Positions 1 through 64,000 of a DNA stretch of 64,000 nt are shown piece after piece; position 1 is the stretch's first letter; the number at the start of each line of letters is the position of its first letter. The notes beneath the pieces were generated by a model. It searched no databases. It worked only from the letters and a program-made list of their open reading frames with translations, and was not told where the DNA came from. The position numbers and the translations under genes were made by a program. The DNA comes from Bryoerythrophyllum caledonicum (taxonomy: Eukaryota > Streptophyta > Bryopsida > Pottiales > Pottiaceae), in NCBI GenBank assembly GCA_963971425.1, contig OZ020523.1:13636867-13700866 (forward strand), read 5' to 3'.

Positions 1-1
1 T

Positions 2-529
2 GGCGATTGCACTCCTAAACGGCAGCTCTATCTTAATGGTGCAATTGATGTAAACGAGGTGAAGGAGTCTGAGCCTATCTCTTCTAACTTGATTATTTCG
101 CCTTCGTTTATTCGTGTCCAGCCTTCCCCTCCTACCCTTGCTAAGTGGAGGCCGCTTCCTAGTTCAAGATCTGAAGATATGGTTAGAGCTAGTATTCCGC
201 AATCCCGTTCAACAGGATTGCATACCGAATCTCTCGGTGTTAAGCCTAGATCTTTGAGATCCGCATCTTCACAAATTCGTCGGAAGGCACTATGCTTGAG
301 TGGAGGTGGTGGTTCTGGGGCTGGTTGTGGTCGGTGCCATCAATCACGTCATTCACCTGTGCGAAAATCCGTGAATTATTCGGAAGTAGATGATTACTAT
401 AAACCCTATTCTCGAAGGAAGGAAATTATGATTGGGTATGCGAAAGTGAAAGCGCAAGAGGCCTTACTTCTGCAGACACAAGGAGGTGGTTCAACCATTC
501 CTTCTAGTGAGGGGGGAACTCCTAAGTAG
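2..529 (+). CDS. C-terminal part of an unknown protein
   Basis: The frame is open from the left edge of the window to a TAG at 527-529, so this is the last ~175 residues of a gene that starts outside. The visible part is rich in Ser, Pro and Arg, has a Gly-rich patch (GGGGSGAGCG) around residue 100 and no domain I recognise. The motif CTPKRQLYLNG near its start resembles CTPAKRILYDG in the minus-strand exon at 3692-4028, so the two may be distant relatives. An exon starting inside the visible stretch is also possible. Function unknown. Confidence 0.45.
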   Translation, partial: GDCTPKRQLYLNGAIDVNEVKESEPISSNLIISPSFIRVQPSPPTLAKWRPLPSSRSEDMVRASIPQSRSTGLHTESLGVKPRSLRSASSQIRRKALCLSGGGGSGAGCGRCHQSRHSPVRKSVNYSEVDDYYKPYSRRKEIMIGYAKVKAQEALLLQTQGGGSTIPSSEGGTPK

Positions 530-3500
530 GAACAATTTTATATGCTTTAGGAGTCCTTCCTTGTTTTGTAGTAGACACGATAGTATAGATCCTAGACTAC
601 TATAAATAGAAATTAACTTTTGATTACCTATGTTGGTAAACGATGTCATGAAAATAAAGTTGTAGTATTAGTATTTCCATTGTGCTCACTCTTTTTCGAC
701 TCTGGATGGAATTATATTCTCTATGCCGAGATATTAATAGTATGTCTCGTATAATGCAATTTTGAAGCGTCTCAATGATTATGTTGTTTATTGTTTGATT
801 TGGGATGTTTTGTGTATGGTGCATGATGTATGCCTTCGATTGCAACAACTTTTCACGATATTTGTGTCCGAAGTAATAGGCTTTTAGTCTCAAATCTCAC
901 GATTTGTCTCATTTTAATGAATACGGTGTTCTGGTATCCAGGACTTTAATGTGGATGACGCTCTAACTTTGCAAAGTTGCATGGCCGCCGTAACGTCATT
1001 ACTTGGGTGTAGACTGTGTGCGGTGGTGGTGAAGATGGTCTCTGCGCCGAAAGGTGGTGAAGATGATCTCTGCGCTAGCGTAACTTCTTGGAGCATGCTC
1101 CATGCAACATGCGCCTGAAGGAAAAATTAGAGCCCTGCAACGAGTCCACGAAAATCGCACACCGATGACCGCATACAAAGATACCAGGTAAGTCTCTAAT
1201 TTCTTCCACTTATTGAATGTCGTTGAAGTTTCGGTGAAGCTTGATTGTTGTCGACAATTTCGTTTTCCACTCTTGGCTGTGTTGTATGATCCAGATACAT
1301 CGACTTCTAGGGTGGGAGAAGATGGCGCTCCAGTACGTGTTGTCCGAATAGAAAGAAGCCTACTATACGTGGGCGTCGGTTTAGGGTGTGAAGTACGCGT
1401 AGCTTGGTTGTCATTCCTCAATGACTCTGCAGACGCCAAGCCGAGGAATGTTTACGTGACCTACGAAAAGCGATCAGTGGGACGGTCGCATTGTGGTCAA
1501 GTTTTCTACCCTTTGACACTCTGAGGTAATTTTGGTGCTATTTGTTTAGGGTCTGTTCTGAGTTAGAAGGTCTACTCATCTGTAAAGACGTCGTTAACCA
1601 CTACGTGATGTGCTCATGGAAAATAAGAGGCTGGGTCTACAACGCACATCAAAGTGGTTTGAAATCAGTTTCATGGTGAGATCCATATGACATGCAGGTT
1701 GAAGGAGGTTACGGCTTGTCGGTGAGAAGGGATTGTGCAACACGCGATACTTCTTGAAATGGGTGTTCGTTGCAAGGCATCATGCTCGAACATGCGGGCT
1801 GTCATCGAAATGAAGATAGGGTTCGGACCAGGGGACTATCAGGCAGGTCTGTGTGTTGTAGTTCATTCAATTTTTGAAAGCTGTAGTGAAGAGTAGAAAC
1901 TTGCATCTTATCTAATGTGATGTTTGTATTGCTTTTTCAGACTGCCGAGGCTCTTCAGAAGGCACTAGGAAAGGATAAAGTGTACATCAAAGGAATTCGC
2001 ATACGCAAATAACCGAGTTCCAGCACTCCAAAGCCTTCATACATCAATGTAGATATTTCCTCCACACAGAACATAGGTGATAGTTCGGATATATCATATA
2101 CTGAGAAACATGGGGACTACAATGCCAACGTGAAGTTTAAGGTACCAACTCCTGCACTTTTTGTGGATTTTTTCATGTTATAGGCGCGAGAATATCTTCA
2201 GAAACTTCCTCAGTCGGTTTTCCAGGTAATAGTAACTTCGTGCCGCCTTATATTGCAGGGAAAAGATGCTCGTGAGAGAGCTGAAAATACCTCACAGGTC
2301 CGGTTGAGCAAACCTCAGTGGTCCGGTTGAGCAATGTAGGTGCTGAAGTTGGTGCCGAACAGATACAAGCCGCTTGTGAGTTGATTGGCCAGGTCCAGAA
2401 AGTCTGGGTATGACGCGATGGTTCATTCGACGTATATTTTCATCAGACAGAGTTGGGAAAAATGCCACGAATCATGAGCAGGTACAAGTGATTTGAGTTC
2501 TGAAGTGGCTGACTTGCAAGTCTCACATGATTTCTTGGTACTCACACTTTTATTTGTGGATGTCTTAATATGGTGTGGACTATATTTTGGTACAGACTGA
2601 ATGAGGTGCGATTGGGATGGCAACTCTTGCCAGCGCAGCCGTCATCTTATATCGATACCAACTCATACTTGTGTTTAAGGCGATGAAGATAGGGTTCGGA
2701 CCTTTGGACATGATCGACAATAAGACCGACGCGGACTACAATTGAAGGGACAGTCGAAGTATCTCTAGTATAAAATCTGGAAATATTGAGGTATTAGGTA
2801 TAACCACATGGCAGTGGGGTTAACAATTGATAGATTTGCTAAACCTAATAGGACATATACTATTGCATACTATATGCAACAGAGTCTCTGCTCCATGTAT
2901 ACAGTAAACACCATATTCGTTATAATGGGAGATTTCCATGATTTTGAAGATATATGATCTTTAAAGTATCAATATATATAGACAATTGTAGGTGTAAAGC
3001 ATATCGACAATGCACCAAGAATACTATATTTCATTACATGGATGGACCAAATTAGCCGAATGTCCCAAAAAATGGTAACGCTAAAAGAAGCATGTACCAT
3101 TATTCCAAGCTTTATTTAAAACTTCATGAAAAAAATCACAAACAACACTCATTCACCCCGAGGCAAAACACAATCGTCCTATCACTAATCAAATGGTCTA
3201 CGGAGTTCCACCATAAGCCTCTATACACGTCTTCAAAAAAGCCCTCTGACGTTGCCTTGTCCATGTTGCGCCATTCTCTTGCATTAATGGACTCTCTAGA
3301 AGACGCTGCAAACCCCGCCTACGCACCTCGTCACTGTTTGATTTGGGCAGCGAGTGCCGGCGGGTGGGGGAAGGAGAGAATTTGCCTCTAGCAGCATCTC
3401 CTGACAAAGTTCGGGGACGGAGACATTTACCGGATGGTTCCTGCACAATAGGCGCCACACACAATCCAAAGAAATACACTTTAGGTCGAATACTCCTACA

Positions 3501-3691
3501 CAACACACATGAAATTTTTTATCATTGAGATCCATCCTAGCGCACATTAGGTCGAATGGAGCTAAAATGCAGAAAGAAAGATCCACAAAGCACATTTAAC
3601 CTCCAACAAAATAAACAAGCTCAAATGAACCAAAACTACATTAGTGCAATGTAGCTCAACAACAAACAAAAATTTTCTAGGCCAAAACAAC
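530..3691. other. Gene-poor stretch, no confident gene
   Basis: No ORF here has clear protein character. Two short plus-strand stretches could be exons: about 1213-1524, and a pair near 1811-1843 and 1941-2011 that would join through GT and TTTTTCAG|ACTG junctions, but neither is strong. A 19-base string (ATGAAGATAGGGTTCGGAC) occurs near 1811 and again near 2683, and GGTCCGGTTGAGCAA is duplicated near 2297-2336. The part from 2780 to 3090 is AT-rich and looks non-coding. Confidence 0.4.
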
Positions 3692-4028
3692 TCAATGGTG
3701 CAATAAATTGGAGGTCATCATAACACGCACCGCAAGCGAGCGTTGGAAAGTACCATCCCTTAAACCGTCGTAGAGAATACGCTTTGCTGGAGTACAATTA
3801 TCCGGATTTAAAGGCGGGGACCCGAGAACTAAACGAGGCCACTGTGGCGAAGGTGAGTTGTTCCTATCATGAATTGGCTCCCGCGCAATAGGGCTTTCAA
3901 CAACTCTGTCGTCCAGTGCCATGGTCGAATAATCCATGGTTGATTGCGCGGTTGCAGCAGAGTGCATCAAAAGCCCTTTACTCCGAAGAGAAAGGACGAA
4001 CTCCTCTGGCCCTAGCAAGGAATCCGCG
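3692..4028 (-). CDS. Possible terminal exon of an unknown minus-strand gene
   Basis: On the minus strand a good acceptor (TTTCTACAG|GACTG) at 4028 opens a 111-codon frame ending in TGA at 3692. A donor-like AAG|GTATGTGAG lies only about 36 bases upstream, which would make a very short intron, so the gene model is uncertain. Visible residues include a Met-rich middle (TMDYSTMALDD) and the motif CTPAKRILYDG. It lies just downstream of the tail of the HAD-phosphatase gene on the same strand. No function can be assigned. Confidence 0.3.
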
Positions 4029-4316
4029 GACGCCCGACAGTCACAGTCCTGTAGAAATTTCAACCACAGCGACACTCACATACCTTAGAACAATAGATGA
4101 AAATTCCAATCATTCAAAATAGCACGACATTCCATCAACAATAGATATCCAATTCCCACAACAAACAAAGCGGTGAAACATCTCAGTTTCATTTATAAAA
4201 AAAATATACACAAAAAATGGCCCAACAAAATTTACAACATCGAGCTGCAGTCAATCGATACAGTTTAGCTCTATGCGACCTAAAGTGTAAAAGGCATCTA
4301 AGCGTTCCCAACGGCA

Positions 4317-4549
4317 TTAAGAACGGAGATTCTGAGACGCTTGGATTGCGTTCCAGATACTCGCAGACTGACCACACGTCTTCTGATCATTATAAAACAT
4401 CTCCCGGCCAGAGGGATGTTCGGCGCGGTACTGTGCTAGGCCACGCGAAAACTGATGAAGGTCAGAGAGATATGGCAGCAATTCCTCCAACAATACAGAG
4501 TCGACTCTCGCGCCAACATGTTTGTGCGACCATGATGGAAGAAGGACGT
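4317..4549 (-). pseudogene. Displaced 3' end of the HAD-phosphatase gene, cut off by the LTR array
   Basis: This minus-strand piece ends in TAA at 4317-4319 and is open up to the left edge of the LTR array. Taking away the array and one ACGT, its frame continues the frame of the exon at 22460-23022 without any shift: the right part ends in LLIDDSPIKHMLNLPEN and this part carries on with LLPSWSHKHVG and about 70 more residues, including LLEELLPYLSDLHQFSRGL. Plant FCP1-like HAD proteins commonly have such a tail after the DDSP motif. The host gene was therefore continuous before insertion. A transcript crossing about 18 kb of array is unlikely, so the tail is lost from the protein today. Confidence 0.85.
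4546..4549. other. Left target-site duplication ACGT of the LTR array
   Basis: ACGT directly precedes the TG of the first LTR and is repeated directly after the CA of the third LTR (22460-22463). A single pair of target duplications frames the entire two-unit array, so it descends from one insertion event. Confidence 0.8.
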
Positions 4550-6451
4550 TGTCCTGATGGAAATTCTTCCATCATGTACATACAAGTATTAGTCTTTATA
4601 TGTGTGGATTTTAATAAGTAAGGAGTTAGGATAAAAAGGTTTGGTCGTGGTGAGAACCACGGTTTGAGGATTTGGGCAAGTGTTAGCATGTAGGTGCTGC
4701 ACCGCTCTTGTCACTGCTTAGGGGGGTAGGTAGCGGGTTGACTGGTATTTTTCCTGCCTCACTAGCGAGCCAAGCCGTGGGCCGCTCAACCACTCGACGG
4801 GCTCGATCGGGTTCGAACCCGGACTGGCGGCGGCCACTGACCACGACATTTCCAGCCAACCAAGTCCACGACTTGGCGATCAGGTTGTGCGAATCAACAC
4901 CTTTATACGTCCGTTCCATCAGCTACCTTACGATAAGTTTTTATTTATTTATTTTTTAGTTATTTTTTTTATTTTACTTATCTTGTTGGTTGGAAGGTCT
5001 AAATTTTTAGTCTTCCAATAAATAAAAGACTAGGGGATTTATGTGGTTGAAAGTGGAAAGGATAAGAAAGTAGCAAAGTACCTTGTGGGGTACTTTGGAT
5101 AGGGTGACATGGGCTGGAGTGCCGACGTCCACTTGAGGTGAAAAAGTTGGGAAAGATATTCCTTAGTGAGTGAGTGTGTGTGTGTGTGCGGGTGAGAGAG
5201 CAAGGGTTTGGAGCAGAACTTTGACTGTGTGTAACTCGTTGAGCTTGAATGCTATGGAATTGAAAATTTGTGATCTTGTTCCTTGTTTCAAGAGCTTTCC
5301 ATACTCGTTTTAAAATTTGAATTCGGAGTTGTAGAGAAAAAGTTATTGAGGTTTTAATTCTGTGAAAACCCGAGGCCATCCATTGAGGGGCAGAGGTTTC
5401 GAGGAGCCACAACTTTTTCTGTAGTTCTCAATTTGATTTGAGATTTTGAGGGACTGTGCATCTCTATCTTAGCTTTATAGAAAGATATTACAATTGAGAT
5501 TTGGAGTTGTGAGCAAGAAGTTATAGAGATTTGAATGAATAGGGGTAGGCAGAACTTTGATTGTCCATAACTTTTGGACAGTAGTTTGGAATTGTTTGAG
5601 AATTGGAAGGTGCGTAAACCATGGTCATAGCTCTTCAAAAAGTTAATACAATTGAGATTTGGAGTTTTGAAGAAGAAGTTATGAGCGATTGAATATCTGG
5701 AGGGGCAGAACTTTGAACTCGTATATCTTTCGGACAGTAGTTTAGATTGACTTGAAATTTGGAGGAGTGTTAGTTGTCTAAATTAGCTTTCCAGAGAGCT
5801 ATTACACTTAGTATTTGAAGTTTTGAGTCATCGGTGTCACTTGTTTGAAGGTTACAGCCTTGGTGAAACTTTTCCATTGTGTTTTTGAACACTTCTTTTG
5901 AGTTTCTTAGTGTTTTTGAACACTTGAAGACTTTGGAGTTGAAGGATGGAAGAATTGAAGACTTGAGGATTGAAGAGAAGAGAAGATGGAGACAAGTGTG
6001 TTGTGGCTTGTGGTCCGATTTCTTTTTTTGTGATTCCAAGCCAGTTTTGGAGGCTAGTTGTATTTCAATTCTGTTCTTGTAAACTTTGTTGCGGCGAAGT
6101 GGGGTTAATTGCCCACACGGTCGTGTTTATGTCGTTCCCACCGGTGAGGCACGTTTGCTGGTCACCGTGGGTTTGAATTTTAGGAGCCAATCTTTCGGAC
6201 GGTTTCAGCTTGTGGTCTGGCCGTCCCGTTTTACCCGTCCGAGGCCGTGGTTTCTTATCACCCACCTTTACCCTTAACCCTTTAGAGCCACCACAGGATA
6301 GGCCAACGGGGAGGAGTTTGAAGACTGAAGACTGAAGACTGAAGACTGAAGACCGAAGACCGCAAGATTTGACAGAACTCCGTAGCAGACTATACGAAGT
6401 CGCAGCCAGATACCTCGCGTATTCTCAAAGCGCTCCCCTCTCTACACGACA
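4550..6451 (+). repeat. LTR 1 (5' LTR)
   Basis: 1,902 bp, TG...CA ends. It is long for a Ty3/gypsy LTR. It contains a tRNA T-arm-like GGGTTCGAACCC at 4809-4820, a short GT run near 5175, three imperfect copies of a GCAGAACTTTGA module (about 5214, 5551, 5705), and a tandem GAAGACT tract at 6322-6355. No protein coding is apparent. Confidence 0.95.
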
Positions 6452-6453
6452 TT

Positions 6454-6470
6454 TGGTGCTTCCACTGAGA
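6454..6470 (+). other. Primer binding site of unit 1
   Basis: TGGTGCTTCCACTGAGA lies two bases after the LTR. TGG pairs with the CCA end of a tRNA, as expected for a reverse transcription primer site. It is not the common initiator-Met type (TGGTATCAGAGC), and I cannot name the tRNA. The same sequence follows LTR 2 at 14458-14474. Confidence 0.6.
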
Positions 6471-6485
6471 GAGTTTTGAGGCGAC

Positions 6486-8938
6486 TTGCGTGGTTTTGCT
6501 ATGGGAGACGCTGATGGGACCGCTGGTGTTGGAGGAAGAGGCACCGGTGGAGTTCAAATGCCTATGGAGGACATTTTAGGGGCGTTGGCCCTATTCATGG
6601 AACAACATAGAGCAAATCAAGGTGGGCAAGGTGCCACTAAGGCTCTTAAAGCTGTTGTTTCCAAGATTGGAAGGTTCGATGGCAAGAACATCTCTAAATT
6701 CTTGCGAACCTACGTGTGTGAGATGGAAGTGCATCAGGTTGATGACAATCAAATGATGCACATCTTTGGTATGGCGGTTGTACCTGACATTCGCGACCGG
6801 GTGCAAGAGATCCGCGAGATGGTCATCTCATGGCCAAACTTTGCTGAGCGGCTCCGAGATGAATACTTTGATGAAGACTCTGAGAGAATGACAAAGAGGT
6901 CATTTCTTGAATGGGTGGAGCAACGGCCTGGGAATTCGATGGGTCCCAACGAGCTGTTGAGAAGAAGTTCAGTCAACTACCCATGGCAGAGAGGCGCCTT
7001 TTGGATTCTAGGAAGGCAGAACTTTTTCTCCAAGCAACAGATGCTGCACTTGAAGACAAGCTGCTTCTACTCCTTGGAGATCGTACGACAGAAGGGGGCT
7101 TTACCAATGATTGGAGGAGGGTTGAAGAAACGGTGATTCTCTTGGCCAAACAACGGCGTGTGAGGTCAAGAGGCGTTGAAGTGGAGCCTATTCAGACTCC
7201 GAAGTCTCTTAAGGTGTCTTTTGCCCCAACACCTTCGACAACTTCGGGACCTACTTTGAAAACCACTAAGACCACCGAAGGAAATGCCCTCGAAGAACTT
7301 ATTAAGGGTTTTCGAGAGCTAAGGGTGGAATTTACTGAGTTGAAGAAGGCTAGAGGAGCTTCTTCTTCCCAACCATCCGATGGTGCGAGAAAATATTCAA
7401 GGAGGTGTGTTTGGTGTGATGAGGAGACTGAGCACAATCTCAGAGGCTGTGAATCGTATGAAGAGGCACTCAAGAATGTTCATGTCTATTACAAAGATGG
7501 GAAGATTCACGATGCCTCAACAAACTCTCCATTGGGGACCAATTTTGGAAGAGGTGGAATGAGGAAGCTCATGGAAGAGAAGATGGCAAGATCCAGCTAC
7601 GTACAAGTGCACGAAGCTGATACTTACCACGTTCAAGTCGAGCACCATTCAGATAAAGCTTTATCTGTTCAAACTCAAATATTAATGAAGAGAGGAGCTC
7701 AAGCCATCAGAAATGCAACTGGATGGGAAGATCCAGTTGATGCAAATAGCATCAGGGCATTTATGTATGAAGAAAAGGACAATGATGAGCTCCGCGAGGC
7801 CTCCGTTGAAGAAAAACGTGTAAGACTTGATGCTGACGATGGTGTTGAGCCAGAAGCAAAGAGAAGATCTCCAGTGCAGAATGAGCCTGCAAAGGAGATG
7901 AGAAAGAGGGTTCCTACACGTTCAAAGCCGACGGACCCTAGTACTGTGCGCCCTAGTGATGCACCGTTACCAAAGGAATGGTGGGAGAAGAATAAAGAGA
8001 AAGAGAATAATGGGCCAAGCAGACATTCCAATGATAGCAAAAGAGGAGAAGAAAAAGGAGACTCTACCAAGGTGAAGGGAAAAATGCCTGCTTACAAGCT
8101 CCAGTCAGACATTGAGACCTCTATTGATCTGAAAGGGGTATTGGAGGAAAGGATCTTGGATGCCAAGATCGAATTTACATTGAGAGAAGCACTTGGCATA
8201 GCCAAGAAGGATTTCCATGAGTTAATCATTGACATCATCAAGAGGAAGAGGCAGATGACAGCTGAGGCTGTGATGGTCAGAGCTTTAGATACTCACATGA
8301 CCGAAGATGAAGAGACAGAGATTGGTGAGGTATTTGCTATGATGAGTGAGCCAATAGGTCAAGAAGAAGAAGTTTCCAAGGAGGAAGCACGAACCTTTCA
8401 ATTCTCTTATGATCTTCCCAACATGAAAGAAAATGAAGAGAAGATTGAGTTCGATCTACCATTTTGGGCTAGGGCCACTACTGAAACGAAGATAAAGCTC
8501 GGAGGGATCGATGACCACGTTTTAGCCCTTGTTGATCATGGTTCAGAGATTAACATAATATCTCGAAATGTCTATGAGAAGGGCAAATGGCCAATCGACA
8601 CGGATCATGGTTGGGTCATGAGAGCAGCTAATAGTGGACGGACTCGGTTGCATGGTGCTTGCCCTGCAGTACTCACGAAGATTGGAGATGTAGAGGTTGA
8701 ACAAAATTTCTTTGTTCAAAATGTTAGCGCCTATCCGATAATTTTGGGCCAACCATTTATCACTGCTTCACGAATGGAGACCAAGGTGTTGGATGACGGG
8801 TCTCATTATGCCCGTATCCGAAGTGTTGATGGAAAGAGGTCAGTGCAGTTCTTAACGGTGAGACCTGACAATGAGAGGCATCGACTTCAACTCAGAGAAA
8901 TCCCTCTACCAACTTCTTCGAACTTCTCGGATTTCTAG
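6486..8938 (+). CDS. Ty3/gypsy gag and protease region, unit 1
   Basis: The coding region starts 35 bases after the LTR. Its first part is Gly-rich, then carries a capsid-like helical region (FDGKNISKFLRTYVCEME). A zinc-knuckle-like C-x2-C-x5-H-x4-C (CVWCDEETEHNLRGC) follows in the middle, then a charged linker and an aspartic-protease-like stretch (LALVDHGSEINIIS) ahead of an ILGQPF motif typical of retroelement proteases. The product would package RNA and mature the polyprotein. It is an old-virus-type element part, and only its family and parts are described here. Confidence 0.8.
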
Positions 8939-8952
8939 AGGGCACACGTGGG

Positions 8953-11900
8953 ATGTGGGGATCCACGGGTGCTAAGGGAACTAAGACTGGTAGATTCCCC
9001 AATGTACATACTAGTGTTAAGTGTGGATTTTTAAGTGTGACAAAGTGTGGCTTTGAAAGATTTACGGGTGTCAAAGACTTGGACCCTGTATGTAGAAAGC
9101 TTGTGAAAAAGATGGAGAAAAATCTTAAAAAGATGAATGTTGTAGAGGTAGATGAAAGCATTTCTGGTATTTACGAAGAAAATGGAATGCCAGATGATAT
9201 CTTACAGACTTTGCAAGATCTAGAGGCAGATAAGGATGAAGAGAAGATTACACATTGCATTGTCAATGTCCATACAAGTTCAATGTATCATGAGATTTCA
9301 ACAGCAATAACAAAGCTGTGTGACTTCAAAATTGATGGACAGAGACCGGAGGCTGCAGTTTATACAAAATATAAAACTGTGGCCAAGAAAGTGAAGCCAG
9401 TGGCTACTCAGCTACCATCTGATACTGATGATCATATCAAACAAGCTGAGAAAGAGCCAAGTTTGAGAGAAGCAAGAAGGATTGGACACAAGTTTACCAA
9501 AGAGACGTTGGCAAACTTGAAGATTGGAGGAGATGATTTCTTGACTGAGCCGGAGAAGAAGAAATTTCAGGACATGCTTTCCATGCATGGAAAAGCCTTT
9601 GCTTCTTCGCCAGATGAGATTGGGTGCGTTCAACCAAGTATTGTGGCACCAATGGTTATTTTTACAGTACCACATATACCATGGGATTTGAAGCCAATTC
9701 CAGTTCCTCGAGCTCTACTACCAAAGCTTGTACAGCTGCTTAAGGAAAAGACACGCATGGGCATACTTGAGCCTTCGATGGCTCCATATTCCAACCGATG
9801 GTTCACAGTGCCAAAGAAATCGGGAGCATTGAGGTTCATTCAAGATATGCAGCCAGCAAATGGAGTGACAATCAGAAACAAAGGCTCAGGGCCTAATGTT
9901 GATGAAGTAGCTGAAGCATTTGCGGGGCATGCAATTTATTCCATTGGAGATCTATACTCTGGTTATGATCAATTTCAACTCGCTGCTGAGAGCAGAGATT
10001 TAACAACCATGAAGACTCCACTTGGATTAGTGCGCATGTGTACATTGCCTCAAGGTGCTACCAACTCGGTGGCACATATGCAGAGCGCCATGAATCAAAT
10101 CCTAAGAGATTTTGTGCCTGAGAAAACCATACCATTCGTGGATGACATTCCCATGAAGGGGTGCGAGGATAAAGAAAGAGACTTAACCATTCAAGATGAT
10201 GGTTGCAGAGCCTTTGTGAGTAATCATATTGAAGATGTGGCCAAAATCTTGAGCAAATTGGAGGAGGTCAATTTGACTCTTTCCATTGAGAAGTCCAAGT
10301 TTGGGGTTGATGAGATTTTGGTGGTTGGACACTTGTGTGGTTCTTATGGAAGAAAGCCTAATCCTGAGAAGGTGGATGCTATTGGGAGAATGAAGGCCTG
10401 TAGCAATGTCACTGAAGTAAGGAGGTTTTTAGGAGCCTGTGTCTTCTACCAAATTTGGATCCCTCATTTTGCTCATATATCAGAACCTCTTTACAAGCTA
10501 TTGCGCAAGAGGAACAAATTTGTTTGGCAATGTGAGCAAGACAAAGCTATGATAGAGCTGAAGAGAATCCTGGAGTCACCATCGGTTCTTAAACAAGTGA
10601 GTTATACTTGTGGAAGACCGGTGATTGTAACTGTTGATACAAGTCCAATAGCTATTGGATGGGCTGTTGGACAAGATGATGAAGAAGGGAAAAGATTTGC
10701 TATCCGATTTGGAGCAAGGATCTTGACAGAGCGACAAAGGGCTTATCCACAAGTAAAAAGAGAACTCTGGGGTGCCCTTACAGCTTTAAAAGCAGACAGG
10801 AACTACTTGATTGGTGCGGAGGTAGTTTTAGAAACTGACTGCTTGCCTTTGCTGGGGATGATAGCAAATTGTTCTTCACCAGACATTGCAATGCTACGCT
10901 GGATAGCCTACATCAAGTCTTTGAATCCTGTTCTAGTTCACATTGAAGGCAAAAAGAATTCAGTTGCCGATATGTTGTCTAGAGCAAGGTATTTCAAAGA
11001 AGAGGAGATGATGGCTCACGAACATGGTGAAGAATTGTTACACGGAGGCTATGTGATGAACATAGATGGTGAAAGCACGTCCACTAGAGTATTGCCTTTC
11101 AAGGATGAGCTGTACGAAGGAAAGCTGAGAGATATTGGGCTCTACTTGAGCACAATGAAACGGCAAAGAAGTTGGATGGATAAGACATTCAAAGACATCA
11201 GACATCAGTCTTATGGATATCTGCTGAAAGATGGATTTCTATGGAAGAGGGCAAAAAGAGCTGGTGATGTGCCTTTAAGAGTGGTGGGAGACTCTGGAAC
11301 CAAGACCCAAGTCCTACAAGAGCTTCATGATACACTCTGGGCCGGTCACAGAGGAGTGTGGGCCACTTATACAAAAATCAAGGAGAGATATTGGTGGAAG
11401 GGGCTGTACAAAGATGTTGAGGAGTTTGTAGCTTCTTGTGTAGTATGCCAATTACAATCCAAGGTGCGACACAGAGACGAATTGCATCCAACTTATCCCA
11501 TTGCAATCCATTTTCAATGGATGATCGATTTGGTTGCTATGCCAAGTGCAATGTGGGGAATGAAGTACCTTGTTTTGGCCCGAGAAGAACTCTCAAACTT
11601 TGTTGAGGGAAGAGCATTGAGGACCAAGGCCACGGAGAATGTATGCCAATTTATACTTGAAGATATTTTTAGTCGGTATGGGAGTATTGGCCGAATGAGA
11701 GCTGACAGAGGAGAGTTGAATGCTACGGAAGCCAAAGAATTTTTCAAGCGATATGGTGTGCAGTTGAAACTGACAACTGCTTACAATCCTGAGGCAAACG
11801 GCAAGATCGAGAGGGGACATCCTCCAATCATTCATGCTCTAGTCAAAGCTTGCAAAGGGAAGCCTGGTTTATGGCCAAAATTGCTACCGTTTGCACTATG

Positions 11901-12510
11901 GGCTGATAGAACAACACATAGTACGGTTACCGGTTACATGCCTGTAGAACTTATGTATGGGCAGAAACCTATCATGCCGGTGGAGAACGATATTCCCACA
12001 TGGGTGTTTCTTTCATGGGAAGATGGCATCAGTAGGGAAAGACTGTTGGAACTTCGTATTCAGCAGTTGGCAAGATTGCCTGAGGACCTTGAGATAGCCT
12101 TGGAGAAGATGAAAACTGCTAGATTGGGCAACAAAGAACGCTTTGACAAAACACATCGATTGAGGAGAAAACAGATCAGAGAGGGTGATTGGGTCCTTGT
12201 ATTTGATAGTACATTGGAGCATCAACACAGCACGGTACGGAAATTTGCAAAGAGATGGATTGGACCCTATGTAGTGATTAAAGTGCACCTCAATGGCACT
12301 TATTCACTTCGAGAGTTAGATGGAGTTCCTCTTCGTGTACCAGTGGCTGGGAAACGCATCAAAGTCTTTCGAAGGAGTGACAGGTTTCATCTTGAAGACT
12401 TAGAGGACATTCTCGATCCACAACAATTTGATGACACTGATCAAGCTGAAGATGAAGATGAAGATTTAGAAGATGCAGTTCGGGACAACCAAGATAGTGA
12501 GGATGACTAA
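8953..12510 (+). CDS. Ty3/gypsy pol region, unit 1 (RT, RNase H, integrase)
   Basis: About 1,185 residues. In order: reverse transcriptase, with the palm motif FVDD near residue 396 and LPQGATNS ahead of it; RNase H, with VTVDTSPIAIGWAVG near 555; an HHCC zinc-binding domain (H-x3-H then C-x2-C in CVVCQ); the integrase core with AYNPEANGKIERG; and a C-terminal GPY/F-type module (RWIGPYVVIKVHLNGTYSL). This order, with integrase after RNase H, is that of Ty3/gypsy. The C-terminus is acidic. The frame looks undisturbed. Confidence 0.9.
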   Translation: MWGSTGAKGTKTGRFPNVHTSVKCGFLSVTKCGFERFTGVKDLDPVCRKLVKKMEKNLKKMNVVEVDESISGIYEENGMPDDILQTLQDLEADKDEEKITHCIVNVHTSSMYHEISTAITKLCDFKIDGQRPEAAVYTKYKTVAKKVKPVATQLPSDTDDHIKQAEKEPSLREARRIGHKFTKETLANLKIGGDDFLTEPEKKKFQDMLSMHGKAFASSPDEIGCVQPSIVAPMVIFTVPHIPWDLKPIPVPRALLPKLVQLLKEKTRMGILEPSMAPYSNRWFTVPKKSGALRFIQDMQPANGVTIRNKGSGPNVDEVAEAFAGHAIYSIGDLYSGYDQFQLAAESRDLTTMKTPLGLVRMCTLPQGATNSVAHMQSAMNQILRDFVPEKTIPFVDDIPMKGCEDKERDLTIQDDGCRAFVSNHIEDVAKILSKLEEVNLTLSIEKSKFGVDEILVVGHLCGSYGRKPNPEKVDAIGRMKACSNVTEVRRFLGACVFYQIWIPHFAHISEPLYKLLRKRNKFVWQCEQDKAMIELKRILESPSVLKQVSYTCGRPVIVTVDTSPIAIGWAVGQDDEEGKRFAIRFGARILTERQRAYPQVKRELWGALTALKADRNYLIGAEVVLETDCLPLLGMIANCSSPDIAMLRWIAYIKSLNPVLVHIEGKKNSVADMLSRARYFKEEEMMAHEHGEELLHGGYVMNIDGESTSTRVLPFKDELYEGKLRDIGLYLSTMKRQRSWMDKTFKDIRHQSYGYLLKDGFLWKRAKRAGDVPLRVVGDSGTKTQVLQELHDTLWAGHRGVWATYTKIKERYWWKGLYKDVEEFVASCVVCQLQSKVRHRDELHPTYPIAIHFQWMIDLVAMPSAMWGMKYLVLAREELSNFVEGRALRTKATENVCQFILEDIFSRYGSIGRMRADRGELNATEAKEFFKRYGVQLKLTTAYNPEANGKIERGHPPIIHALVKACKGKPGLWPKLLPFALWADRTTHSTVTGYMPVELMYGQKPIMPVENDIPTWVFLSWEDGISRERLLELRIQQLARLPEDLEIALEKMKTARLGNKERFDKTHRLRRKQIREGDWVLVFDSTLEHQHSTVRKFAKRWIGPYVVIKVHLNGTYSLRELDGVPLRVPVAGKRIKVFRRSDRFHLEDLEDILDPQQFDDTDQAEDEDEDLEDAVRDNQDSEDD

Positions 12511-12541
12511 GCTTGGCACATACCAGAGGATGTGCAGGTTT

Positions 12542-12553
12542 AGAGAGGGTGAA
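12542..12553 (+). other. Polypurine tract of unit 1
   Basis: AGAGAGGGTGAA abuts the TG of LTR 2, the expected place and composition for the plus-strand primer. Confidence 0.55.
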
Positions 12554-14455
12554 TGTCCTGATGGAAATTCTTCCATCATGTACATACAAGTATTAGTCTT
12601 TATATGTGTGGATTTTAATAAGTAAGGAGTTAGGATAAAAAGGTTTGGTCGTGGTGAGAACCACGGTTTGAGGATTTGGGCAAGTGTTAGCATGTAGGTG
12701 CTGCACCGCTCTTGTCACTGCTTAGGGGGGTAGGTAGCGGGTTGACTGGTATTTTTCCTGCCTCACTAGCGAGCCAAGCCGTGGGCCGCTCAACCACTCG
12801 ACGGGCTCGATCGGGTTCGAACCCGGACTGGCGGCGGCCACTGACCACGACATTTCCAGCCAACCAAGTCCACGACTTGGCGATCAGGTTGTGCGAATCA
12901 ACACCTTTATACGTCCGTTCCATCAGCTACCTTACGATAAGTTTTTATTTATTTATTTTTTAGTTATTTTTTTTATTTTACTTATCTTGTTGGTTGGAAG
13001 GTCTAAATTTTTAGTCTTCCAATAAATAAAAGACTAGGGGATTTATGTGGTTGAAAGTGGAAAGGATAAGAAAGTAGCAAAGTACCTTGTGGGGTACTTT
13101 GGATAGGGTGACATGGGCTGGAGTGCCGACGTCCACTTGAGGTGAAAAAGTTGGGAAAGATATTCCTTAGTGAGTGAGTGTGTGTGTGTGTGCGGGTGAG
13201 AGAGCAAGGGTTTGGAGCAGAACTTTGACTGTGTGTAACTCGTTGAGCTTGAATGCTATGGAATTGAAAATTTGTGATCTTGTTCCTTGTTTCAAGAGCT
13301 TTCCATACTCGTTTTAAAATTTGAATTCGGAGTTGTAGAGAAAAAGTTATTGAGGTTTTAATTCTGTGAAAACCCGAGGCCATCCATTGAGGGGCAGAGG
13401 TTTCGAGGAGCCACAACTTTTTTTGTAGTTCTCAATTTGATTTGAGATTTTGAGGGACTGTGCATCTCTATCTTAGCTTTATAGAAAGATATTACAATTG
13501 AGATTTGGAGTTGTGAGCAAGAAGTTATAGAGATTTGAATGAATAGGGGTAGGCAGAACTTTGATTGTCCATAACTTTTGGACAGTAGTTTGGAATTGTT
13601 TGAGAATTGGAAGGTGCGTAAACCATGGTCATAGCTCTTCAAAAAGTTAATACAATTGAGATTTGGAGTTTTGAAGAAGAAGTTATGAGCGATTGAATAT
13701 CTGGAGGGGCAGAACTTTGAACTCGTATATCTTTCGGACAGTAGTTTAGATTGACTTGAAATTTGGAGGAGTGTTAGTTGTCTAAATTAGCTTTCCAGAG
13801 AGCTATTACACTTAGTATTTGAAGTTTTGAGTCATCGGTGTCACTTGTTTGAAGGTTACAGCCTTGGTGAAACTTTTCCATTGTGTTTTTGAACACTTCT
13901 TTTGAGTTTCTTAGTGTTTTTGAACACTTGAAGACTTTGGAGTTGAAGGATGGAAGAATTGAAGACTTGAGGATTGAAGAGAAGAGAAGATGGAGACAAG
14001 TGTGTTGTGGCTTGTGGTCCGATTTCTTTTTTTGTGATTCCAAGCCAGTTTTGGAGGCTAGTTGTATTTCAATTCTGTTCTTGTAAACTTTGTTGCGGCG
14101 AAGTGGGGTTAATTGCCCACACGGTCGTGTTTATGTCGTTCCCACCGGTGAGGCACGTTTGCTGGTCACCGTGGGTTTGAATTTTAGGAGCCAATCTTTC
14201 GGACGGTTTCAGCTTGTGGTCTGGCCGTCCCGTTTTACCCGTCCGAGGCCGTGGTTTCTTATCACCCACCTTTACCCTTAACCCTTTAGAGCCACCACAG
14301 GATAGGCCAACGGGGAGGAGTTTGAAGACTGAAGACTGAAGACTGAAGACTGAAGACCGAAGACCGCAAGATTTGACAGAACTCCGTAGCAGACTATACG
14401 AAGTCGCAGCCAGATACCTCGCGTATTCTCAAAGCGCTCCCCTCTCTACACGACA
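12554..14455 (+). repeat. LTR 2 (middle LTR, shared by both units)
   Basis: Same length and ends as LTR 1. It differs from both outer LTRs at one visible base (T at 13423, where LTR 1 has C at 5419 and LTR 3 has C at 21427). It serves at once as 3' LTR of the first unit and 5' LTR of the second. Confidence 0.95.
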
Positions 14456-14457
14456 TT

Positions 14458-14474
14458 TGGTGCTTCCACTGAGA
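14458..14474 (+). other. Primer binding site of unit 2
   Basis: Identical to the site of unit 1, again two bases inside the internal region. Confidence 0.6.
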
Positions 14475-14489
14475 GAGTTTTGAGGCGAC

Positions 14490-16942
14490 TTGCGTGGTTT
14501 TGCTATGGGAGACGCTGATGGGACCGCTGGTGTTGGAGGAAGAGGCACCGGTGGAGTTCAAATGCCTATGGAGGACATTTTAGGGGCGTTGGCCCTATTC
14601 ATGGAACAACATAGAGCAAATCAAGGTGGGCAAGGTGCCACTAAGGCTCTTAAAGCTGTTGTTTCCAAGATTGGAAGGTTCGATGGCAAGAACATCTCTA
14701 AATTCTTGCGAACCTACGTGTGTGAGATGGAAGTGCATCAGGTTGATGACAATCAAATGATGCACATCTTTGGTATGGCGGTTGTACCTGACATTCGCGA
14801 CCGGGTGCAAGAGATCCGCGAGATGGTCATCTCATGGCCAAACTTTGCTGAGCGGCTCCGAGATGAATACTTTGATGAAGACTCTGAGAGAATGACAAAG
14901 AGGTCATTTCTTGAATGGGTGGAGCAACGGCCTGGGAATTCGATGGGTCCCAACGAGCTGTTGAGAAGAAGTTCAGTCAACTACCCATGGCAGAGAGGCG
15001 CCTTTTGGATTCTAGGAAGGCAGAACTTTTTCTCCAAGCAACAGATGCTGCACTTGAAGACAAGCTGCTTCTACTCCTTGGAGATCGTACGACAGAAGGG
15101 GGCTTTACCAATGATTGGAGGAGGGTTGAAGAAACGGTGATTCTCTTGGCCAAACAACGGCGTGTGAGGTCAAGAGGCGTTGAAGTGGAGCCTATTCAGA
15201 CTCCGAAGTCTCTTAAGGTGTCTTTTGCCCCAACACCTTCGACAACTTCGGGACCTACTTTGAAAACCACTAAGACCACCGAAGGAAATGCCCTCGAAGA
15301 ACTTATTAAGGGTTTTCGAGAGCTAAGGGTGGAATTTACTGAGTTGAAGAAGGCTAGAGGAGCTTCTTCTTCCCAACCATCCGATGGTGCGAGAAAATAT
15401 TCAAGGAGGTGTGTTTGGTGTGATGAGGAGACTGAGCACAATCTCAGAGGCTGTGAATCGTATGAAGAGGCACTCAAGAATGTTCATGTCTATTACAAAG
15501 ATGGGAAGATTCACGATGCCTCAACAAACTCTCCATTGGGGACCAATTTTGGAAGAGGTGGAATGAGGAAGCTCATGGAAGAGAAGATGGCAAGATCCAG
15601 CTACGTACAAGTGCACGAAGCTGATACTTACCACGTTCAAGTCGAGCACCATTCAGATAAAGCTTTATCTGTTCAAACTCAAATATTAATGAAGAGAGGA
15701 GCTCAAGCCATCAGAAATGCAACTGGATGGGAAGATCCAGTTGATGCAAATAGCATCAGGGCATTTATGTATGAAGAAAAGGACAATGATGAGCTCCGCG
15801 AGGCCTCCGTTGAAGAAAAACGTGTAAGACTTGATGCTGACGATGGTGTTGAGCCAGAAGCAAAGAGAAGATCTCCAGTGCAGAATGAGCCTGCAAAGGA
15901 GATGAGAAAGAGGGTTCCTACACGTTCAAAGCCGACGGACCCTAGTACTGTGCGCCCTAGTGATGCACCGTTACCAAAGGAATGGTGGGAGAAGAATAAA
16001 GAGAAAGAGAATAATGGGCCAAGCAGACATTCCAATGATAGCAAAAGAGGAGAAGAAAAAGGAGACTCTACCAAGGTGAAGGGAAAAATGCCTGCTTACA
16101 AGCTCCAGTCAGACATTGAGACCTCTATTGATCTGAAAGGGGTATTGGAGGAAAGGATCTTGGATGCCAAGATCGAATTTACATTGAGAGAAGCACTTGG
16201 CATAGCCAAGAAGGATTTCCATGAGTTAATCATTGACATCATCAAGAGGAAGAGGCAGATGACAGCTGAGGCTGTGATGGTCAGAGCTTTAGATACTCAC
16301 ATGACCGAAGATGAAGAGACAGAGATTGGTGAGGTATTTGCTATGATGAGTGAGCCAATAGGTCAAGAAGAAGAAGTTTCCAAGGAGGAAGCACGAACCT
16401 TTCAATTCTCTTATGATCTTCCCAACATGAAAGAAAATGAAGAGAAGATTGAGTTCGATCTACCATTTTGGGCTAGGGCCACTACTGAAACGAAGATAAA
16501 GCTCGGAGGGATCGATGACCACGTTTTAGCCCTTGTTGATCATGGTTCAGAGATTAACATAATATCTCGAAATGTCTATGAGAAGGGCAAATGGCCAATC
16601 GACACGGATCATGGTTGGGTCATGAGAGCAGCTAATAGTGGACGGACTCGGTTGCATGGTGCTTGCCCTGCAGTACTCACGAAGATTGGAGATGTAGAGG
16701 TTGAACAAAATTTCTTTGTTCAAAATGTTAGCGCCTATCCGATAATTTTGGGCCAACCATTTATCACTGCTTCACGAATGGAGACCAAGGTGTTGGATGA
16801 CGGGTCTCATTATGCCCGTATCCGAAGTGTTGATGGAAAGAGGTCAGTGCAGTTCTTAACGGTGAGACCTGACAATGAGAGGCATCGACTTCAACTCAGA
16901 GAAATCCCTCTACCAACTTCTTCGAACTTCTCGGATTTCTAG
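14490..16942 (+). CDS. Ty3/gypsy gag and protease region, unit 2
   Basis: Protein-identical to the gag and protease region of unit 1, displaced by exactly 8,004 bases. The identity across the whole region shows that the second unit is a recent duplicate rather than an independent insertion. Confidence 0.8.
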
Positions 16943-16956
16943 AGGGCACACGTGGG

Positions 16957-19900
16957 ATGTGGGGATCCACGGGTGCTAAGGGAACTAAGACTGGTAGATT
17001 CCCCAATGTACATACTAGTGTTAAGTGTGGATTTTTAAGTGTGACAAAGTGTGGCTTTGAAAGATTTACGGGTGTCAAAGACTTGGACCCTGTATGTAGA
17101 AAGCTTGTGAAAAAGATGGAGAAAAATCTTAAAAAGATGAATGTTGTAGAGGTAGATGAAAGCATTTCTGGTATTTACGAAGAAAATGGAATGCCAGATG
17201 ATATCTTACAGACTTTGCAAGATCTAGAGGCAGATAAGGATGAAGAGAAGATTACACATTGCATTGTCAATGTCCATACAAGTTCAATGTATCATGAGAT
17301 TTCAACAGCAATAACAAAGCTGTGTGACTTCAAAATTGATGGACAGAGACCGGAGGCTGCAGTTTATACAAAATATAAAACTGTGGCCAAGAAAGTGAAG
17401 CCAGTGGCTACTCAGCTACCATCTGATACTGATGATCATATCAAACAAGCTGAGAAAGAGCCAAGTTTGAGAGAAGCAAGAAGGATTGGACACAAGTTTA
17501 CCAAAGAGACGTTGGCAAACTTGAAGATTGGAGGAGATGATTTCTTGACTGAGCCGGAGAAGAAGAAATTTCAGGACATGCTTTCCATGCATGGAAAAGC
17601 CTTTGCTTCTTCGCCAGATGAGATTGGGTGCGTTCAACCAAGTATTGTGGCACCAATGGTTATTTTTACAGTACCACATATACCATGGGATTTGAAGCCA
17701 ATTCCAGTTCCTCGAGCTCTACTACCAAAGCTTGTACAGCTGCTTAAGGAAAAGACACGCATGGGCATACTTGAGCCTTCGATGGCTCCATATTCCAACC
17801 GATGGTTCACAGTGCCAAAGAAATCGGGAGCATTGAGGTTCATTCAAGATATGCAGCCAGCAAATGGAGTGACAATCAGAAACAAAGGCTCAGGGCCTAA
17901 TGTTGATGAAGTAGCTGAAGCATTTGCGGGGCATGCAATTTATTCCATTGGAGATCTATACTCTGGTTATGATCAATTTCAACTCGCTGCTGAGAGCAGA
18001 GATTTAACAACCATGAAGACTCCACTTGGATTAGTGCGCATGTGTACATTGCCTCAAGGTGCTACCAACTCGGTGGCACATATGCAGAGCGCCATGAATC
18101 AAATCCTAAGAGATTTTGTGCCTGAGAAAACCATACCATTCGTGGATGACATTCCCATGAAGGGGTGCGAGGATAAAGAAAGAGACTTAACCATTCAAGA
18201 TGATGGTTGCAGAGCCTTTGTGAGTAATCATATTGAAGATGTGGCCAAAATCTTGAGCAAATTGGAGGAGGTCAATTTGACTCTTTCCATTGAGAAGTCC
18301 AAGTTTGGGGTTGATGAGATTTTGGTGGTTGGACACTTGTGTGGTTCTTATGGAAGAAAGCCTAATCCTGAGAAGGTGGATGCTATTGGGAGAATGAAGG
18401 CCTGTAGCAATGTCACTGAAGTAAGGAGGTTTTTAGGAGCCTGTGTCTTCTACCAAATTTGGATCCCTCATTTTGCTCATATATCAGAACCTCTTTACAA
18501 GCTATTGCGCAAGAGGAACAAATTTGTTTGGCAATGTGAGCAAGACAAAGCTATGATAGAGCTGAAGAGAATCCTGGAGTCACCATCGGTTCTTAAACAA
18601 GTGAGTTATACTTGTGGAAGACCGGTGATTGTAACTGTTGATACAAGTCCAATAGCTATTGGATGGGCTGTTGGACAAGATGATGAAGAAGGGAAAAGAT
18701 TTGCTATCCGATTTGGAGCAAGGATCTTGACAGAGCGACAAAGGGCTTATCCACAAGTAAAAAGAGAACTCTGGGGTGCCCTTACAGCTTTAAAAGCAGA
18801 CAGGAACTACTTGATTGGTGCGGAGGTAGTTTTAGAAACTGACTGCTTGCCTTTGCTGGGGATGATAGCAAATTGTTCTTCACCAGACATTGCAATGCTA
18901 CGCTGGATAGCCTACATCAAGTCTTTGAATCCTGTTCTAGTTCACATTGAAGGCAAAAAGAATTCAGTTGCCGATATGTTGTCTAGAGCAAGGTATTTCA
19001 AAGAAGAGGAGATGATGGCTCACGAACATGGTGAAGAATTGTTACACGGAGGCTATGTGATGAACATAGATGGTGAAAGCACGTCCACTAGAGTATTGCC
19101 TTTCAAGGATGAGCTGTACGAAGGAAAGCTGAGAGATATTGGGCTCTACTTGAGCACAATGAAACGGCAAAGAAGTTGGATGGATAAGACATTCAAAGAC
19201 ATCAGACATCAGTCTTATGGATATCTGCTGAAAGATGGATTTCTATGGAAGAGGGCAAAAAGAGCTGGTGATGTGCCTTTAAGAGTGGTGGGAGACTCTG
19301 GAACCAAGACCCAAGTCCTACAAGAGCTTCATGATACACTCTGGGCCGGTCACAGAGGAGTGTGGGCCACTTATACAAAAATCAAGGAGAGATATTGGTG
19401 GAAGGGGCTGTACAAAGATGTTGAGGAGTTTGTAGCTTCTTGTGTAGTATGCCAATTACAATCCAAGGTGCGACACAGAGACGAATTGCATCCAACTTAT
19501 CCCATTGCAATCCATTTTCAATGGATGATCGATTTGGTTGCTATGCCAAGTGCAATGTGGGGAATGAAGTACCTTGTTTTGGCCCGAGAAGAACTCTCAA
19601 ACTTTGTTGAGGGAAGAGCATTGAGGACCAAGGCCACGGAGAATGTATGCCAATTTATACTTGAAGATATTTTTAGTCGGTATGGGAGTATTGGCCGAAT
19701 GAGAGCTGACAGAGGAGAGTTGAATGCTACGGAAGCCAAAGAATTTTTCAAGCGATATGGTGTGCAGTTGAAACTGACAACTGCTTACAATCCTGAGGCA
19801 AACGGCAAGATCGAGAGGGGACATCCTCCAATCATTCATGCTCTAGTCAAAGCTTGCAAAGGGAAGCCTGGTTTATGGCCAAAATTGCTACCGTTTGCAC

Positions 19901-20514
19901 TATGGGCTGATAGAACAACACATAGTACGGTTACCGGTTACATGCCTGTAGAACTTATGTATGGGCAGAAACCTATCATGCCGGTGGAGAACGATATTCC
20001 CACATGGGTGTTTCTTTCATGGGAAGATGGCATCAGTAGGGAAAGACTGTTGGAACTTCGTATTCAGCAGTTGGCAAGATTGCCTGAGGACCTTGAGATA
20101 GCCTTGGAGAAGATGAAAACTGCTAGATTGGGCAACAAAGAACGCTTTGACAAAACACATCGATTGAGGAGAAAACAGATCAGAGAGGGTGATTGGGTCC
20201 TTGTATTTGATAGTACATTGGAGCATCAACACAGCACGGTACGGAAATTTGCAAAGAGATGGATTGGACCCTATGTAGTGATTAAAGTGCACCTCAATGG
20301 CACTTATTCACTTCGAGAGTTAGATGGAGTTCCTCTTCGTGTACCAGTGGCTGGGAAACGCATCAAAGTCTTTCGAAGGAGTGACAGGTTTCATCTTGAA
20401 GACTTAGAGGACATTCTCGATCCACAACAATTTGATGACACTGATCAAGCTGAAGATGAAGATGAAGATTTAGAAGATGCAGTTCGGGACAACCAAGATA
20501 GTGAGGATGACTAA
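16957..20514 (+). CDS. Ty3/gypsy pol region, unit 2
   Basis: Protein-identical to the pol region of unit 1: reverse transcriptase, RNase H, zinc-binding and catalytic integrase domains, then the GPY/F-type module. Confidence 0.9.
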   Translation: MWGSTGAKGTKTGRFPNVHTSVKCGFLSVTKCGFERFTGVKDLDPVCRKLVKKMEKNLKKMNVVEVDESISGIYEENGMPDDILQTLQDLEADKDEEKITHCIVNVHTSSMYHEISTAITKLCDFKIDGQRPEAAVYTKYKTVAKKVKPVATQLPSDTDDHIKQAEKEPSLREARRIGHKFTKETLANLKIGGDDFLTEPEKKKFQDMLSMHGKAFASSPDEIGCVQPSIVAPMVIFTVPHIPWDLKPIPVPRALLPKLVQLLKEKTRMGILEPSMAPYSNRWFTVPKKSGALRFIQDMQPANGVTIRNKGSGPNVDEVAEAFAGHAIYSIGDLYSGYDQFQLAAESRDLTTMKTPLGLVRMCTLPQGATNSVAHMQSAMNQILRDFVPEKTIPFVDDIPMKGCEDKERDLTIQDDGCRAFVSNHIEDVAKILSKLEEVNLTLSIEKSKFGVDEILVVGHLCGSYGRKPNPEKVDAIGRMKACSNVTEVRRFLGACVFYQIWIPHFAHISEPLYKLLRKRNKFVWQCEQDKAMIELKRILESPSVLKQVSYTCGRPVIVTVDTSPIAIGWAVGQDDEEGKRFAIRFGARILTERQRAYPQVKRELWGALTALKADRNYLIGAEVVLETDCLPLLGMIANCSSPDIAMLRWIAYIKSLNPVLVHIEGKKNSVADMLSRARYFKEEEMMAHEHGEELLHGGYVMNIDGESTSTRVLPFKDELYEGKLRDIGLYLSTMKRQRSWMDKTFKDIRHQSYGYLLKDGFLWKRAKRAGDVPLRVVGDSGTKTQVLQELHDTLWAGHRGVWATYTKIKERYWWKGLYKDVEEFVASCVVCQLQSKVRHRDELHPTYPIAIHFQWMIDLVAMPSAMWGMKYLVLAREELSNFVEGRALRTKATENVCQFILEDIFSRYGSIGRMRADRGELNATEAKEFFKRYGVQLKLTTAYNPEANGKIERGHPPIIHALVKACKGKPGLWPKLLPFALWADRTTHSTVTGYMPVELMYGQKPIMPVENDIPTWVFLSWEDGISRERLLELRIQQLARLPEDLEIALEKMKTARLGNKERFDKTHRLRRKQIREGDWVLVFDSTLEHQHSTVRKFAKRWIGPYVVIKVHLNGTYSLRELDGVPLRVPVAGKRIKVFRRSDRFHLEDLEDILDPQQFDDTDQAEDEDEDLEDAVRDNQDSEDD

Positions 20515-20545
20515 GCTTGGCACATACCAGAGGATGTGCAGGTTT

Positions 20546-20557
20546 AGAGAGGGTGAA
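20546..20557 (+). other. Polypurine tract of unit 2
   Basis: Same purine tract directly in front of LTR 3. Confidence 0.55.
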
Positions 20558-22459
20558 TGTCCTGATGGAAATTCTTCCATCATGTACATACAAGTATTAG
20601 TCTTTATATGTGTGGATTTTAATAAGTAAGGAGTTAGGATAAAAAGGTTTGGTCGTGGTGAGAACCACGGTTTGAGGATTTGGGCAAGTGTTAGCATGTA
20701 GGTGCTGCACCGCTCTTGTCACTGCTTAGGGGGGTAGGTAGCGGGTTGACTGGTATTTTTCCTGCCTCACTAGCGAGCCAAGCCGTGGGCCGCTCAACCA
20801 CTCGACGGGCTCGATCGGGTTCGAACCCGGACTGGCGGCGGCCACTGACCACGACATTTCCAGCCAACCAAGTCCACGACTTGGCGATCAGGTTGTGCGA
20901 ATCAACACCTTTATACGTCCGTTCCATCAGCTACCTTACGATAAGTTTTTATTTATTTATTTTTTAGTTATTTTTTTTATTTTACTTATCTTGTTGGTTG
21001 GAAGGTCTAAATTTTTAGTCTTCCAATAAATAAAAGACTAGGGGATTTATGTGGTTGAAAGTGGAAAGGATAAGAAAGTAGCAAAGTACCTTGTGGGGTA
21101 CTTTGGATAGGGTGACATGGGCTGGAGTGCCGACGTCCACTTGAGGTGAAAAAGTTGGGAAAGATATTCCTTAGTGAGTGAGTGTGTGTGTGTGTGCGGG
21201 TGAGAGAGCAAGGGTTTGGAGCAGAACTTTGACTGTGTGTAACTCGTTGAGCTTGAATGCTATGGAATTGAAAATTTGTGATCTTGTTCCTTGTTTCAAG
21301 AGCTTTCCATACTCGTTTTAAAATTTGAATTCGGAGTTGTAGAGAAAAAGTTATTGAGGTTTTAATTCTGTGAAAACCCGAGGCCATCCATTGAGGGGCA
21401 GAGGTTTCGAGGAGCCACAACTTTTTCTGTAGTTCTCAATTTGATTTGAGATTTTGAGGGACTGTGCATCTCTATCTTAGCTTTATAGAAAGATATTACA
21501 ATTGAGATTTGGAGTTGTGAGCAAGAAGTTATAGAGATTTGAATGAATAGGGGTAGGCAGAACTTTGATTGTCCATAACTTTTGGACAGTAGTTTGGAAT
21601 TGTTTGAGAATTGGAAGGTGCGTAAACCATGGTCATAGCTCTTCAAAAAGTTAATACAATTGAGATTTGGAGTTTTGAAGAAGAAGTTATGAGCGATTGA
21701 ATATCTGGAGGGGCAGAACTTTGAACTCGTATATCTTTCGGACAGTAGTTTAGATTGACTTGAAATTTGGAGGAGTGTTAGTTGTCTAAATTAGCTTTCC
21801 AGAGAGCTATTACACTTAGTATTTGAAGTTTTGAGTCATCGGTGTCACTTGTTTGAAGGTTACAGCCTTGGTGAAACTTTTCCATTGTGTTTTTGAACAC
21901 TTCTTTTGAGTTTCTTAGTGTTTTTGAACACTTGAAGACTTTGGAGTTGAAGGATGGAAGAATTGAAGACTTGAGGATTGAAGAGAAGAGAAGATGGAGA
22001 CAAGTGTGTTGTGGCTTGTGGTCCGATTTCTTTTTTTGTGATTCCAAGCCAGTTTTGGAGGCTAGTTGTATTTCAATTCTGTTCTTGTAAACTTTGTTGC
22101 GGCGAAGTGGGGTTAATTGCCCACACGGTCGTGTTTATGTCGTTCCCACCGGTGAGGCACGTTTGCTGGTCACCGTGGGTTTGAATTTTAGGAGCCAATC
22201 TTTCGGACGGTTTCAGCTTGTGGTCTGGCCGTCCCGTTTTACCCGTCCGAGGCCGTGGTTTCTTATCACCCACCTTTACCCTTAACCCTTTAGAGCCACC
22301 ACAGGATAGGCCAACGGGGAGGAGTTTGAAGACTGAAGACTGAAGACTGAAGACTGAAGACCGAAGACCGCAAGATTTGACAGAACTCCGTAGCAGACTA
22401 TACGAAGTCGCAGCCAGATACCTCGCGTATTCTCAAAGCGCTCCCCTCTCTACACGACA
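20558..22459 (+). repeat. LTR 3 (3' LTR)
   Basis: Same 1,902-bp sequence as LTR 1 as far as I could compare, ending at 22459 and followed by the ACGT duplication and then host exon sequence. Confidence 0.95.
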
Positions 22460-22463
22460 ACGT
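22460..22463. other. Right target-site duplication ACGT of the LTR array
   Basis: Pairs with 4546-4549. In the host gene these four bases occur once, and counting them once keeps the reading frame open across the insertion point. Confidence 0.8.
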
Positions 22464-23439
22464 TCTCTGGCAAATTGAGCATGTGCTTAATCGGGCTGTC
22501 GTCAATGAGAAGCGTATTTGCCGGAGTATACTCACGACCCAACCTATTGAAGAGATGGTTCGATAAGGTCTTCAAGAAGATGTCCTTCTGAGTGCCAGAT
22601 TCCTTCATGTAGAATGTTCTGGTACCGACTCTACGCTCGGGAACCCTATCGCAACTCTCCTAACCAAAGATCCTGAGAGGGTACGAAGAACTATGCTGAA
22701 AAAGATAATTACATATCTGACGCGTTGTAGATTCCATCATCGAACTCCAGATCGTGATGGTGGCAATCTTAGACAACTTCGTAAGGAATTCAGCACAACC
22801 AGGGCACATTCGAACTAGTTTAGGGCCTACTTCGGCTGGCAGCGAAGCCAAGTGAATGGACGGAATAGAATTCCTGGATCCTGTGGCCTGCCACGACGGC
22901 TCACACGTGCATAGAATCCCATTGAGGTCCAGCACAATGTTCAACCACCTCCCCTCGATATCTGATTGGACTCTAGGTATTTCTTCTAGATTATTGGCAT
23001 CACTTATTGATGCCTCGCCAACCTGGTTCAGAAACGCCAGGAGAACGACCAATATTACTACAGATTCATTAACAACGACGAATCAACAATACGTAGATCG
23101 AAAGAGATAAATGGGGGGGAGGAGTGATGGGGGAATGAGTGGAGTTCGAAAAGAGTTAGAAGAATACCTCGAGAACTTCATCGTCCTGCAGCATTTTGTC
23201 TCGGGCACCCATCGATTCCAACGAACCCTGCATGCTGTCAAGGGGCCCGGAGTGCCCGACATCCATTTGGGGGCACGGTTCTGGGACAAGAAGAGGTGGC
23301 TCCAAGACAGCAGAATCATGATTGATCTCGTCTACGAGCACGGCTGAAACTTGGACGACCTCTTCTATGACTGGGACTGTAGTTTGGACGACCTCTTCTA
23401 TGACTGGTTGAGCAATCGCGTCATCACCTAAACTTAGAT
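22460..23439 (-). pseudogene. FCP1-like HAD phosphatase module, last exons of the ParB-methylase-HAD gene
   Basis: Two minus-strand exons. The first, 23439-23168, begins after TTTTTCCAG and ends at GAG|GTATTC; it encodes an acidic linker with a near-tandem repeat (PVIEEVVQ twice). The second, 23022-22460, begins after AACCAG and holds an FCP1/NIF-type HAD domain: motif I as VLDLNGILC, motif II region TIWSSMM, and motif IV LLIDDSP. The D-x-N form of motif I is shared by plant FCP1-like proteins and departs from the usual D-x-D-x-T/V, so activity is uncertain. The expected role is phosphoprotein phosphatase. One in-frame TAG interrupts the domain (after RIFG, before ESCDR), and the LTR array removes the tail, so the gene is broken twice. 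Confidence 0.8.
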
Positions 23440-23523
23440 CTGGAAAAATTCAACAACTTCACCCTATCAGCGGATGGGCACAGAGGACACGGATACAAGT
23501 CACAGCGGTTAGATGTCAAGCAG

Positions 23524-23544
23524 TTTAGCTCGAGTCGAGCTGAA
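23524..23544. repeat. AGCTCGA/TCGAGCT palindrome, degraded copy in an intron
   Basis: Arms TTTAGCTCGA and TCGAGCTGAA around one G, in the intron between the proline-rich exon and the HAD linker exon. One arm has drifted by one base. Confidence 0.7.
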
Positions 23545-23649
23545 GTGCTCGCCGTGCACCTTAATATTAACAAAAAATATACTGGAGTACAAAATTGGAC
23601 ATTTACAAAATGTTCTGCCTCTATACACTCGCAACTACGTTACACTAAC

Positions 23650-25678
23650 CTGACGATGACCTGGGGACATCTGCGATAGATTCGTCCCGATCGGGCGACT
23701 TCGGAGAGGAAGAGGGGTGGGCCGACGCGGAAGGGAGAACAGGAAGCAATTGAGCCCCACTGGAGACGGGGGAGGTACCCGACGGATATGGTAGCTGCAA
23801 ATCGCAAGACGGACTCACAGACCCGCCGTCCGGTGATGCGGGAGGCTCGGGGATTGCAGCAATAATTATGGGCGGTGTTGTGGCATCTCCAGGCTCGGGG
23901 AAGATCTCCGAGTTGACGTGATACGCAGAAATATCAAAATCGGCCCGATCCAACGTCAAGGCGACCTCAAAGGCGTCGTCGAGATCCTGCTCATCGGTGT
24001 CGTGAGAAATGCAGAATGCCTCCAGGTCCAACATCTGCACACCAATGGTTTGAACAAGATTCAATTTAGGTCGAGTCGAGCTAAACTCACTACAAACAAT
24101 TGCTGGTACGAAAACTCAGCTATTATAACTTCAAATCATACGAACGAAGTAAATGACATCCATAAAATCGTACAAGTAAAAGCCGACACTTTAGCTCGAG
24201 TCGAGCTAAAGTGTCACCAAAAGAGCATAGGCAAGATCTCTTTGAAACTAAGCAGTCAAAAAGGGAATAAACAGTTTAGCTCGAGTCGAGCTAAACTGCA
24301 GGGATGCTTACCACACTCGCTGTCAGTAATTTCGTCCCGCCAAACAGCTGGACTACACAATCCCCCCTCTTGCAGAACAACTCTAGGACCTTGATGAAGA
24401 ACTCCATCCTCAGCTCGTTCAAATTCATGGAGTACGCCAACTCGTTGTACTTGCGCAGCTTCGTGTACAACACATGCTCTGGAGCTCCGTAGATCTTCTT
24501 TACGGCCGGGATCACCGTAAGCTCTTTCTTAAAGAGAAAGAGGAGCCGAACCGGGTCTAGAGCGTTGTTGGTCTTCGGCGCGAATCCTCCGAGGCGCTCG
24601 TTCTCGGAGGGAAGATACTTCGACTGCAACACATCGTATGCATGGCACAAGGACGGGCCCTCAGCAAACGCTGTCAATTGAAGGTGTGACTGCTCGTTGC
24701 CGCAAATGAAGAGCCAGGTTGGAAGATCGGTGAGGGGAGGCTGCCCTTTCGATGCGAACATTGTCATGAACTCGTCGAAGAAGGGCCTCTCCAACGACGA
24801 CGATGACGTCCCAGAGAACCCAGGGATGTTCCGGAAGTCGATGAAGCCGAGCTTCACATTGCAGCCCAGGTTGCGCCACGAATCCGAAGGCCACGTCCCG
24901 AGCGAATTCGTTGCCGCCTTGTAAGAACGGAAGTGCAGGGCTCCCACTGGTGAAACGAACCGCGACCGCACATCGATGAAGACTCTGAAGAACTCCTTCG
25001 CGTACAGAGAGAGATCTTCACATTTGCAGTTGCAAAACTGCGTCTGCCTCGAGTTGGCGTAGTACGAATCCGGTGGACCCCAATCCAAGAGGGCACGCTT
25101 GGAGGCCTTGCTGATGTTGTAGTTCTTCTTGAACGTCCGCCAGTTTGAACGTCTGTATGCTCCAGTGCTGTTGAAGAAGGCCAGCTCCGGCCTGATCAGT
25201 TGAAGCTAAATCCGAGCGACCTCCTTCCTCTTCCTCCGATCCACCCAGTCCCGGGCTGTATAGCAATCCTCCAGCGCAGAATTTGGCAGCTTGATGACCA
25301 CCTTAGGGAGGGCAGTTTCCGAGATGGCCCTGATCGATTGAAAATGTGCTTGCACATTTTCGCGTGATCGGCTTCGATCATGTTGCCGAGAAACTTGAAG
25401 AACTCGCGCGTCAGAACCCCATCCTTCTCAGGAACCCAAGACTTCGCGTCCTTGAACTTTGCCAAGGGCATCGATGTTGAATCGACGTTGATGAGGTCGC
25501 CATGCGCCGTAGAAGAGATGACATCGGACCAGAGCTCGAAGGTCTCATCTGTCGCGGTGATGATCTTCACCTCGTTCGTAATTGAAAGCTCCTTCGCCTT
25601 CCCGGCTTTCTTGAGTGCCGCCTGGCTATTCGCAACGTCGATCATTGCGAAGCGCTCACGAACCGCGTTTAGAAATGG
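23650..25678 (-). pseudogene. N4/N6 DNA-methyltransferase-like module with proline-rich tail
   Basis: Exons 25678-24312 and 24034-23650, joined in phase 0 by GTG|GTAAGC and TGTGCAG|ATG. The fold pattern follows beta-class DNA methylases: a motif-IV-like strand LGFIDFRNIPG (about 24812-24850), then FDEFMTMF...PTWLFICGNEQSH, then DPVRLLFLFKK, then VLELFCKRGDCVVQLFGGTKLLTASV in two parts, aligning with the usual GD-VLDPF-GSGT-AA motif I, followed across the intron by FCISHDTDEQDLDDAFEVAL where family members have an acidic residue and a helix. The catalytic DPPY is replaced by DFRN and FAGSGTT by FGGTKLL, so enzyme activity is doubtful. An in-frame TAG (ARI-stop-LQLIRPE near 25205) and one frame change near 25330 mark it as broken. 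A Pro/Ser-rich linker ends the second exon. Confidence 0.7.
24065..24298. repeat. Three AGCTCGA/TCGAGCT palindromes in one intron
   Basis: Copies at 24065-24085 (degraded), 24185-24215 (perfect 31-bp inverted repeat, outer arms GACAC/GTGTC) and 24272-24298 (perfect 27 bp, outer arms CAG/CTG). All lie within the single intron 24035-24311 of the methylase-like module, which is little more than a palindrome cluster. Confidence 0.85.
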
Positions 25679-25754
25679 CTGCGCAGAACATAAAAGGGTC
25701 GTTTGAGTATACAATAAAGCAGGAATATTAACATGTTCAGTAGGGTCCAAATAC

Positions 25755-25880
25755 TGCAAGTTAGCTCGAGTCGAGCTAACTTGCAACCCAAGAGCAGGCA
25801 ATGATGATTTCTTATCTATACATATGACTGTACAGATACAAAGCGAATTTGCACTTTAGCTCGAGTCAAGCTAAACTGCA
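25755..25880. repeat. Two palindromes in the ParB/methylase intron
   Basis: Copy 25755-25785 is a perfect 31-bp inverted repeat whose arms TGCAAGTTAGCTCGA/TCGAGCTAACTTGCA differ from the family norm (GTTAGC in place of TTTAGC) on both sides at once. Copy 25853-25880 has lost symmetry. Both are inside the intron 25679-25903. Confidence 0.85.
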
Positions 25881-25903
25881 TGACCTTGGTTATGATATAT
25901 TAC

Positions 25904-27350
25904 CTCAAACTTCTTGTCATTTACAATCTCCGCTACCGTTCTCCGACCTGATTTGTGAGACCCGCGAACGCCTGTGGCAGAGTGCTTCTGCATTGGTCTC
26001 CCAGCTTGGATCCACAAAGCACGGGAGCCGAGGATATTTGTTGCCCACGTCGACTTGAACTGGACCAAATGATTCACGCGATTATAATACGCGGAAATCT
26101 TCCTCAACTTCTCCGGATCTTGCGTCCAGACAATGTAACATTGCCATGTTCGGAAGTGCCTTCTCATCACCTCCGGAACGTTGCCGTTAATCATCTCCTA
26201 TGAGGCAGCAACGCTGTGCTGGCCGTTGATGATGTAGAAGTCGCAGTCGCTGAGCTCCTCCACAGTCGTCGGCATAGTGTCGAGCTTCGGCATGACGCAG
26301 AGAGTCTGCTTCTACGTCTTGTCTGGCATTTGGAGGTAGTAATGCTTCAACTCCTCCATGCCCCGAGGCTCGAACGCACGGATCGTCCACTCCGGCGGTG
26401 CATTATGCAACCTCATCACGTCAAGCTCGATCTTCATCTCTCTGTCGCCTTTGAAAAAGCAGCTCTGACACTCCGTCCAGAATTTCTGGTAAATCTGTTG
26501 GACGTTGTTGTAGTCGATTGTCTCTCCGTATCCGAGCGCCTTGGGGAGCTCCGAGAGTGCAGAGGCCATCGAATTGGCTAGCTCCTCCTCCGATACGAGC
26601 TTCGACTTCTTTCTTGAAGAGGTCTCCGGCTTCTTGGCAGCTGAGCGCTTCTTGACGGGGGAAGCAGACAGTGTGTTGCGCAGAGTGCTTCGACTTGTTC
26701 TCACACCTGGAGTTCTAACCGGTACCGACGCTTGACTCATGTCCTGGCTACCGGTCACGGCCCCCGAAACCGTTGAAAGTTCTATCGGGCGTCTTGCCGC
26801 GATATTCTTCGCCTTATCTAGAGCGGCAAAGGTACTCATTCTAGATAGAATGACGCGCAGTTTATTAGCTATAGCCTTTGCTTTCAGCGGCTCTCCGCTA
26901 CTAGTCTCCCGTTTCTTAAGGGAGATCTCATGCTCGACCTGAGTCACTATTTCCTCAAATTTGGAAGACCTAAGAGAATCGACCAAATCCAAGATACAGA
27001 AGGGAGATGAACTATTGTTTACTATAATAGTAAAGAAATACGGATCTAAGGACTCAGTGGTCGTCTCACACGACAACTTAACGTGATCGTTATCTTCATG
27101 GACTACATCAGTAACTTTGGTCTTGAAGTCGATGTGTTGGGGATCGACGATAGCACCAACGAAGGTCTGACCAAACACTAAATGATCCGTATAGGTCGCC
27201 CATAGAAGCGTCCACTTCAGTGTCATCGATGGGTCCTTCAGCTCCCAGCAATCTAAGTGGTTGTTGTCGTCTCCATCGTCATCGTCAACGTCGACAGGCT
27301 TTGGCTGGAAGAAGTGCTACAGCTGCGACACCATCTTGTCCCTCTCAGAT
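25904..27350 (-). pseudogene. ParB-like N-terminal module of the ParB-methylase-HAD gene
   Basis: The exon opens after GTTTGTGCAG at 27350, has an ATG at 27334-27332 and ends at TTTGAG|GTAATA (25904). Order: acidic start, a basic Ser/Lys-rich nuclear-type segment (SPVKKRSAAKKP), then FWTECQSCFFKGDREMKIEL, then the ParB/sulfiredoxin-like signature DFYIINGQHSVAAS near residue 367, followed by KLRKISAYYNRVN. The GQH motif is the nucleotide/DNA-site signature of ParB-type domains; known prokaryotic relatives are often fused to DNA methylases on mobile elements. Three TAG codons fall in frame (after MVSQL, after MPDKT and after SVAAS), each where Gln would fit. The remaining frame is open and well composed, so the decay is recent. 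Confidence 0.7.
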
Positions 27351-27524
27351 CTGCACAAACACGAAACAGAGCAAAGATATTAGATTGCTCTAATGATCAT
27401 CCGATTAGGACGGCGAGGTCACACATTAGCTAGACTCGAGCTAAAGTGTACCGTTTATCAAGTATGTGAGTAATACTCTGCAACAAAATTTAGACATTTA
27501 GAACGTTCTCGTAGATGCTTACAA
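27351..27524. other. Upstream spacer of the ParB-methylase-HAD gene
   Basis: Holds an imperfect palindrome copy (about 27421-27449) and no ORF. The sequence next to 27350 is a splice acceptor, so at least one more 5' exon or a leader exon probably lies to the right, but I cannot place it. Confidence 0.4.
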
Positions 27525-27688
27525 TCAACTCACGTCTACTTTCCGTTCACCTCTCAGAAATGTGGGAGAGCTTCAGTTCCCCTTAAATCACTCACGAACC
27601 TCACTGTTAGAGGTTCTCAAGTGGTTGAAGCGGGACTGAAGCTCTTGCACAATTTATGAGAGGTGAACGGAAAGTAGACGTGAGTTGA
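27525..27688. ncRNA. Long hairpin 1, candidate small-RNA precursor or fold-back element
   Basis: The outer 32 bases (27525-27556) are perfectly complementary to 27657-27688. Inside, AGAGCTTCAGT pairs with ACTGAAGCTCT with a few bulges, so about 70-80 bases fold per arm around a short loop. A related hairpin lies about 320 bases to the right. Size, bulged stem and duplication fit a plant-type microRNA precursor; a miniature fold-back transposon is the main alternative. No transcription evidence is available. Confidence 0.55.
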
Positions 27689-27746
27689 GTTAGGAGACTG
27701 CAATTACACCAATGTATCAATGTTGTATTCAAGTTTTAGCTTCATC

Positions 27747-27767
27747 TTTAGCTCGACTCGAGCTAAA
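27747..27767. repeat. Palindrome copy between the two hairpins
   Basis: Perfect core: arms TTTAGCTCGA/TCGAGCTAAA around C. Outer flanks do not pair. Confidence 0.8.
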
Positions 27768-27848
27768 CTGCTCATGCATGGAATGCATAGCTGAACAGTT
27801 CTGACACTTGCAATATTCATTCAAACGACTTTCCTATATATTTCTATT

Positions 27849-28011
27849 CAAATCATGGCTACTTCTCGTTTAACTCTCAGAACTGCGAAAGAGCTTCAGT
27901 TCCCGCTTCAATCACTCACGAACATCACTCTTTGAGGTTCTCAAGTGGTGGAAGTGAGACTGAAGCTCTTGCACACATGTGAAAATATAACGAGAAGTGG
28001 ACATGAGTTGG
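27849..28011. ncRNA. Long hairpin 2, paralogue of hairpin 1
   Basis: Outer arms CATGGCTACTTCTCGTT and AACGAGAAGTGGACATG pair with few mismatches; the inner stem has GAGCTTCAGTTCCCGCTTCA against GAAGTGAGACTGAAGCTC. The inner 3' arm ACTGAAGCTCTTGCACA is shared exactly with hairpin 1 while the outer stems have diverged on both sides, which is the pattern of a conserved processed segment. Confidence 0.55.
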
Positions 28012-28099
28012 GTCATCGGTATCATTGGATTACTATACATTTGGACTGTTTAAAGTCCGAATGTTGTTGTGTTTGAGTTGTTCTTTATGTTTATTGTCT

Positions 28100-28640
28100 C
28101 ACACTTTAGCTCGATTCGAGGTAAAGTGTGTAGGCTTTACAGAGAGGCCATGTTTTATTTCAAACCCACTGTTTAAGAGTTTATATTAAGATTTTATTTC
28201 GAGGAGTCGCTCTTAGCGCAACCGAGGACGTACTCAGTCGTACATTTTAGCTCGAGTCGAGCTATTATGTGACCTCGATAGTGTATTATAGTCTACACTT
28301 TAGCTCGAGTCGAGCTAAAGTGGGACTTTTCTGTGCACATTTGGCCCACTTACGCTCTAATTGCGCCAAAGTGCGCTTTCGTGTTTGCTTCATTGATCAC
28401 ACTTTACCTCGAGTCGAGTTAAAGTGTGGCTTAATGTGCACAGAAAATGTCCACTTTAGCTCGACTCGAGCTAAAGTGTGGCCAAAGGTGCACAGAAAAG
28501 GCCCACTTTAGCTCGACTCGAGCTAAAGTGTGGATATTAGTGCACAGTGGAGGCACACTTTAGCTCGAGTCGAGCTAAAGTGTGGACAATAGTGCAATAT
28601 GGATTTCCCACATTAGCTCGACTCGAGCTAAACTGTGTTC
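28100..28640. repeat. Dense cluster of AGCTCGA/TCGAGCT palindromes
   Basis: Nine copies in 540 bp: about 28100-28130, 28245-28270, 28296-28322 (perfect), 28398-28428 (two arm changes), 28452-28478 (perfect), 28504-28530 (perfect), 28554-28584 (perfect 31 bp, CACAC/GTGTG outer arms), and 28609-28638. The centre is G in some and C in others. Spacers share the string GTGCACAGAAAA/TGTGCACAG, so the later copies sit in roughly 50-bp tandem units. No coding. Confidence 0.9.
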
Positions 28641-28689
28641 AATGAATAGCGTATTTATCGCAGATTGTATAGATTCGTCATTCGTTATA

Positions 28690-29235
28690 TGATACTGAAG
28701 GCGTAGGGTTTAGGGCTCCTGGGTGAGAGTATGGATTTTACCTTTCAGCCATTGCTTACGAACCTTAATCCCAGACAAATTCTGCCGGAACTAGACTTCC
28801 TGCAACAACAATTACAAACCCACACACAAAATCAATCAAAGTAGCACATGGAAACCAAAACATTGAAATCTTTCACATTGAAATCAACACTTTGAAATGG
28901 GCACATTGAAATTCAGCACTTTGAAATAAACACATTGAATTCAACACATTGAAACAATGACATTGAAACTAGCACATTCAAACTAGCAGAAAGTAGCACA
29001 TTTACACCAGCACAAACCAGCACATTTAAACTAGCATAGACCACCACAAATATCCACAAACCACCACAAAACCACCACATTCAAATCATCACATTCAAAC
29101 CAGCACATTGAAACCAATACACACTCTCATCTACGTGGTGACACATACATCAAAAGCAATGCTACACATATATTATGTTTCAACACATCATATCAAAAGC
29201 AAAACTACACAAATATCAAAAGAAATGAAAGACTG
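28690..29235. repeat. Low-complexity CACATTGAAA-type repeats
   Basis: From about 28850 to 29130 the sequence is made of 12-15-base variants of AACACATTGAAA and CCAGCACA. A telomere-box-like GTAGGGTTTAGGG lies near 28701. No gene. Confidence 0.6.
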
Positions 29236-29335
29236 AATGAGTGCATTTACCTTTAAAACTGAGAAATCCGACTGGAAAAGCTGGAAGTCTTGTTACTTGT
29301 TCACGTCAATCCTCCACGCACGGCCGTTTCAGACT

Positions 29336-29545
29336 CTACGTGCTCACAGAAACTCACAGAAACTCACACACACTCACAGAAATTCACACACACTCACAGA
29401 AATTCACACACTCACAGAAACTCACACACTCACACAAACTCACACAAACTCACACACGCTCACAGAAACTCATACACTCGCAGAAACTCACACAAACTCA
29501 CACAAACTCTCACAAATTCACACAAACTCTCACAAATCTCACGCA
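29336..29545. repeat. ACTCACAGAA/ACACTCACAC minisatellite
   Basis: About twenty 9-11-base units of the type AACTCACAGA, AACTCACACA. All forward frames are open because the repeat lacks stops, giving spurious His/Thr/Ser-rich ORFs. Confidence 0.85.
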
Positions 29546-30557
29546 AACAGCCCTAAACTCTGGCGCTACAGTGTACACGAAGTCACACAACAACAAATCG
29601 CACGTCCTACAAACCCTATGCGCAGGAAACCCTAGACTCCAGTAAATTGCACACGGAAGCCTATACGCAGCGCTACAGTGTACACAAACGTAACAATCCC
29701 TGTAGATAACGAAACTAACACAAACCAACGCATCAACTCACAAAACTCACAAAACATCAACGCCTGGAAGTACACGGAAAACCTGGACTGCAACGAAAAG
29801 AATAGAGAAATGGCTCGCGCCACAACTTTGTGGGGAAGTTTCTGGGCCATCTAAAGCCGTGAGGGTCGAAACCCTGTGGCCGTTTGGTGGTCCCGAGATA
29901 CTCTCGGGATACCCTTTGTGATATTGGGGTGTAACTCCCGGGTATTATGCCGGATGCTCCACAAATCATTCACCTTCGTTACTGATACCCGGACTTTTAA
30001 GAAGCCAATTTAATTTTACCAGAATAAGTTCAAGATATTACGCGCCTGTAGTATTTGTGTACTCGTAAATTTCCAACACAATTTTTCGGAGCCATTAACA
30101 CTACAATTTTGCATATTTTGGGGCAACGAACAGGTAGCAAAAGAAAAGTGATTATTTCCAATTTCATTCGTATGATCTCAATTAAAACTTCTAAATTGAC
30201 ATTTTCTCAATAATACACAAACTTAAATTGGACGAAAGTGAACGTTTATAGTATTTAGTGTTTAGTTTTCTTTCATGATTTTAGTGGATCAGCTGGCTTT
30301 CACTTCACTCGATTTCAATTTTTGCATTACACAAGGAGTAAATTCATTACCTTCGATATATATAAGTTCCTCCTACACCAATTATTAGGTGAAGCACACT
30401 TAAGAGAGTTTTAAAGCTACGATTTTAAGATTCTATTACTTTGAATTCAAGTTTTGCTTTTTTATGAGTTTGATATTATTTTCTATGACAATCGAACAGA
30501 CAATAAGTATGTTAAGACCACATCTTGCAATTGTATAATTATAAAATAAATGCCGGT
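29546..30557. other. Intergenic, no gene seen
   Basis: GC-mixed at first, AT-rich after 30000. A small inverted repeat TCCCGAGA/TCTCGGGA lies near 29884-29905. Nothing else stands out. Confidence 0.4.
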
Positions 30558-30657
30558 GCACACTTTAGCTCTAATGGAGCTAAAGTGTGCGTACTTGCTT
30601 TATAGTTCCCTACATTTACTGATGGTGTACACTTTAGCTCTAATAGAGCTAAATTGT
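30558..30657. repeat. Variant palindromes with AGCTC/GAGCT arms, 5-base centre
   Basis: Copy 30558-30590 has 14-base perfect arms (GCACACTTTAGCTC/GAGCTAAAGTGTGC) around TAATG. Copy 30629-30657 is similar with one arm change. The spacer contains TTTACTGATGGTGTACAC, seen again near 32300 and 38560. Confidence 0.8.
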
Positions 30658-32296
30658 GAATTTTTTCTGTACTTTTCACTTCATTTTGCTTTTACTGTAA
30701 CGGTACAAATACAGTTGTTAGAGCATCTCCACCCCTGACGGAGAATTTTCCACGCCAGCGGGAAGGTGCCCAAGTTTGAGATGAAGTGAGGGGGGTCACC
30801 CTTTTCCCCCCGCACCGTCCCCCAATTTGGCCACTGTGAGGGAACGCCAGCGCCCTGCACTAACGCCATAGTAGGCTAATTTTTTTGGAGGTTTTTATTG
30901 ATTTCTTTTAATTCCCTCGTGTAATTTCATGCTTGAACACATGCTCTCGCGGACTTTTGGTGTCCCCTGTACTTTTTGTAAATTTACTATTTAGAGGAAC
31001 CGGCGCCGCCACTCCAGTGGGCCGGGACACCGGCCTAGGCCTCACGGAGTCGGCTTTACCGTGTTTATTCTTGCATTCCGGTCACTCGGCCCCGGTGGAG
31101 ATTATCTTTTTCTAGTACACTATTTGTCAACAAGTTGGCAACTAGTTTTAGCCACCATTGTCCTGAATATTATCCCTCATTCGTTCACCTACTACAGTTC
31201 ATTTCGTAATAGCCCTCTATCAAAACTCTTCCCTAGCACACAATTTTGATACTTGATAAATAGTATAAGCTCAAAGTCTTCAGCCTACCGGTTGCCATGC
31301 ATTTATTCTTCGTCTCATCTTCAACCTCAATTTCTTATCCTCTTATCCACAACTATTCTCATTCCCATCTCTTGCATTTTCTTTACATTATTTAATATTA
31401 TCTAATGAATATTTAATGTGTAATCAAATATTTAGCCAATAACTAATGACTTTGTAATGATTTTTTAGAGGATAATTCATGTATATTGGTATATCTGTAA
31501 CTTTTATGCACAATTAAAGAATATTGGAATTTTATTTATTGAATGTTGGAAGTTTTAAAAGTATATTTATGATAGTTTATTAATATTTATATATTTAATG
31601 ATTATTTAAAGAGTATTTAAAGAGTATTTAATGCACTGTTAATGAATAGTTAATGAATAGTGCATAAATTTCTAATGTAAAATTAATGTGTATTTGAATA
31701 TTTAATGAGTATTTAATTAATATTTACTGAATATGTAATGCACATTGAATGCGTATTATGTGATGGATATCTAATGAGTATTTTACTTGTATTCCTATAT
31801 TTATTGTATGTTTAAGTTTTTTCCTTTTCCAATATTCCTTTTTTTTCTCATTTTCGTTTCCAGAAGAATGTTCTTATATTTCCAGTCTTCTACTTGTAGT
31901 TTCATTTTCCCTCCATATTTTACATTCTACTTTGTCCAATTTTTTATATTTTCCTTTTGCTCCATACCTACGTCCGCTTATTCCCAAGCTCTTTCTTGCA
32001 AATTCTTCCTTTTCTACATGCACTCAACCCTTCTTTACTATGATGCTCAAGATGTAATCAAATCATGATTAAGGTTCCCTACAGTAATTGTCCACAAGTA
32101 AAAAACTTTATGTTCCACTATTTACTAGGATTGACATTTAGTGTAGTAGTTGGCATTTAGTGTAATATAGTTTTGTCACTACACTTATTGTAAATTTTAC
32201 AATTACTGTGTGCATTCCTATTTAGTTTCCACTTCTCTAGAAGCCATCTTCTGTATACTGGAGCTACATAGTGCATTTTTGCTTTCTAATCCACTC
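30658..32296. other. AT-rich intergenic region
   Basis: 30720-31130 is GC-richer; 31380-31780 is made of AT-rich ATTTAATG/TATTTAA-type imperfect repeats. The ORF near 31787-32068 is Phe/Tyr-rich and probably non-coding. Nothing else seen. Confidence 0.4.
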
Positions 32297-32470
32297 CATT
32301 TAGTGATGGTGCACAATTTAGCTCTAGTAGAGCTAATCTGTGCATATTATCTTTTTAGTTCACTGCACCTAGTGATGAGGCACACGTTAGCACGAGTGGA
32401 GCTAAAGTGTGTGCACACACTCCTTTTAGTTCACTGCATGTAGTGATGGTGCACACCTCTGCTAAAAACT
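32297..32470. repeat. Variant palindrome array, about 68-bp period
   Basis: Three units of TAGTGATGGTGCACA followed by an AGCTC/GAGCT palindrome: about 32311-32343, 32379-32411, and a truncated one at 32446-32468. The spacer TTTTAGTTCACTGCA is repeated. Confidence 0.75.
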
Positions 32471-33867
32471 GATATGATGTATGTGCAATGTGTATTTCCA
32501 CTTCTACAAACAATCATTTTGAACTCCGTACTTCTCTTTATGGATAAGTATTTCACAAGTGGAATAGTAATCTTTTGAATTTTAAAAGGATTTTCATAAT
32601 ATGTGGATCTAAATCTCCAATAGTAATATTAAAAAACAAAAAAATATGACGATCCCCTAGTTTTTAGTGGATATGAAGTCTAAGTATTCTTGGTACCCTA
32701 AATCAATAATATGTGACAATGTGAAAAATAGATGAATGAATATGTAATCTTATTTTTCACTGGAAAAATAACATATTTTTTCACAATATCATTTGTTCTA
32801 ATATTACTTCTATGTATTGAAAATACCACATTCCATACTGTGTCATAGCAAAAGGTTTTTTAGGTTGCTCGATGTGCCGGCAATCGAGAAGTTTCTCTTT
32901 TGGCTCGCATAACTTTTAATGAAGACGTTCATTGAGAAAATAAATTACTTATAAATATGCCTCTCATTGAGAAAATATATTACTTATAAATATGCCTCAT
33001 TACTTTTATCATCCTTCTACGAAATTTTGAGAATTTAAAATATAATTTGCGACCACTAGAACGTGCTCAAAAACTAATTATTCCATTTTTGCATGTATAA
33101 ATAAATTCAAAATTACTTACATTACGAACATTAAATTATGCCTGATGCACTAAGTGATACACTTTGTATTAGTTATATTTTATATTTTGATTATCCTTTT
33201 TTTGTCATGAGGAGGTCTCTCCGTTTCTTATTTAAATCTTTTAATATTGTTCCACTCTCTATGTTTTACAAATGACAAAGTCTTCAATTTCACGTCAAAA
33301 CATGAAATAAATTGTATATGGTCAAGAAATCTTCCATCTTTTATGTCATGCTTAGATTGCCACACCCTAAAGTCATGAAAATACAATGTGAACTCAAGAA
33401 TAAGATATTTTAATTGAAATATTAGTTTGCGCACATTTCAAGTCTTTGAGTACCTCTAAGTGGAAAGTAACCAATTTCAATTGCAAATCCAGACCATGGG
33501 GACATTGGGATTCTTGCCAAAGAATGCACATTCTAAATTGATGACAAAATAGTTACATGACGCACATTTTTAAAACCCCAAAGAAATGATGTCCAAAGCA
33601 TGTTTGAATACATTTGTTTTGGCTAAAAAAACACGTGCACATATAATATGTTTTTTTGTTTTTTTATATGCTACTTGTCAGTTAAGGTCTTTGATTTCAA
33701 CATAATTGATAAGTCCTATTTGGATTGTAATAAAAACTATTTCTAATCATCTCAATATCTTCTCTACATTTCCCTATACCTTAGTTGAATTGTCAATATC
33801 ATGAATCTTCAAAGTATTATTATATTGAAATGAATTGACATCAGAAGATATCACCTAAACCAAGGAT
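32471..33867. other. AT-rich intergenic region
   Basis: Low-complexity AT-rich sequence with one short duplication (CTCATTGAGAAAATA..ATTACTTATAAATATGCCTC, copies near 32930 and 32965). No gene seen. Confidence 0.4.
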
Positions 33868-34010
33868 CCTAGACCGTGAAACCTAAACCTGAACCTAAAT
33901 TCCAAACCCTGAACCCGAAACTCCAAACCCTAAACCCGAAACTCCAAACCCTAAACCCTATCCCTAAACCCTAAACCTAAACCTATCCAAAACCCTGAGC
34001 GTTACCCTAA
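33868..34010. repeat. Interstitial telomere-like tract (CCCTAAA type)
   Basis: Degenerate runs of CCTAAACC, CCCTAAACCCTA and AACCCTGAACCC variants over about 140 bp. The CCCTAAA unit is the Arabidopsis-type telomere repeat used across most of the green plant lineage. Its drift and its position between ordinary sequences mark it as interstitial. Confidence 0.75.
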
Positions 34011-34622
34011 AACCGTGTATATAACTCGCATGTGCGAGTATATTCGAGGTATTGACCTTTCTTTATTTTAGTCAACCGGGAAATAGTTGATTCAGTTTCC
34101 CGCTAAGATTTCGAATTTGCACTTTTTAGGGGCTGTGAAAAAGTCCCCCCCCACCTGCCAATTCTGAAGTTTCCTCCCGCCAATTCTGAAACGTTCGAGT
34201 GTCCGTGAGTGACCTCGCTGATACTCGAAAACTTTCTTCATTTGTTTCCTTCTCGCTTTGGTTGTTGTGCAAGGTTGTTGTGGAGAGGCTTGGAGGTAGT
34301 ACAACTGTCGGAGCTTGAAGAGGGCAACACCTATAGGTTGCGCACGGTTGAGCAGGTGAGGCAACAACGTACCGGTTGTCTTCTTCATAAGGTACACAAT
34401 GTATACTTCTTGCATTCTCCGTGCACAGTCTCTAGCAATTATGATGTGACAGTGTGTAGGGTTATTGCGCTGGTTCCAGCTGCTACTGTGATTTTGAAGC
34501 ATCAGTGAGAGTTTCTTGACGACTAACGGAAAGATTTGGGTTGTAGTATACAAAGAGTCAGATTCATGGGCGGAAGAGTTTTCCCATACGAATCCCGACA
34601 AAGGCGCCGAGAATCACGGAAG
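34011..34622. other. Spacer with overlapping ORFs, no confident gene
   Basis: A 169-codon minus frame and a 99-codon plus frame overlap at 34092-34601, but neither has a recognisable domain or convincing start; I do not call either. Confidence 0.3.
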
Positions 34623-35200
34623 GACAGTTTAGCTCGACTCGAGCTAAACTGTCTTACGTTCTTTCGAAGGACAGTTTAGCTCGACTCGAGCTAAACTGTC
34701 GGTCAATATCATTATTGTCAGTTTAGCTTGAGTCGAGCTAAACTGTCCTTCGAACGAAGGTAAGACAGTTTAGCTCGAGTCGAGCTAAACTGTCGATTCA
34801 ATATTGTAGGACAGTGTAGCTCGTATGTAGCTAAACTGTCCTAGTCTAATGTTTCGACAGTTTAGCTCGACTCGAGCTAAACTATCTTATCTTCTTTCGA
34901 AGGAAGAAGAAGAACGCCGGTCTCCAAAAGGGGGGGGGGCCGGCGTGAGTGAAGTGTCCGTTCAATCGAAAGACAATTTATCTCGACTCGAGCTAAACTG
35001 TTCTACCTTATTTTCTATGTCATTTTAACTCGACTCGGGATAAAATTACATTGCCTCTTATAGTCTTTAAATCAGGTCGGATCGGGCCAAATTGTCACTG
35101 TCGAGGGTGAGATTATTTCATATTCGGATTAAAACTAATCGCATTAAATTTTCTACTTGTCATATAATACCGCATCAGTTTACCTCGAGTCGAGCTAAAT
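34623..35200. repeat. Palindrome block with inverted spacers
   Basis: Perfect 31-bp copies (outer arms GACAG/CTGTC) at 34623-34653, 34670-34700 and 34764-34794; near-perfect copies at 34717-34745 and 34854-34885; decayed ones near 34810, 34971, 35022 and 35175. The spacers after copies 1 and 3 (CTTACGTTCTTTCGAAG and CTTCGAACGAAGGTAAG) are inverse complements apart from small changes, so the block is a larger inverted repeat made of palindromes. An eight-base G run lies at about 34930. Confidence 0.9.
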
Positions 35201-35358
35201 TTGTCTGTTCTTCAATGTCAATTCACTTATATCAAATGTATTTTCAAGCGCCAGACTTTACCTCTTCATATGCTTCTTCATTGATGTCTCTTCCTACAAG
35301 GTATTCACCTATTCTTATTTGGCAGGGTTATTTAATATTTACCTCATGGAAATGCAGA

Positions 35359-38190
35359 ATGTCGTCTTCGGAGGACGACGATGTTCATGTTGACGCTCCC
35401 GTGAACCCTGACCTTCCTGAGTTTGATGTTATTCCTCGCTGTCTCTGGGTCGGGATGACTGTTTTGCTTCACAATGGTTCGGGTGTTTGCGTTGCGGAGT
35501 GGTTGGTTCGCAATGTCCGGTCCAATGCAATTCTAGGTTCCTCTGGTCCTCTTGGGGATTCTAATGTTGTAGTACAGGTGTCCAGTACTTTTGTTCTGGA
35601 GGAAGCTCCTGATGAGTGGAGGTACTCGTTTAAGTCCTGGCCTATTCAACAAGTCTTCTTAAACGGTGTGAGTCTCTTCCATCATTGCCTTAGGGACGTT
35701 TACAATGTCTGGTTGGTTGAGCGTAACAGACCTCTAGGTGGGAGCTCCCGTTCGTACGACAATTCCTCAAGGAATACACGTCCAACAGTGTCCAGGAATG
35801 CTGAATTTCTCATGACCCCTCTTTCCGTTAACACAGTTGCGAGCAATAGTTGTTGCAGTGAGAACTGTGTACAACACTATCCTAGAGATAAAATAAAAGT
35901 CCTTTGGATGCGCTTGTACTGTGAGACCATTGTGCAGTTTAGAAATCATATCAAACTCGACGTTCATAGACAATTTCATAGAAACTCTTCGGGTAGGAAG
36001 GTTGTGACCCTAGAGGGTGTGGACGTTTGTGCCCATGCTTGGATGAAAATCATGGGTGTAAGTTCGAGTACTTTCTATCGGAATGCGAAGGACGCTGCCG
36101 CTGGTCATGCGGCTCAACACCATGGGAATACCGGTTTGCGTAAGCCTAGAGGTCATACGGTTGTGGCTACTGCCGCTCTTGGAGCCATTCTCGATAGACA
36201 TGCGGACCACATGCCTCACAAGTCCCGTGTTCTCCCATCTGGTGAGAAGGCTGTGGCAAAGGTCCTTCCTACAAGTTTTAAGTGGAAGGATCAGATACCG
36301 CTTCTTGATGATCATCTCGCTGATTGTGGATTGCCGCCAATCTCAACCTCAAGCTTGAGTAAGATTCGGCAAGTGAGCTTTCCTGAGTACTATGCCAAGA
36401 GAGGTGGAGACAACTTCGCCCGTTGTTCTACGTGTGACAAATACCAGGATCAGAAGAAGCTTATTCAACCTGGAACACAAGCATCGCTGCTATGGCAAAA
36501 GAAGATGCAGGTTCACATCGATTCTGCTTTCTCACATCGGGACTTGTACTACCTGAACCGATTTCGATCAAAGTCGTCGCCCCAGGAGGTTCTTACCATC
36601 ATGCATGATAAGATGGATCACTCAAAGACCGCGTCCCCGGTTTTTTCACATAAAACAAAGCACTTAGATGGGCTTATGAAGTTGCCTCTTGCAATCACAG
36701 GCATGCTTGCCCATGGTCATGTGGACGAGCGTTACGCCCATTACGGCCTTGATTTATACTCCCATGATGCCAATTACACGGTTGGGTCGTTCGCAAAACT
36801 ATTGCGTGACTTGGAGGCGCCTCCGAAGTCATCGTCCCGGCAACTCTTTCCTGAATCTTGCTCTCATCCATTGTATGCGGCCGTGTTACGGGGTGCAGAG
36901 ATGTGTTTGGATCCAATAGGGCAGATTCCTGATATCCCAGTTCGTGGGAGGCCTTTGCCACCAATATTGAACGTGCAAATGGACAATGCAGTTGGTGATA
37001 ACAAAAATAGATTTGTTTTCTGTTTTTGGTCTCTTCTTGTTGCAAAACGCATCTTCCGCGAGGTATATGTTAATTTTATGCTAGTTGGTCATACACATCA
37101 TGATATAGATGCATTATTTGGACGTTGGAGTATGACACTGAGGAAGGAGAGTTTTCCAACCATTCCTTTGCTCATGAGGTCGTTCGTGAAAAATGAGAGT
37201 GTTCCCACAATCCCGCATCTCATTCAAGAGGTTCCTGACTTTAAGAAGTTCATTGGGGATATGATTGCGGACGGTGATGAAGCTTTGCAGGGTCATACGA
37301 AGGCTCATCAGTTCAAGTTTTATGTGGACTCAAGTGGTTGTCCGGTAATGAAGTATAAAATCCTTTGCCATGATGAGGATTGGCTTCCTAGGGGAGGAGA
37401 AGGTAGTGGCATCAAATTGTGGAAGGAGGATTCTGAAGGGAGGTCTTTATGGCCTCGCGGAGAACCTGATGCATTGAAGCCTTCTACGATGTGGCATCTC
37501 CATGAGGTGGTGAAGGGACTTTCAGGATTCATCGATCACTGGGAGCAATCATCGCGGGAGTCTGTTGAAGCCCGTTCGCGTTTTGACCCGCTATCGTATT
37601 ATTGGCGCGATGTTAGAGATGCTCTGATACTTCCAATGGATACATCGATATCATTGGAAGACGGCTTTTGGCCAATGATGCGAATTGCCCATGCCATTGA
37701 AGATGAGTTCTCAGCGGAGGGTGAGGTTCACGAGGAGTACCGTGAAGATGAGCATTTTGTTGGCCAGAGACGCGATCGTCCATCTCCTTCTTTTAGAATT
37801 GGCCGTGATCTTTTTGCTGGCTATTTTGTTGCATTGCGGCCTTGTGATGGGGACGAGCGCCCATTTTGGATTGCTCAAGCGGTTTCAGATCCTAATTCTA
37901 ATCCGGATATGCCAAACACTGTGCATATCCAATTCTACCGCCCTATATCGTGCGATCGGGATGTTGTGAAGTTCTACAAAGATTGGGATACAGATTGCAA
38001 CCTTCATTGGACAATTGAAAAGGGGATAGCCATAACGTGGGAGAGTACCGATTCAATCTTGACAGCATGGAAACCTAGGTCTTCAAAGAGGGATGGAGGT
38101 CATGTGCAAGATTCAACTACAAAAATTCCGAAGGGGCAAGTAGCGATTATCAAGGCCTCTTTGGAAGCACTTGCTAGGTCCGAGTCATAG
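35359..38190 (+). CDS. DUF7869-like protein, possible DDE-type nuclease or transposase
   Basis: An uninterrupted 943-codon frame from ATG at 35359 to TAG. The frame is open 89 codons further upstream, but that part contains a palindrome remnant and is more likely leader. A Cys cluster (CCSENC) near residue 165 and CSTCDKYQD near 352 suggest zinc binding. Three acidic landmarks resemble a DDE core: YGLDLYSHD near 464, VQMDNAVGDNKNR near 540 and VGHTHHDIDALFGRW near 577. The last two are the hallmark of DUF7869 proteins, which are scattered through plants and invertebrates and have no proven activity. A C-terminal region (FWIAQAVSD) resembles a BAH/chromo-like ligand module. The lack of introns and flanking palindromes fit a mobile or domesticated element, but no terminal repeats are clear. 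Confidence 0.75.
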   Translation: MSSSEDDDVHVDAPVNPDLPEFDVIPRCLWVGMTVLLHNGSGVCVAEWLVRNVRSNAILGSSGPLGDSNVVVQVSSTFVLEEAPDEWRYSFKSWPIQQVFLNGVSLFHHCLRDVYNVWLVERNRPLGGSSRSYDNSSRNTRPTVSRNAEFLMTPLSVNTVASNSCCSENCVQHYPRDKIKVLWMRLYCETIVQFRNHIKLDVHRQFHRNSSGRKVVTLEGVDVCAHAWMKIMGVSSSTFYRNAKDAAAGHAAQHHGNTGLRKPRGHTVVATAALGAILDRHADHMPHKSRVLPSGEKAVAKVLPTSFKWKDQIPLLDDHLADCGLPPISTSSLSKIRQVSFPEYYAKRGGDNFARCSTCDKYQDQKKLIQPGTQASLLWQKKMQVHIDSAFSHRDLYYLNRFRSKSSPQEVLTIMHDKMDHSKTASPVFSHKTKHLDGLMKLPLAITGMLAHGHVDERYAHYGLDLYSHDANYTVGSFAKLLRDLEAPPKSSSRQLFPESCSHPLYAAVLRGAEMCLDPIGQIPDIPVRGRPLPPILNVQMDNAVGDNKNRFVFCFWSLLVAKRIFREVYVNFMLVGHTHHDIDALFGRWSMTLRKESFPTIPLLMRSFVKNESVPTIPHLIQEVPDFKKFIGDMIADGDEALQGHTKAHQFKFYVDSSGCPVMKYKILCHDEDWLPRGGEGSGIKLWKEDSEGRSLWPRGEPDALKPSTMWHLHEVVKGLSGFIDHWEQSSRESVEARSRFDPLSYYWRDVRDALILPMDTSISLEDGFWPMMRIAHAIEDEFSAEGEVHEEYREDEHFVGQRRDRPSPSFRIGRDLFAGYFVALRPCDGDERPFWIAQAVSDPNSNPDMPNTVHIQFYRPISCDRDVVKFYKDWDTDCNLHWTIEKGIAITWESTDSILTAWKPRSSKRDGGHVQDSTTKIPKGQVAIIKASLEALARSES

Positions 38191-39342
38191 TGGACTTAGA
38201 TCAATGGACTTTCCTTTTCCAAGATTTTGGATTCTGATGCGTAATACTTCATGTAGTATGGTTAGATCCATTGGTGCTGAGATTATAGACATTTGTATTT
38301 GTTTACACTCTGTATGACTATTATATGTGATGCCAATGATTGCTATGAAATATTCTCTCCATTATTTTTGCGTATCGGTGATAATTTGCAGTATGTTTTA
38401 TTTTCTTTTTAAAATAACAATATGATAAATTGCTTCTAATCTTGAAACCAATAATACCAGTAATTGTCTTCATGGTGAATGATAGAAAGTATATGTTGAG
38501 TCGCACTTTAGCTCTAGTGGAGCTAAAGTGTGAGCAAATCTTCTTATTTAGTTCATTGTACTTAGTAATGGTGCGCACTTTAGGTCAAGTGGAGCTAAAG
38601 TGTGTGGAATTGCCTTTTTGAGTTCATTGCACCTCTAAGTGATGGGGACACTTTAGTTCGAAGAGAGGTAGTGTGTATGCAATTTGTTTCCCACTTCTGA
38701 GCACCATCATTTGAAACTCGTTATATATTTTTAGCCAATGTTTATTCCACAAGGAGAATTGAAATTCTTTTAAATAAAAAAAGGCTCATCAAAATGTGTT
38801 TAGCTAATTCTCTTATAAGTGGATATTTGTCCGTCATTTAGCTCACTTTTAGCTAAATTGGAGCATGGTGTTAATCCGGGCTAATAGGATCGAGTGTGAA
38901 TATTTAGCTATTCATATTCAATGAACACATGTGGTATAAAAGAAGTGTCGACTAATGTGTTCTTCTTTTCAATATTATAGTTAGATTCGTAATGCAATGT
39001 TATCCGTAGTACTTATTTTTCTAGGGGTTTTTGTAGAAAACATTACCTCCCAATTTAATGGAAACTCATATCCCTCCATATTGTAGAAATTAGATGTGCA
39101 CTTTAGCTCTTATGATCTACATGTGTTAATTTGGGAGTTGCTAAATCTCCCAATATAACGAATATGGTGTTAGTATATATACTTGAATATAATGCATTGG
39201 TAGCTAAACTTTTGTTATTTAGAATAAATGTATAGTCCTTTCTGCATTATGTGGGTGGCTTAGCTTTCTTTAAGTCGTTCAAGGTATATTGGTATGCTTT
39301 GTACATTATGATGCTTACTTTGGTAATGTGTGCATTGTAGAA
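38191..39342. repeat. Spacer with variant palindrome array at 38504-38680
   Basis: Three units about 72 bp apart: 38504-38530 (perfect CACTTTAGCTC/GAGCTAAAGTG around TAGTG), about 38574-38604 and a decayed one about 38648-38676. The spacer (TTAGTTCATTGTACTTAGT) matches the 32.3-kb array. The remainder to 39342 is AT-rich with no gene. Confidence 0.75.
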
Positions 39343-42300
39343 ATGGTTACTACTAGAGCTAGAGATCGTCGGAGGGGTGTGCATCGGCCGCCCGCATCAC
39401 GTGAAGGAACAGGCGTGGGGATGTCTAGAGATGAAGAGGACCCTGCGCGTGTTAGGGAAAACGCAACAGAGAGACAATGACGTTCTAGAGCGAGAAGAAG
39501 GGAGCTTGAGGAGAATTCGCTTCAGTTGGCATTGGTGGCTAGGGTTCCAAGTGAAGAGAACATTGATCGACGAGATGTCCATCGGGTGTCGTCGCGCATT
39601 TCAGATTTCATTGTTAAGGAACTCGTGAATGCCGGGGAGGGTCCTGCTTTCAGACAGTCTGTACTAGAATCGGTGTTGTCGAACAATAACATAGCGCGGC
39701 ACTTGCCGGAGTGTTACCGTAGTAACTCTGATGTAAGAGCTAGTCACGCTTTTCTTGAGTTGTATAAGAAAGAGTTGCGGCTGCTGAAAAATCCATGTTC
39801 GAAGGAGAAACTAGTGAGAAAGAAGACCTTGCTGGAGGTTGCAGTTGATAGTGAAGTGGCGGGCGTACGAGCATTGTCAAAGGTTCTGGAAGCAAATCCA
39901 AAGTGTATTGCTGCAGCTGTGCAACGACGTCAAAGTCTACAGTCCAGCGGATCCTCCATTTTCATGTTGCCTGAGCGACGGAAGAGGCCCGGTCTTTCTG
40001 CCGCTGCAAGAGACCTTGTCATATCTTGGTGGTGTACAGAAACCCGTGTCAGCCCTAACAAGAAGGACGTGAGGAGAAGGCGGATGGGGCCCAAGGTGTA
40101 CGAGACGCATGCAATCCACCTCGTCCTTGAAAGCCAGGTACTCCTGAACACATCCTTCGCTCTAGATATATTCCATGTGGTCAATTGTGATAGACACGAA
40201 TTTCCCCAATACACATGTCAAGTGTGAAGCCTTTTGGATATTGTATATGGCCTCTTCCCACAAGCACTATGGTCAGTTCATATACCTCTGAGATCCCTCT
40301 TTAGGTGTTTTTGTGCATATTGCTAGTACGTTGATATACATCATAGAGGTAGTTTATATACTCCAGAAATCTTTGATACAGCAAGTCAACAGGGCTTGTC
40401 CTCTATATACCTTGACATGGAGTAAAGCCCTCAACCCCTTTGAGAGTTGATAAACTTCGTAGAGGTCTTTCATATACTCTAATAGACTTTGGTCATGTCG
40501 ATCATTACAAGGGGTTGTTCTCATGTATACCTCGACAGAGTATAGACCCGTGAGTCATATTATTTTGATGTACGTTGCGCAGGTATCCAATATACACTTA
40601 TTCTCTAGTCATATTTCATACAGTATGTCAACATGGCTTTTTCTTAAATATACCTTGCGATAGTACTAACCCAAGAGTCTTTGTATGTTGGTATACCTTG
40701 AATAGTCATTGCTATACACGCATGTATAGTCTTTCATGGGGTATGTCAACAGGGTTTGTGCTCGAACATACCGTGATAGAATAGACACTCATGAGTCATT
40801 GTATGTGTAGGTATTGGACACACTATAGAGTTTGAACCCAGAAGACTTACAGTATAGAATATACACGTATGTATTTAATGGAGTATATAGTCGTCGCCTA
40901 TAGAGAGACCTTACTGGTCTTATGCATAGTTCCTATGTTCGTGAACATACTATAGTTTAGTGTATTCATAATACTATGTGAGGACATTCACGTACTACTG
41001 GGGTCCCATGACACCTAATTTTACATACTTTCTGAAGGTATCCAGTGGTGCCCATTACAGAACCCTGGTCTATTCGTATACCTCGAAGAAGTACTGAGAT
41101 ACTTCATAAGTACGAAGCAGTGTGTGTACATACTAGATATATACTCATATACAGTTCGAGAGGGTATCTTCTAATCTTATAGGATGCACTGTTCTTGTCG
41201 GTTGCCATGCTTCTTTGGTAAGGCTACATGTGTGGCTGTTTGTTATACACTTTATTGAGATTTACTTCCCTTCTCTGTCACGCAGGGTTCTCTAAACGAT
41301 CGATTTAGGGCATTGCATCCAAACGAGCCCATTTCAATGCGAGCTTTTGAAAGACTGCGGCCCTACTTTGTGAAGAAGTGCAATGAACGGAATGTATGTT
41401 GTTGTAGGTACCATGTGGAGCTTGACATGCTACGTCAAGCTCTACAATCATTGAGGGATGTATCCTCTGGTTTCCACGTTCGGGCCTCGTGCCATTGTAG
41501 ATGTGTGGTGTGTGCCGATGGGGTTGACGTGGGGTGTACGGCGCATGTGAACAGTTTTGATGGAGTCACAAAGATGTGGGAGGTGGTTGTATGCCCGAAA
41601 GAGGCAACCGAAGAGTTCCACCTCCTGGAGTGCTTGATGGATGACTGTTCCAGTTGTGGTGGGCATACCTTGCCAGTCTGCCCCCTAGAGAGTGGAGCGT
41701 CAGGATTTCAATTGAAGTGGCGGCGTTTTGACAGTCACATGGTGGGCGTCAGTGACGATGGAAGACCAAGGAAGCAAATCGGTGAGGTTTTCATGGAGAC
41801 CAGTCCGATTGAATTATTTGACTACTTGCAGACTAAATTGCACAAGTTCATCACTCACAATTTCATGGCAAGGTGGCAAGACGTTCAGTGCAGGGTGAGC
41901 ATGAAGGAGCTGCCCCGCGACGTTATACTATCGCATGTTGATTTTGCGGAAAACTACACCTTTGAGATCCAAAATGAAATTCAAAGTATGCATTGGCAAT
42001 CGAGCCAAATTACTGTGTTAGTCCACATTGCCTACAGGTATGTACCTACTTCAGATAGTGTGATCAAGGAGTCCCACTTCTACATATCAGATGATAGGAC
42101 ACACGACACTTTGTTTGTACAACATTGCTTCCTGAGACATTGGGATTGGCTTCGCGACCGTGGTGTGGAGGTCCGACGCCATTGGGTTTGGAGTGACGGT
42201 TGTGCGGGTAAGTGTATTCTTCTGTGTCGTTCATAGTTGCAAACTGTGTAGCTAGCATACTTTAAAGGAGTACTATATATACTTCTATGCTCTTATGTTG

Positions 42301-43473
42301 GCCTTTCGGGTAGTGACATATCATCTAGTTTTGTGTACATACTATACTGTCTCAGTCACCTACTATGTTGCGGTCGTTCATATACTTGTACCGTATTATG
42401 CAATTATATGCTTGTGTGTTAAGATACCATTCAATTTTGTACAAATATAACATTATTACCATTACTTTACATAGGTGGTTGCTTGCCATGGCTTTGCAGG
42501 ACAGTTTAAGGGGGCACGGTGCATGTATTTTGTTAGTCGATATCCCGCCCTGACAGGAGGCTGCCAAATGGAGTGGAATTTCTTTGGTACAAGGCACGGA
42601 AAGGGTGAGTGGGACGGAGCTGGGGCGGTGGTGAAGAGGGCTTTGCTTATGGAGCAACTCCACAACCTAGCCAGGAAGCTCCAAGATGCGAGGGATGCGG
42701 TGGACTTCCTACACGAGAAGTTGGGAGGCTTGGTGGAGAGATCGGTTGGTGATGATAAAATAGTTTCATGGCGATACTTTCATTTTGTTGCAGTGGATGC
42801 AGTGGATCGGCGATACACACATGGATGCGATACCATTCCTGGGTCACAACAATTCCATTCCATACGAGCGGTTTCTGTTGCCGACCCGACGTCGTTGTTG
42901 GTACGTTATTTAACATGTTATTGTCCATCGTGCTTGGATGGAATTTGGTTATCCTGTGAGCAGGGTGCGCATGTGAAGCCATGGACTGTGGTCAAATTAG
43001 CACCGACAGATGTGACATTTGCGAGGATGAGTATGCAACACGCACAACGCAATGAGAGACATGATGACGCATGGGAGTACAGTGCAGATGAGAGCCTTGG
43101 AGACTTGGTTGATGTCGGCGACAACTTTGCAATACGTGCAGACGAGGGCAACGACGAGGATGTGGACTCTTACATCCTCTAGTGCCAACAACAGAAATCT
43201 ACTATTCAAGAGAGGTTCACATGTAAGTGGGGCAATCAATTTGATGTTGGACAACACACCATTGCTGGAACGTATTATCAAAAGTGGGGTACCAGTCCAA
43301 ATTCTTATGTATTCTTGAGAGAATCGCATGTAGCCCATGTTGATGCGGAATCAGTATTAGCTTGCAAATTCTTGATGGTTCCTGCGGTACACAGGGTCAA
43401 AGGTGGTGATCCTGTGTACCAACTTAGTGACGAGACCATCGATGTCATTAGGACATCTTTGGAGAGTTTTTGA
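39343..43473 (+). pseudogene. Three-exon gene with DDE-like core, domesticated or decayed transposase
   Basis: Exons 39343-40137, 41286-42207 and 42500-43473 join in phase (CAG|GTACTC with CACGCAG|GGT; GCGG|GTAAGT with TTTGCAG|GA). The protein has a basic N-terminus, then Cys-rich segments (CCCRYH, CHCRCVVC, CSSCGGH). Its core is SHVDFAENYTFEIQNE (about residue 481), WSDGCAGQFKG split by the second intron (about 566) and FFGTRHGKGEWDGAGAV (about 600). This D...D...HGKG-DG pattern recurs in uncharacterised plant and invertebrate proteins and looks like an RNase H-fold DDE transposase. In-frame TGA at 39478-39480 (CGA would give Arg) and TAG at 43180-43182 (CAG would give Gln) interrupt it, while the frame stays coding to TGA at 43471. 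Possibly functional if it starts at 39526 and ends at the TAG. Confidence 0.65.
40138..41285. repeat. Intron with degenerate ~100-bp tandem repeats
   Basis: Between exons 1 and 2 a module beginning GTATGTCAACAGGGCTTG and continuing TATACCTTGACA...GAGTC recurs about five times from 40380 to 40900, strongly diverged. Rich in GTATAC-type strings. No coding. Confidence 0.5.
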
Positions 43474-44011
43474 GGTCGTATTCCGCAGGCAATAGTTAGC
43501 ATTTTCAAACACGGTCGGTTCTTCTAGATCTTCTTTCCAAAACAGTATTGGAAGGTCTGTAAGGCTTCACAAGAAAGCTTAGAGATTGCGTGTAATACGG
43601 TACCGCAAGCATGCTCGACTTTGTAGCATAGTGACAGTATCCATGGTGGAGCATATCGTTGTAAACTTCTTCCCACTATATATAGAAGATAACAACAATG
43701 TGGAATGCGACGTACTATACATTATACCATATAACATGGTGCAATATATTGGCCTTCTTTCATCAATGACAATGGACTATGTAACCGCAATAATTACAGA
43801 CTATCCGGACACGTTTTAAAGCATACATTTTGCCGGAACATGTGTATGAAACAGTCTGCTATGGTTGTTTACTAGTTTTCTAGGGTAAATAATATCCCCG
43901 AGTGTAGAATTGAGTACTTCACTGTGATGTGTATATAAGAGAATGCAGTGTTTTGTAGTTTGTATACTCTGCAATTTACTCTATCTTGTTAGTAATATAC
44001 TTCTGGTGTAC
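43474..44011. other. Spacer between convergent genes
   Basis: AT-rich, presumably the 3' ends of the plus-strand DDE-like gene and the minus-strand SET gene. Nothing else seen. Confidence 0.4.
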
Positions 44012-45436
44012 TCATAGGTATCTTCGCCGAATTGCAAGAGTGTCGCGACAACCAACGCTTTCACATGCACACAAAAAACTAGGCACCTCGTTGGTTGTAT
44101 CTTCGAAATCAATTCCATAGTCCCATGTGAGTTCTTCCCCCGCCAACACCTTTTCTTTTGTAAAGAACGCTACCTGCTTACAGACCAACGAAACGTCAAA
44201 CATAGAGATGTACTAGCACAGGCTTCAACTCAGGACATGTATAACAATAAAAGAGAAGGTTGTTACATACGTGGTAGTAGCCTGTCAAATGCCAGTCCAC
44301 GATCACCGGGACATCCAACAAGTTTGCATCAAAGCACCTGCATTGAAGAAGAGGACAATAATATTTAAATACAAACGATGATGTTAAAAAAAAAACCTTA
44401 ATAGACGGGTGCGTCATTCATACACGGATTTGCAATGACCTATGATTTAGAAATCTGGAGACGTTTCCACGTCTGCTCGCGTCAATTGAGAGGCACTCCT
44501 TGTTGCTGCACTGGCCTTCCAATCTCCAATTCGCGTCCAAGTCAAGAGCATACTTACCTTGGCTGTGACTTCCGGTGTCCACATCCTCGCTGTACAATAC
44601 CTCTCCAACGTATTTGAATACAAACGTGCCTTTTGGCAAATCCTCCAAGGTCTTTATGCCCCACCCCTTCTGGTGGTTCACCCAACATACCTGCGAGAAG
44701 TTGAGCATGAAATGTGAATATTAGGATTTCCACGCCCGAGACCGCGACTGAAAATTACATGACTATTGGACACTCAACTTCAAGGATATATTGAAATGAC
44801 GAACCTGGAGCTTCCGCGTGACTCCCTTCTGGACAACACGATTCTTACAATGAGAGTTGCACTTACATGCAAACCCACATTCCTTTATAAAAGTCCTTGT
44901 TATATGCCCGATACATCTCCCAGCCTCTGTATTAGAGCAGCCTGCAATATCACAGTACTCATACAATCTGGTATCCAATGCAATACTCTCCTCCATCGCC
45001 TGCAATGAGACAACAACAATCTCTATAAACTTTCCCTGAGGCGCCAAACATGACAAAGTTAACAATCCCTATTGTAATCTTCAGAAACGGGATGACCAAA
45101 AACCTACAAATTCCATGCTCACAACCATGATACTCTACAATTTAAACTTACCATTTCAACATAGTGCTCGTGAAGGATGCCATCTTTGGTGTACGGGGCA
45201 CAATCTGTAGTAAAGTAAGCGCATCCACATACATTCCTCCTCCCCACACCGCACCCAGAAACACATCTTTTGCAACCATCCAATTGTTTCACAACTTCAT
45301 TCATGTCTACACAGACAACCTTGCTTAATGAGTTTTCTACGATGTACTTGAAAGGAGCGAGTCCCATCGGTGGGTCTTCTGTGACAACCACGACAATGGG
45401 AATCCGTTCACGACCACCGGACAAATCATAAGACCA
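44012..45436 (-). CDS. SUVR1/2/4-type SET-domain histone H3K9 methyltransferase (5' incomplete)
   Basis: Five minus-strand exons with matching phases: 45436-45152 (5' limit uncertain), 44999-44805, 44690-44440, 44337-44271 and 44173-44012 (TGA). In order: an APFKYIVEN segment as in SUVR N-terminal pre-SET regions, a Cys-rich pre-SET (CKRC, CGC, then CDIAGC, CKCNSHCKNRVVQKG), SET motifs KGWGIKTLEDLPKGTFVFKYVGE, RFLNHRCFDAN split by an intron, EELTWDYGIDF with the catalytic Tyr, and a post-SET CACESVGC. The closest family is plant SUVR4. The enzyme methylates H3K9 in the nucleus and SUVR4 relatives act in silencing repeats. The N-terminal WIYLD region is not visible: upstream of about 45436 the frame meets TAA at 45437-45439, so a missed exon or damage is likely. 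Confidence 0.85.
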
Positions 45437-45439
45437 TTA

Positions 45440-46099
45440 TACAAATCCGACACCCTGCATGCATGAAGCCAATATCTGCATTACAAAACCACCCATAGCA
45501 TGTACCCTTCCGTGATGTGATAGGGGCCAATGATTTTAACAATGATGCCCATCATTGAAAGATAACTCCAAGATCTCTATCCCCTGTACAAATCAAGAGC
45601 ACACTAAAGTCTAAAATAGCGCAACATCTTGTATACTACTGTACGCTACACTATACTGCAATACATGACAATGACCTGCAGTATACTATAGTGTTCCACA
45701 GTATAATATAGTATGATGCAGTATAATAGAGACTTCTATAGTATACATCAACAAACTAATAAAAAGTACATCAAAGGTACAAATCAAATACGCCCATCTC
45801 CCATTGGTTAGAGTGCAATACATATTACGCAGAATTGGGAGGGAGTAAAGTGTCAGCGTTGCACTAAAGAACCGAGGAGATGAATGGAATCTCGGCAAAT
45901 AGACATACAAACGATGTAAGTATGGCAACTTCACGTCTCCATACATACTGCCCAAGCTAAGATCAGAACCACTTCCCCATAACTAAAGTCAAAACTTATG
46001 CAACGTGACATAGCACATTGCCTGGCTACAAAAGATGAAAATGCCCTTTCCGCATACATTGCCTACAATAACTCTTATTAGGCACATGTACTAATACTG
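45440..46099. other. Spacer, no gene seen
   Basis: Contains a stretch rich in CAGTATA/TATACTG strings (45640-45730). May include 5' exons of the SET gene that I cannot place. Confidence 0.35.
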
Positions 46100-49000
46100 C
46101 TACTTAGTCTTTGCAGTCTTTACCTTTCCAGCTTTCGTCCCTCCAGCCTCGTCCCCCACTCCATCCTCAGTACCTGCAGCATCAACATTCTTTCTCTTAC
46201 CTGGCTTCTTCTTCGTAGTATTTACAATGGCCGCCACCTCAACAACTCTATGGCCGCGGGTGCGCATCTTGTCCTTCCTCTTCACCCGTGTCTGTGCGCC
46301 AAGAGAATTTGTATCGACAACCGCATTAGTAGCGTCTTTGCTACTGCCTACCACATTTCTATGCTTCTTTGTCTTCAACCCCTGAATCATGTCTCCACAC
46401 TCCGCAATCAGCCGTGCCTCCGCCATGAGCTCGTCTTCACCTTCCAAACTGGGCACTTCATTGTTGGCGTGCTCACTCCATGCGGCCACAAAATATTTAA
46501 CAAATTTGTGGATACAAGGTGGTCGCAATTAATATAGACATGTCAACCAAACTTGAATCGTCCATACTAAGATTGAAGAGAGCACAGGCAAAGACACAAA
46601 GACGTCAAGACATCGATACAAAGACTCTGAGTACCTGATTTTGTGAGGACTTCCTTCCCGTTCTGCCCAACACAAGTACCTTTACTGGATTTTGCCACGC
46701 CTGTGGATATGTCCTTACGACTCAGAGGTGACTTCACCTCCTTTGCTGGACGCTCAGCTGGCATAGGCTGCTTCATGAAGTCCACTGCTGCAGGCGTAGG
46801 TGAGGCTGCACCCTTCATTGGTGACATACACATTAATACAGGTGGAGAGGAACTTGGTTGTGCGGCGGGGTCCACAGCTGTCCGAGGAGTTCTTCCACCA
46901 CCAACACTTGGTGATAGGTATGAGATCATCGGAGTGGTGAAAACAACATCGTCCTTCTTTGAGTTGTACAGCGCTCGACGTGGGGTGCTAACTGCATCAT
47001 CCAAGGCTGGCGCCTTCAATGCGCCCGTTGAGAAAAGAGCAGGGTCAAGCACCGGGAACCCAGGAGTACCTCCAGGTCGAGAGGGATGTCGAGAGTCACA
47101 GCTAGTCACAGAGTTGACCTTGACCTGGCTAGTCTCACCAGCGTTATGTGTGCCCGTGGTGGTTGAATTGGGGCTATGCTCCACATGGGATGTACCTACA
47201 GTCCCCAATGTCCAACAAAACCCATGCGTGAGCATCTGAAGACTTTCCATCACATTAGTATACAAATATGACCCATAGAGATGCAAAGTAGCGGAGTCTT
47301 AAGTCTACAACCAAGTATACAACCCTCGGCATCACATCCCAGTCACGTACCCTACACATAAAGCCCAGGTATACATTCCACCCAAGTTGACAATTCGTAG
47401 AATAAAATACCCCATCCAAGTACAAGTGACATGACCCAAATATACAGCCGGTACAGGAAACTATACCCCACCCGAGTATACGCCCCAATCAAATATACAC
47501 CCGAAAGAGTCATGCACTACACACCCAAGGTTAGACCCCTACCCAAATGTATACCCGTGCAGTTCTGTATACTCCACCTGATTATATACACCTATCAATG
47601 GCCTTAACCCTAAACTGTTCTATATACCCCATCAAGGGTATACACCCCTATCAAATACATACTCGGTACAGTTGAATATACTCCACCAAGGGTATACACC
47701 CCTGTCAAATATACACCCAATATAGTTCTATATATCCCACTGATGGTATACACCCCTATCAAATATACATCCACAACAGTTCTATATACCCCACTGCGGG
47801 TATTCACCCCTATCAAATGTACACCCGTTATAATTCTTTATACCCCACGGAGGGAATACACCCACCCAAATATACACTATTCACTTATTTACATCCCACC
47901 CATGTATTGAGCCCTCCCTAAGTAGCCCTATTAGACAGCCCACACTACGCACCCTAATGATACATCAAAGTATACATTCTCCATCACTATTCTCCAAACC
48001 CCATCCAGATAGACATCCACGGAGGTCCGTGCATACACCCAGATGAAGAGAATATCCACACTTACAATATATCCAAAAACCAATAATATACCCCAACACA
48101 CTCTTAAACCCACGCATACACCCCTATGCAGACTGCACCCACCTTATCTACAGATCCAAACCCACTCTACATTCTCCGAACTCCGAAGTATACCCACCCC
48201 AGGTATACATTGGTATGTAAGTATACCACAGACAGAATTAGCCCTAGTTATACATGGAAAGACTTACCAACTATAGGGCAGGTCTTCTTTGCTGCCACTG
48301 TGCGCGTTGAAATCGCCAGAACTCTTGACAACTCACAATTTTGGATTTGAGCCTCCTGATCAAGGTCGTCAGGCAACTCTCCAAATCCATTACTCTTGTA
48401 CCACTCGGGATGCACTAGTCCGCAATCCTTTGATGCACATTTTGTACTTGACTGGAACCACAGCGTTGCACACCAGGGGTGATATACATGCAGGCAACTG
48501 CATACTTGGATGTCGTTGTGAGGAAAGGGAAGGTCGCAAACCGCGCATGTCCTCCACTTCAATGTATTCCACGAGGTACCATCCACCTCATCGAGGTACA
48601 CCATGGGATGTGGGAAAATCCCTAAACCGTTGTATCCTGTCTTCAACATCCCACCGAGCTTCACCAGTCCTTCTGCCTGCGTCCCCAGGATTCGAACTCT
48701 CCATTCCATCCTGGAAATCAACTCCACTTTGCAATCCAAGTTGGCCTTGAGGATGCCAAGCTGGTCGCCACCTTGCCTATACATGTCGCTGTAGAAATCG
48801 TCTTGCAACATGAAGTGCTGCATCTGGGTGTCATCCTTGCACTCACCCATACGCTTCTTGGCAGCATTCACTCTTGCCTCCATGGTAGAAACCAGCTGAC
48901 CCTGACCAAGGATTTGCTGCAGGAGACTCTTGTGATCCTTTTTCACGGTTTCCAGCTCCTTCCTAGGAGCTACAGTCTCCAACTTCACCAAGGTAAGGAA

Positions 49001-49195
49001 TTCCTGAACCTCCTTCCTCTTCAGACATGTCCAAGACGAGGAGCTCTGAGATGGCTTCACGTCCAACATCCCCGAAAGAGGGTCGACACCCCCGTGCTTC
49101 ACAGAATTTTCCCCTTCCAAACACGTGAGCAATCCATCTTCCTCAAGAATTTCAGCAAGGCCCTTACCTGTTAGACTTGCCTTCTCCTTGGCCAA
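46100..49195 (-). CDS. Multi-exon gene: coiled coil and RING-like zinc finger protein
   Basis: Exon 49195-48268 has a long coiled coil (KLETVAPRKELETVKKDHKSLL) followed by a zinc finger CAVCDLPFPHNDIQVCSC-LHVYHPWC...CASKDC, spaced like a RING-H2 (C-x2-C-x13-C-x-H-x2-H-x2-C-x13-C-x4-C). It ends at ATAGTTG|GTAAGT and joins in phase 1 to exon 47195-46635, a Ser/Pro/Thr-rich region. A last exon ends at TAG 46100 with a Lys-rich tail (KKKPGKRKN), but its junction phase is unresolved. The start is also not found: the first exon has no ATG near its 5' end. It may be a ubiquitin ligase-like or chromatin-associated protein; this is inference only from the finger. Confidence 0.5.
47196..48267. repeat. 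Intron with 54-bp tandem repeat (core 47620-47860)
   Basis: The string TATACACCCCTATCAAAT recurs every 54 bases (anchors near 47641, 47695, 47749, 47803), four to five units. Because 54 is a multiple of three, the minus strand gives a spurious 18-residue repeat ORF (GVYTLGGVY type). The flanks are rich in looser TATACACCC strings. Confidence 0.75.
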
Positions 49196-50883
49196 GTGTA
49201 ACGCGGAAATTTACCACTTCAAGAAAACACCCAAGCTTACACACTTACACACAAACGTCATTAGGATTCGCTCTAGGGGATGATCATACGCCTAGTTTTA
49301 AGTAATATGACTCTAAATGTTTGGTTAAGTTGTCTTTTAATTGAATATTTAAGGTTTAAGTGTCATTTTTAAGGGGAGCAGGGTTGTTAGCATCACTCTT
49401 ATGGGGTACATATATATAAAGTTAAAACCCAAGGATCTCTCGTGCCTAATGAAGGTACATTAGTCCTTTTAAGATTGTGCTTGTGTCCCAACTCCTAGAC
49501 CTATGCCATGCTGGGCTAATGGAAGATTCCATTAAACTCAATGCATTGGTTCCTTAATTAAGTTCTTTTATAAACCAATTATTACCTCATGCAATAAACG
49601 CTCCTCTTTACACGTCCGTCCATTCGGCCCGTGCAGATACGTTCTTAAAACAAGTGTTAGTTTCACAAAACACGCACAAGTTACGAGTAATCTTAAGACA
49701 GGCACTTCCCGTGCTCTATTCTTAAGAACTACCTCTTATTTCTTAAGGTCTTAAGGCGGCATTTACACTCATGCTCGTCTTCCTTAAGATTTAACACTCA
49801 GCTGTAAGAAAACTCACTACCACTGGATTGTCCTATCTCTATAGACTCTAAATACTTAAGGACGCTCCTTAAAGGTATCAATTCCTTAAGAAATCATCTC
49901 TTGAAGATTCACACTTTGTCTTAAGAATACTGATTGTATCTGCTTCCGCTTAAGGAATGCTTAAAGACTTAAGATCTACCTCACTTAAAATGTCCAATTC
50001 CTTAAGACCGTAGCAATACATGCTAAACTCACGCTTTTATAAAGATTTATCTAATACGTGCATTTTAGACTAAATCAACACTTCCTGTCTTAAGACTCCA
50101 ACTTAATATTTCCCGTCCAACGGTTAAATAACATTCTAATTCTCATGATGACTCTCCATCATTTCCATGCATACCTCTAATTACTATCACATCAACTTAA
50201 AGGTATGTATGCATGGTTCATTCAATCACATTGTACAATTCAATGATACATTAATTCCACATATTTAATTATGATTTAATTATAAAGTACAATATGTCAC
50301 ATAATCAATTAACAATGATTAGAGTACTGCTCTAATCTATTATATGAAGTTCAAATGTATTGCATTTATGCATAGTACTTAACTCACTATCAAGACTTAT
50401 TATAATGCAATCACACATAATTACAATCACAATTCAATACAACACAAGTAATTAACAATACTTGGTTAAAAAAGAGTCTTACAACCATAAGATCTCTCAT
50501 ACTAGCTTCCATTCACAAGCTAGGGCTCACTCCGTCTTCACTCGAGGTAATAGCCAAGAATGCTAAAAATTCAAGCTAGTCATTCTACTCAACATCCAAG
50601 AGGTACACCTCTTGGGAAGAGATTTTCCCGATTATTAACCATTAAGATTAATTCCACTAAATCTTCACATCTCTTCATATCCATTCATGAAAAGCTACAC
50701 CCTACCCAAAGGGTGTGATTCAACCCTTTTCCCATTATTTCCTATTTTTTGGATATGAATAGGTACTTTCCGATTAATTAACTACTTAGTGTAAACTTAA
50801 TCATTAATTTTTTGATTATCCATATACCTACAACCCTTTTTACACTTAATTTTAAGAAAAAAGCTATTTTTGTCATTTTGGCT
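49196..50883. other. AT-rich spacer containing a CTTAAG cluster
   Basis: No gene. Within 49692-50096 the palindrome CTTAAG occurs about twelve times in 405 bases, where chance would give about 0.1. The remainder is AT-rich with ATTCAATT/TAATTA strings. Confidence 0.7.
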
Positions 50884-51364
50884 CTACACCAAGCGCAACA
50901 CCTTGCGCCATGTAGACCTCTGAGTAGTATTGGTGACAAAGGCATACCCTGCCCAGTCCACCTCCATCCCCTTCACCACCTCTGCAACCACCCTGAGTGC
51001 GAAGTGCCGACCCACGAGCTTTCTTGGCGGCCCCCCCGCCTTTTGATAACATATACAGTAATACCTATCAATGGCCTTCAGTATGGCGCTGTCGGACACC
51101 TTCTGATATGAATACCCGGACTTCCCCCCACGCTTTGGTCCAAAAATCTCAACGAGATCATTCTCGCCCACGCCATTCTTCTCATGGTACTTGTGTGGAT
51201 TCAGACCACCGGCGTGAAGCCTATAATCGTCCCGAAACATGTCATACGTGATCGCACGTGGAGGCGGACCTCTCAACAACACTCCTAAGGCGCTGTCAAT
51301 GTCCTCAAGCGCAGAGTCCTTCTCCTCCGCACTGTCGTTAAGATTGACGACCTTATCCTCTTCC

Positions 51365-51403
<39 letters not shown>

Positions 51404-51531
51404 TCCGACTCATCCTTGGAGTCATCATCGCTCTCACCCATCTCCTCCGAGCGCGAGACGCTCCTCGCAATGGACAATTCTGTCTTCTTAGCCAGCCGCT
51501 TTTGCTTCTTCTCCTGCCTCCCCATGTCCAT
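50884..51531 (-). CDS. Small acidic nuclear-type protein, function unknown
   Basis: ATG at 51531 and TAG at 50884-50886 bound an intact 215-residue frame. The N-terminus is basic (MGRQEKKQKRLAKK), then comes an acidic tract with a run of about 20 Glu encoded by a GAG/GAA microsatellite (51358-51416), then a compact region with GPKRGGKSGYSYQKVSDSAILKAIDRYY and HFALRVVAEVVKGMEVDWAGYAF. The basic-acidic layout suggests a nuclear or chromatin protein. I do not recognise the C-terminal domain. Confidence 0.55.
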
Positions 51532-52700
51532 CCAACAACGTTGCTATGCTTATTCACACCTAATACAATTACATATAGAGGACGTTATAAACTGAAGACA
51601 GATACCATAGAGAAGCTACCAAATTCTGACCGAAATGAAAATCAACTATAATATGCATAGCAGACTCTCTAGTATACTATAGTGCCAAGTATACAGAATA
51701 CATGTGTGTGACATATACACAACAATATACAAGAGTGTCATACATAATAGAGAGTTTGAGTACGACATGTATATTACTGCACTCACAATCAAGGGATGGA
51801 AGGGCATTCATCTTGAACAACTTCATAAGTTTAGGACTTCAACGAGCAATACACTAATAAAGTGCAATTCATCCCATGTACAAACTTTGGTGCTTACCTC
51901 GAAGGTGTAGAGGAACTATTGTGAACACGGGGACGCTTTGTCCAAACACGACTTGGGAGTCGACCTTGAAATATCTACTGGGTTAGCATCCGTTACCATT
52001 ACGGCTGCCTTCCCATGTTGACTCGTGCTTCAATGCCTCGGAATCACGACCCACAAGGTTGATACCACAGCATAAAGTGGACCTCAAAATACTACAATGA
52101 CATGTGTCATAGTAAAGTTATTGCAATATAGTATACTACAATGTATACACACCGTCACCGAAGCATACACACAATCAGGGAAGAATACACACCTAAACCA
52201 AAGCATACACACAATCAGGGAAGAATACACACCTAAACCAAAGCATACACACAATCAGGGAAGAATACACACCTAAACCAAAGCATACACATAATCAGGG
52301 AAGAATACGCACCCTTAACTATGAAAAAACCCGGGTATACATTATACACCCGGGTATACATTTTATAAGCAGGTATACATCCAATCCGAGTATACACCCA
52401 TACCCAAGTATACAAGCTACTCGTGTATACAACTCCACGTATGTAACATGACAACCTACCTGGATGAGAAACCTACCCGGATATACAACCTATCAGGGTA
52501 TAAATCCTACTCAGGTAAGGTACATACCCGGCTATACAACCACGTCCGAAGGTAACCCTGAACATCACAACTTCATCCACGTCCAATCCTCAACACCACA
52601 TCCTCATCCACATTCATTTGATGTATGAATTCATCCTTGGCTATATAGCTGTAGTGAATTGTAAATTCTAATTTCCATGGCAGTATACTAAGTTGTAATG
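51532..52700. other. Spacer with tandem repeats
   Basis: Apart from the 40-bp array at 52161-52320, there are loose TATACACCCGGGTATAC-type palindromic strings at 52325-52540 and CATCCTCATCCACATTC-like repeats. No confident gene. Confidence 0.4.
52161..52320. repeat. 40-bp tandem repeat, four units
   Basis: Units start AAGCATACACACAATCAGGG at 52161, 52201, 52241 and 52281. The first three are identical and the fourth has a few changes at its end. The units abut directly with no spacers. Confidence 0.95.
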
Positions 52701-54143
52701 CACTATAAGAAACCCGTGTTTTTTGTGACAGGGCAACTAACGTGCAATTATGTTTTGTGCAGCATCCGGCACGTCAACGTTGACGTCCAAAAAAATCCGT
52801 TATAATTGACATGCGAAAAACATGCCAAAATCTCAAAAAACAAGCCCACGTTTTTTAAAACGTCACAAAAACTTGGGGGTTGAAGGTGTTAAAAATCTGC
52901 CATGTGGCTGCCACGTCGCGTCCACATCATCGCCACATGGACGGGCAGTGCCACATCCCCAAATTTTTCATCCGGGCCCTTGGTAATGTGGCCCATGATG
53001 TGGCGCATGACATGGCATACGATTGTGACTAGGCTTGCATACGTGGACCCGCCATTTTATGACGTGGCACCTTTAAAATATGACGTGTCACTTTTTAAAA
53101 TATGACGTGGCATGTCCAATCAGCATAGTTTAATGCATAATTAATTGTGGACAGTGTAAATTGGGACGTCATTTCTAACACGGTATGTTTTCTGTGACGT
53201 TCGTTATGACGTTTTCTGTGACGTTTGTTATGACGTTTTCTGTGACGTTCGTTATGACGTTTTCTGTGACATTCGTTATGACGTTTTTTGTGGCGTTCGT
53301 TGAGATGGAGGTCACCAAAAGCAAGCACCAGGTCAGCAAAAGCAAGTGCCATGTCACCAAAAAGAAGCGCCATGTCATCAAAAAGTACCGTAACACAAAA
53401 AGTTTCAAGGGTAATTCAAATTCATCCAAATAGATGGATGAAAGTGAATCACTCTTGATTCAAGTGTGATGAGATAGGAGAGAAGGCCTTACATATATAT
53501 ACAATGGGATGCACAAGTGGTGACAATCCATATGGGATTATTGGATTTGTCATGGTGTTAGCCTCGTGTTAGCATAAACATTAAAATGTCACAGTAGACG
53601 TCCATCCAGACGTCTGTTCCAACATCCTCTTTGCCTACGTGGCAGCTGATTTCAACCTTGCCTACGTGGCACAAACATTTTAAAAAGAATCCAATTTCTA
53701 CCTTGCCTACGTGGCTCAAACATGTTTTTTGTGATGTTAGTAACGACATCCACGTTTTTTGTGACGTCAGTAACGACATCCAGGTTTTTATTTTTGTAGG
53801 GGTCAGCCCATCTCTACTGTATTTTAACCACTGGGCAATGTTTTACGAGAGGTTGCAGTAACAATCTCGAAGTTACTCACAGTGAAACTAAAATCCCCTT
53901 GCCAACGTGGCATTGTCACCTTTCTGAGGACGTTGTCTAAAACATGACTATGTTCACTAGGATGTCCCGCAAAACAAATACGTTTATGCTAACATCTCTG
54001 CGTTTTTCCTGCGTTTTTTCCATGTTTGATGCAACATCCACCAGAATCCGAGAGCCCAAGGCTCGGCCTGTTCGCAAAAACATGTTTTGAAAAACACACT
54101 TGATCACAGCTAACGTCACAAAAATCACGGGTTTCTTATAGTG
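52701..54143. mobile_element. Non-autonomous CACTA (En/Spm, CMC) DNA transposon
   Basis: A 1,443-bp element with 29-base terminal inverted repeats: CACTATAAGAAACCCGTG..., 52701-52729, and its near-exact inverse (one mismatch) at 54115-54143. A 3-bp target duplication ATG flanks it (52698-52700 and 54144-54146), as expected for CACTA elements. No transposase is inside. Subterminal regions repeat TTTTTGTGACGT, CCTACGTGGC and TGACGTGGCA on both strands, the usual kind of transposase-binding repeats. The high symmetry of the ends suggests fairly recent insertion. An autonomous partner is not in the window. Confidence 0.92.
53187..53303. repeat. 24-bp tandem repeat inside the CACTA element
   Basis: Units GTTTTCTGTGACGTTCGTTA + TGAC start at 53187, 53211, 53235 and 53259, plus a drifting fifth at 53283. 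The unit is a tandem version of the TGACGT subterminal motif. Confidence 0.9.
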
Positions 54144-54204
54144 ATGGGAAACTACAAAGGTTTTGCACATACACGGACCTAATCGCAAGAAAGACAATAC
54201 ATAC

Positions 54205-54610
54205 CTGAAACCTTTGTCATTCTTCACGTGGAGCTCGTCTTCACCACCTTCCAAGTATGCTAGGCCGAACTCATCAGCATGGGGGCTGATCATGCAACAT
54301 CTCCATGTACAGTGAAACCTGTGTCGGCAAAGACCAGAAGTAAGTCATAGGATCTGTCATAGGCGACATGAAACATCTGAGCACCAATACCAAGTAATCC
54401 AACAAATTGAACATAACCTTCATCCCTATACAAAAATAATGTCCACGAAGAGAGCACGAACCTCAATCTCCCCGCACCTCCCAGCGCGCACCTATAGTAC
54501 AATAGAGCTTCATATGGTAGTGTTGGAGCTCGAAACGTGTCCTCTCGACCTGTCCGAGATGACCGCCCTCCGTTGACCTTGCAAAGACGTCGATGCAGCC
54601 GCTCTCAACC
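54205..54610 (-). CDS. Possible exons of an unknown minus-strand gene
   Basis: A frame at 54318-54205 reads CTWRCCMISPHADEFGLAY and EGGEDELHVKNDKGFR between an acceptor (GACACAG|G) and a donor (TTTCAG|GTATGT). A second coding-like stretch lies at about 54600-54490 (CIDVFARSTEGGHLGQ, then HMKLYCTI). Their phases do not obviously match, so I cannot build a gene. The CACTA element would lie in the next intron. Function unknown. Confidence 0.3.
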
Positions 54611-55683
54611 CTGCACATAGCATGGAGTAGATAGTGTTAAGATGACACGGGCAGCTGAAAAACACAGGTCCAGTAAACCCACATCTTGTCTTCCTCTCTC
54701 ATCTCACAGTCTCCCTAACCCTCTTCAAGGTTTCCAAGCGGACTGTAAACCAGAAAGAAGTAACATCTATCTACTACATACACCCTAAACCCTTAACTCT
54801 AGAGCAGAAATCTGGAGCAAGAAAAGCACTTACCCAACGCATATAGACGAGAAAAACATGCACCCTCTATGCAATCTGGCACACTAGCGTCAGCTCCACC
54901 CTAAACTAGCGTCAGCTCCACCGCTGCTCCACAATATGCGCCCACAGAAACTGATTCATTTGTGAGCCCAGATCTTACAACTTCTAGCATTCTACTGCAA
55001 GCTCTAAACCGAGAGAATTAGCGCGATACCTTCTACCAACAGTTCATTGCTAAAAAACACGACGCCCTTACAATGAAAGCGGAAAAGCTTGGAAATTTTT
55101 GGAGAGCTGATACTTACAGTAATAGCCCAAACGTGCATCTAGGATACGCTCCCTGCCTTGACTCCAAATCTGGAGCGGTAATGTGCCGCCAGGCTAGAGG
55201 GTCGACCTACTCTCTGTTTCGATCGCACAATCGCCTTGCTAACGCCTGCAACGCCCAATCGCGCACATGCGAACTCCAGATGTGGTCGCCAAATCTCGCA
55301 ACACCCTAAACCCTCTTCGCCGAGCACACATCCACAGCTGCACACATGAAGAATGAGAGCTCCGAAGCAGAAACCAGCCAGCCAGGTCCCCCTCGAAATT
55401 CGCACAAACCGATTAACTGCCAAGCCACACGTCTTCCCGCCACACGTTCAATTGAATGCGCCGTTGTTGACTATTAACTCCCATCTAAAATCTACTCAAC
55501 GGCCATGATTACCCGAGGTACAGAAAATGGACGGTTCTCATTCATCAGGCTGGTTTACAAAGGGCTGCGGAAAAATATACTTGGAGGTATATTTTTTTTG
55601 CCCAAAAGTAAGTAACCCTAGCTGACTTTCACCCTCAGACCATGCTAAATTCAAAGATAGGGGAAAGTAATGACAATACTTAC
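54611..55683. other. Spacer, no confident gene
   Basis: Short ORFs at 55073-55423 on both strands overlap each other and show no domain. Possibly promoter or 5' exon territory for the minus-strand gene to the left. Confidence 0.35.
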
Positions 55684-57474
55684 AAAGTTGGCAATGTCAC
55701 GTAGGTGATTCCAATTCATGGCCGCGGGAAGGACCTTTAACGCGGCGACCCTCTTCTTTCCGATGACATGGAACTCATTTGACATTTGGTCCGCACTGTC
55801 ATTGATAATGCTGGATATGGTCCCACGAGCCTAAACGGTGTGAGGCCTGGGCCGCGAAGTGCCTGCGTTACCGTGGCTGCCATTTACGCGACCGATCTTG
55901 GAATCATATTTGTAGTTGTAGTATGCGGACTTCGACATGCCGTGAATGTTATACCAAGCAACTTCACAAACATCGACACCCATAAGGGTGATGTATAATT
56001 TTTGGAATCCAGGAATTTGGTGAAGCTGGTCCGCAACTGCATAGGCCATTTCGCGTCGTTGTTCCAAGCTTGACGCGTAGTACTTCCTTCGAATCTTGCG
56101 GCTGTCTTTCCGACGAAATAACTGGCAACATCGTTTCTTACAACACCTTCTCGTGCTAAGAAGGCGGCACTCATCTGGGCTCTGAAGGCGTCGGAACTTG
56201 GAAACCGACACATCGTCTTTCGGCAATAGCTTCCGACGAACGCCCCTGTAAGGATCCTTAGGCACACCCTCAAGCCCGTCATCCTCGCATGCAGCTTGAC
56301 TATGCGATGAGCAGAATGTAAGGCACTCAGAAAGAAGTGGACCACCTTCAAGGCGCGTGTGAGTTAATCGCCAGCGCATTGTTGTCATCTAAAGATCCTC
56401 GTCCTCTGAGACAAAGAGGACACCAACATCTGTGTCTCCTAAAATCTCTGAATCGCATGCCTCATGTGGCAAGCATACTTGGATCATGGCACGCCCAATT
56501 GTAGCGAAGTTGTCATCTAAAAGCTGGCAGTACTTGTTTTGCCATTGTGGTCGGTCTAGGAACAAATTCGGAACAAATACACCGTCGAGGGTAGCGGGTG
56601 GATTTTCAAAAGAGTGATAATTATGTTGTCGGTGGCCCGCCGATGAGACATCATCGTCACTTCCAGCGGCCTTTTCAGTCTTCGATTCGGATCCCTCCAA
56701 ATAACTACGGGTACCATGATTATTATTGTCTTCATATACCCTGTCGGAACGGTTGTCGTCGTCCGATGCTTCAATGTCAGTATCAATCAATGAAGAGTCA
56801 ATCCCCAGGGCATCATCGGAGCGGACATCAAGTGAAAAGGGACGAACCCGATAGCCACTCCAAAGGACTAGTAAGCCTACAGAATCGCCGAGAGCGCTGA
56901 TGGAGGGAATCTCGCAATGTGCGGGATGACCGACGTATTTTGGATTGACTGATTGAACTCTGACAAGCAGGAAGAAGCTGTGAGGAATGAGAAATCCCTC
57001 CCACGTACCCTTCGATGAGCATTCGTCGATGACTCCAACTCCTGCACAACGTCTCTGATCGCCGCTGCCATCAAGTAAGACCACCTCCATGCCGTTGCAA
57101 AGGTCGAGAAACTCTTGGATGGGTTTCAGGTCATCAACTGAGAGAGAAGAAATCTCGGCTGGTTCCTCTGAATGTTCATCGATGTCAGTGAAAGGCCTAA
57201 GATCAGCAGCCTCCTAGTTAATCGACCGACCTTCGCAGTCCCGCAACATGGAAACACCATCCACAGGAAATGGAATGGGCATCTCCAGCGCATCGGACAC
57301 TTCAATAACCTTCACACGTAAAATCCATGGGTCCCTGAGAACGACCCACTCGACAATCGCCCTGCCAGCAAAGTAGAGGCCGGAATGAGTGAGAGTAACA
57401 GCAACACCTTTGCGGGGCATCCATCGTCCAGACTTTCTGTTTCTCATGAACGACAGCATGGATTCGGGATCCAT
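55684..57474 (-). pseudogene. Truncated paralogue of the DUF7869-like protein
   Basis: Starts with ATG at 57474 and is a single frame of ~597 codons to a donor TTT|GTAAGT at 55684. It aligns in order with the N-terminal 40% of the 35.4-kb protein: GVAVTLTHSGLYFAG against the GMTVLLHNGSGVCVA region, then RRCCKKRCCQLF against the CCSENC region, GVDVCEVAWYNIHGMSKSAYYN against GVDVCAHAWMKIMGVSSSTFYR, and SHGNAGTSRPRPHTV against HHGNTGLRKPRGHTV. Three in-frame TAG codons interrupt it: after GRSIN (about 57216), at 56389-56391 after DEDL, and after RPHTV (about 55831). The catalytic-looking C-terminal part is absent. It carries an acidic insert with a CGTCGGC-family palindrome remnant inside the coding frame (56627-56646). 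Confidence 0.75.
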
Positions 57475-57537
57475 GCTAACGTCAGCGATATGAAATCACT
57501 GAAGACAATCGATGAGAAAATTGCAGCAACAATGATT

Positions 57538-57763
57538 TCGTCGGCCGCCCGCCGACGAGGATGGCTCTGAAGTCTAGAAGTCGATGAACCTGATCAACAA
57601 CCACACAAATCCCTAAATTAGCTTCAGAGTTGTTGGGAAATTTGTCTTGTAAACCATGCCGTCGGCTGCCCGCCGACGGCTGAATGTTACACATTGAGTC
57701 TACCATGTGAAGGATGTGACAGGCATCCGCCGAGCGGATATTATCATCCGCCGACGGACTTTG
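57538..57763. repeat. CGTCGGC/GCCGACG palindrome family, first cluster
   Basis: 57538-57558 has arms TCGTCGGC/GCCGACGA; 57658-57680 has GCCGTCGGC/GCCGACGGC, with the arm change matched on both sides; about 57726-57763 combines two copies in inverted order. The centre is five bases, usually NGCCC. Confidence 0.8.
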
Positions 57764-58776
57764 GAACATGAAAAGAACATTTCGTGGGAACTAAGTTAGT
57801 ACTACCTGATTTAAAATGAGCCATCTAAAATAATAAAACTGTCCGATACGTGACAGTGAATATCCAAGCATATTCACGTGAAGGAGTGAGATAAAAAATG
57901 GACCATTGCTGGACCAATGGTAACGGACTTGTGCATGATCAGATATTTAGACTCTAAATTAGCCTCTAAGAGAATCAGCACCAGTTGCGAACGTGAGAAG
58001 TCAGGGCATTGAATAGGGGGCGAGCGAGTCCAGAAATGATGCGTGATTTCCTAAGGTTTAGTTCATATCCCCACCATCATTCGTACTGGTTCGCGCGCGA
58101 ACTTCAAATTTAAAATTAGCCGCCAAAATTGATCAACAACACGCGCTCAAGGGTTGACGAGAGCGCGCCAAATTCTGCAGATTCAAAATGGAACGAGGCG
58201 ACAAGATGAAATCAAATCATTTGAAGTGACATCGTAGGTGTAGGACCCTATACCCTAGGCCGAATGATTGCCAAGGCGACATTAATGATGTCACATCAAT
58301 TCGAGGTATCATGGCCCCAAAACCCTAGTTTCTATGTTATTATCCGAGACGACACTTTGAGATGGCATGTCACTTCATTAATGATACCTGGATCAGGTTA
58401 AGCAGCCGGTCATGAAGTCTCGGCCGTCCGAAAATCTTCCTACCGAGATCGAACGGCTGCGACGATCCACCGGATCCGAGTACAAAACCCTGTCGTCTTC
58501 CTATTTCTGGTCATTTCTAATCCTCCTCTTCTTGATTTCGCGTTCTCGCTAAATTAAGCGCTCTTACGGCTAGAAGCTTAGTGTTTGTATTCATCCGCCG
58601 ATCAACAACAGCTGACAGATGTCGGAGGCTAGCAGAGGCGCTTCATCGCAACTCATCAGCCAAGGAGTAATTCCCACCTGCCGACGAAATGGCAACAACG
58701 CAGAGGTATGTACATCATCACCGTCGCCGTATTAGAAATGCCATATTAGAAATGCCCTTCTGGTTTATGGTGTTTT

Positions 58777-59117
58777 GTCGGCGGCCCGCCGATGAAAGTT
58801 GTGTTCAGTGTAGTTAAACATACTGCTATGTTTGAATTTTCGTTCAGAAGTGATCACAAGTGGATGTAGTCAGGTTTCAGAATGAATTCGCGATAGGGTC
58901 TTCAAAATGTTATTTTGTGATTCACAATTGACTGCGTCCGTCGGCGACCCGCCGACGAATACTAAGTTCAGACTTGTAGAAGCTTATGTTGCATTAGGGT
59001 CTATCGCACAGAGGTGATAAGCAGAGTGTGAAGTGTGGATTCCAAGGTCATAGTGTCTCCAAACATTAGTCTCTGTGTTGTACACTTGTCACTGTGGTCA
59101 TCGGCGGCCCGCCGACA
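58777..59117. repeat. CGTCGGC/GCCGACG palindrome family, second cluster
   Basis: Copies at about 58777-58794, 58939-58957 (CGTCGGC, GACCC centre, GCCGACG) and 59098-59117. The last is in the intron just ahead of the ParB-like exon at 59160. A partial arm (TGCCGACGAAA) occurs near 58680. Confidence 0.8.
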
Positions 59118-59159
59118 AAGTCTTTGGCAGGTTGTCTGATCTTCCATTTTGTCACGCAG

Positions 59160-61199
59160 GACTGCAGTTCCAAACAAGCTGAAGTGGCTCGTCGGCAACG
59201 CTGTGGACGTTGAAGTGGACGTCAGCTGGCCGGATGACAGCATGCCACGAGTCACATGTGAAGCCCACCCACAGTTAACGTCGTGGGGAATCACATGGAG
59301 GAAGGAAGTGATTGCCGAGTTGGATATCAACGGAAATCACAACGCGAAACATTCGTGGGTGGGAGCCTGGTGCCCGTACTTGACATGAAGGAGGACCCGG
59401 AGGACGAGGAGAAAGTGCGACTCCTCATTCAGGTGAAGGTCAAAATGGCTAACGAAAACCCGGACATCATCGCGGTTCGAATTCCCTGTATGACGTGCAC
59501 TCAAGAGCTATGCATCACTGCTCAGGAGAGCGGGATGCAGTTCCTCGGCTTGACCCCTGAAGACAGGACAAATTTACTTACTTGTTTAAGAGAAGCGAAG
59601 GACCTTAGGGATGCGGATCTTTCCAGGGTCGGGGTCATAGTGGCCTCAAAGTTGAAGACGGTGAGGAAGCCCAGGAACTCCAGGAAAGCAGCTAGCGACG
59701 CTGGGACTGAAGTTGCTGGAACTCTCAACATCGGAGAGTCGAATATGTAGGTGGTCAAGAGGAGGGCGTCTAAGAAGGAGCCGAAGGTGAAGTCTGTGGC
59801 CGATGTACTTTCATTTGCCAACCACCTCTCTGTCAAGACGAGTGGTCAGGAGCTGGACATCATGTACAAGGCGTTAGAGGATGGTCTGAGCGCTTGTCAT
59901 CCATTCGGGCAGAACATGCTCCCAGCAAAGATCTCCTCCGACAAAATTCATGTTGCTCGCGACTCGATGAAGTATAGACCCATCATCGCAAAGCGCACAA
60001 AACAACTCGTGCTATTCTACAGAGGATTGGGACCATGGCGGGCAAAGCCACCTCTGTACTGTGTTCCTCTGCGGGGTCCTCCGGGAACAAAAGAGAATGG
60101 GAGGGTGCTGCATGGGATCGAGCTTGTGCTGCCAAGGATTTACGCGACCATGGACGTCGAAGTTGTGCTTGACGGAGTACACTACAAGTGGTGGAATTCT
60201 CCAACATGCCACTAATACATCATTGGTGGCCAACACACGTACCTGGCATGTAGAGCACTCGGCGAGTTAGAGCCCGTGGATTCGGACAGAGCGAATTACT
60301 TCCTCGATCACGATATTATCCCATTGTGGTCGAGGGATCTGGAAAACCTCGTGAAGATCTCCAACCTCTTGAACATTGAAATCAAGGACAAGAAAGCGGA
60401 GGAGACCTTTGTGTCGCAGCTCCGGAAGATGAGGGATAAGTGGATCGAGCATGGTCATCTCGATAGGAGGACGAACTACAAGAAGTGGAAGATAATGTGT
60501 CACTTCACTCAGCAATTTCGCGCTCCGTTATTGGCAATCTCTTGAGCATGGTGGATTAAATCATAGATTATGTTTCGTCGGCGGGCAACCGACAACATTG
60601 TGATTGAGCTCATGTTTATGTCATCTTCATCATTTTACAGGAGTTCAGCAAGGAATACCTTGCAACATTGTTGGGGAAGGACTCCAAGATGGGCACGTTG
60701 AAGCTGCCGCTTGTTTTTAAACCAGACAATCTTTACAACAAGTGGCAGGAAGTATTCGACGCAAGGGATCGGGGCACCCTGATTGGTGAGGATGGGAAGA
60801 AGCCCCAAAACATCCTAAAAATTCCTCAACGGGACCTCACCCTCCACGACCTTCAACACATTCTTGCCCTCTAGGACGAGGAATCCATGAAGCTAGCTTA
60901 TGAAATCCTCGCGAAGAAGGTATACTTGAAGGTAATCGGGGGGCACGATAAGGATGTAGAAGGAGTGTCGCTGAAATCCTGGTGTCAGGATAAGAAGATG
61001 GAATACATCATCAAGACGAGCTCATGTTGATGTATCGAAAGTATCCATTGAAGAAGGCTGGCGATAACACCTACTCACCTTGGCCGGTTGAAGAATACAT
61101 GCAGCAGGCAGAAGATAAGGGCGTCAGCGACGAAACCGTCATGAACATCAGACGTGAGCTGGAGCTTAGTGATCCGGGGAAGGCCTACCTCAAAGGGAG
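59160..61199 (+). pseudogene. Second ParB-like gene, broken
   Basis: Exons from CACGCAG|GACTGC (59160) to about 60540 and from TTTTACAG|GAG (60642) to AAAGGGAG|GTACAG (61199). Features: a basic middle (VVKRRASKKEPK), conserved-looking KYRPIIAKRTKQLVLFYRGLG, the ParB-like signature YIIGGQHTYLACRALGE (about 60216-60266), then WSRDLENLVKISNLLN, LPLVFKPDNLYNKW and YSPWPVEEYMQQA. The ParB motif matches the 26-kb gene only at GQH, so the two are distant. Damage: a frame change near 59360, TAG at 59748-59750, TAA at 60213-60215 directly before YIIGGQH, TAG near 60873, and a one-base loss near 61018. The sequence is otherwise well preserved, so decay is recent. Confidence 0.65.
60575..60595. repeat. 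Decayed CGTCGGC-family palindrome in an intron
   Basis: TCGTCGGCGGGCAACCGAC, one arm drifted, in the intron between the two main exons of the second ParB-like gene. Confidence 0.6.
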
Positions 61200-62718
61200 G
61201 TACAGCGGGTGTTGTAGTACGTGTTGGCAACTATTCACATCTTAACACAAAGATACCCTTAAGGTAATCGTTCCCACAGAGAATCACCGTGAACTACAAC
61301 GACTAACAACCCACTTATATTTACACAATGTTACCTATATCACAATAGTTACATCCAAGGAAAGAAGGAAAAAGGGTTAGATTACAACGCCTGAGCATTA
61401 TCTACATCCACCACCCCGCTCTTCGTACGAGTGTTTTCCCTCGGGTAGGAGCCTACTTTGCTCGGAAGGTAGGAACCTTCGAGTAGGAGCCTACTTCGCT
61501 CGGAGGTAGGGACCTTCGAGTAGGAGCCTACTTCGCTCGGAGGTAGGGACCTTCGAGTAGGAGCCTACTTCGCTCGGAGGTAGAGACCTTCGAGTAGGAA
61601 CCTACTTTGCTCGGAGGTAGGGACCTTCGAGTAGGAGCCTACTTCGCTCGGAGGTAGGGACCTTCGAGTAGGAACCTACTTTGACTTAGCCCCGGTTAAT
61701 GGGGGGGTTATCTTTACAACTATGCACACTACAGACATTTGGAGTACACGAGTACCCGGATAAGGATTATATCACCCTGGACGTAGTCCGTGGACTCATA
61801 GAAATTTTAGTGTTGGACACAAGTAACAGCTATTCTACCTCCCATTCTCTCCTTCTAACTCTACTCACTCACTTGGATGGTTATGGTGTCACTGAGATCC
61901 CCCCGAAGGGATGTTAGACCCGTGTTTCCAAGGCTGGAAGCGGCGTAATGTAAGTGAGCAAGGGGCCTACCCGCCCACTATCCGTCCTCTTCCCAGTCTC
62001 CCTCCACCTCCGATGCAGCTGGAGGTGGGATGTTTCAGGGAATGACATGAGTCTTCACAACCGACACCAACCGGTACGCCGGGAGGTCACTCAAGACTCA
62101 CTTATGACCCTCATACATCCGTCACTCCCCCCTCGTCCTTCCCTAGACACGTACAATCTCACCTGTTATTCCCATCCACCCAACTAATCTACTTGATGGA
62201 ACAAGGAAATGGCTGTAACGGTTAGAGTTGGAGTCACGCCCCTACTAGCTATCTTCTCACCTCACCTGTTATTTCCACCCACCCGGACTAATCTACTTTG
62301 ATAGAACAAGGAAACAATGATTAGATAGTTAGTATGGACTCGAGGAGTGGACTACTTGAAATGGCACTCACAGTCATGTATGCAATCCGAGCTCTCAAAC
62401 CATCAAAGGTCTTCTCAGAGCGTAGGTTTAGAATTCAACTGAAAGCAAATACACACATCAAGCAGTGAAGAGGGAAGCCACGAGACTCCTCTCTTATACT
62501 GCCACGGACTCAAACAAGAGTCCAAACTCAAACGATACCCTCTAACTAAAAGGCAGCGCATTAACTACACTTGGCGGCGGTGGCTACCACTCCACACAAC
62601 GTGCACCGTCAGAGGTCACTTGTAACACAAAACCCAAGGCAAAACCAAGTCAAAACCCAAAGTCAACGCGAGGCCTAGTCCGCGAATGAACAGTGAGCTA
62701 TCCACTAAGATTATGACC
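61200..62718. other. Spacer with a tandem repeat and no gene
   Basis: Besides the 37-bp repeat (61438-61682), the string CTCACCTGTTATT-CCACCCACC-ACTAATCTACTT with GAACAAGGAAA occurs twice (about 62158 and 62262), a local duplication. No coding. Confidence 0.4.
61438..61682. repeat. 37-bp tandem repeat with internal palindromes
   Basis: CGGAGGTAGG recurs at 61501, 61538, 61575, 61612 and 61649, about six and a half units. Each unit contains the palindrome AGTAGGAGCCTACT (or AGTAGGAACCTACT) and a second short inverted pair AGGT/ACCT. Sequence identity between units is high. Confidence 0.95.
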
Positions 62719-64000
62719 CTACTTCCGGGTCAACTCCTCAAGTCTTCTCTTCTCTTCCCTCCTCTTCCGCTTTTTTGAACTCTTGCTGGAATTCAGGTGC
62801 GCCGCAGCCTTCGCGAGTGTCACAAGGGGTGATAACAGATCCGCAGATGAAGAGGGTGCCGATCCGGCCATGGATGCCCGAGGCAAGGCCTCCATCGAAG
62901 TCACGGAGGCATCCAGACCACCCGGAGCGAGTAGCACGGGAGTCGTGCTTCGGTGGGGCTCAATTCGGGGCGGAAGGGTCGGTGTGAGACTCGGAGTCCC
63001 AATGAAGACCTCCGGCTGTACTGGAAGGTGCAAGTAGGCCGAACTCTCACTCGTGGTCTTCCCAAAAAGAGACATACCCGGCAAAGGAGTAACCGTCGAT
63101 GTAGCGCGGACGGGGTCTCCAAGGGAAAACTGGGGAACGAGGGTCGTGCGCGAAGGCTCCATCATGGCATCCACGCTATCCTTCCTCCCACTCTGTACTT
63201 GGGTGGTGAGATCTGAAGGGGAAGGACAGGCGGGGACTCCCACAGTGGGAATCCGAGAAGGCAAGACAGGACTATCGAGATCAATCACTCCCTTTCCCGG
63301 CGGAGGTCCTTGGTCACCCGAGTCTTGCTTCTCCGAATCCGCATCCGAACCCGAGTCATCATCCTTGTCAGAATCCTCCACGAACTTGGGTAGAATATGG
63401 GTGAGGTTGCTTACCAATAACCTCATGTTAGCATACGTCTCTTCGATCTTTACGGTTTGCTCCATCATGAAGGCAATTACCTTGTTGCTGGAAATGTGAC
63501 CATCCCTTTCCAACCTCGCATCAAACATCTTCGCTTTCATCACTGCCTCCGTCGGGACGTGCAATGCCTCCTCCACTTGTTGCAACGCCGAGGTCGAGGC
63601 ATTGGCTTGGAGAAGGGCCTCCTTGCAACTCCGCTCGGCCTCCAAGGCCCTACTCTTCATCTTGGTCACCTCCAAATTGAGTCGGTTCACCTTCTGTTCC
63701 ATAAGGCGGAGGTCACCGACTCCTCCCATCTTCTCCTTGGCCGCTGTGACTAATCCTTGGTAAGAGGTATTGCCAATCAGGCTGCCCAACTGACCCAAGG
63801 TCTTGTCCACATCGTCCACATACACTCGCAGAGCCTCCACCAACTCGGAGGCTCGGTAAGTCTTCCCTCCAAGTTGAGCTAAGCATGTAGCGGCTGCCCG
63901 GGCAGCAGCTCGAGTTCGGGTGGAAGGCGCTCCTCCATGACTCGGTTGTTGGCGCTTGGGAGGTGAGGGTGCTTCGCCCTCTGACTGCAACAAGCTACTC
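62719..64000 (-). CDS. C-terminal part of a coiled-coil protein, 5' end outside the window
   Basis: The frame is open from the right window edge to TAG at 62719. About 425 residues are visible: a basic Ala/Arg-rich start (TRTRAAARAAA), a helical region with LEVTKMKSRALEAERSCKEA as a coiled coil, then KIEETYANMRLLVSNLTHILPKF, an acidic Ser/Asp tract (SDKDDDSGSDADSEK), a long Pro/Ser/Thr-rich tail and a basic end (SSKKRKRREEKRR) that would serve as a nuclear localisation signal. No enzyme motif. It could be a host structural protein or the first protein of a mobile element; the sequence shown does not decide. Confidence 0.5.
   Translation of the reverse strand, partial: SSLLQSEGEAPSPPKRQQPSHGGAPSTRTRAAARAAATCLAQLGGKTYRASELVEALRVYVDDVDKTLGQLGSLIGNTSYQGLVTAAKEKMGGVGDLRLMEQKVNRLNLEVTKMKSRALEAERSCKEALLQANASTSALQQVEEALHVPTEAVMKAKMFDARLERDGHISSNKVIAFMMEQTVKIEETYANMRLLVSNLTHILPKFVEDSDKDDDSGSDADSEKQDSGDQGPPPGKGVIDLDSPVLPSRIPTVGVPACPSPSDLTTQVQSGRKDSVDAMMEPSRTTLVPQFSLGDPVRATSTVTPLPGMSLFGKTTSESSAYLHLPVQPEVFIGTPSLTPTLPPRIEPHRSTTPVLLAPGGLDASVTSMEALPRASMAGSAPSSSADLLSPLVTLAKAAAHLNSSKSSKKRKRREEKRRLEELTRK

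Follow-up and report, generated by a model that had tools for sequence, protein, structure and literature searches.

A decayed accessory gene with a phosphatase-like domain and dispersed palindromes in a giant, Sola-like DNA transposon of the moss Bryoerythrophyllum caledonicum

We have analysed a stretch of 64,000 nucleotides of the B. caledonicum genome (contig OZ020523.1; hereafter the window), and the multi-exon gene found on its minus strand proves to be the accessory gene of a transposon, present here as a decayed copy. The element is a giant, high-copy TIR (terminal inverted repeat) transposon, Sola-like going by its 4-bp target duplication. Its accessory protein joins tentatively named ParB-like and methylase-like regions to a phosphatase-like (NIF/HAD) domain, and its non-coding DNA carries a long palindrome repeated many times. 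We infer, with about an even chance of being right, that the protein binds these palindromes as a self-recognition factor, probably one that counters silencing. The element is made up as follows:

2907 to 39171, no strand assigned: DNA transposon, about 18.4 kb once the nested LTR array is subtracted, with a sharp alignment stop against other copies at 39171 and/or 2907
2907 to 2935, plus strand: terminal inverted repeat on the accessory-gene side, next to that gene's 3' end, AACACCATATTCGTTATAATGGGAGATTT
39143 to 39171, minus strand: terminal inverted repeat of the transposase end, AACACCATATTCGTTATATTGGGAGATTT on the minus strand
2903 to 2906, no strand assigned: target-site duplication of 4 bp, TACT on the minus strand
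39172 to 39175, no strand assigned: second copy of the 4-bp target-site duplication, TACT repeated
35215 to 38187, plus strand: transposase-like gene (DUF7869), open in the window copy, its reading frame having the first ATG at 35215 (PF25273, E=2.8e-42)

Alignment to the window made both ends visible in four other copies, and the 2907 end only in copy c7. The two inverted repeats are 29 bp long and differ by one mismatch. Genome-wide, the repeat of the transposase end has 1882 matches at up to one mismatch and the variant of the 2907 end (YR at two places) has 104 exact matches, the reversed control giving 0 in each case. The target duplication is 4 bp long in all five copies with both ends, the window included (ATAT, TTAA, CAAA and CCCA in the others), and a 4-bp duplication is a criterion for Sola DNA transposons (PMC10741241). 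Four aspartates (D512, D637, D677 and D679) are invariant in seven DUF7869 proteins and may include the catalytic DDD residues that a Sola transposase would have.

The accessory gene and the DUF7869 gene are on opposite strands. A genome search scored the accessory gene at 130 places among 1380 candidates, the window's own counted. For 39 of the 44 scored transposase copies, a scored methylase-like exon is found less than 35 kb away on the opposite strand in divergent orientation, the remaining five having no such scored partner. Of the 104 right-end TIRs, 100 were listed. For 79 of those listed, a scored methylase-like exon lies on the inner side, correctly oriented and no more than 30 kb away, the distance being 3.4-5.7 kb for 70; the other 21 have none. 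At the DUF7869 locus L095/L096, the 20 kb searched, largely to one side of the locus, contained no related accessory gene. The accessory gene and its insertion are laid out thus:

25904 to 27334, minus strand: exon 1, interrupted by three in-frame TAGs; the ParB-like (ING-QH) region lies in the 3' portion
24312 to 25678, minus strand: exon 2, which holds the methylase-like region and is broken by a frameshift near 25330 and by a TAG near 25206
23650 to 24034, minus strand: exon 3, linker; 570 bp fewer than in five other copies
23168 to 23439, minus strand: exon 4, present in other copies too
22460 to 23022, minus strand: exon 5, with the opening part of the NIF/HAD domain (PF03031, E=2.2e-8); one TAG
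4550 to 22459, plus strand: tandem of gypsy-type LTR retrotransposon units (LTR-body-LTR-body-LTR), nested in the HAD exon
4317 to 4545, minus strand: remainder of the NIF/HAD exon past the LTR insertion, part of the same uninterrupted protein in other copies
3190 to 4035, minus strand: two conserved open frames that may be further exons, with a putative link to exon 5

The preliminary description had joined five minus-strand exons, and these borders hold, with GT...AG at all four introns, in the window copy as in five others. The damage in the window copy amounts to five in-frame TAGs (in exon 1 at codons 6, 341 and 379, in exon 5 near 22660, besides that of exon 2), one frameshift and a 570-bp deletion at 23882/23884, the missing bases being retained by all five other fetched copies. 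The nested array (LTRs of 1902 bp, unit of 8004 bp) carries reverse transcriptase, RNase H and integrase domains and has ACGT on both sides. Position 22459 is the edge of this array and not the end of a gene, the HAD exon of the other copies continuing without it. The two further open frames encode 132 and 115 aa in c1, c6 and c7; in c2a and c3 the first is again of 132 aa and the second of 80 or 79 aa.

The FCP1-like HAD domain of the preliminary description is borne out by the PF03031 (NIF) profile, which scores 34.4 bits in the window and 66.9 bits in copy L022 (E=2.1e-18, profile positions 3-155 of 160), the curated cut-off being 21.8. The catalytic motif I of FCP1/SCP phosphatases is DxDxT/V. 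By sequence inspection this motif is absent from the window and from c1, c2a, c3, c6 and c7, which read DLNGI at HAD motif I, or DHNGI in the case of c2a. IDDSP is retained in the window and four of the five copies, c3 reading INDSP. The domain is like the NIF/FCP1/SCP-like phosphatases in its profile match and IDDSP, and unlike them in motif I.

The names ParB-like and methylase-like come from motif patterns only and stay tentative, since sequence profiles gave no match. In the accessory proteins PF01555 (N6_N4 methylase) was unmatched at E<=10 or, in another search, E<=1, and PF02195 (ParB N-terminal) was also unmatched, with zero candidates genome-wide. PDB comparisons of both regions were not significant, nor was hhalign (E 0.2-0.46), and Smith-Waterman alignment to a genuine methylase exon of the same genome did not rise above shuffles. 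Two single-sequence AlphaFold models had a mean pLDDT of 33-36 (35.5 for that of the ParB-like region), too poor to use. The preliminary description had named ParB and methylase profile matches beforehand as the test of its reading, and at the sequence level there are none. Of the single gene that it proposed (GQH region, methylase-like region and HAD domain), the layout stands and recurs in other copies, but the ParB and methylase identities found no profile or structure support. It is possible, if rather unlikely, that the resemblance arose by chance, and that an unrelated element-specific protein was fused to the NIF domain, which would still be compatible with palindrome binding. The negative or uninformative profile, PDB, hhalign and structure tests agree with such a coincidence, as does a weak, sub-threshold match of exon 1 to HTH_Tnp_Tc3_2 in three proteins (E 0.007-0.037). 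It has to be set against the best local alignments, which fall in the motif-I register in 4/4 members tested (not significant), and against the same pair of domains reported in the equivalent gene of an Ectocarpus element (PMC12477816).

Judged from substitutions in the sequences, purifying selection is acting on the putative ParB-like and methylase-like exons. When the L037/L040 subfamily was set against the other copies used, dN/dS came to 0.10-0.17 for exon 1 (five copies) and 0.11-0.14 for exon 2 (six copies), with L038, L039 and L042 omitted. Among young copies the values are higher (0.33 for exon 1, 0.27-0.44 for exon 2 and 0.35-0.59 for HAD), and selection on the HAD domain is for this reason not demonstrated. 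Four copies were tried for HAD, c2a having no usable stretch, and four for exon 3, usable only in c6 and c7.

The other conspicuous component of the element is its palindromes:

23524 to 38599, no strand assigned: 30 dispersed palindromes, core TTTAGCTCGA[G/C]TCGAGCTAAA, up to 3 mismatches
Starts 1-10: 23524, 24065, 24190, 24275, 25760, 25855, 27425, 27747, 28105, 28246
Starts 11-20: 28299, 28403, 28455, 28507, 28559, 28612, 30564, 30633, 32317, 32386
Starts 21-30: 34628, 34675, 34722, 34769, 34861, 34977, 35024, 35179, 38507, 38579

All of them lie between the element ends, 30/30 in the window and 122/122 in five other copies, where insertions nested in the element were counted as inside it, as was, for c7, all sequence to the left of the single known end. 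None was found in 90 kb of flanking DNA of the five copies, in the LTR array or flanks of the window, or in coding sequence; all are in non-coding DNA of the element, introns of the accessory gene included. Exact 27-mers of the palindrome number 1114 genome-wide (reversed control 0). The bases beside the core pair better within a site than between sites (0/2000 shuffles). Palindrome arms differ between copies at 44/2360 positions as against 714/18571 in the flanks (Fisher p 2e-7, the flank counts including gaps in the copy), and from one subfamily to another 4-6 of 42 palindrome bases are different, as against 36-40% in the rest of intron 1. The mixed strands of the 27-mers had raised the idea of flipping in situ, rejected because the central base differs in only 3/118 comparisons (counterparts exist for 28 of the 30 sites). 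Independent mobile hairpins were rejected too, none of the 152 palindromes of the window and the five copies lying outside an element.

The palindromes could instead be sites of the DUF7869 transposase, with the accessory protein a second transposition protein that helps to assemble the synaptic complex and has no part in anti-silencing, and we regard this as unlikely. Two palindromes close to the transposase end (38507 and 38579), a cluster upstream of the transposase gene (34628-35179) and the accessory exon near 39 of the 44 transposase copies are in its favour. Transposase sites are usually terminal or subterminal, and the spread of the palindromes over most of the 18 kb, accessory introns included, with none at the 2907 end beyond the HAD exon, therefore counts against it. 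So does the absence of palindromes from the other DUF7869 loci examined (L029-L032, L035, L095 and L096).

Under the preferred reading of a self-recognition factor, the ParB-like part of the protein would bind the palindromes and so mark DNA as belonging to the element. The methylase-like part, in which the aligned copies have none of the usual catalytic motifs, may be a DNA-binding or methylation-sensing pseudo-enzyme, and the FCP1/SCP-type domain, its second catalytic Asp replaced by Asn, might tether or modify transcription or chromatin factors. The net outcome would be to shield the activity of the element's two genes from silencing by the host, much as VANC does for the VANDAL elements of Arabidopsis. 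Protein and palindromes are linked by shared membership of the element and nothing else, and binding is putative. A fuller version is speculative and decidedly doubtful: a eukaryotic transposon with its own ParB-parS-like self-marking, in which the protein would load at the ~30 palindromes and spread over the length of the element, a repurposed RNA-polymerase-CTD-phosphatase domain would keep transcription unsilenced and the pseudo-methylase would read host methylation.

DPPY is motif IV of the N6_N4 (beta-class) DNA methylases. Neither it nor a canonical FxGxG is present in any of the eight aligned copies, which have WGPPDSYY, DFRN and VQLF-GT in their place, DFRN and the second candidate WGPPDSYY being invariant among them (outside this set c7 reads DFWN and c3 LGPPDSYY). 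DFRN is consequently no alteration peculiar to the window copy. These motifs, and the lack of a PF01555 match where the same model finds eight other places in the genome, make it quite improbable that the protein is an active methyltransferase writing N6-methyladenine or N4-methylcytosine on the element. Such an activity was proposed for the Ectocarpus protein, whose gene position and claimed domains match those seen here (PMC12477816), and the GANTC centre of 24/30 window palindromes is a possible methylation site. The initial idea of a unique host gene, born of a captured prokaryotic ParB-methylase module fused to a plant phosphatase, has next to no probability left and is refuted for the window locus: the three-part layout is real and recurs, but the gene sits inside a mobile element with matching TIRs, target duplications and an opposite-strand DUF7869 gene, and its multiple copies (130 places scored) and TIRs rule out a single host gene. 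Capture could have happened inside the transposon lineage. A virus, phage or plasmid origin was also sought, and nothing was found in searches of low power (the IMG/VR scan used two short N-terminal peptide patterns per query).

There are few systems in which the escape of large DNA transposons from silencing by the host is understood at the molecular level. In this element family both candidate parts occur together, a multidomain protein that is conserved and a long, repeated palindrome whose conservation is well above background, and their pairing makes a direct test of binding and de-silencing possible. The VANDALs are MULE-type elements, and the VANC21 motif is 9 bp long and arrayed in one orientation. 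VANC21 binds motifs in non-coding regions (PMC5735166), and VANDAL21 resembles our element in having an accessory protein and a motif repeated in its own non-coding regions, introns included. The moss element differs in its palindrome of 21-29 bp, its transposase and its domains, and binding is putative here, motif distribution being what was measured. Phage ParB-methyltransferase fusions (PMC12704722) share the proposed pairing of a ParB fold with an N6_N4 methylase, but the window protein has no above-chance similarity to them, tblastn against phage and plasmid collections giving chance-level matches or none. A close parallel is the Sola1-1 transposon of Ectocarpus, in which an accessory gene opposite the transposase with ParB and methylase parts had already been described (PMC12477816); both are giant DNA transposons with an opposite-strand gene that combines ParB-like and methylase-like regions in one protein. 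The claim that no gene of such layout had been described seems to hold for the phosphatase-fused form, not found in the literature titles or abstract openings surveyed, and fails for the ParB and methylase accessory gene. Compared by description with the Ectocarpus element, the moss element adds a NIF/HAD domain on the C-terminal side, non-canonical methylase motifs and ~30 palindromes; of these, the phosphatase fusion and the palindromes seem to be novel, and the reported accessory genes of algal transposons are extended to a phosphatase-fused version.

The window corresponds to G000:C11:13636867-13700866 in a 437-Mb genome. When exon 2 of the accessory gene was searched as DNA against that genome, 40 of 577 candidates were scored as matches: the exon's own locus and 39 others at 96-97% identity. 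The ends of the element carrying it were mapped by comparing 40 kb around five other copies with the window. The similarity starts at 39171 and stops at 2907, interrupted by insertions or gaps only; both ends are present in four of the copies, while the fifth (c7) has the 2907 end alone, the other being rearranged. The termini are inverted repeats (TIRs), AACACCATATT...GGGAGATTT, with one mismatch in 29, and 4-bp duplications flank all five copies with both ends (TACT in the window; ATAT, TTAA, CAAA and CCCA in the others). The preliminary description had seen a single captured host gene here; the locus sits instead within a mobile element whose ends are shared by its copies. TIR patterns were found at 1882 places in the genome at one mismatch or less, and the exact right-end variant (the form at 2907) at 104, with no matches for reversed control patterns.

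2907 to 39171: transposon with terminal inverted repeats
4550 to 22459: tandem of gypsy-type LTR retrotransposons, with two bodies and three LTRs (1902 bp each)
22460 to 27350, minus strand: five exons of the accessory gene
35215 (first ATG) to 38187 (stop), plus strand: transposase-like gene, DUF7869 match (E=2.8e-42)

Four Asp residues of the DUF7869 gene (D512, D637, D677 and D679) are invariant in seven of seven DUF7869 proteins, in a pattern that resembles DDD/E transposases and may be catalytic. The literature searched does not mention DUF7869 by name. Such proteins are extremely numerous in this genome, with 150 scored from 3609 candidates; the ones retrieved (L029-L036, L095) are about 20-26% identical to that of the window, and one locus (L095/L096) adjoins a repeat some 1995 bp long. 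The non-coding spacer of the transposon contains telomere-like AAACCCT repeats of plant type at 33879-33985, which hint at a genome of the green lineage. Just outside the element, open frames with a GTRHGKGEWDGAGA stretch (41259-43179, plus strand) are perhaps another transposase-derived gene; they had no credible match in Pfam. Well-preserved tandem repeats are also found outside it, of 37 bp at 61441-61681 and 54 bp at 47617-47877.

As a protein query, exon 2 matched 130 places scored from 1380 candidates, at 88-100% identity and with or without in-frame stops. Exon 2 lies inward of the TIR, in the expected orientation and within 30 kb, at 79 of the 100 right-end TIRs listed (104 in total), at 3.4-5.7 kb in 70 of these 79; the other 21 had no scored exon 2 within 30 kb. 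In 39 of the 44 transposase copies scored (from 5209 candidates), exon 2 also lies divergently on the opposite strand within 35 kb. NIF domains are likewise high-copy (150 scored of 1885 candidates). In the first 27 Mb of chromosome C1, five of 13 scored NIF matches are 1.5-2.3 kb inside a zero-mismatch left-end TIR (0.7% at random), and these are all the matches of frame-length classes 281, 322, 278 and 292 in that region. Three more (frame lengths 284, 284 and 245) are 1.5-2.1 kb inside the right-end variant; additional subfamilies of the element therefore probably carry a NIF domain. Five C1 matches (classes 652-669, 257 and 209) have neither variant near; the remaining NIF families have no relation to the element. 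NIF domains in unusually long frames (652-669 aa) occur at C1:4369424, C1:1286955, C1:15682, C2:94645 and C10:26392002; the three on C1 have neither TIR variant nearby, and these loci are probably a separate multi-copy NIF gene.

The five exons proposed for the accessory gene stand, with GT...AG borders shared by the window copy and five others. The reading frame of the window copy is destroyed by stops, a frameshift and a deletion: three TAGs in exon 1 (codons 6, 341 and 379), a frame change at about 25330 and TAG at about 25206 in exon 2, 570 bp absent from exon 3, and TAG at about 22660 in the HAD exon. The boundary previously set at 22460 is the insertion point of the retrotransposon tandem and not the gene end: the rest of the domain restarts at 4545 (the exon is uninterrupted in other copies), ACGT borders the tandem on both sides and, given this 4-bp duplication, the two HAD halves share one frame by count. 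The tandem unit is 8004 bp, with the middle LTR common to both bodies and the units 99.98% identical across 9906 bp. The outer LTRs show 100% identity, which makes this a very recent insertion if the tandem is not a duplication introduced by the assembly.

Two other copies, L037 and L040, have open frames in both exon 1 and exon 2, the part of their gene that was covered. Between their subfamily and the others (dS 0.43-0.62), the methylase-like exon has a dN/dS of 0.11-0.14 and the ParB-like exon one of 0.10-0.17; L041 against window-type copies gave 0.17-0.21 and 0.13-0.15, respectively. The youngest pairs gave 0.12-0.14 (L037/L040), 0.27-0.44 (L002, L004, L008) and 0.33 (L015/L023). By these values, exons 1-2 encode a protein maintained by selection. 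Exon 3 gave 0.23 (one pair) and the HAD domain 0.35-0.59 (three pairs, all young and with few changes, hence a short-term estimate).

The NIF/HAD domain is secure by profile match; its motif I reads DLNGI, and its catalysis is doubtful. The ParB and methylase identities are not secure, and misassigned domains are an alternative to this reading. Single proteins against Pfam, PHROGs, NCBIfam and PDB, and alignments against PDB, gave nothing credible for either. Exon 1 has a weak, sub-threshold match to HTH_Tnp_Tc3_2 (E 0.007 in P0001 of the window, 0.037 and 0.012 in two other copies, P0002 and L037), located at residues 208-243 of P0001, upstream of the ParB-like region. With hhalign, the exon 2 profile reached E 0.2-0.46 against 21 YhdJ-like proteins, the best match falling at motif I in local modes and elsewhere in global mode, and single-sequence AlphaFold models had mean pLDDT of 32.7 and 35.5. 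The alignment score of exon 2 with a genuine PF01555 exon of the same genome (L097) was within that of shuffles. L097 (G000:C9:14278830-14279429), with seven more places, forms a separate 8-copy family, 99% identical, with a methylase exon above the PF01555 cut-off and a canonical motif-I end. The ParB/methylase reading rests on motif order and on the published account of the Ectocarpus Sola-1 gene. The DFRN reported before is present and is shared among copies: WGPPDSYY and DFRN are invariant in eight of eight aligned copies (outside these, c3 reads LGPPDSYY and c7 DFWN). Active methylation is another alternative; if the methylase reading is right, the catalytic motifs are lost across the sampled family.

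The window contains 30 instances of a palindromic core, TTTAGCTCGA[G/C]TCGAGCTAAA, at three mismatches or less. Every one is inside the element, with none in the LTR array, outside the element, in coding exons or in 20 shuffled windows; the one at 35179 lies ahead of the transposase-like gene's first ATG. Five other copies hold 29, 22, 27, 29 and 15, all between the element ends (nested insertions included and, for c7, everything left of its single known end), and 90 kb of their flanks hold none. Bases adjacent to the core pair more within sites than between them (0 of 2000 shuffles), and one 27-bp form is found 1114 times genome-wide (reversed control, 0). Arms vary less than flanks (44/2360 vs 714/18571, p 2e-7, with gaps in the copy counted). 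In intron 1, two palindromes differ between subfamilies at 4-6 of 42 bases, the remaining intron at 36-40%. The central base differed in 3 of 118 comparisons, with no flip.

One mobile element carries both a multidomain protein and a palindrome, each under selection, and we infer that the protein binds the palindrome. A palindromic site would be in keeping with the ParB-like part, and an effect on transcription with the CTD-phosphatase-like part; assembly of a transposition complex is an alternative role. The layout had been thought undescribed. ParB/methylase accessory genes of giant algal transposons are already known, as in the Ectocarpus Sola-1 element, where a ParB-plus-methylase gene lies opposite the transposase (PMC12477816). 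The titles and abstract openings searched show neither the NIF/HAD fusion nor the palindrome system, and Iyer 2011 and Petroll 2025 may describe close relatives. The nearest worked example for the pairing of protein and palindrome is VANC21, which a DNA transposon encodes as its accessory protein. VANC21 binds a motif that is concentrated in non-coding parts of this transposon, among them introns, and brings about a loss of methylation (PMC5735166).
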